Assembly: GCA_947627125.1 (NCBI GenBank) | Contig: CANQUY010000002.1 | Coordinates: 1-33,723 of the forward strand | Length of the DNA stretch: 33,723 bases | Reading direction: 5' to 3' | DNA from: an uncultured Clostridia bacterium | Lineage (GTDB): Bacteria; Bacillota; Clostridia; Christensenellales; Borkfalkiaceae | Shown here: positions 1 through 33,723 of the stretch, piece after piece | How the letters are laid out: each line of letters opens with the position of its first letter | Position numbering within the stretch: the first letter of the stretch is position 1 | The notes under the pieces: model-generated | What the model was told of the DNA's origin: nothing | The model's database searches: none | The model's input: the letters and a program-made list of their open reading frames with translations, nothing else | Program-made: the position numbers and the translations under genes

Positions 1-293
1 CGGGCGTAGATATCTACGGCATCGTAGGTGCCCTCCTCGTCTGAGATCGCGGCGTCGTTTTCGTCCCTCTCCTTGAGCGGAACATAGGCGGCGGGATCGA
101 ATCTCTCCCCCGGTTGCACCTCGATCAGGGCTGAGCCGTAATCCTCGGCGACGTCATTCCTCTGCTGGGGACGCAAAAAGGCGATGCAGGCCCATGTGCC
201 GACCGCTGCGACCAATGCCGCGGAAACGATCATAATGCTTGTTTTGACGGGGCCGAACCTCTTTTTCTTCTCGGATTTTACTTTTTCAGACAT
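1..293 (-). CDS. Hypothetical membrane-anchored protein, N-terminal part (continues off the left edge)
   Basis: Minus-strand frame open from ATG at 293 to the window edge: MSEKVKSEKKKRFGPVKTSIMIVSAALVAAVGTWACIAFLRPQQ...; basic N-terminus then one TM helix; upstream GAGAGG-like SD. Not in the ORF track because it is truncated. Confidence 0.75.
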   Translation of the reverse strand, partial: MSEKVKSEKKKRFGPVKTSIMIVSAALVAAVGTWACIAFLRPQQRNDVAEDYGSALIEVQPGERFDPAAYVPLKERDENDAAISDEEGTYDAVDIYA

Positions 294-445
294 AATATCC
301 TCTCTTTCAGCTTTGTGGGAGTACCTTCGCTGTATGACAAACCTACGGCCTGTCATGGAAAGTTATGACAATATCATACCACGATATGACAAGTCTGTCA
401 ACGGTTTTGTCTGAAAAAAACAAGATTTTCTCGCGACCATATTAT

Positions 446-470
446 AAAAAAATCCCCCTTTCGGGGGGGG
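446..470 (-). terminator. Intrinsic terminator (minus strand)
   Basis: Minus strand reads CCCCC-GAAA-GGGGG-A-TTTTTTT. Confidence 0.7.
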
Positions 471-487
471 GCGGGAACGGGCTGATA

Positions 488-635
488 GCGGCGTCGTGCT
501 GAGAACGGGAGCACAACGCAGTCTACGAAAGTGGTACCGAAGCATCTCGCCGCATGACTTAAGAACTTCCGCCGCGAGATTCTTCGGGTTAGGTCCCGTC
601 CTCTCATCCTGCTCCGTTTCTCAGAATAACGCGGC
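488..635 (+). repeat. Family A paired-hairpin element, copy A1 (L+R arms)
   Basis: gcggcgtcgtgctgag...cgaagcatctcgccgc + gccgcgagattcttcggg...tctcagaataacgcggc. Confidence 0.9.
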
Positions 636-681
636 TGGGCGGGGCAGGATGAGCGGGCGGGAGAAAGAACGGGAGCGTATA

Positions 682-830
682 GCGGCGTCATGCTGAGAAC
701 GTGAGTACAACGCAGTCTACGAAAGTGGTACCGAAGCATCTCGCCGTATGCTCTACGGAATTCGCCGCGAGATTCTTCGGGTTAAGTCCGTATGACTTCG
801 TCCCTGCTCCGTTTCTCAGAATGACGCGGC
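682..830 (+). repeat. Family A paired-hairpin element, copy A2
   Basis: Same L/R arms as A1; stems ATGCT/AGCAT and ATTCT/AGAAT. Confidence 0.92.
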
Positions 831-861
831 TGGGCGGGGCAGGATGAGCGGGCGGGGGCGA

Positions 862-1464
862 TCAGCGGGAGCGGACAAACGTGAGCGGCAGGATCTTCTC
901 CCCGCGCGCAATGACGGCCCCGGGCGCGAGAACGCTGTTGCACCCGACCTCTGCAAAGTCCCCGACAAACGCGCCGACCTTCTTTCTGCCCGTCGGAATG
1001 TCCTCCCCGCGGATGACGACTTCTTTTTTGTCGAGCCGCACATTTGCGCAGATGACCCCCGCGCCGAAATGGGCGCGATGCCCCAAAATGCTGTCGCCTA
1101 CATAGTTGAAGTGCGGGACCTGTACGCCGTCGAAGAGAATGCAGTTCTTGAGCTCGGTGGAATTCCCCACGACGCAGTTTCCCCCGACGAGGACGTTCCC
1201 CCGTATGAATGCACAGTGGCGCACTTCCGCATTTGCGCAGATGATACACGGTGCATGGATCTCCGCCGTCCGAGCGATTTTAGCGGTACCATGTACGAAA
1301 ACCCCCTCGCACATTTCAACATATTCATCGCCGAGCGAGGGGGCGATCTCCATGAGAAACCGCCCGATCCCCCCGAGCGTTTCCCACGGATAGACGAATT
1401 GTTTCAAATACTCCTTTGCAAGCGTATGACTAAGATCGAAGAGTGCGGAAATTTTTTTGTCCAT
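862..1464 (-). CDS. Left-handed beta-helix (hexapeptide repeat) acyltransferase / GlmU C-terminal-like protein
   Basis: 200 aa; imperfect hexapeptide repeats (AEIHAPCIICANAEVRHCAFIRGNVLVGGNCVVGNSTELKNCILFDGVQVPHFNYVGDSILGHRAHFGAGVICANVRLD). Confidence 0.8.
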   Translation of the reverse strand: MDKKISALFDLSHTLAKEYLKQFVYPWETLGGIGRFLMEIAPSLGDEYVEMCEGVFVHGTAKIARTAEIHAPCIICANAEVRHCAFIRGNVLVGGNCVVGNSTELKNCILFDGVQVPHFNYVGDSILGHRAHFGAGVICANVRLDKKEVVIRGEDIPTGRKKVGAFVGDFAEVGCNSVLAPGAVIARGEKILPLTFVRSR

Positions 1465-1487
1465 GGTCTATTGTATGACGGAGAAAG

Positions 1488-1511
1488 GAAAAAACGCTCA
1501 CATATGAGCGT
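1488..1511 (-). terminator. Intrinsic terminator 3' of the 33-aa ORF
   Basis: Minus strand ACGCTCA-TATG-TGAGCGT-TTTTT beginning 5 nt after the stop of the 1516-1617 ORF. Confidence 0.7.
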
Positions 1512-1515
1512 ATTT

Positions 1516-1617
1516 TCAGCTTTGGCCCGTGGGCACGATGTCATCGTCGTCCGACTTTGCGTCGGGGCGGATCATGCAGTAATGCGGGTTGTGTGCATAC
1601 TTCTTTTTCTTTGCCAT
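1516..1617 (-). CDS. Small 33-aa protein, function unknown
   Basis: MAKKKKYAHNPHYCMIRPDAKSDDDDIVPTGQS; co-directional with the two upstream coat-like genes, terminator directly downstream; no strong SD seen. Confidence 0.45.
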   Translation of the reverse strand: MAKKKKYAHNPHYCMIRPDAKSDDDDIVPTGQS

Positions 1618-1645
1618 ATCCGCAGTTTGCGGCAGAGCGGAAAAA

Positions 1646-1939
1646 TTATACGGCAGAGATCTGTTTCTGCACCTTGGAAAACTTTTCCGCATTCTGGTCG
1701 ATGAGCATCTTTGCGGCGGGCTGGACCTCGTAATACCCGCGCGAGAGCATCTGCTCAAACACCTGAAACTGCGTGTCGGCGTTCTGCGTGTAATTCTTTA
1801 AGATCTCCTTGCGGAAGGGCTTGCAGCTGCCCTCGAGAAGGGCATCGGCGTAGTAGCTCATGAGGAGCTTTTCGCAGTCGAGAATGTCCTGCAGGGCGTC
1901 TTTTTCGGAGAGTGTGGTGTCCTGTTTGCTGTTTTTCAT
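1646..1939 (-). CDS. Spore coat protein-like (CotF-type) small protein
   Basis: 97 aa MKNSKQDTTLSEKDALQDILDCEKLLMSYYADALLEGSCKPFRKEILKNYTQNADTQFQVFEQMLSRGYYEVQPA...; starts inside the track ORF 1646-2281 and overlaps the upstream ORF by 4 nt. Confidence 0.65.
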   Translation of the reverse strand: MKNSKQDTTLSEKDALQDILDCEKLLMSYYADALLEGSCKPFRKEILKNYTQNADTQFQVFEQMLSRGYYEVQPAAKMLIDQNAEKFSKVQKQISAV

Positions 1940-2130
1940 TGTTTGCCTCCCAAAATCGCATAGAGCGCCGAAAATCTCTGCGCATGGGCGGAAGCGATCT
2001 CTCCCATCGTCTGCGCAAGCGCCGTGTCCGTCAGCGTGTTGGCGTAGATCTTCGCCTTTTTGCACGCCATTTCTTCTCCCGTGAGAATCTGTGTCAGAAC
2101 ATCTAAGTCCTTGGCCGTGAGATTGGTCAT
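1936..2130 (-). CDS. Small spore coat-associated / CotF-partner-like protein
   Basis: 64 aa MTNLTAKDLDVLTQILTGEEMACKKAKIYANTLTD...; strong AAGGAGG SD. Confidence 0.6.
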   Translation of the reverse strand: MTNLTAKDLDVLTQILTGEEMACKKAKIYANTLTDTALAQTMGEIASAHAQRFSALYAILGGKQ

Positions 2131-2277
2131 AAAAAACCTCCTTGCGCCCGTTATGGACGAAGGAGGGGGATTTTATACCGATGCGGCAGGCAAGAGCCGT
2201 CATTCTTAAATTAAAAATTAAAAATTTCAAAATTAAAAATTGAGGTGGGGAGATTTGTAAGAATGGCGGAGAGAAAG

Positions 2278-2895
2278 TCAATTCTTGTGTTTGTAAAATT
2301 CACACCAAGAATTGAGAGTGCAGTGGGAGCAGTCGGGCTTTTGGGAGTGGCAGACCTGCCGCCCGTGAAAAATCAGCCAATGGTGGGCCTTTGACCAATT
2401 CTCCTTGGGAATGACCCGCATGAGCCCCTCTTCGACCTCGGTTGGCGTCTTTCCGACGGCGAGCCCCGTGCGGTTGGCGACGCGGAACACATGCGTATCG
2501 ACGGCGATGGCGTCCCCGCCGAAGGCCACCGAGTAGACGACGTTGGCCGTCTTTCGCCCCACGCCCGCAAGCGATTGCAGGTCCTCAAGCGTATCGGGAA
2601 CGTTTCCGCCGAACTTCTCCAAGATGTCGCGGGAGGCGGAGAGAATGTGCGCCGCCTTGTTGCGGTAGAAGCCGCAGGAGTAGATATATTTTTCGAGCTC
2701 CTCCTGCCTCAGTTCCACCATTTTTTGAGGGTTATTGTAGATTTTAAAGAGTTCTGCCGTCACTTGGTTGACCCGCTCGTCCGTGCACTGCGCCGAGAGA
2801 ATGACGGCGACGAGGAGTTCGTAAGGGGTATGAAAGTGCAGCGCTGGACGGGCGTCGGGATAGAGCCGCGCAAGCTCTGTGAGGATCTCATTCAT
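2278..2895 (-). CDS. nth: Endonuclease III
   Basis: HhH motif LQSLAGVGRKTANVV, catalytic VDTHVFRVANR, C-X6-C-X2-C-X5-C Fe-S cluster near the C-terminus. Start chosen at MNEILTE rather than the longer track ORF. Confidence 0.95.
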   Translation of the reverse strand: MNEILTELARLYPDARPALHFHTPYELLVAVILSAQCTDERVNQVTAELFKIYNNPQKMVELRQEELEKYIYSCGFYRNKAAHILSASRDILEKFGGNVPDTLEDLQSLAGVGRKTANVVYSVAFGGDAIAVDTHVFRVANRTGLAVGKTPTEVEEGLMRVIPKENWSKAHHWLIFHGRQVCHSQKPDCSHCTLNSWCEFYKHKN

Positions 2896-2956
2896 GAGTT
2901 CATTGTAACATAACCCGACATTTTTTGCAAGCATTTGGGGGAATGTTGTAAAACAC

Positions 2957-2984
2957 GCTCATTCTGAGCAACGCGAAGAATCCC
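2957..2984 (+). repeat. Minimal single hairpin (family C)
   Basis: ATTCTGAGCAACGCGAAGAAT. Confidence 0.7.
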
Positions 2985-3006
2985 ATAAAACGTGCAGCGG
3001 CCCATA

Positions 3007-3154
3007 GCGGCGTCATGCTGAGAACGGGAGTACAACGCAGTCTGCGGGAGCCATACCGAAGCATCTCGCCGCATGGTGTAAAGATGCCCCGCGAGATTCT
3101 TCGGGTTAAGTCCTCTGACTGCGTTCTTTCTCTCCTTCTCAGAATGACGCGGGG
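3007..3154 (+). repeat. Family A paired-hairpin element, copy A3
   Basis: L and R arms as in A1/A2; right arm outer stem ccccgcg/cgcgggg. Confidence 0.9.
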
Positions 3155-3171
3155 CTGGATTTCTGACCCGC

Positions 3172-3265
3172 CGTTCTGATTACGTCACCCTGAGCAACGT
3201 CGAAGGGTCACCGCGTTATAATAATGTGATGGTTCGACTGCGCTCACCATGACGTAATTAGAACG
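3172..3265 (+). repeat. Family B ~94-bp inverted-repeat element, copy B1
   Basis: cgttctgattacgtca CCCTGAGCAACGTCGAAGGG tcaccgcgttataataatgtg ATGGTTCGACTGCGCTCACCAT gacgtaattagaacg. Confidence 0.88.
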
Positions 3266-3300
3266 CCTCCGTTGGTTTCATGGGATGCTTCGCTACGCTC

Positions 3301-3412
3301 AGCATGAGCGCACGGGCAGGACATGGACTTCGTTGAGGGGATTCTTCGCTACGCTCAGCATGAGCGCACGGGCGGGACATGGACTTCGTTAAGGGGATTC
3401 TTCGCTACGCTC
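3301..3412 (+). repeat. 56-bp tandem duplication
   Basis: agcatgagcgcacgggc[a/g]ggacatggacttcgtt[g/a]aggggattcttcgctacgctc twice (3301-3356, 3357-3412), two differences. Confidence 0.9.
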
Positions 3413-3455
3413 AGAATGACGCGGGGCGGGGCGACATGACTGCGTTCACCACCCC

Positions 3456-3697
3456 CTACAAAAATAAATACGAGTCGCCGACTTTTTTCATGTAGCCCGC
3501 AAAGGAGGAATACCCCTTCCGCGAAATGACACGGCGGGCGCGGGGCAGAAAGTTCTCCTCAAACCGCGCCGAAATGCCGCATCCGACCCTCGCCTCATGC
3601 GGATTGGAGATAGTCTGCGCGGGGATCCCCTCCCCTCTCAGCGCGGAAATGCAGTCGAGCGCCTGTGCGCGGGACTTAAAAACTGCAACGATCGTCA
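3456..3697 (-). CDS. DUF3343 / putative Se/S carrier-like protein
   Basis: MTIVAVFKSRAQALDCISALRGEGIPAQTISNPHEARVGCGISARFEENFLPRARRVISRKGYSSFAGYMKK; start moved to 3697 from track ORF 3456-3887. Confidence 0.7.
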
Positions 3698-3752
3698 TGA
3701 TTTCTGACCTGCCTTCGTATAATAAGGTATCTTTTTTTGGGGAGATATTGTC

Positions 3753-4856
3753 ATGATCTATCTCGATAACGCCGCAACGGGGGGATTCAAGCCATACGCC
3801 GTCCGCAGCGCAGTGAGCGCCGCCATGAAGGTTTGCGCCAACCCCGGACGGAGCGGCCACCGCCTCTCCCTCGCCGCGGCCGAGCATGTTCTAAATTGCA
3901 GAAACCTTCTCTCGGACGTCTTTGGCGGCTACGGGTTCGAGCGTTGCGTGTTCACGAAGAGCTGTACCGAGGCCCTCAACATTGCCATTTTGGGGGTACT
4001 TGAGGAGGGCGACCACGTCGTTGCGACGGCGCTCGAGCACAATTCCGTCCTCCGTCCCCTGCAATATTTGGCGGAAAAAGGGGTCATCACCTACGATATT
4101 GCCCCGCTCAAGGACGGCGCTTTGGAGCCCGAAACGATCGCCGCATGCGTGAAGCACAAGACGAGGCTCGTCTGCGTGACCGCGGCATCCAACGTCACGG
4201 GGACCTCCTGCGATGTAAAGCGGCTGAAAAAACTGCTCCCCGAGCACGTTCTGCTCCTCGTTGACGGGGCGCAGGGGGCGGGGCATATTCCCATCTCCAT
4301 GCGGGATATGGGGATCGACATGCTTGCGCTCGCGGGGCACAAGGGACTGCACGCCATCCAGATCGGGGCTCTGCTCTTTTCACAGCGGGTGGATCCCCGT
4401 CCGCTCCTCTTCGGGGGAACGGGCAGCGAGAGCATGAACCTTTCCCAGCCCTCCTTCTATCCCGACCGCCTCGAGAGCGGCACTCTCTCCTACCCTGCCG
4501 TCTGTTCCCTCTTCGAGGGGCTCCTCATCGTGAAGTCAACCAAAAAAACGGAAACTTATGCGCTGATAAAGGCCCTTTCGGAGGCGGTGAAGGGGCTCCC
4601 GTCCTATGAAATTTTTTCGCCGCCGAACGCCTGCGGAGTTTTCTCCTTCCGCCATAAGTCAATGCCCTCCGAGGAGGTCGCCGCCGCCCTCTCGGAGAAG
4701 TTCGACATTGCCGTGCGGGGCGGCCTGCACTGTGCGCCGCTCGCGCATGAGGCCCTCGGCACCGCTCCCGACGGGCTGGTGCGGGCGTCCTTCTCCGTCT
4801 TTCAGGGCATGCGGGAGGCAAACGCGCTCTATCATGCCCTCCACGCCCTCTCCTGA
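3753..4856 (+). CDS. Class-V aminotransferase / cysteine desulfurase family protein (EF2568-like)
   Basis: MIYLDNAATGGFKP..., LVDGAQGAGHIPI, PLP lysine in LALAGHKGLHA, C-terminal VRGGLHCAPLAHEALGT. Confidence 0.88.
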   Translation: MIYLDNAATGGFKPYAVRSAVSAAMKVCANPGRSGHRLSLAAAEHVLNCRNLLSDVFGGYGFERCVFTKSCTEALNIAILGVLEEGDHVVATALEHNSVLRPLQYLAEKGVITYDIAPLKDGALEPETIAACVKHKTRLVCVTAASNVTGTSCDVKRLKKLLPEHVLLLVDGAQGAGHIPISMRDMGIDMLALAGHKGLHAIQIGALLFSQRVDPRPLLFGGTGSESMNLSQPSFYPDRLESGTLSYPAVCSLFEGLLIVKSTKKTETYALIKALSEAVKGLPSYEIFSPPNACGVFSFRHKSMPSEEVAAALSEKFDIAVRGGLHCAPLAHEALGTAPDGLVRASFSVFQGMREANALYHALHALS

Positions 4857-4859
4857 GCG

Positions 4860-5108
4860 CTATTCAATGGCCTTGAGCTTTTCCACCAACTTTTTAAGCC
4901 TCTTTCGCTGGGCGGAATTGAGCATCTGCGAAAAGCGGGCATAAAAGGCGTCGATTTGCTCGTTGGTCAGCGTGCCCGCCCTCTTTCCCGCCTCCGCCTT
5001 TGCGTAGATCTCGCGGATGATGTCATTTTCGCTCTTGCCCTGCACGGAGCCGACTGCCCTTTCCGCCTCCTTCATGAGTTCGTCGTCATAGCTTGCAAAA
5101 TCCTTCAT
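4860..5108 (-). CDS. Hypothetical small helical protein
   Basis: MKDFASYDDELMKEAERAVGSVQGKSENDIIREIYAKAEAGKRAGTLTNEQIDAFYARFSQMLNSAQRKRLKKLVEKLKAIE. Confidence 0.65.
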   Translation of the reverse strand: MKDFASYDDELMKEAERAVGSVQGKSENDIIREIYAKAEAGKRAGTLTNEQIDAFYARFSQMLNSAQRKRLKKLVEKLKAIE

Positions 5109-5171
5109 AGTCACCTCTCCCTTATCCTATGCCCCCTCACCTTTCCCTTGTGCACTGCATACAATGCCGAT

Positions 5172-5435
5172 ATGGAAACCATGCTCCTCCTCGTCTTGCT
5201 GATGATGAACTCGGATGAGAATTCCAAGGAAACGTTGCAGAGCCTTCTCCGCTTTTACCGTGAGAACAAGGACGTCATCGCCTCCCTACTGAATGCGCAA
5301 AAGGGCGGAGAAATGAGGGAAAATTCCGAAGATATCGCGCAGGATCCGCCCAAAGAGGCAGAAAAAAGCCGACCCCGCGAAGAGGTCGGCGATACGCGTA
5401 TCATCGAAGAATATTTAAAGCGTTTTTCAGTTTAA
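5172..5435 (+). CDS. Hypothetical small protein
   Basis: METMLLLVLLMMNSDENSKETLQSLLRFYRENKDVIASLLNAQ...RIIEEYLKRFSV; start in-frame inside track ORF 4956-5435. Confidence 0.55.
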   Translation: METMLLLVLLMMNSDENSKETLQSLLRFYRENKDVIASLLNAQKGGEMRENSEDIAQDPPKEAEKSRPREEVGDTRIIEEYLKRFSV

Positions 5436-6779
5436 TGCGCCGAGAAATTCCTCCGCCGTGGCGAAGAGTTCCGCCTTGACGGCATGCTCTTCATCCGCAC
5501 GGATGCCGACGTCGTGGATGCACGTTTCGCCGTCGGGCCAGAAGATCTGCGCAACCGTGAGGCGGAGCGCCCTGCCGTCGGGAGCAACAAAGGTGCTCTG
5601 CATGACGCCCTTGCCGTACGTCCTCGCGAGGCCGTCAACGTCGTTGACGCGGAGGTAGATATCCTCCTCGGAGATCGTGCCGTAGCAGATCATTGCCCCC
5701 ATGAGGGCCTCGGAAGCGGAGGCGGTGTTCTCGTCGGCGATCACGCGGATGCGGGAAGTTTCGCTGAAGTAGCTGCCGTAATCGTTCCCGTAGGCGTTGA
5801 ATACCTCCTCGTTCCCCCTGCGGTAGCGCGCCGTTGCGACGAGCGGGGCATTTCCCTCGGCATTCTTCAAGAGATGCGAGGCAATGTCGCAGAGAATGGA
5901 GAGATACCCGCCGCCGTCGAGGCGGAGATCGATCACGAGGTCCGTCCTGCCGCGCTCCTTCATCTTGTCAAGACAGGCTTTGAACTCGCGGGCGGCGTTG
6001 CCCTCGAACTGCGCAAGGCGGATATAGGCGGTTTTCCCGTCGAGCGCGGACATGCCCTCCCCCACATTCTCGAGCGAAAGGGCCTTTTCGCCGCGGAAGC
6101 GGAAGGTATTATCGCTGTCGCTGTATTCGCAGTAGGCCGCGGTATAGGCCGCGCGGGAAATGGTGTAGAGCTTCCTTTCTCCCCCCTTGAAGCCCGCCTC
6201 GAGAGTGGCGGAAGCCATGGAGGAGAGGTCGGTGATGAAGTTCGCGCTCGTCGCCTCCGTGAGATTCCCGCCGTCGGGGCCGAAACGGTAGATATACATG
6301 CCCGCCGTAAGTCCCGCCCGTTCCGCGGGAGAATTGTACACCGTGCGGTAGATCTGTACGGCGTTCCCGTCATAGGTCACGCTGACGCCGTAGCCCTCGT
6401 TGTTCCCTTCGCTCTCGCTGACGACGCGGTCGTACTCGTCCACATTGTAGTAGGAGCAGAACTTGTCGAGCTCGAGGGCGGAGAACACGCGGTCGTACAG
6501 CGTTTCGTCGTCCACTTCTCTGTAATAGTTATCGGCGACGCGCTCCAAGAGCCACGCGAGATTCCGCGCCCGCTCGTCTACAGAGCTCACGCCGATAAAC
6601 CAGCCCGCCATGATCCCCGCGAGGAGAAAGATGAGCGCAAACAAGATCGCGCTGACGCAGCGGACGGTTTTTTCGCGCTTGTCCGCAGACGCGGGCCGCC
6701 CGTTTTCTGCCGCAGGGACGCGCTCTCCCTCCGAAGAGGCCTCGGACATGGTATCGTCATTTTCTTGTAATTCAGACAT
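5427..6779 (-). CDS. S41-family C-terminal processing peptidase-like protein, membrane anchored
   Basis: N-terminal TM; PDZ-like YNSPAERAGLTAGMYIYR; catalytic-site-like TASASEALMGAM; GKGVMQS; SD aaaggag. Confidence 0.88.
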   Translation of the reverse strand: MSELQENDDTMSEASSEGERVPAAENGRPASADKREKTVRCVSAILFALIFLLAGIMAGWFIGVSSVDERARNLAWLLERVADNYYREVDDETLYDRVFSALELDKFCSYYNVDEYDRVVSESEGNNEGYGVSVTYDGNAVQIYRTVYNSPAERAGLTAGMYIYRFGPDGGNLTEATSANFITDLSSMASATLEAGFKGGERKLYTISRAAYTAAYCEYSDSDNTFRFRGEKALSLENVGEGMSALDGKTAYIRLAQFEGNAAREFKACLDKMKERGRTDLVIDLRLDGGGYLSILCDIASHLLKNAEGNAPLVATARYRRGNEEVFNAYGNDYGSYFSETSRIRVIADENTASASEALMGAMICYGTISEEDIYLRVNDVDGLARTYGKGVMQSTFVAPDGRALRLTVAQIFWPDGETCIHDVGIRADEEHAVKAELFATAEEFLGALN

Positions 6780-6791
6780 GGTATCTCCTTT

Positions 6792-7739
6792 TTACTCCTT
6801 TACAAGTTGCAACAGGACGGTGATGACGCGGAAGGTGACCGCATCCGAAAACTTCCTGATATCCAGCCCCGTCAGACGTTCGATCTTGTCAAGACGGTAG
6901 GAGAGGGTGTTGCGGTGGATGAAGAGGGCGCGGCTCGTTTCGGAGAGGTTGAGGTCGTTCTCGAGAAATCTCTCCGCCGTAAGACAGAGCTCCTCGTCAC
7001 CGAACACTTCCTCCGTCCCGCCGATGCGGAATTCCCTGAGGCTTAAGCGGATGCTCTCCCTCGACAGGCTTGAGAGGACGCCCACGAGGAGATATTCGCG
7101 GTAGGAGTGCACCTCGCCGCCGTCGCCGAGCATATCGGACATGCGGAGGGCGGAAACGGCCTGCGCGTAGGAGAGGGAGATCTCCGCAAAGGTCGGGACC
7201 TCGCAGCCGACGCCGACCCTCCCGTGAATGCCCGCCTCCTCGTAGAGGGATTGGTTCAGAAACAGCCCGAATTCGTAGGGCGACTGTCCGTCCCCCGCAA
7301 ATTTCACGACGCCGATGGCATTCCCCTCCGTAAAGACGGCGGCGTCCGCCCCCTCAAGACACCGTTCGATATGTTCCAGCGCATCCTCACCGCGCCTGTC
7401 GGGAAGGACTTCCGCCGCATAGCAGGGGCCGTCCTTCTGGCCGTGCTCCGCGAGATAGCGGAGAGCCCGCACTCTGCCCCCCTCGCCGAGGAGAACTGAG
7501 TTCAGCTTCACCTTTCCGCTCCGCGCCGCGGCGGGGGCGGAATTTGCGAGAAGATAGCCGATGAGCTTTGCCTCCCGCTCGGCCCCGCGCCCCGTGAGGT
7601 AGATCGTCACCGTATCGCCGTCCCACGGGACGGAAAAGGCTTTCTCCTCCCCGCCCTGCGGCGAAAGGCGGGCATGCACCCCCGTCTGTTCGCCGATATC
7701 TGCAAGAATTTTTTCAAGACCGTCCGAACGTTCTTCCAT
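6792..7739 (-). CDS. PucR/CdaR-family transcriptional regulator
   Basis: C-terminal HTH LNLSETSRALFIHRNTLSYRLDKIERLTGLDIRKFSDAVTFRVITVLLQL; start at MEERSDG. Confidence 0.85.
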   Translation of the reverse strand: MEERSDGLEKILADIGEQTGVHARLSPQGGEEKAFSVPWDGDTVTIYLTGRGAEREAKLIGYLLANSAPAAARSGKVKLNSVLLGEGGRVRALRYLAEHGQKDGPCYAAEVLPDRRGEDALEHIERCLEGADAAVFTEGNAIGVVKFAGDGQSPYEFGLFLNQSLYEEAGIHGRVGVGCEVPTFAEISLSYAQAVSALRMSDMLGDGGEVHSYREYLLVGVLSSLSRESIRLSLREFRIGGTEEVFGDEELCLTAERFLENDLNLSETSRALFIHRNTLSYRLDKIERLTGLDIRKFSDAVTFRVITVLLQLVKE

Positions 7740-7873
7740 CTTTTCCCCTTTTCGTATCGTTTGCAAGCATTATATCACAGAAAAATGAAAAACGCAAGCC
7801 GTTTGCCCGTTATGAAAAGGTACGGCGGGGGGCAAACTATTGGCGGATTTGCGCGAAAGGGCAAACTTTGTAG

Positions 7874-7902
7874 TTGACAGCCGCACGATTCCGTGTTATA
7901 AT
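7874..7902 (+). promoter_or_regulatory. Consensus sigma70/sigmaA promoter
   Basis: TTGACA (7874-7879), 17-bp spacer, TATAAT (7897-7902). Confidence 0.85.
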
Positions 7903-7933
7903 GGTACGCGACAAGGAAAAAAGGAGTACTTGT

Positions 7934-9592
7934 ATGGTCAATAAAGACATTGAAGATATGGACATAGATGAGGCCGACGTTTCCCCTGCATCCGCGGATA
8001 CGGAGGAGGAAAGTGCGACCGAATCGGAAACATACTATGACGCGGAGCCCGAAGAGGACCGCAGTCATGCGGAGCCGCCCGTTAAGGCGGGGAAATACCG
8101 CGCTTTTTCGATCATATTCTTCCTGCTCACGGCGGGCGGACTCTTTTTGGGGCTGCTCGGGAAGTTCATCCCGTGGCTGTCCCCCACCTATTACAGCGGA
8201 AACACAGGGCTCAACGATTCCCTGCTCGGCTTCTTCCTCACGCGCATGAAGGACATTGCCTCCGCCTCCTTCACCGCTTTGGACGCCATTGCCGTGGTTG
8301 CGGCCTTGGTACTCCTCGCTACCGTGCTCATCTCGGTCATTACGCTGTTCATCTCCCTCTTTTCCGCACGGCGGGCAAGGCGCGCCGCCGCCCTCTCGGG
8401 AACGGTTTCTCTCCTTTCGTACACCCTCGCATTCTTGTGGGCGATCTGCGTCAACAGCTTGACGATGCCTGCGTTCAGCGCGGAGGCCGTCGATGTGCCC
8501 GTCGCCCTTATCACCCTTCTGCTCTTTGTCTTCATGACGGTGTTTTCCATCATCGAAAACGGGAAAGCGGGGCTCTTCAGCGCGGGGATCTACCTCTTCT
8601 CCGTCATTTCCTGCTTTGCGATCTTCTTCCCCGGTTCCTTCACGGAATCCCACTTCATCCTTCTCAAGACGTTCACCCAAAACCCCATCTATAATTCCTT
8701 CGTCCTCGCGGCGCTCGCCGTCATTCTTGCGACGCTCGTCATCTCCGTGATCGCGTTCCTGCACAAGCGGAGGGGGATCCTGTTTATCGTGCTCTCCTCC
8801 CTTCAGCTCGCCGTCGTGCTCCTGCTCTGCATCGCGGGCTGCGGCCTCGGCAAGAACTGGAGCCTGCAATTCTTCCAGAACGGCTCGCTGATCCCCTCGC
8901 TCGTTTTGATCTTCGCCTCCCTCGGCGCGGTGCTCTTCGCGGGCCTCACGCTTGCGGTCCAGCAGAAACAGAGGCAGCTTGCCGCAGAAGAAGATGAGGA
9001 TGAGGACTACACCGAGGCTGAATTCTACGACACCGACGACAAGGACGATACCTACGACGACGCCGACGACGAGGAAACGGAAACCGTGCCGCACGAGTAT
9101 GCAACGGAGGCGGAAGAGGATGTGACCGACGAGGACTACCGCTATTCGGACGGAGAGGGCTACGAAGAGCCTGCAGAACCCGAACCTTTCCACGAAGAGG
9201 AGATGAGCGCATTCGAGCGCGAAATGTTCTCCCTCGCGGAAAAGGGTGCGGAGGAAACGCCCGCGGAGGAGGAAAGCATTCCCCCCGCCCCGCAGTATGC
9301 GCCGCCGGCCCCCGCGTTCCGCCCCGTCAACGTCTACACCGACCCCACGATGCAATACGTCTACGACCCCTTCATCAACGAGCTCACGCCCGAGGAGAAG
9401 GACGAGTTCGGCGACCTCTTCATTGCCTGCAAGTCGGGCAAATTCGGCGACCTTCCCGTCTACCATATCGGCGGAGATAACAGGGAATTTTTCGACAAGG
9501 TGTGGATCCGCTACGGCCTCTACGACATGTCCCCGAACCTCCGCGACAAGATCTTCAACTACCTCAGAAGATACAGAAGCAAACAGCAGTAA
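7934..9592 (+). CDS. Multi-pass membrane protein with acidic linker and conserved-looking C-terminal cytosolic domain; function unknown
   Basis: 552 aa from ATG at 7934 (SD AAGGAG at 7921); multiple TM helices, then Asp/Glu/Tyr-rich segment, then YVYDPFINELTPEEKDEFGDLFIACKSGKFGDLPVYHIGGDNREFFDKVWIRYGLYDMSPNLRDKIFNYLRRY. Confidence 0.85.
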   Translation: MVNKDIEDMDIDEADVSPASADTEEESATESETYYDAEPEEDRSHAEPPVKAGKYRAFSIIFFLLTAGGLFLGLLGKFIPWLSPTYYSGNTGLNDSLLGFFLTRMKDIASASFTALDAIAVVAALVLLATVLISVITLFISLFSARRARRAAALSGTVSLLSYTLAFLWAICVNSLTMPAFSAEAVDVPVALITLLLFVFMTVFSIIENGKAGLFSAGIYLFSVISCFAIFFPGSFTESHFILLKTFTQNPIYNSFVLAALAVILATLVISVIAFLHKRRGILFIVLSSLQLAVVLLLCIAGCGLGKNWSLQFFQNGSLIPSLVLIFASLGAVLFAGLTLAVQQKQRQLAAEEDEDEDYTEAEFYDTDDKDDTYDDADDEETETVPHEYATEAEEDVTDEDYRYSDGEGYEEPAEPEPFHEEEMSAFEREMFSLAEKGAEETPAEEESIPPAPQYAPPAPAFRPVNVYTDPTMQYVYDPFINELTPEEKDEFGDLFIACKSGKFGDLPVYHIGGDNREFFDKVWIRYGLYDMSPNLRDKIFNYLRRYRSKQQ

Positions 9593-9602
9593 ACTTAATA
9601 CA

Positions 9603-9636
9603 GCGGCCCGCCGAAGGATCGGCGGGCCGCTTTTTT
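9603..9636 (+). terminator. Intrinsic terminator
   Basis: GCGGCCCGCCG-AAGGAT-CGGCGGGCCGC-TTTTTT. Confidence 0.92.
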
Positions 9637-9648
9637 GCGCTATAAGTG

Positions 9649-11397
9649 TTATTTTTTGGGTTTGATCGCAATGTTGGCCTCGTCGAGCTGTTTCTGTTCG
9701 ACGGGCGAGGGAGCGTTCATCATGAGGTCGCGGGCCTTGGCGTTCATCGGGAAGGCGATGACCTCGCGGATGTTCGTCGTATCGGCGATGAGCATGACCA
9801 TTCTGTCCACCCCGGGAGCGACGCCCGCGTGCGGCGGTGCGCCGTATTCAAAGGCGTTGTAGAGGGCGGGGAACTTCTTGACGACCTCTTCCTTGCCGAT
9901 CCCGACGAGGGAGAACGCCTTTAACATGATCTCGGGGTCGTGGTTTCTGACTGCGCCCGAAGAAAGTTCCACGCCGTTGCAGACGATATCGTATTGGTAG
10001 GCCAAGATCTTTAAGGGATCCTGTTCAAACGCCTTCATTCCGCCCTGCGGCATGGAGAAGGGATTGTGGCAGAACTCGAGCTCGCCGCTCTCCTCGCCGA
10101 TCTCGTACATGGGGAAATCGACGATCCAGCAGAATCTGTAGACGTTCTTTTCGAGGAGATCGAGCCCCGTTCCCAGCATGGTGCGGAGGATCCCCGCTCT
10201 CTTCTGCACGTCCTGCAATTTGTCCTCGGCGGTGAGGGCAATGAAGCAATCCCTTTCAACGCCGAGCAGTTTCTTCCACGCGTCCACATTTTCGGCAACG
10301 AACTTTGCAATGCCGCCCGCGGGTGCGCCGTTCTCGTCCAGCTTGAACCAGAACATTTTGCCGCCCTCCGTCCGCACGGTGAAGTCCTCGGCCGTCTTGT
10401 CGATCCACTTCCTCGGCACGTTCACGCCGCTGACAGCAATGGCCTTGACATGCTTGAGCATGAGAGGGTCGAATCCGCAGTTCACGGTGAGCTCCGTCAC
10501 ATCTTTGATGAGGAGAGGGTTGCGAAGATCGGGCTTGTCGGTGCCGTAGTCCTCGAGGGCGGTGAGGTAGGGAATGCGGCGGAACGGGGGCCGATCGGCC
10601 TCCCAGCCGCTGTACTTCGCAAACACGGGCGGCAGGACCTTTTCGAGCACGGCGAACACGTCCTCCTGCTCCGCAAAGGCCATCTCGATATCGAGCTGGT
10701 AGAATTCCCCGGGGGAACGGTCCGCCCTCGCGTCCTCATCGCGGAAACAGGGCGCGATCTGGAAATATTTATCGAACCCCGAGCACATGAGGAGCTGTTT
10801 ATACTGCTGGGGCGCCTGCGGGAGCGCATAGAATTCCCCGGGATAGAGGCGGCTCGGCACAATGTAGTCGCGTGCGCCCTCGGGCGAGGAGCTCGTCAGA
10901 ATGGGCGTGGAGATCTCTGTGAAGCCCTGCTCGGTCATGAGCTTTCTGAGGTCCTCGATGATATGGGAGCGGAGCACGATCTTGTCGCGCACGGCGGGGT
11001 TTCTGAGGTCGAGGAAGCGATAGCGAAGGCGCGCATCCTCCCCCGCCTCGGTGGAATGGGAAACCTCGAAGGGAAGCGCGGGCATAAGACGCCGCCCAAG
11101 CACTTCCACCTTCTCGGGAACGATCTCAATGAGGCCCGTGGGGAGTTTTTCGTTGGGGGAAGAGCGAAGGACCACGGTGCCCTCGACGGAAACGGTGGAC
11201 TCGGTGGGAATGTCACGGAGCCGGGAGAGGCAGGGTTCTTCTTCCGCCACCACCTGCGTCGTGCCGTAGAAGTCGCGGATGACCGCAAAGAGGAGGCCGC
11301 CCTTGTCGCGCTTGGAATCGAGCCAACCGGCGATTTTGACCTTTTTCCCCGCATCGGACGCGCGGAGTTCGTTACAGTTGTGAGTTCTGAATGCCAT
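9649..11397 (-). CDS. aspS: Aspartyl-tRNA synthetase, bacterial type
   Basis: MAFRTHNCNELRASDAGKKVKIAGWLDSKRDKGGLLFAVIRDFYG...; FRDEDARADRSPGEFYQLDIEMAF; GVAPGVDRMVMLI. Confidence 0.97.
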   Translation of the reverse strand: MAFRTHNCNELRASDAGKKVKIAGWLDSKRDKGGLLFAVIRDFYGTTQVVAEEEPCLSRLRDIPTESTVSVEGTVVLRSSPNEKLPTGLIEIVPEKVEVLGRRLMPALPFEVSHSTEAGEDARLRYRFLDLRNPAVRDKIVLRSHIIEDLRKLMTEQGFTEISTPILTSSSPEGARDYIVPSRLYPGEFYALPQAPQQYKQLLMCSGFDKYFQIAPCFRDEDARADRSPGEFYQLDIEMAFAEQEDVFAVLEKVLPPVFAKYSGWEADRPPFRRIPYLTALEDYGTDKPDLRNPLLIKDVTELTVNCGFDPLMLKHVKAIAVSGVNVPRKWIDKTAEDFTVRTEGGKMFWFKLDENGAPAGGIAKFVAENVDAWKKLLGVERDCFIALTAEDKLQDVQKRAGILRTMLGTGLDLLEKNVYRFCWIVDFPMYEIGEESGELEFCHNPFSMPQGGMKAFEQDPLKILAYQYDIVCNGVELSSGAVRNHDPEIMLKAFSLVGIGKEEVVKKFPALYNAFEYGAPPHAGVAPGVDRMVMLIADTTNIREVIAFPMNAKARDLMMNAPSPVEQKQLDEANIAIKPKK

Positions 11398-11545
11398 AAA
11401 ATTACCCTTCAGTGAGATTTTTTCTTTTATTGTATGCCTAACGAAGAGAAAAGTCAAGTTGAAGGAATGAAAATTAAAAATTTAAAATGAAAAATTAAAA
11501 AATACACTCATGTCCCCGCGGCTGCGCCTTGGGATGAGGGCGGCG

Positions 11546-11573
11546 TCATGCTGAGCGTACGCGAAGCATCCCG
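11546..11573 (+). repeat. Minimal single hairpin (family C)
   Basis: ATGCTGAGCGTACGCGAAGCAT. Confidence 0.7.
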
Positions 11574-11594
11574 TTAAACGCACGGGGCCCGTTG

Positions 11595-11660
11595 GCGGCG
11601 TCATGCTGAGAACGGGTGTACAACGCAGTCTACGGAAGTCGGACCGAAGCATCTCGCCGC
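11595..11660 (+). repeat. Solo left arm (L4) of family A
   Basis: gcggcgtcatgctgag...ccgaagcatctcgccgc, followed by linker and another L arm rather than an R arm. Confidence 0.88.
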
Positions 11661-11683
11661 ATGCTTTATGGACTTTCGCCGTA

Positions 11684-11833
11684 GCGGCGTCATGCTGAGA
11701 ACGAGAGTGCAACGCAGTCTACGGAAGTCGGACCGAAGCATCTCGCCGCCCACATTACGGACATTCGCCGCGAGATTCTTCGGGTCAAGTCCTTTGACTT
11801 CGTTCCTGCTCCGTTTCTCAGAATGACGCGGCG
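11684..11833 (+). repeat. Family A element, copy A5 (L+R)
   Basis: L 11684-11749 and R 11766-11833. Confidence 0.92.
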
Positions 11834-11870
11834 GGGCCGACGCGGCGGCACGGAAACGCGGTGCAGAAAA

Positions 11871-11902
11871 CGCCGCCCGCGGACAGGCGTCCGCGGGCGG
11901 CG
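11871..11902 (-). terminator. Intrinsic terminator of the XRE gene
   Basis: Minus strand CGCCGCCCGCGGA-CGCCTG-TCCGCGGGCGGCG-TTTT just 3' of the stop at 11908. Confidence 0.82.
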
Positions 11903-11907
11903 ATCGT

Positions 11908-12114
11908 TTATTTCAATCCAAGAAGCTCATCGATCGATATCTCAAAAAATTTGGCGATCTTGATCAGCGAATCGTAATCGGGTTCATGCCTGCCCGACTC
12001 CCAAAAACTCACAGTTTGATTACAGAAGCCGAGCGCTTCGCCAAGCGCTTTCTGCGTCATTCCCCTCGCTTGCCGCAGCTCTTTCAACTGTCTGCCAAAG
12101 TAATTGTCTTTCAT
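11908..12114 (-). CDS. XRE-family HTH transcriptional regulator
   Basis: 68 aa MKDNYFGRQLKELRQARGMTQKALGEALGFCNQTVSFWESGRHEPDYDSLIKIAKFFEISIDELLGLK. Confidence 0.93.
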   Translation of the reverse strand: MKDNYFGRQLKELRQARGMTQKALGEALGFCNQTVSFWESGRHEPDYDSLIKIAKFFEISIDELLGLK

Positions 12115-12135
12115 AAAAAAATGATATCAAAATTT

Positions 12136-12177
12136 TCCTACAAATCGTTGACTTCCTACAAATCGTAGGATTATAAT
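12136..12177 (+). promoter_or_regulatory. Promoter with duplicated putative operator between XRE gene and divergent small ORF
   Basis: TTGACT (12148-12153), 18 bp, TATAAT (12172-12177); the spacer contains TCCTAC-AAATC-GTAGGA (12154-12170), and a second copy tcctacaaatcgttga starts at 12136, offset 18 bp. Confidence 0.75.
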
Positions 12178-12194
12178 AGGCATGAGGAAATGCT

Positions 12195-12371
12195 ATGACA
12201 TATGAAAACATTGAAATTATGGTAAAAGAACTGCGCGCGGCTTATTTAGCACTCGTCCATGCATGCATGAATTGCAATATGTCCGACGCAAATGAAAGAA
12301 AGACCGTGTTTCGATTGAAAGAAGAAGTTTTTGGGCTGTACATAAAAAATACACGCTGTTTCACAAGATAA
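12195..12371 (+). CDS. Small 58-aa protein divergent from the XRE gene (not in supplied ORF track)
   Basis: MTYENIEIMVKELRAAYLALVHACMNCNMSDANERKTVFRLKEEVFGLYIKNTRCFTR; GAGGA SD upstream; sits behind a good promoter. Confidence 0.65.
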   Translation: MTYENIEIMVKELRAAYLALVHACMNCNMSDANERKTVFRLKEEVFGLYIKNTRCFTR

Positions 12372-12448
12372 AAAAATGACCCTCCAAACTGCGGGTAAAG
12401 CGGCGGGCCGCTCATGCTGAATCCTGTTAAACACACGGGGGCCTGTGG

Positions 12449-12514
12449 GCGGCGTCATGCTGAGAATGGGAGTTGTACGCAGTCTACGGAAGCCAAACCG
12501 AAGCATCTCGCCGC
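12449..12514 (+). repeat. Solo left arm (L6) of family A
   Basis: First of three directly repeated L arms. Confidence 0.88.
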
Positions 12515-12537
12515 ACGCTTTACGGACATTCGCCGTA

Positions 12538-12603
12538 GCGGCGTCATGCTGAGAATGGGAGTTGTACGCAGTCTACGGAAGCCAAATCGAAGCATCTCGC
12601 CGC
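12538..12603 (+). repeat. Solo left arm (L7) of family A
   Basis: Second of three directly repeated L arms. Confidence 0.88.
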
Positions 12604-12626
12604 ATGCTTTATGAACTTTCGCCGTA

Positions 12627-12776
12627 GCGGCGTCATGCTGAGAACGGGAGTGCAACGCAGTCTACGGAAGTCGGACCGAAGCATCTCGCCGCACACATTG
12701 CGGACATTCGCCGCGAGATTCTTCGGGTCAAGTCCTTTGACTTCGTTCCTGCTCCCCTTCTCAGAGTGACGCGGCG
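12627..12776 (+). repeat. Family A element, copy A8 (L+R)
   Basis: L 12627-12692, R 12709-12776; R stem ATTCT/AGAGT (one G-T wobble). Confidence 0.9.
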
Positions 12777-12791
12777 GCCCTGCTCCCGTTG

Positions 12792-12940
12792 GCGGCGTCA
12801 TGCTGAGAACGAGAGTACAACGCAGTCTACGAGGGTTCTACCGAAGCATCTCGCCGCATGCTTTACGGATCTCCGCCGCGAGATTCTTCGGGTTAGTTTC
12901 CGTCCTCTCCTCCCTCTCCGTTTCTCAGAATGACGCGGCG
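12792..12940 (+). repeat. Family A element, copy A9
   Basis: L+R arms. Confidence 0.9.
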
Positions 12941-12960
12941 GCACTGCTCCGTCGGTTTTA

Positions 12961-12990
12961 TGGGATTCTTCGCTGCGCTCAGAATGAGCG
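12961..12990 (+). repeat. Minimal single hairpin (family C, reverse orientation)
   Basis: ATTCTTCGCTGCGCTCAGAAT. Confidence 0.7.
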
Positions 12991-12995
12991 CGGCG

Positions 12996-13080
12996 GAGCC
13001 GACGCGGCGACACGGGGGCGCGGTGCAGAAAACGCCGCCCGCGGACATGCGTCCGCGGGCGGCGATCGTTTATTTCATCC
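12996..13080. repeat. Second copy of the XRE-gene 3' end and terminator block (first copy ~11834-11918)
   Basis: cggtgcagaaaacgccgcccgcggaca[t/g]gcgtccgcgggcggcgatcgtttatttca present in both places; only a terminator and stop-codon remnant at this one. Confidence 0.8.
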
Positions 13081-13160
13081 CACTAGATAAAACAAAAAAA
13101 TGACCTGCCAAACCGGTGGTTTTGCTTTTGGTGGAAGAAATGGGAGTCCGTTGATATACG

Positions 13161-13193
13161 GGAAATACCTGCGGACATGCCGCAGGTATTTCC
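13161..13193. terminator. 14-bp perfect hairpin downstream of the 13228-13899 gene (no clear T tract)
   Basis: GGAAATACCTGCGG-ACATG-CCGCAGGTATTTCC. Confidence 0.5.
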
Positions 13194-13227
13194 TTTCTAA
13201 GGAGGAAAGATAATATCTTAAGTATGA

Positions 13228-13899
13228 TCAGAAGATACTGCCGCCGCGGGAGGACGGATTGTCCGTCTTAGGCTCCCATGTGACCTCCGCCACCGTTTCG
13301 AGCTTGACGCAATCCACGGTGGGTCCGCCCGTACTTCCGTTTTTAAACGTATTGGGAAGTACGATGAGCGACAGGGTATTCATCCCCTCTTTCAGCTTGA
13401 TATTGGTCGAAACCGTCTTATCGTAGAACTTCATTTCGTCCATGGAAGAATTTTCGACATATATCGTCTGATAGGAGATATCTGCGTCATTCAATTTTAC
13501 GGCAAAGGACGTGGGATCGAGAGAAAGAGCGCCGAGTTCGGAGCCAAGTCGAAGCACGATGGCGGCGGAAGCTTCCTTGTCTGCATTGAATACGAAATCC
13601 AGCCTGAGGTTCGCGCTATAGGTATACCCGACGTAATAGCCGTTGCTCCAACCTTTCGCCTTTTCCGCTTCGGTCCCTTGCCCATAGATCATCTCAACGC
13701 CGCCCTGGTCGGAAGAGATCCCCGCGCCCTGTACGTTGTCGAGGTCGATATACTCCGCCTCGAGAACATAGGATCTTACGCCCGCCTGTCCCGAGCCGCC
13801 GCCGTTTTCTCCGCCGTTGTCCGTTGAAGTGCAACCCGCCATGAGTGCACATGCAGCCAGTGTCGCAAGCGCGAGCGCGGCAAAATTTTTAACTTTCAT
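13228..13899 (-). CDS. Lipoprotein with CBM6/35-like (galactose-binding-fold-like) domain
   Basis: Signal peptide with lipobox LMAGC; YVLEAEYIDL... and ...GGPTVDCVKLETV resemble the ends of carbohydrate-binding modules. Confidence 0.65.
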   Translation of the reverse strand: MKVKNFAALALATLAACALMAGCTSTDNGGENGGGSGQAGVRSYVLEAEYIDLDNVQGAGISSDQGGVEMIYGQGTEAEKAKGWSNGYYVGYTYSANLRLDFVFNADKEASAAIVLRLGSELGALSLDPTSFAVKLNDADISYQTIYVENSSMDEMKFYDKTVSTNIKLKEGMNTLSLIVLPNTFKNGSTGGPTVDCVKLETVAEVTWEPKTDNPSSRGGSIF

Positions 13900-16837
13900 C
13901 TTGTTTTTGCTCCTTTTTATGTTTTTTGACGATTTTTACAACAGTCACCGCCGAGAGAGCCGCAGCCGCCGCAAAGATAATGCAGTCGGCGACGATGATC
14001 CATACGACCCACACGGGCGTGGTATATCCCCAAACGACGTCGGCGCCGTAACCGTTCATCGCGCACGAATTTGCGACCGTATAGAGGATATTCTTTGCCG
14101 CACGGCGGATACAGGAAATATCTGTGGGGGTCGTGACGGAAGTGGGGCTCTTACCCGCCGAGAGATTTAAATCTCCTCCCGCACGGATCATCTGGTCGGC
14201 GTCCATATAGCTTTTGAGGTTAAAATCGGTGATCACCGTGCCCTCAAAGCCCCATTCGTTGCGCAGAAGTTCTGTGAGAAGCGCATAGCTGCCGCCCGTC
14301 CATGTGGTGCCGATACGGTTGAAAGAGGACATCACGCCCGTTGTGCCGCCGACTTTTACGCTGTGTTCGAACGGGACAAAGTAGATCTCGCGCATCGCCT
14401 GTTCGTTTGTCCAAGTGATGAGCCCCGTCTTGTCGCGCTTGGTTTCCTGTTCGTTGAGCGCAAAATGTTTTACGAACGTATACACACCCTTGGAGCGCGC
14501 GCCCTTGATCACGTTTTCCGCCAGAATACCTGAAAGCAGTCCGTCCTCGCTGTAATATTCAAAGTTCCTGCCGCCGAATTGGGAGCGATGCAGATTGACA
14601 GCGGGCGCATACCAGCCGGAGTACGGCCTCCCGTCGCCGTCCTCGTTGCCTACAAGGCCCTCGTTGCCGATCATTCTGCCCATCTCCTCGGCAAGTTCTC
14701 TGTTCCATGAAGAGCCGAGCACGGTTTCACTCGCATAGTAGCATGTGTCATATACGGCGCTGTCGCCCATAAACAGGGCGTAACCCATGGGACCGTCGGC
14801 GTCCGTTGTGAGCGGCTTGTCGATCCCGTCGAGCGCGAGCGTCCTGAAGTTGCCCGTTGAAATGAGCGTCACCATCTGCCCGACCGTAAGCTGGTCCATG
14901 AGCTGCTCCCAGAGCGGGTCGGAAAGATCTTTTCCGATCAGATCGGCGAGCTTGACCTGCGTATCGTCGCGGCGCAATTCTTTTTGGCTCTGCGTGGGAG
15001 CTTCCGACGCATACCACGGGTCGCTCTCCTTGTCATTCAGTTTGTAATTGACCCCGTTCACGATCGCTTCGGAAGCCTCGCGGCCGTCCGACGCACCGTA
15101 GAGCACATTGTAATTTTCAAAGTTATTCTTTCTCGAGAGATATTCCGCAATTTGCCCGCTCACATCGTCGAAAAGGTTTTCGATCTTCGTCCCGGTTGCG
15201 GCATCTGTTTCGTATCGGACGTCTTCACCGAGCGAAAAAGTGAAAGATATGACGTCGCTTTCCGCCCAACAGTGAGAGCCGTTGCCGATGTAAACGGTAT
15301 ATTCTCCCGCCTCGAGTTCGTATCCACGAAAACCGTTTCCGTTGGCGTCCGCATAATCGTAGGAAGCCATGGAGCGGACGTCGAGGGTAAGCGTTACGGT
15401 ATCTTCTCCCCCCGACGGAATGAGCGCGGTTTTGCGGAAATCACCCAAAACGATATGAGGTTTTTCGATCCCGCCGTCGTAAGGAGCGGAATACCACAGC
15501 TGTACAACGTCCTTTCCCGCCATGCCGCCCGTGTTTTTGACGGTCACGTCAAAGGAGAGTGTTCCGTCGGAGGACAGAGCGGGCGCGTTGCCGTTTTCCG
15601 CTTCCCGCACAAAGGACGTATAGCTCAGCCCGTAGCCGAAAGGATAGACGACGTTTTCTTCATACCAATCTCCGCCCGCCTCCTTGGCTCTCGTTTCATA
15701 GTAACGGTATCCGAAGTAGATCCCCTCGCGGTATTCCACAAAATAGGCGTCGCTCGTCTTACCCTTATAGGTATAGCGGTTGCCGTTTTCGGAGAGATAG
15801 TTGCCGAAATTCTGAAACGTAGGATCGTCTTTGAAATTCCTCGCATACGTATCTACTGTCCTGCCCGAGGGGTTCGTCTTTCCGACGAGCACCCTTCCGA
15901 GCGCCATCACGCCCAAATTCCCGGGATCGCCGATCCAGACTGCTGCCTTGATGTTCTCATGATAGGCATAATGGGACGGGTCGTCGAGAAAGCCGAGCTC
16001 GATCGGCGAAGCGCTGTTGATGACGACAACTACTTTTTTGAAGTTTGAACACGCCTCTTCGAGCATATCGGTTTCGTTGCGGTCGAGCTGGAGATAGTGA
16101 TCGTCTGCACTGCGCGCCCCGGGGATGGGCGTCGAGCTGTTCCAATCCGTATAGGAGGAACCGTTCCAGAACATGGTACGCGGCAGGTCATACCCCTCTC
16201 CGCCGATGCGGGAGAGTACGACAAGGGCGGCGTCGGAATATTCCGCATAGCTGCTGCGCACGTTCTGCGGGTACGGCAGGGGGGCTTCCGCAATGGGGAA
16301 GCCCGTAACGACGTCGCCCATGGCGGGAACGTCAGGCCTGCCGCTGCCCGATTGGCCGCTCTCGTAGTAGGCTTTCAGGGTGGGGTTGCACTGTAAACCT
16401 ACCGCCTCAAGGCTGCCGTACAGATCCGCTACCTCATCGGAACTTGCGCCCGCGTTTGAGCCCGAGCCGCCGAGAACGAGATCGACGGAATTCTTCCCGA
16501 AAACCGAGATCTTGCCGCTTGAAAGGGGGAGTGCGGCGTCATCGTTCTTGAGGAGAACAAATCCTTCTTCGCAGATCCGTTCGTTGAGCCCGTTTGCCGC
16601 AGCGAGGACTTCATCTTTGCTCCCGTAATCGGAAGTATAGTATTGATACGCAGAGGGATCTCCGCTCTTGAGATATGTTTCACTGCCGCCGAGCATGGAA
16701 CAGACGGTGTAATACAGAAATGAATTTTGTGTGATCACGATGGAAATGATGAGCAAGAGCACGAAAAGCACCGTGAAGATGCCCGACCACACGATGAGAG
16801 GCTTTGTCAGATCATTTTTCTTCATTGTCAACACGCG
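13889..16837 (-). CDS. Membrane-anchored glycoside hydrolase family 3 protein with inverted domain order
   Basis: N-terminal TM; GH3 C-terminal-type domain first (EEGFVLLKNDDAALPL), then FnIII-like (AGKDVVQLWYSAPY), then TIM-barrel-type (YAPAVNLHRSQFGGRNFEYYSEDG...FVKHFALNEQE...GFEGTVITDF), C-terminal TM. GTG start at 16837 preferred because of AGGAGG spacing; ATG at 16825 is the alternative. Confidence 0.88.
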   Translation of the reverse strand, partial: RVLTMKKNDLTKPLIVWSGIFTVLFVLLLIISIVITQNSFLYYTVCSMLGGSETYLKSGDPSAYQYYTSDYGSKDEVLAAANGLNERICEEGFVLLKNDDAALPLSSGKISVFGKNSVDLVLGGSGSNAGASSDEVADLYGSLEAVGLQCNPTLKAYYESGQSGSGRPDVPAMGDVVTGFPIAEAPLPYPQNVRSSYAEYSDAALVVLSRIGGEGYDLPRTMFWNGSSYTDWNSSTPIPGARSADDHYLQLDRNETDMLEEACSNFKKVVVVINSASPIELGFLDDPSHYAYHENIKAAVWIGDPGNLGVMALGRVLVGKTNPSGRTVDTYARNFKDDPTFQNFGNYLSENGNRYTYKGKTSDAYFVEYREGIYFGYRYYETRAKEAGGDWYEENVVYPFGYGLSYTSFVREAENGNAPALSSDGTLSFDVTVKNTGGMAGKDVVQLWYSAPYDGGIEKPHIVLGDFRKTALIPSGGEDTVTLTLDVRSMASYDYADANGNGFRGYELEAGEYTVYIGNGSHCWAESDVISFTFSLGEDVRYETDAATGTKIENLFDDVSGQIAEYLSRKNNFENYNVLYGASDGREASEAIVNGVNYKLNDKESDPWYASEAPTQSQKELRRDDTQVKLADLIGKDLSDPLWEQLMDQLTVGQMVTLISTGNFRTLALDGIDKPLTTDADGPMGYALFMGDSAVYDTCYYASETVLGSSWNRELAEEMGRMIGNEGLVGNEDGDGRPYSGWYAPAVNLHRSQFGGRNFEYYSEDGLLSGILAENVIKGARSKGVYTFVKHFALNEQETKRDKTGLITWTNEQAMREIYFVPFEHSVKVGGTTGVMSSFNRIGTTWTGGSYALLTELLRNEWGFEGTVITDFNLKSYMDADQMIRAGGDLNLSAGKSPTSVTTPTDISCIRRAAKNILYTVANSCAMNGYGADVVWGYTTPVWVVWIIVADCIIFAAAAALSAVTVVKIVKKHKKEQKQDES

Positions 16838-19800
16838 AGGTATCCTCCTTTTTGCGTTTGCCGCGCATCAGAAGGACGCCGCCGAGAACGCAAACGGTAG
16901 CCAGGAACACTCCCGCGCCGCCGAGGCCGATGACGCCGCCGCAGCCGCCCGAATTACCGCCCGCCTGTCCCTCGTCGATGTGAAGGGTCAGCGTGATCTC
17001 ATCGCCCACTTTCCCCTCTGCGGAAGCGACGACCGTAAAGGTGTAATCGCCCGCCTTGGAGGGAGTACCTGAGATGACGCCGTTTTCGGAGAGCGTAAGT
17101 CCCTCGGGCAGAGCACTGCCCGCTTTCAACGTGTAAGAGATCTCACCCGCTCCCTGCGCCGTATCGACGCGGGCCGAGTAGCTCTCTCCCGTCCTTCCGT
17201 TCTGAAGCGTCGTTTCATTGAATGAGAGTCCGATCGTCAGGGTAAACTGTGCTTCAACGGGTTCGGTGAAGGGGGATGTCGCAATGACGGTAAAGGTATA
17301 ATCGGTCACTGCCTCGCGGGGTGTCCCCGTGATATAGCCGCCCGAAGTGAGCGTGAGGCCGTTGGGAAGTTTGCTCTCCTCGGAGAGCGCGTAAGTCACT
17401 TTGCCCTGCGTTTCGGCAGCGGGAAGTTTTTGCATATACGAAACGCCGAGTTTTCCGCCCGCAAGCGCACCGCCCGTAAAAGTCATTTCGTAGAAAACGT
17501 TGAGCTTGAACGGGAGCGTGACGCTTGGATATCCGCTTGCGCTCGCCGTGACGGAGAAAGCATAGTTCTCACAAACGGATGTCGGTGTTCCCGTGATCGT
17601 GCCGTCGGCATTCAGCGTCAATCCTGCGGGGAGCTTGCTTCCGCTCGCAAGCGCATAGGTGCAGGTGGGAAGCGCGCCGGTTGCGTTGGGGTTCACTACT
17701 TTTGCGCCTGCGACAGTGAGATTCGCAGCCTTGTTTACATAGATCGTGCCTAAATTTTCTTCCGCCTCATAGACGATGGCGCCGTTATAGCCGACGACAC
17801 TGATCGTAAACTCTGCTGTTCTTGAATAATCGTCGTATGTTGCCTTTACCTTGAAACGGAAGCTGTTGATCTCTTCTGTCGGGATACCGGAGATCTCACC
17901 CTGTTCGGAGAGCGTGAGCCCTTCGGGAAGTCTGCTCCCCTCCGCAATGGTATATTTGATCTCGGAATCGTCAATGTCGGGATAAAAGACGTCCGACAGC
18001 TTTGCATTTGCAACATTTGCCGTATAGGGCATTCCTGTGACAGCTCTCTCGAGAAGTCCGCCCGTGAAGGTCTGGATGGGTGTATGCTCGCCCTGCGGCA
18101 TGCTGTTGAGTGCGTTGGAATGCGCCTGCGCATAGAGCAAGTTATGCACTGCGTTGCGCAGACAGGTGATCGTCGTTGCGCTATCCTTATTGTAGTTGAG
18201 ATTTGCCCAACCGAGCGCAAGGGTGCCGCCCGCGCGGATCATTTGGTCCGCATTGGAGAGGTTGGAAGTGTCGCCGAGGTAGCTGTCCGTGACAACGGTG
18301 CCCTTAAAGCCCCATTCGTTGCGGAGAACTTCGGTAAGGAGTTCATAGCTACCGCCTGCCCACGTCGTGCCGATACGGTTGAGCGAGGACATAATGCCAA
18401 GCGCACCGCCCTCCTTCACACACACCTCAAACGACTTGAAGTAGAGTTCGCGCATCGACTGCTCATTTGCCCATGTGATGAGGCCGCAGCGGTTATTCTC
18501 GGAGTTGTTGAGCGCAAAGTGCTTGCAATAGACGAGAAGGCCTTTCTCTTGCGTACCCTTGACGGTATTTGCAGAGATCATGCCTGCGAGGAAGCCGTCC
18601 TCGGAATAGTACTGCGCATTCCGTCCGCCGAACTGCGAGCGGTGAAGGTTGACAGCGGGTGCATACCATGCGCCGATCTGATCGTTCCAGCCCCAAAGAG
18701 CATCTTCGCCGATCATCTTACCGTAGCGGTAAGCGAGATCGGTATTCCATGTCGAGGCAAGGAGCGCGGGGGTACCAAAGTGATAGTGGGTATCCTGTGC
18801 GCCGCCTTGCGGGACGAAATGGTTGACGTCGTCACAGTTCGTCATCGCCTTTACGCCGTATTCGGGGAAATCCTTGCCCGAGACATAGCTCCCTTTCGTG
18901 ACAAGTTCGATGAGCTGGTTGACGGAGAACTGATCGAGATATTGATCCCACTTGGGATCGTCAAAGTCAAGCCCGCGGAGATCCTCAAGTTTAATGCCGT
19001 TTCTGGCATTCGTCGTGGGCATCTCTTCCGTATAGTAAGGTTCACTCTTGTCCGCTTCAGGGTCGCGGGTCTGCTGCCCGTCCGTGACGAGCCATTCTTT
19101 CAGGCCGTTGATCACGTCCTCGGAAGCGGTGAGTTTGTAGTTGAATTTCGGCCAAGTCCCCTCCCAATCGCTACGGGAGAGATACTTCTGTCCGAGGTCG
19201 TCCGTGATATAATCGCTGACGTCATCAAAACGGTTCTCGACCTTGTTTCCCGTCGCCTCGTCTGTCTCATACTGAATGCCATTATCGAGCACATATGTGA
19301 CGGTTTCGATGGTTTCATGGGCATTCTTCATGAGCTTTACGACATAGTCGCCCGCATCGAGTTCATAGCCCTTGAAGCCGTTTTGGTTGGCGTCCGAATA
19401 GTCGTAAGAGGCCATGCTCTGCACGCTGAAGGAGAGCGTGAGTGTCTCCTCTTCGGCGGGTTCGAGCAGCTTTGTCTTTGCGAAAGCCGCGAGGACGACA
19501 TGTGCCTTTTCGACCTGACCGTTCTTGTATGGAGCGGTGTAGTAGACCTGTACGACGTCCTTGCCCGCGACGGAACCCGTGTTCTTGACTTTCACCTTGA
19601 GGGTGATCGTCCCGTCCTTTGTCAGAGTGCTGTTGCCGACGGGTTCCGCCGAAACGAGCGTCTGTTCAAAGGTCGTGTAACTCAGGCCGTACCCGAGCGG
19701 ATAGACGACGTGTGCGTCGTACCAACTATCCCAATTTGTTGTCGTCGTGCCGTGAATGTAGTCTTTGGACTTCCCCGCACTGCCGCCGCTTCCGTTCGGA

Positions 19801-20963
19801 AGAGCTTCATAGCTCGAGGCATCGAGATATTGTGCCTTTTCGGCCTCCGTCGCACTCGTATAAGAGGAATTCCCTTCAGTAAGTCCCCTCGTCTCCCAAT
19901 AACGGTAACCGACATAGATACCTTCATTATAGGTGACATAGTTGTTGACATATCCGCCGCCGCCAAGTCCCTCAGAACTCGGAAGATTTGCGTATTGGTT
20001 CCCCTTTTGGGAAGGGTTGACCTCCATAAGGTAGTTGCCAAAGTTCTGCCATGTGGGATCGAGTTTGAAGTCTCTTGCCCACGTATCCGTCGTGCGGCCG
20101 CTCGGGCTGATCTCCCCTTTCAGGATCTGGGCAACAGGTGAAGTGTTGTAGGGATCAGATATAAAGAATGCTGCCTTGATATTTTTTTGATAGGCATAGT
20201 GGCCGGGGTCATCCAAAAAGCCTGTTTCCATTGAGGACGGCGTGTGCAGAAGGACGATGACTTTTTCAAAGTTCTCTGCGCACATCTTTAAAAGATCTGT
20301 CTCGTTCTGGTCAAGCTGAAGATAGTGGTCATCTTTTGCCCTTGCGCCCGGAACAAGCTGGTCGGATTTATCCGTCCACTTTCCGTAACTCTCGCCGTCC
20401 CACATCATGGTGCGGGGATTGTCCCAACCTTCACGGCCCGCTCTGTAGAACACGACGATCGCGGCATCGTTGTAGTCCTTGAAAGAATCCTTGATATTCT
20501 GCGTATAGTTTTCGATCGGCGTTTCGCCCGTATTGAGACCTGCCGAAATCGCGTTGCCATAGCTCTGGGAATCTGCCCCTTTGCCGGAAAGATTACTGTC
20601 CGAATAAAAATTCGAAAGTATGTTGTTGACCTTGAATCCTGCTGCGCCGAACTCACCGGCATAGCTGTATCTTGCCGATGCCTTTCCGAAAATACTGACC
20701 TTGGAGCCCTCCGCAAGGGGCAGAGCGTTGTCCTCATTCTTGAGAAGGACCGCCCCTTCCGCCGTGATCTCCTTATCGAGATCCGTGGCGGCCGCGCTCA
20801 ACTCCTTTCTCGTGTCATATTCCGAAACATAGACATTTGGCTTGAGCGTTGCCGCCGCCGAGGCGGATACCCGTGAAGTCACGGGTATCACGATGCTGAG
20901 CGCCATTGCGCCCATCAGCGCAAAGGCCATCAATGGTTTTGTTTTAAAATTCTTGTTCGCCAA
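16812..20963 (-). CDS. Surface-anchored glycoside hydrolase family 3 protein with inverted domain order and four putative-Ig (He_PIG-like) repeats
   Basis: ~1383 aa from TTG at 20963 with AGGAGG 6 nt upstream; GH3 motifs YAPAVNLHRSQFGGRNAQYYSEDG, GFKGTVVTDS; four repeats of LP(E/A/N)GLTL...G.I(S/T)G(I/T)P...; C-terminal TM and basic tail. Confidence 0.9.
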   Translation of the reverse strand: MANKNFKTKPLMAFALMGAMALSIVIPVTSRVSASAAATLKPNVYVSEYDTRKELSAAATDLDKEITAEGAVLLKNEDNALPLAEGSKVSIFGKASARYSYAGEFGAAGFKVNNILSNFYSDSNLSGKGADSQSYGNAISAGLNTGETPIENYTQNIKDSFKDYNDAAIVVFYRAGREGWDNPRTMMWDGESYGKWTDKSDQLVPGARAKDDHYLQLDQNETDLLKMCAENFEKVIVLLHTPSSMETGFLDDPGHYAYQKNIKAAFFISDPYNTSPVAQILKGEISPSGRTTDTWARDFKLDPTWQNFGNYLMEVNPSQKGNQYANLPSSEGLGGGGYVNNYVTYNEGIYVGYRYWETRGLTEGNSSYTSATEAEKAQYLDASSYEALPNGSGGSAGKSKDYIHGTTTTNWDSWYDAHVVYPLGYGLSYTTFEQTLVSAEPVGNSTLTKDGTITLKVKVKNTGSVAGKDVVQVYYTAPYKNGQVEKAHVVLAAFAKTKLLEPAEEETLTLSFSVQSMASYDYSDANQNGFKGYELDAGDYVVKLMKNAHETIETVTYVLDNGIQYETDEATGNKVENRFDDVSDYITDDLGQKYLSRSDWEGTWPKFNYKLTASEDVINGLKEWLVTDGQQTRDPEADKSEPYYTEEMPTTNARNGIKLEDLRGLDFDDPKWDQYLDQFSVNQLIELVTKGSYVSGKDFPEYGVKAMTNCDDVNHFVPQGGAQDTHYHFGTPALLASTWNTDLAYRYGKMIGEDALWGWNDQIGAWYAPAVNLHRSQFGGRNAQYYSEDGFLAGMISANTVKGTQEKGLLVYCKHFALNNSENNRCGLITWANEQSMRELYFKSFEVCVKEGGALGIMSSLNRIGTTWAGGSYELLTEVLRNEWGFKGTVVTDSYLGDTSNLSNADQMIRAGGTLALGWANLNYNKDSATTITCLRNAVHNLLYAQAHSNALNSMPQGEHTPIQTFTGGLLERAVTGMPYTANVANAKLSDVFYPDIDDSEIKYTIAEGSRLPEGLTLSEQGEISGIPTEEINSFRFKVKATYDDYSRTAEFTISVVGYNGAIVYEAEENLGTIYVNKAANLTVAGAKVVNPNATGALPTCTYALASGSKLPAGLTLNADGTITGTPTSVCENYAFSVTASASGYPSVTLPFKLNVFYEMTFTGGALAGGKLGVSYMQKLPAAETQGKVTYALSEESKLPNGLTLTSGGYITGTPREAVTDYTFTVIATSPFTEPVEAQFTLTIGLSFNETTLQNGRTGESYSARVDTAQGAGEISYTLKAGSALPEGLTLSENGVISGTPSKAGDYTFTVVASAEGKVGDEITLTLHIDEGQAGGNSGGCGGVIGLGGAGVFLATVCVLGGVLLMRGKRKKEDTSRVDNEEK

Positions 20964-20964
20964 A

Positions 20965-22911
20965 TCACACCTCCTCATAACCGAAAGCATTGGTGTATGC
21001 AAACTGCAAGATAACACCGATCGCATGTGAGCTGTCCTTGGCATCGAACTGGGCCACTCTCACAAAGATATAATAGTACTCATTCTCTTCTCTTTCGAAT
21101 GTCAGAACGAAAGGAATGACCTCGCCGATCTCTTTGATATTGAGTTCTGCCTTTGCAACCTGTCCTGCAGTGGGATCCTCGGGATCCGTCGAAATGATGA
21201 CCTCAAGATACTGCTTGGGTTCCTCGTATGCATTGACGCGGTTGATGCAGTTGCCGTAAATGGTGAGCGTAGGATTTTCCGCATCGTAGTCGGGAAGATT
21301 GTTGATGTTGAGGACCATGTGTCTGGCGGAAGGATCGTCGCTCCATTTCGTCGCATAGCTTCCGAAAATGAACACGCCCTGATCGCCGAGCACGGTATAC
21401 TCGGGGCCGTATGACTCGGAAGGATTCTGCCACGTTGCACCGGTCGCACGGTAGCTGATGTCCACGGGTTCAGAGCCCTCTGCCGCCATGACCTGAGGAT
21501 CTCCGTTCGGATAGAGCTCAGACGCAACACCGAATACCATGTCGATCTTGACCTCTTCGGAGCCGTTATTCTCACGGAGAGCCCAACCCATCCAAGGGCT
21601 GCTGAGACCGATATTGACAGGGAAGTATTTTACGACGACCGAATTGGGAGCGACCTCGATCACGCCCGACGTGGACGCCATGAGGCAATAGGAAGCAAAG
21701 ACCTCGAGCTTCAAGGTCTGGGTATCGCTGTGATTCTTGAAAATGACCTTGCCCATGGCGCGGCTGTTAGGTGTCTTGAGATTGGATCCCTGAATGTTTT
21801 CTTCGCCATAGCCCTGCCAAGCGCTCTGGGAAGCAGGGATCGTTACGGTATATCCGGAAAGTCCCTGAAGGTCGGCGTCGCCGTTTCCGTCGGTGATTTT
21901 TGTCGTTGTGCAGCCTTTGCTGTTTGCATTATCTGCCGTCCAGACTGACGTGGAGAAGGATGAGTACACTGCGGTGTAGCTCGTTTCCTCTTCATCGCCC
22001 ATGGTGAAGGTGTATTCGTCGATTCCCATTTCACCAACTCTGTTGTTGAGATAACGATAATCCCAACCGACGAACGCTCTGCCCGATTCGGGAGTCGCCT
22101 TGATCGTGATCTGCGTACCGAATTTGAAATTATAGTTGGTGATCTTCGTCTCGTTGTTTTCAAATTCATCGGAAGCATAACCGCCTGCGGTCCCCTGCGG
22201 ATCGGAAACTTCACCCGCCTTCGTCACCGTCGCGCCGACGAGGGTAAGAGGATACAGCGTATCGGTGAAATTCGCCGTCGCCGTCACGTTGCTCGCGGGC
22301 ATCGTAAAGGTATAGCCATTGAGCGCAACGTCATCGTTGTCGAACGTCCATTCCGTGAGCGTCTTATGCGCGGGGGCGGTCGCCTCGAGGGTGACTTGCG
22401 TGCCCGCTTCCGCCTTTGTGATCGTTTCGCCGTCCGCATTCTTCGCAACGCCGTCCACGACCGTGATGGTATACTGCGTTTTGGGTCTGTCGTCCTCGAC
22501 GGATAGGATAAATTCCGCCGACTTCTTCCCCGTATCCGCCTTGATCACCGTTTCGCCCGCGCCATTGAGGGTCACGGTGGCCTTTGTCTTGTCGCCCTCT
22601 ACCGTGGCAACGTCGTGCTCGGTGCTTGTCCATGTGAGCGTGTATGAGGCGCCCTCGTCCGCCGTAACGACGGGGACGATCTCGAACGTGCCCTTGGTAA
22701 GGTTCATCGAAAGAAGCCCCTCAACGGCAGCATTGTTGTAGTTGAGTGCGACCGATTTTACCTCGGGTGTGACCGTACTCTGGTTCCCCGACCCGCCATC
22801 GTCAGGCTTCCCGCCGTCGTCTTGCTTTCCGCCGCAGCCCGCCACCGCGCATACGCCCAGCGCCATGACCGCGCTCAGGATAAGCGCCAAAAATTTGTTT
22901 CTTCCTGTCAT
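20965..22911 (-). CDS. Large lipoprotein with Ig-like / InlB-type repeat-like regions
   Basis: Lipobox AVAGC; Big2-like region (VTPEVKSVALNYNNAAVEG...); TEWTFDNDDVALNGYTFTMPASNVTATANF and AFVGWDYR...EYTFTMGDEEETSYTAVY resemble Listeria-Bacteroides repeats; uncharacterised C-terminal half. Confidence 0.75.
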   Translation of the reverse strand: MTGRNKFLALILSAVMALGVCAVAGCGGKQDDGGKPDDGGSGNQSTVTPEVKSVALNYNNAAVEGLLSMNLTKGTFEIVPVVTADEGASYTLTWTSTEHDVATVEGDKTKATVTLNGAGETVIKADTGKKSAEFILSVEDDRPKTQYTITVVDGVAKNADGETITKAEAGTQVTLEATAPAHKTLTEWTFDNDDVALNGYTFTMPASNVTATANFTDTLYPLTLVGATVTKAGEVSDPQGTAGGYASDEFENNETKITNYNFKFGTQITIKATPESGRAFVGWDYRYLNNRVGEMGIDEYTFTMGDEEETSYTAVYSSFSTSVWTADNANSKGCTTTKITDGNGDADLQGLSGYTVTIPASQSAWQGYGEENIQGSNLKTPNSRAMGKVIFKNHSDTQTLKLEVFASYCLMASTSGVIEVAPNSVVVKYFPVNIGLSSPWMGWALRENNGSEEVKIDMVFGVASELYPNGDPQVMAAEGSEPVDISYRATGATWQNPSESYGPEYTVLGDQGVFIFGSYATKWSDDPSARHMVLNINNLPDYDAENPTLTIYGNCINRVNAYEEPKQYLEVIISTDPEDPTAGQVAKAELNIKEIGEVIPFVLTFEREENEYYYIFVRVAQFDAKDSSHAIGVILQFAYTNAFGYEEV

Positions 22912-22967
22912 AAATTTCCCTCCGTTTTGTTGATTTTGACAGAATTCAGGAAAATTCTATCATCTGC

Positions 22968-22996
22968 CTTATACCATACCTGAAAATAGATTTCAA
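22968..22996 (-). promoter_or_regulatory. Promoter of the lipoprotein/GH3 operon
   Basis: Minus strand TTGAAA (22996-22991), 17-bp spacer, TATAAG (22973-22968). Confidence 0.65.
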
Positions 22997-23003
22997 CAAA
23001 AAT

Positions 23004-23035
23004 GGCTCAATCTTGCAAAAAAGCGGCTCAAACTT
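23004..23035 (-). promoter_or_regulatory. Putative LytTR-type response-regulator operator (direct repeats)
   Basis: Plus strand ggctcaatctt (23004-23014) and ggctcaaactt (23025-23035), 21 bp apart, 7 bp upstream of the -35. Confidence 0.55.
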
Positions 23036-23116
23036 ATAAAATTCAATCTTTTTAGCGGGAAAGATGAAATTTTCTTGCAACAAAAAAAGCGGCTGCCGCC
23101 GCTATGCTTCGATCTG

Positions 23117-24442
23117 TCATTTTCTTTTCGGAAAGAGAATGATCTGCAGACGGAAAACATTGTCCTCCGTTTCGATCTGCATCGAGCCGTCGTACTGCTC
23201 GCAGATATACTGGATACTTTTGAGCCCAAATCCGTGGTTGATGCGGTCGGACTTGGTCGTCTGCGGCAAGCCCTTTTCTCCGCGCACGAGGGCGTCGGAA
23301 AAATAATTGCTCTCACGGATCGAAAGCATCTCCCCCACCGGCTTCACATGCAGATCGATGATCCTCTGCGGCGGAGGGAGTTTTAAAACGGCTTCGATCG
23401 CATTGTCTACAATGTTGCCGAAGAGCGCGTAGATATCTTCGTCACGGATATATTTCAGGCTCTCGCCGTCAACGATGTAGTTGAAATTGATCTGCTGTTT
23501 ATTGCAGAGCAAACTTTTTTCGATGAGGATCACGTCGAGCGACTCGTTTCCCGTCTTGACCACCGCGTCGTAGATGGAGATCCTGTCCTCGAGTTCACGC
23601 AAAATCTTCGGATCGACCGTCCCGTCCTTCCCGAGGCTGCGGATCTGGTGCTTGATATCGTGGCACTTCATATTGATGATCTCGATATTTTCTTTGGAGA
23701 TCTCGTACTGCGATCTTGTCTTTTCCCACATCTGTTGCATAAAGTCAAACGTCGTTTCGATTTTCCGTCTTATCGCAACCTCAAACTGCAGATAGAGGGA
23801 AATAATACAGCAAAGAACGCAGTACAGCCCTATGATGATGACATAAAGTTTCCCGTCTTGAAGAGGATTGAGCACGATAATGGAGTTCAACAGAATGTCG
23901 ACAATGAGGATAAAGATCGAAAAGATGAAAATGAACGTCTTTTTTACGTCGATACTCTCTTTCGGGGCGAGCTTGGTGGAAAAGAACATGTAACAGAGAA
24001 AGTAGGAAACGACGTAGACGATCATGTATACGGCAAAGACGAAGAGATTGGGAAAGGTCTGCAAAAAGTCTGTCTGGCCGTAAAAGCCCGCCGAATCCGT
24101 TGCGTTCATCAGCGTGAGCAAAATGTTATAGATCTCATAGCTCATATGTTGCGTCGTATAACCCGCAAAACAACAAAAGATCACGGTGAACCAGCTCTCG
24201 CGGAAGAGGAATTTTGCGACGAGCACGGTAAAGAGAAAGATCAGGAGGAACGTGAGCGCAAAGAGAAAAGGATTGTCGGGAAGAACGGGAAAGAGCCACG
24301 CGAATAAAAAACAGGCAGAGAGCCCCACGATCAATCTGAGCAGAAAAAGCGACCGCCTCCTGAATCTGTAGATATACATACTCTCCGCCGCAAGCAGTTC
24401 GAAAACGAAGAGAAATGATTTGTAAAATTCAAATTGAGTCAT
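23117..24442 (-). CDS. AgrC-like GHKL sensor histidine kinase
   Basis: Six or so N-terminal TM helices; HDIKHQIRSL; N-box NIVDNAIEAV; G-box NHGFGLKSIQYICEQYDG. Confidence 0.9.
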   Translation of the reverse strand: MTQFEFYKSFLFVFELLAAESMYIYRFRRRSLFLLRLIVGLSACFLFAWLFPVLPDNPFLFALTFLLIFLFTVLVAKFLFRESWFTVIFCCFAGYTTQHMSYEIYNILLTLMNATDSAGFYGQTDFLQTFPNLFVFAVYMIVYVVSYFLCYMFFSTKLAPKESIDVKKTFIFIFSIFILIVDILLNSIIVLNPLQDGKLYVIIIGLYCVLCCIISLYLQFEVAIRRKIETTFDFMQQMWEKTRSQYEISKENIEIINMKCHDIKHQIRSLGKDGTVDPKILRELEDRISIYDAVVKTGNESLDVILIEKSLLCNKQQINFNYIVDGESLKYIRDEDIYALFGNIVDNAIEAVLKLPPPQRIIDLHVKPVGEMLSIRESNYFSDALVRGEKGLPQTTKSDRINHGFGLKSIQYICEQYDGSMQIETEDNVFRLQIILFPKRK

Positions 24443-24443
24443 A

Positions 24444-25172
24444 TCAGAGGTTCAGGCCGAGATATCGGTTGAGTTCGATGACAAACTCTTTCTTGCGGGG
24501 GTGGGAAATGGCGACCTCGTCCGTCTTGTCGGAATTTCTTCCATAGGAAACAAAGACAGAGAACCCGTTTATCCCCACGACGTAGCGCAAGTTTACAAGG
24601 CAGTAATTATTGCACTTTGAAAAGTGGTTTTTGATCAGAAGCGGCTCGAGTTTTTTCAGCGTGCCCCTCACCTCGAAGTCGCGCTCCGTCGTGTGATAGA
24701 TGAGTCTGTGCTTGAGGACTTCTACATAGCGGATCGTCTTGACGGCGATAAACTTGACGACGCCGTCGTCCTTTACCGATACCACGTCGCGATCCTGCCG
24801 CAGATCCTTTTTCCGTACGCGGTCGAGCTTGATCGCGAGATCGAAGTAAGATACGGGCTTTACCATAAAGTCGTCCGCATTGACCTCGTAACCGTTGATG
24901 GCATACTGCCGCATGTTCGTCACAAAGATGAGAGAAACGGTATCGTCCACCTCACGGAGTTTTCTCGCGGCGTCCATCCCGTTCATTCCCGGCATGTCGA
25001 TATCCAATAAAACAAGATCGTAACGGTTGGTATACTGCGTCAAAAACTGCACGGGATCGCCGAACCAATCGGCGTTTATTTCAATTCCGCGTTCTTTGGC
25101 ATAGCTGGCAAGGAGTAGCTTCAGCGCTTCTGCGATGCTTTTTTCATCGTCAACAATAGCAATATTCAGCAT
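24444..25172 (-). CDS. LytTR-family response regulator
   Basis: MLNIAIVDDEKSIAEALKLLL...LVLLDIDMPGMNGMDAARKLRE; C-terminal LytTR-like IRYVEVLKHRLIYHTTERDFEVRGTLKKLEPLL...FSKCNNYCLVNLRYV. Start at 25172 with AGGAAAT SD. Confidence 0.92.
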   Translation of the reverse strand: MLNIAIVDDEKSIAEALKLLLASYAKERGIEINADWFGDPVQFLTQYTNRYDLVLLDIDMPGMNGMDAARKLREVDDTVSLIFVTNMRQYAINGYEVNADDFMVKPVSYFDLAIKLDRVRKKDLRQDRDVVSVKDDGVVKFIAVKTIRYVEVLKHRLIYHTTERDFEVRGTLKKLEPLLIKNHFSKCNNYCLVNLRYVVGINGFSVFVSYGRNSDKTDEVAISHPRKKEFVIELNRYLGLNL

Positions 25173-25203
25173 GATTTCCTCGCTTTTTTGAAAAATCTTT
25201 TTC

Positions 25204-25232
25204 ATTGTACAACAAAGAATTTTCTTTGTCAA
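25204..25232 (-). promoter_or_regulatory. Promoter of the two-component operon
   Basis: Minus strand TTGACA (25232-25227), 17 bp, TACAAT (25209-25204). Confidence 0.8.
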
Positions 25233-25475
25233 GGCTCAGATTTTGAAAAATTCTTTCACTATTTTTGGATTTTATGAAAAAATTGTGCACATTTTCAATT
25301 TTTATTCCCTATTATAAGGGCTCTGCGCAGTACGGAGAAAAAAATATTTTTCTATGATGACACGGCACTCGGTCCACCAAAAAAAGGACGGCAAAACTGC
25401 GTGTAAAGCGGCGGGTCCCTCATTCCGAGCCCCGCAAGGGGCGAAAGAATCCCGCTATAAAGACGGAAGTCCATC

Positions 25476-25542
25476 GGCGGCGTCATGCTGAGAACGAGAG
25501 TGCTACACAGTCTACGGAAACCAAACCGAAGCATCTCGCCGC
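25476..25542 (+). repeat. Solo left arm (L10) of family A
   Basis: Precedes the six-unit tandem array. Confidence 0.88.
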
Positions 25543-25565
25543 ATGCTTTATGAACTTTCGCCGTA

Positions 25566-26538
25566 GCGGCGTCATGCTGAGATTGGGAGTGCAACGCAGT
25601 CTACGGAAGCCAAACCGAAGCATCTCGCCGCATGCTTTACGAATCTCCGCCGCGAGATTCTTCGGGTCAAGTCCTTTGACTTCGTTCCTGCTCCGTTTCT
25701 CAGAATGACGCGGCGGCCTTGCTCCCGTCGGCGGCGTCATGCTGAGAACGGGAGTACAACGCAGTCCAGAGAAGTTATACCGAAGCATCTCGCCGCATGC
25801 TTTACGAATCTCCGCCGCGAGATTCTTCGGGTCAAGTCCTTTGACTTCGTTCCTGCTCCGTTTCTCAGAATGACGCGGCGGCACTGCTCAATTGGCGGCG
25901 TCATGCTGAGAACGAGAGCACAACGCAGTTTACGGAAGCCAAACCGAAGCATCTCGCCGCACACATTACGGACATTCGCCGCGAGATTCTTCGGGTTAGA
26001 TTATCGGACTTCGTTCCTGCTCCCCTTCTCAGAATGACGCGGCGGCTCTGCTCCGTTGGCGGCGTCATGCTGAGAACGGGAGTGCAACGCAGTCTACAGA
26101 AACCAAACCGAAGCATCTCGCCGCACACATTACGGACCTTCGCCGCGAGATTCTTCGGGTCAAGTCCTTTGACTTCGTTCCTGCTCCCCTTCTCAGAATG
26201 ACGCGGCGGCACTGCTCCCGTTGGCGGCGTCATGCTGAGAACGGGAGTACAACGCAGTCTACGGAAGCCAAACCGAAGCATCTCGCCGCATGCAAACACG
26301 GACAATCGCCGCGAGATTCTTCGGGTTAAGTCGTCGGACTTCGTTCCTGCTCCGTTTCTCAGAATGACGCGGCAGCCCTGCTCCATTGGCGGCGTCATGC
26401 TGAGAACGGAAGTTGTACGCAGTCTACAGAAACCAAACCGAAGCATCTCGCCGCACACATTACGGACATTCGCCGCGAGATTCTTCGGGTCAAGTCCTTT
26501 GACTTCGTTCCCGCTCCCCTTCTCAGAATGACGCGGCG
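25566..26538 (+). repeat. Tandem array of six full family A elements (A11-A16)
   Basis: L-arm starts at 25566, 25731, 25895, 26059, 26224, 26389: period 164-165 bp, about 14-bp spacers such as cactgctcccgttg. Confidence 0.95.
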
Positions 26539-26604
26539 GCACGGAGGCCTGTGGGCGGAGTGGGCCGCTCATGCTGCCCAACAACAATTTTTAACTTTAT
26601 AATA

Positions 26605-26634
26605 TTGACTTTCCGTGGAATTCTGTGATAAAAT
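26605..26634 (+). promoter_or_regulatory. Putative promoter abutting the 26641 start codon
   Basis: TTGACT (26605-26610), 18 bp, TAAAAT (26629-26634); ATG at 26641. Confidence 0.55.
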
Positions 26635-26640
26635 GTAAAT

Positions 26641-28347
26641 ATGAAACATATCATGAAAAAAATCACAACAATTTTACTGACTGCGGCGCTCTGTGCCGGC
26701 GTGTGCGGCGCGTTCGCGGGCTGCGACGGGAACGATACACTCCTCGACGAACTGACCGCAAACGCCCAATCCGTCGATCCCCAATTCATGGAACTCGGCG
26801 CGGAACTGCACGTCGAGGAGGTCGGCGCGGCAAAGGGCACGGTCGGGCTTCAGATGACGGTCGATATGACGGGCAGCTCGCCCGCGGCGGATCTCCTTGC
26901 CGATCTCAGTTTCGGCGGGCAGGACGGCTACCTCATCGGTTTCGTCCGCGCTACAACGGTCTACACGGGCAATGGCGAATGGCCCTCCTCGGGGGCGCAC
27001 GACCTCTCCTCGATCGCCGCCCTCTACAGGGAAGCGGACGGGCCCGTTCTTGAAACGTCACGCGTCAGCGACATCGGCGGGAGCATCATGGCGCCCGAAG
27101 TTTCCGAAGAGCTCACAACTCTCCCCTTTGCTACCAAGGTGGCGAACAACCTGCCGCGGCTTCTCGGGGCGGCCGCCCAAGAAAAAGAGGACGGTTATGT
27201 CATCGAATACGACCTCGTCAAGGGGCTGGAGAGCGTGATAAACGGCGTCGCGGGCGTGCTCGAAAAGATCACTGTAAACTCCACGCTCAACGACATTGTG
27301 CTGAAGGGGTATATCGACGAAGTGTTGAGAACGCTCTTCAGGGGCGTCAAGGCGAGCGAATTCTTTGAAGCCATGGACTTTACGACGGCCATGCCTCCCG
27401 ATTCCCTTCCCGAGGCGGGCAATCAGGACATGTATGACTATATCAAGGAACTCTTCTCCTCCAAAGATTTTTACAATAGCCTGTACGAAAGCTCCAATGG
27501 GGCTCTTCCCAAGGGAAAGACGTTCGGGAAACTCACCGTCGGCGAGATCGGCGAGGCGAACGGAAGCAGCGAAGAGGAGATCACGGAAGCTCTCGACAGC
27601 ATCAAGGCTCCCTTTGCACAGCTGAAGGAGAACGTCATCGGCGGGCTTCTTGCCCTTATGACGAACGGAAGCGCGAGCGGAAAGCTCGACAAGGCAAAGA
27701 TCTCCCTCTCCTTCGATCAGAACAAGACGCTCAAGGGCATGGACGTTGAAGTGAGCGGACTTGAGATCACAATGGCCCAGCCCATGGCATCCTTCCCCCA
27801 AGCCATGACGGTGAAGGCGGACGGAACGGTGAGCATGACCCTCCCCGCCGAAGTTTCTCTCAGCTCGCTCAGCGGCATGCGGTATTATTCCGATGAATAT
27901 CAAAAAGGGGTATTTGAATTGGGCACGACGGAGCCCGCGGAGTACGAATGGTACATGGACCTCGGCAGAGATGGCAACTATGAGGATCATCAATTCTATA
28001 TGACCATAGAAACGGCCGTTACCGTCGAGAGCGACAGCGTGACATATTACCTGCACGGTGAAGAGGACGGGATCGATCTGGAATTTACGATCCCCATGGA
28101 GGAAATCGAGATCCAGCTTCAGGATCGCGACTACATCATATCGACACAGCTGTGGGCTACTCACGAGGGGCAAGAATATTCGATGACGCTGTGGTTCCAA
28201 TTTTCAGAGTGCGGAGAGGAATATATGCTTTCCATCATCTATCAAGCACGGTTCGACAATGCGCCTATGGACGGCTCTTCCTATGGGTCGGACACCTTGC
28301 CGGAAGTATTTCTCCCCTACGCCCGTGCCGTGAAAACCATCGCATAA
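26641..28347 (+). CDS. Large hypothetical lipoprotein
   Basis: 568 aa; signal peptide with lipobox AFAGC; no enzymatic motif recognised. Confidence 0.85.
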   Translation: MKHIMKKITTILLTAALCAGVCGAFAGCDGNDTLLDELTANAQSVDPQFMELGAELHVEEVGAAKGTVGLQMTVDMTGSSPAADLLADLSFGGQDGYLIGFVRATTVYTGNGEWPSSGAHDLSSIAALYREADGPVLETSRVSDIGGSIMAPEVSEELTTLPFATKVANNLPRLLGAAAQEKEDGYVIEYDLVKGLESVINGVAGVLEKITVNSTLNDIVLKGYIDEVLRTLFRGVKASEFFEAMDFTTAMPPDSLPEAGNQDMYDYIKELFSSKDFYNSLYESSNGALPKGKTFGKLTVGEIGEANGSSEEEITEALDSIKAPFAQLKENVIGGLLALMTNGSASGKLDKAKISLSFDQNKTLKGMDVEVSGLEITMAQPMASFPQAMTVKADGTVSMTLPAEVSLSSLSGMRYYSDEYQKGVFELGTTEPAEYEWYMDLGRDGNYEDHQFYMTIETAVTVESDSVTYYLHGEEDGIDLEFTIPMEEIEIQLQDRDYIISTQLWATHEGQEYSMTLWFQFSECGEEYMLSIIYQARFDNAPMDGSSYGSDTLPEVFLPYARAVKTIA

Positions 28348-28362
28348 GTTGCAAAAAATTCA

Positions 28363-28392
28363 GTCCGACGGAATCCCGTCGGACTTTTTTTT
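28363..28392 (+). terminator. Intrinsic terminator
   Basis: GTCCGACGG-AATC-CCGTCGGAC-TTTTTTTT. Confidence 0.93.
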
Positions 28393-28445
28393 ACGGTTTT
28401 CCCCGCGCTCATGCCGAATCCCGTTGAACGCACGGCGGTCCGTGG

Positions 28446-28595
28446 GCGGCGTCATGCTGAGAACGGGAGCACAACGCAGTCTACGGAAGACGTACCGAAG
28501 CATCTCGCCGCATGCAAACACGGACATTCGCCGCGAGATTCTTCGGATTAGTTTCCGTCCTCTCCTCCCTCTCCGTTTCTCAGAATGACGCGGCC
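28446..28595 (+). repeat. Family A element, copy A17
   Basis: L+R arms. Confidence 0.92.
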
Positions 28596-28611
28596 GCGGT
28601 GAGGTCCGTGG

Positions 28612-28762
28612 GCGGCGTCATGCTGAGAACGGGAGCACAACGCAGTCTACGGAAGACGTACCGAAGCATCTCGCCACATGCAAACACGGACATTCGCCGC
28701 GAGATTCTTCGGGTTAGTTTCCGTCCTCTCCTCCCTCTCCGTTTCTCAGAATGACGCGGCGG
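28612..28762 (+). repeat. Family A element, copy A18
   Basis: L+R arms, 166 bp from A17. Confidence 0.92.
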
Positions 28763-28834
28763 GGCGGGTCGCTCTTGCTGAGCGGTTGGTGCGGTATTCC
28801 GCGCCCCTTCTCAGAATGCCGCGGCGGGGCAAGG

Positions 28835-30100
28835 CTACCTTATGATCACCAAATTCTTCTTTGCGCGGGTGATGGCGGTGTACAGCCATTCGCGGCCGTC
28901 CGAGAAAAGACGGCTCTCGTCGAGCACGACCACCGTGTCGTACTCCGAGCCCTGCGACTTGTGGCAGGTGACGGCGTAGGCGAATTCAAACCGCGCGATC
29001 GTATCCTCCCGCCGCACCTTCGTGCTTCTCAGCGCCCCGAAGTTGTTCTCATGCACCAGCCGCCCGTCCGCGAGCAGGCAGGCCTTTGCGCCGTAATTGT
29101 GAAAGTACCTTCCCTCGTAAAAAATGCCCGCGTCGAAGGGAAGATTTCCCACGGCGGAATCGAGAAAGTCGGCCTGAAAGTCGAGCATGCCCAGTCCGTC
29201 CTCCCCCTCCCGCACGTCAAAGCAGTTTCCGATGATGCCGTTGACAAGGTGGAAATTCCCCTCTTCGTCCAAGGGCTTGGACCAATCGTTGAGAGTGCAG
29301 ATGAGTTTTTCCCCCTCAATGGGCAGGGCATTTTCGGCAGAAATGCCCATATATGTGCGAAATTCGCGGTTGATGATGCTCCGCGTCCTGTTCGTGCCGA
29401 CGATGATTTGGTCGGCCTTTAAAAAAAGCTCCTGCCGCTGCTCCGCCGTGAGGGCATTCTTGGGAATGACGGCGGCGTTTTCGCCATAGCGGCCGTAGGG
29501 CAGAAATTTCCCCGCGCGGACGGCCTCGGACATGCGAACAATGGGGTTGTCCCGCTCCTGCCGCACGATCTCTTTGAGGGTGATGACGGGCATTTTCATG
29601 AGGGAATTGGTGCCGTACACGGGCGGGAGCTGGGCGGGGTCGCCGCAGAAAAGACACTTGATGCCGAAGGAGAGCAAATCGCGCAATAAGTCGTCGGAAA
29701 CCATGCTCGTTTCGTCCACGACAATGAGCTGAATTTCCTTGGGGAGGCCGCTCTTGAGAACAAAGCGGAGGAACTGTTCGGAGATGATCTCGCCGTCCTC
29801 GTTGATTTCGACGTCCTCCTCCCGCGTATAGATGAGGCTGTGAATGGTGGAAGCGGGCGTCCCGCCGCGGATGAGCACGGAGGCGGCTTTCCCCGTGGGC
29901 GCGACAAAGACGGCGCTTTCCCCGGGAACGAGCCCCATCTTTCGCACGATATAATCCACGAGAAAGGTCTTGCCCGTGCCCGCGTAGCCGCAGAGGACAA
30001 AGATCTGTGTATTCAGATGAAAATACCATTCCTCAATGAGCGCGGCGGCCTCGCTCTGGTCGGCCGTGAGGGTGGGAATGGGAGCGACTTCTCTCTTCAT
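28835..30100 (-). CDS. RecD-like superfamily 1 DNA helicase (AAA family ATPase)
   Basis: Walker A GYAGTGKTFLVDYI, VDETSMVSDDLL, C-terminal UvrD_C_2-type AYAVTCHKSQGSEYDTVVVLDE, TAITRAKKNLVII. Confidence 0.92.
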   Translation of the reverse strand: MKREVAPIPTLTADQSEAAALIEEWYFHLNTQIFVLCGYAGTGKTFLVDYIVRKMGLVPGESAVFVAPTGKAASVLIRGGTPASTIHSLIYTREEDVEINEDGEIISEQFLRFVLKSGLPKEIQLIVVDETSMVSDDLLRDLLSFGIKCLFCGDPAQLPPVYGTNSLMKMPVITLKEIVRQERDNPIVRMSEAVRAGKFLPYGRYGENAAVIPKNALTAEQRQELFLKADQIIVGTNRTRSIINREFRTYMGISAENALPIEGEKLICTLNDWSKPLDEEGNFHLVNGIIGNCFDVREGEDGLGMLDFQADFLDSAVGNLPFDAGIFYEGRYFHNYGAKACLLADGRLVHENNFGALRSTKVRREDTIARFEFAYAVTCHKSQGSEYDTVVVLDESRLFSDGREWLYTAITRAKKNLVIIR

Positions 30101-30106
30101 GCCTCT

Positions 30107-30135
30107 ATTATATCACGCCTCTTGAAAAAAGGCAA
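30107..30135 (-). promoter_or_regulatory. Promoter abutting the helicase start codon
   Basis: Minus strand TTGCCT (30135-30130), 17 bp, TATAAT (30112-30107), then agaggc-ATG. Confidence 0.75.
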
Positions 30136-30206
30136 ACGTCTGTTCTGTAGTTTATGAAAAAATCCGCCGCCCAAGCGACGGAGTAAGATGAACGCGCCGA
30201 CCGTTC

Positions 30207-30227
30207 ATTCAGAGCGTAGCGATGAAT
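30207..30227 (+). repeat. Minimal single hairpin (family C variant)
   Basis: ATTCAGAGCGTAGCGATGAAT. Confidence 0.6.
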
Positions 30228-30263
30228 CCCGTTAGACCAACGGACCCCCGTGCGTTTTATGGG

Positions 30264-30284
30264 ATCCTTCGCTGCGCTCAGGAT
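30264..30284 (+). repeat. Minimal single hairpin (family C, reverse orientation)
   Basis: ATCCTTCGCTGCGCTCAGGAT. Confidence 0.7.
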
Positions 30285-30365
30285 GAGCGGAGCGGCAGGA
30301 TGAACGCGGGGGGCGAGTACACCGACGGCGGCGTTCTGTATGCGTCATGGCGCCCCGCACAGGCA

Positions 30366-30455
30366 TTCTAATCACGTCATGGTGAGCAACGTCGAACCAT
30401 CACCTTATTTATAATGCGGTGATCCTTCGACTACGCTCAGGATGACGTGATTGGG
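30366..30455 (-). repeat. Family B element, copy B2 (spacer inverted relative to B1/B3)
   Basis: tctaatcacgtc ATGGTGAGCAACGTCGAACCAT caccttatttataatgcggtg ATCCTTCGACTACGCTCAGGAT gacgtgattggga; spacer is the exact reverse complement of B3's. Confidence 0.88.
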
Positions 30456-30553
30456 AACAGCGGGGCGGCAGGATGAACGCGCGGGTAGCAAGACGCCGCC
30501 GTCGCACGGGACATGACGCGGCGCATTTTTCGCAACTTATGCTGCAATTTTCG

Positions 30554-33007
30554 CTATTCGTTGTAGAATATGAGCTTGCCGTCCTGCTCGTCGACTGTCA
30601 CGTTGCCGCTGTGGAGATTCCCCTTCAACAGCTCCTCCGAGAGGCCGTCCTCCACCAGCTTCTGCACCGTCCGCTTGAGGGGGCGGGCGCCGTATTCGTC
30701 CGAATATCCCCGTTCGACGATGAGATCCTTGGCCGCCGCCGTCACGGTGAGGCGGATCTTCTGCCCCTCCAGCCGCTTGTTGAGCCCCGCAAGGAGCTTG
30801 TCGCAGATGACGGCCGCGTTCTCCCTGCTCAGCTTGTGGAAGATAATGACGTCGTCGAGCCGATTCAAAAACTCGGGACGGAACTGCTTTTTGAGGGCCT
30901 CGTCAATGTTCCTTCTCATGTCCTCATACTCGCTCGCCTCGTCCGCCGCCCCGAAGCCCAAGGAGAGCTCCTTCACGGCATGCGCGCCGACGTTCGACGT
31001 CAGAATAATGACGGTATTTTTGAAATTGACGGTCCGTCCCCTGCTGTCGGTCAGCCGCCCGTCGTCAAGGATCTGAAGCAGGAGGTTGAAGATATCGGGG
31101 TGGGCCTTTTCGACCTCATCGAAGAGGACGACGGAGTAGGGCTTCTTCCGCACCTTGCCCGTGAGATATCCCTCGCCGTCGTCGTAGCCCACATACCCCG
31201 GGGCCGCGCCGATGAGCTTGGAAACCGAGCTCTTATCCATATATTCGGACATGTCGAGGCGGATCATCATTGATTCGTCGCCGAACATGCTCTCCGCGAG
31301 GGCCTTACAAAGATCCGTCTTGCCCACGCCCGTGGGACCCACAAAGATGAAGGAGCCGATGGGACGGTTGGGGTCCTTGAGGCCCGCTCTCGCCCTGCGG
31401 ATGGCCTTTGCGACGGCGGAAACGGCCTCGTCCTGCCCGACAATGCGGCGGTGGAGTTCCTCTTCGAGGTGCAAAAGACGCTCGCTCTCCTTCTCGTTCA
31501 GCTTTGCAAGGGGAACGCCCGAGCGGTCGGAAACGATCTCCGCAATGTCCTCCGCGCCGATGCTGATATGGGCGCGGCTCTTCTTCATCCGCCAATCGCG
31601 GCGCATGGCATTGACCTTTTCGGTGAGCTCTCTCACCTCTCTTGCGAGCGTCGCCTCGTTCTCGTCCCCCCACTTTCTCGCCTTCTCCCAATCGGACGTA
31701 AGACGGACGAGCCGATCTTCCGCCTCGTGCAGTTCCGCGGGGCCGTTGTAGGCGTTGAGGCGGGCGCGGGAGGCCGCTTCGTCCACGAGATCGATGGCCT
31801 TGTCGGGCAAAAATCTGTCACTTATGTAACGATCTGAGAGTTTCGCCGCCGCCTCGATGGCCTCCTCGGTGATGACGACGTTGTGGTGCGCCTCATACTT
31901 GTCGCGCACGCCGCGGAGAATGATGATCGTGTCCTCAACGGAGGGCTGGTCCACCATGACGGGCGTGAAACGGCGTTCGAGGGCGGGGTCCTTCTCGATA
32001 AAACGATATTCCTCAACGGTCGTTGCGCCGACCGTCTGGAGCTCCCCCCGCGCGAGCATGGGCTTCAGAATATTGGAGGCGTCCAACGCTCCGTCGGAGG
32101 AACTGCCCGCCCCCACAATGGTGTGGATCTCGTCGATAAAGAGAATGATATTCTTGTCCGCCATGACGGTATCGACGATATTTTTGAGCCGTTCCTCGAA
32201 GTCGCCGCGGTAGCGCGTCCCCGCGAGAAGCCCCGTTAAATTTAATGAAAATACGATTTTATCGCTCAATAAGTCGGGCACTTCGCCGTTTGCAATGGCC
32301 TGCGCGAGGCCCTCGACGACTGCGCTCTTCCCGACGCCCGGCTCCCCGATGAGAACGGGGTTATTCTTCGTCCTCCGCGACAGGATCTGAATGACTTTTT
32401 CGATTTCCTTGCGGCGGCCGATGACGGGGTCGAGCTTTCCCTCCCTCGCCTTTTTGGTGAGGTCCACGCCATAGGGCAGGAGCCTGTCGTCCACGGTGGG
32501 AATGGGGCGGTAGTCGGTGCGCCTGATTTCGCGCTCCGTGCCGCCGAGGGGCTCCGCCTTGGGCTCATAGGCCGCGCCGCCGATAAAGGACTCCGTGCGT
32601 TCGATGAGCAGGGGCAGGTCGATATGCATGCCCGCGAGGATGGCGTATGCGACGCTCTCCTCCTCGTTGAGAACGGCGAGAAGAAGGTGTTCGGTGCCCG
32701 TAAGCGCGCCGAAATTTCCGTCCCTGCGGGCATACTCCTCGGCAAGGGTGAACATGTTCTTGGTGCGTGGGGTGAAGTCGAACTTGATCGTCGCCTCGTG
32801 AGAGATGGCGCGGCGGAAGAGGTCGCGGTAGACGGTGTATTCGACGCCCGACGCCGTCAGAAGCCGCCCCGCCGTGCTCTCGGGGACCTCGAGCATGGCA
32901 AGGATCACATGTTCGCTGCCGATATAGTTGGTCTTATAGTAGCGCGCGCTCTTTTCCGCCTGCTGTATGACCTGCCTTAAATGATCCGAATAAAATTTAT
33001 TGTCCAA
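30554..33007 (-). CDS. clpC: ATP-dependent Clp protease ATP-binding subunit, ClpC type
   Basis: Clp N domain, two AAA+ modules ([32 protein letters not shown]), LGFGA ClpP-loop-like motif, [18 protein letters not shown] start at 33007 with AGGAG SD preferred over the longer track ORF. Confidence 0.95.
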
Positions 33008-33060
33008 GGGATACTCCTTTTGAAGTTGTCGTTTGGGACGCCCCGCCCCCCTACCCAACC

Positions 33061-33155
33061 GTTCTAATCACGTCACCCTGAGCAACGTCGAAGGGTCACC
33101 GCATTATAAATAAGGTGATGGTTCGACTACGCTCACCATGACGTGATTGGAATGC
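33061..33155 (+). repeat. Family B element, copy B3
   Basis: gttctaatcacgtca CCCTGAGCAACGTCGAAGGG tcaccgcattataaataaggtg ATGGTTCGACTACGCTCACCAT gacgtgattggaat. Confidence 0.9.
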
Positions 33156-33234
33156 CTGCGCGGGGCGCTATGACGTGATTGGAATGCCTGCGCGGGGTGC
33201 TATGACGTGATTGGAATGCCTCCGTAGTGGCATA
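33139..33234 (+). repeat. 32-bp tandem repeat, three units, overlapping the B3 right end
   Basis: tgacgtgattggaatgcctgcgcggggcgcta (33139-33170), same with one change (33171-33202), diverged third unit (33203-33234). Confidence 0.88.
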
Positions 33235-33267
33235 GGCGTAGATTTCACACTACCCAACCGTTCATTC

Positions 33268-33723
33268 TCACACCACGATCTCCATTCTGCGCATGACTTT
33301 GTTTGTCTGCTCGGCGCGGTAGACGGAACGCTCCGTTTCCGTGAGGACGCGGCCGTTGAGGTGGTCGATATTCGCGGGGCGCATGGCGACGATGTGATCG
33401 TCAAGCTCCGCCAAGATCTCCTCTTCCGTCCTGTCCGTGCCGAGATATCCGAACAGAATGCCGAGCTTGAAGTCGGCCGTGAATTCCATGAACTCCTTGA
33501 TACCGAGCAGACAGCAGTTCGAGAGGACGCCGTAAGCGCGCAGAACGCGGTCGCGAAGGGAAAGTCCCCCCTCCGTCTTCATGTTCTCCCGCTCGCGCAG
33601 TTCAAACTGCACAATGAGCTTCACCGCCTTCTCGACGGTGGACAGGATCTCCGTTTCCGAAAAGCCGAGCGTCACCTCGTTGGAGATCTGAAAGAGATCC
33701 CCTTCCGCCCCGCTTCCCTCCCC
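33268..33723 (-). CDS. mcsB: Protein arginine kinase McsB, C-terminal part (continues off the right edge)
   Basis: ...GSGAEGDLFQISNEVTLGFSETEILSTVEKAVKLIVQFELRERENMKTEGGLSLRDRVLRAYGVLSNCCLLGIKEFMEFTADFKLGILFGYLG...; adjacent to clpC as in Firmicutes ctsR-mcsA-mcsB-clpC operons. Confidence 0.88.
   Translation of the reverse strand, partial: GEGSGAEGDLFQISNEVTLGFSETEILSTVEKAVKLIVQFELRERENMKTEGGLSLRDRVLRAYGVLSNCCLLGIKEFMEFTADFKLGILFGYLGTDRTEEEILAELDDHIVAMRPANIDHLNGRVLTETERSVYRAEQTNKVMRRMEIVV

Follow-up and report, generated by a model that had tools for sequence, protein, structure and literature searches.

Among described palindromic repeat systems, CGTC-tagged REPs have been reported from Proteobacteria, Chlorobi, Bacteroidetes, Spirochaetes and Thermotogae, and their dimers are predominantly heterodimers, a bias with no obvious explanation for which protection from SbcCD, with a minimum stem between 8 and 16 bp, has been proposed (Di Nocera et al. 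2013, PMC3733652). Comparable architectures are found in the REPINs of Pseudomonas fluorescens SBW25, where an inverted REP doublet forming a hairpin disperses and is in some cases reiterated with flanking DNA (Bertels and Rainey 2011, PMC3116915), and in the SMAG repeats of Stenotrophomonas maltophilia, of which monomers or dimers are reiterated in tandem with flanking DNA (PMC2613905). A literature search for such repeats in Clostridia returned nothing relevant. Here, we describe a tandem array of paired hairpins in an uncultured Clostridia bacterium whose genome assembly comprises 1.77 Mb in 206 contigs (~92% complete), the window, meaning the whole 33,723-nt stretch of DNA analysed, being contig 2. 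In our view, the array very probably represents a cluster, amplified locally, of a palindromic repeat that is dispersed, non-autonomous and of the REP/BIME/REPIN kind.

The array ends at 26535 and has a unit period of 164-165 bp. Its six full units begin exactly where a first-pass annotation of this DNA had placed them, and the solo left arm reported ahead of them exists, starting at 25477 and not at 25476 (Table 1), from where a step of 89 bp leads to the first full unit. Each unit consists of an L arm of 66 nt, a spacer of ~16 nt, an inverted R arm and a linker of 17-18 nt that is repeated as well, and the units are mutually 83-96% identical. Over 25566-26542, TRF returned a period of 164 with 5.9 copies (score 1451) and a period of 330 with the higher score of 1549, consistent with two units having been duplicated together (units 3-4 at 25895-26223 versus units 5-6 at 26224-26553, 91% identical). 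The earlier description of nearly invariant stems and variable loops was borne out, as was its view that the array is neither coding nor a CRISPR: a dicodon model calls no gene in the array, the mixture of 164 and 165 periods would break any reading frame, and the entire period repeats, spacers and linkers included, whereas a CRISPR would have short identical repeats with unique spacers. No gathering-level match to a known structured RNA was obtained in an Rfam search of the window. The copy number is as given by a metagenome assembly and several clusters of the family lie at contig ends (C36, C71, C133, C170), both of which could speak for an assembler having multiplied one unit, but we regard such an artefact as extremely unlikely, as the units differ by 4-17%, have loop letters in common that are specific to the array (CCAAACC in five of six) and have tandem counterparts at many loci, and assemblers tend to collapse copies rather than invent them. 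The clusters at contig ends instead suggest that arrays break the assembly, so that real copy numbers may exceed the assembled ones.

Table 1. Coordinates of the array, of related clusters and of neighbouring features in the window.
Feature	Position	Strand	Basis
Solo L arm, 66-nt hairpin, 23-nt spacer to unit 1	25477..25542	+	nhmmer arm scan
Unit 1: L arm, ~16-nt spacer, inverted R arm	25566..25712	+	
Unit 2, L-spacer-R	25731..25877	+	
Unit 3, L-spacer-R	25895..26041	+	
Unit 4, L-spacer-R	26059..26205	+	
Unit 5, L-spacer-R	26224..26371	+	
Unit 6, L-spacer-R, last of the array	26389..26535	+	
Related cluster LR LR	488..828	+	arm scan
Related single LR unit	3007..3151	+	arm scan
Related cluster L LR	11595..11830	+	arm scan
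Related cluster L L LR LR, at the opposite end of the 12.25-kb block from the array	12449..12937	+	arm scan
Related cluster LR LR, two near-identical units	28446..28758	+	arm scan
Response-regulator promoter-like site, external to the array, kept in sister genome G033	25204..25232	-	
Lipoprotein-gene promoter-like site, external to the array, kept in sister genome G033	26605..26634	+	
12.25-kb block (two GH3 genes, InlB-repeat protein, GHKL/LytTR pair); context, not element	13112..25360	.	

A single unit folds at -70.1 kcal/mol, compared with -44.0 +/- 4.0 for shuffles (z = -6.5). The L arm is the hairpin GCGGCG-TC-ATGCT-GA-G...C-GA-AGCAT-CT-CGCCGC, and the two arms have different stem cores, ATGCT/AGCAT in L and ATTCT/AGAAT in R, with the third core pair being G-C in L for 134 of 135 units and T-A in R for 133 of 135. 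Long arms are thus built of a 5-bp core, a tandem G-A step, one closing pair and a loop of ~38 nt, and the same genomes also hold short arms with loops of mostly 5-6 nt between TGAG and CGAA. In the two-hairpin structure 99.2% of cells are paired, and conservation is too high for covariation within the units. In the wider family, covariation of the stem is found in arms of the form TCA-XXX-TGAG...GAA-YYY-T, with YYY complementary to XXX in 256 of the 292 arms from the array's own genome and in 268 of 329 from the sister genome G033 (chance, 1 in 64). L also pairs with R across the whole unit, 86.2% of cells being paired compared with 35-45% in the slid controls; both partners have changed in 59 cells, compared with 39 in shuffles, RNAalifold reports three pairs with double changes, and 135/135 units reach the long-hairpin fold. 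According to these predictions, the unit could fold either as two hairpins or as one long hairpin, the two folds sharing letters.

Using nhmmer profiles of both arms, we found 238 arms in 70 clusters within 230 kb of the own genome and 41 arms within 1.07 Mb of G033, a comparison in which the 230 kb are regions picked for holding copies and the profiles, built from the own genome, somewhat favour its counts. With 13 arms, the array is the largest cluster of the family found, and the other clusters in the window mark it as one locus of a dispersed intergenic family and not as a local peculiarity. Within any cluster the arms all share one strand; the commonest form is the single LR (27 clusters), accompanied by LLR, LRLR, LRR, LLLR and others, lone arms are rare (5), and spacings are regular (L-L mostly 19-25, L-R mostly 16, LR-LR mostly 17-21). 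All 58 clusters for which a simple dicodon gene caller gave two neighbours are intergenic, with the neighbouring genes in the same direction at 35, divergent at 12 and convergent at 11. The distribution is patchy, with any match in 16 of 103 genomes of the genus and none in 24 belonging to other genera within the order, and the named loci with the long element all come from 'uncultured Clostridia bacterium' genomes of a 'Lapin' series, which we read as rabbit-gut metagenomes. The search for long-arm relatives outside the genus gave two Anaerolineae pattern matches with short or intermediate arms only, and the viral contigs, plasmids and phages searched gave no match. The window additionally holds a second palindromic pair of ~100 bp with CCC and TGG stem-type arms on the same head-to-head heterodimer plan (3171-3271, 30353-30454, 33049-33150), and small tandem repeats of 56 bp (3277-3444) and 32 bp (33138-33233) adjoin short palindromic repeats.

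In multi-unit clusters, the nearest relative of a unit lies in its own cluster for 21 of 33 units, compared with 0.86 expected, which indicates that LR pairs disperse and that arrays grow in place by local tandem duplication. The dispersing unit would be the head-to-head pair of two different hairpins, L and R. Once it has settled in an intergenic space, its arms singly or the LR unit as a whole would multiply by tandem duplication, the growth step presumably being slippage or unequal crossing-over between direct copies, and the resulting clusters could then serve as direct-repeat homology for rearrangement. A comparison of filled and empty sites at nine loci yielded no clean site, because the sister genome either has the element too or is occupied by other repeats at these positions, and we therefore infer the movement of the LR unit. 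The element might alternatively be a MITE, that is, a deletion derivative of a DDE transposon moved in trans, with L and R as its terminal inverted repeats. Such an origin would suit a unit with fixed ends and imperfect terminal inverted repeats, with copies dispersed between genes and arms as consistently unlike as left and right ends. The inverted repeats, however, take up nearly the whole unit, both arms form hairpins of their own and arms are also duplicated singly (LLLR and LRRR), and we consider a MITE improbable; no target-site duplication could be seen at the nine compared loci, none of which offered a clean empty site.

No dedicated transposase of the element was found in a search that covered PF01797. 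Mobilisation as a REPIN by a RAYT tyrosine transposase would match the architecture of an inverted REP doublet forming a hairpin, with extragenic dispersal and tandem clusters, and the own genome does have one Y1 transposase, located next to an R-R-L cluster. This protein, however, belongs to IS200/IS605 (NF033573), the tag is CGTC and not GTAG, and the element-rich relatives G026, G031, G032 and G033 gave no PF01797 match although the E. coli control was positive, leaving mobilisation by a RAYT very unlikely; an association with RAYTs in the own genome and these four relatives was ruled out on the same grounds. A partial PF01797-type match was obtained in one further genome (G010). The IS200/IS605 gene beside the R-R-L cluster (L159 2995-3850, C75) has apparently inserted in a short palindromic repeat.

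The sister genome G033 is colinear with the window over 2677-12407 and again from 26578 on, at ~89-95% identity, and holds no arm at either matching flank, compared with 13 here, in line with the variability in copy number that the first-pass annotation had anticipated, in this case between species. At other compared loci, the intergenic regions of G033 carry different repeat families; an abundant other repeat (GGCTCCCCCTC...GAGGGGGAGC with CACGCCGTCCTTGCGTGACTGAGGGGGT) fills many of them where the own species has the paired-hairpin element (e.g. L066 455-530, L164 2480-2560). Between species with ~93% identity in their genes, intergenic regions have turned over nearly in full. The 12.25-kb block that separates the array from the cluster at 12449-12937 is present in G033 at 96% identity, there between recG and an ATPase gene (L164 2645-14881), and in G026 at lower identity, with still other neighbours. 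In the own genome, recG is followed by repeats and by sequence that by eye reads as a tmRNA gene, matched also in G031. Since its neighbours differ in three genomes of the genus (also L165 1396-13498), the block looks like a mobile gene cluster. Both of its edges in the own genome are element clusters (12449-12937 and 25477-26535), and recombination between them, probably homologous, could explain its relocation; a role in recombination, suggested earlier for the array, is possible, given that the two clusters adjoin the edges of a block found elsewhere in G033. The AAA ATPase gene adjoining the relocated block in G033 (L164 14937-16304, C34) is weakly similar to the anti-phage ATPases PtuA and MAD3 and to a retron effector, all below the cut-off, and gave no match in six relatives.

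The position 25232, previously taken as that of a leftward promoter, does carry a promoter-like TTGACA, the site running from 25232 to 25204, but no gene seems to begin there: translation of the response regulator more likely initiates at an ATG (25172) than at the TTG of the open reading frame, which coincides with the TTGACA. The sole terminator-like site of the stretch (25450-25468) lies just ahead of the array, and no promoter-like or terminator-like site was found inside it. The array sits between divergent genes, and long RNA or DNA hairpins close to promoters could in principle matter, so that the repeats might be imagined to control the divergent two-component and lipoprotein genes in cis, with copy number tuning expression. 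Both promoter-like sites, however, are external to the array, and their sequences are conserved in the array-free G033, which implies that the array is not needed for either promoter; the array has no such site of its own, and clusters of the element are found in every gene orientation. The regulatory role proposed earlier for this locus is therefore not supported, and we consider control in cis quite improbable. The array could still have a modulating effect on the flanking promoters, but it probably has no regulatory duty.

The paired arms follow a heterodimer rule. Among inverted head-to-head pairs from seven genomes plus a small assortment of further loci, the stem types of the two arms differ in 173 and agree in 2, both of which have arms of unequal loop length, whereas direct neighbours differ in 57 cases and agree in 64. 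This contrast is partly a matter of descent, as tandem copies are alike by origin and the pairs have few founders, and a test at the level of combinations that allows for descent was not significant (1 homodimer in 15 ordered combinations of 7 stem types, P = 0.30). For the short arms of G033, 54 of 55 pairs are heterodimers compared with 38.9 under random re-pairing, which ignores descent. Because L and R differ, perfect stems are limited, with a maximum of 7 bp in 97 units out of 135 and of no more than 9 bp in 128; in the one unit tested, equal arms would have extended the perfect stem to 14. These lengths suggest that long perfect palindromes are avoided, although the pairs may alternatively descend from few founders. 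Tentatively, and with considerable doubt, we propose that pairs whose arms are identical are eliminated by a palindrome-removing system, either SbcCD or replication-linked deletion, and that the fixed L/R mismatch keeps perfect stems at ~7 bp, below the 8-16 bp given in PMC3733652 for the SbcCD minimum, so that heterodimers alone would persist and spread, with no transposase involved. The own genome has genes for both SbcC and SbcD, the latter cut by a contig end 37 bp away. Loss of SbcCD as the cause of a repeat burst was ruled out, SbcC being present and SbcD merely interrupted by the contig end. The reason for heterodimer predominance in bacterial palindromic pairs being unexplained in PMC3733652, these genomes, with at least five common stem types, hundreds of arms and direct neighbours as an internal contrast, make the question testable by simple constructs. 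The heterodimer rule is the part of the finding worth testing, while the array is a known phenomenon in a new lineage.

Compared with the CGTC-tagged REPs, the element likewise has head-to-head dimers that are mostly heterodimers, with the tags outside, a stem starting with AT after the tag, an intergenic location and, as far as the PF01797 search in four element-rich relatives shows, no dedicated transposase (PMC3733652). L carries CGTCAT at its outer end and R the complement at its own, both conserved to at least 90% in 76 units, and the first two stem positions are paired AT...AT in at least 75 of 76 units in both arms. The differences lie in dimensions and host: the arms here measure 66 nt with a loop of ~38 nt, compared with stems of 8-9 bp and loops of 4-5 nt, which the short arms of the same genomes come close to, the stem is interrupted by the tandem G-A step, large tandem arrays are rare in the CGTC super-family, and Clostridia are absent from the five phyla listed for it. 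As in REPINs, an inverted doublet that can form one hairpin disperses as a unit, and the array of six units and one arm recalls the largest SBW25 cluster of four REPINs and one REP, but the SBW25 elements go with GTAG-type REPs and RAYT transposases (PMC3116915), whereas the repeats here carry the CGTC tag and no RAYT was found in the own genome, G026, G031, G032 or G033. As neither the stem and loop dimensions of CGTC-tagged REPs nor the RAYT of REPINs is found, we place the element as a member of neither group. SMAG arrays change length or are swapped for another repeat family between strains, much as is seen between the two species here, although SMAG are short GTAG-tagged repeats varying at strain level and the difference observed here is one between species only (PMC2613905). 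Enterobacterial BIMEs are likewise mosaic intergenic clusters of inverted palindromic repeats (PMC2817692), but their arms are shorter and the sequence of the repeat is not the same. In tag and dimer type, the nearest relatives of the element are thus the CGTC-tagged REPs, while in its behaviour it resembles a REPIN or BIME cluster, and the family represents large REPIN-like arrays in Clostridia without a RAYT.
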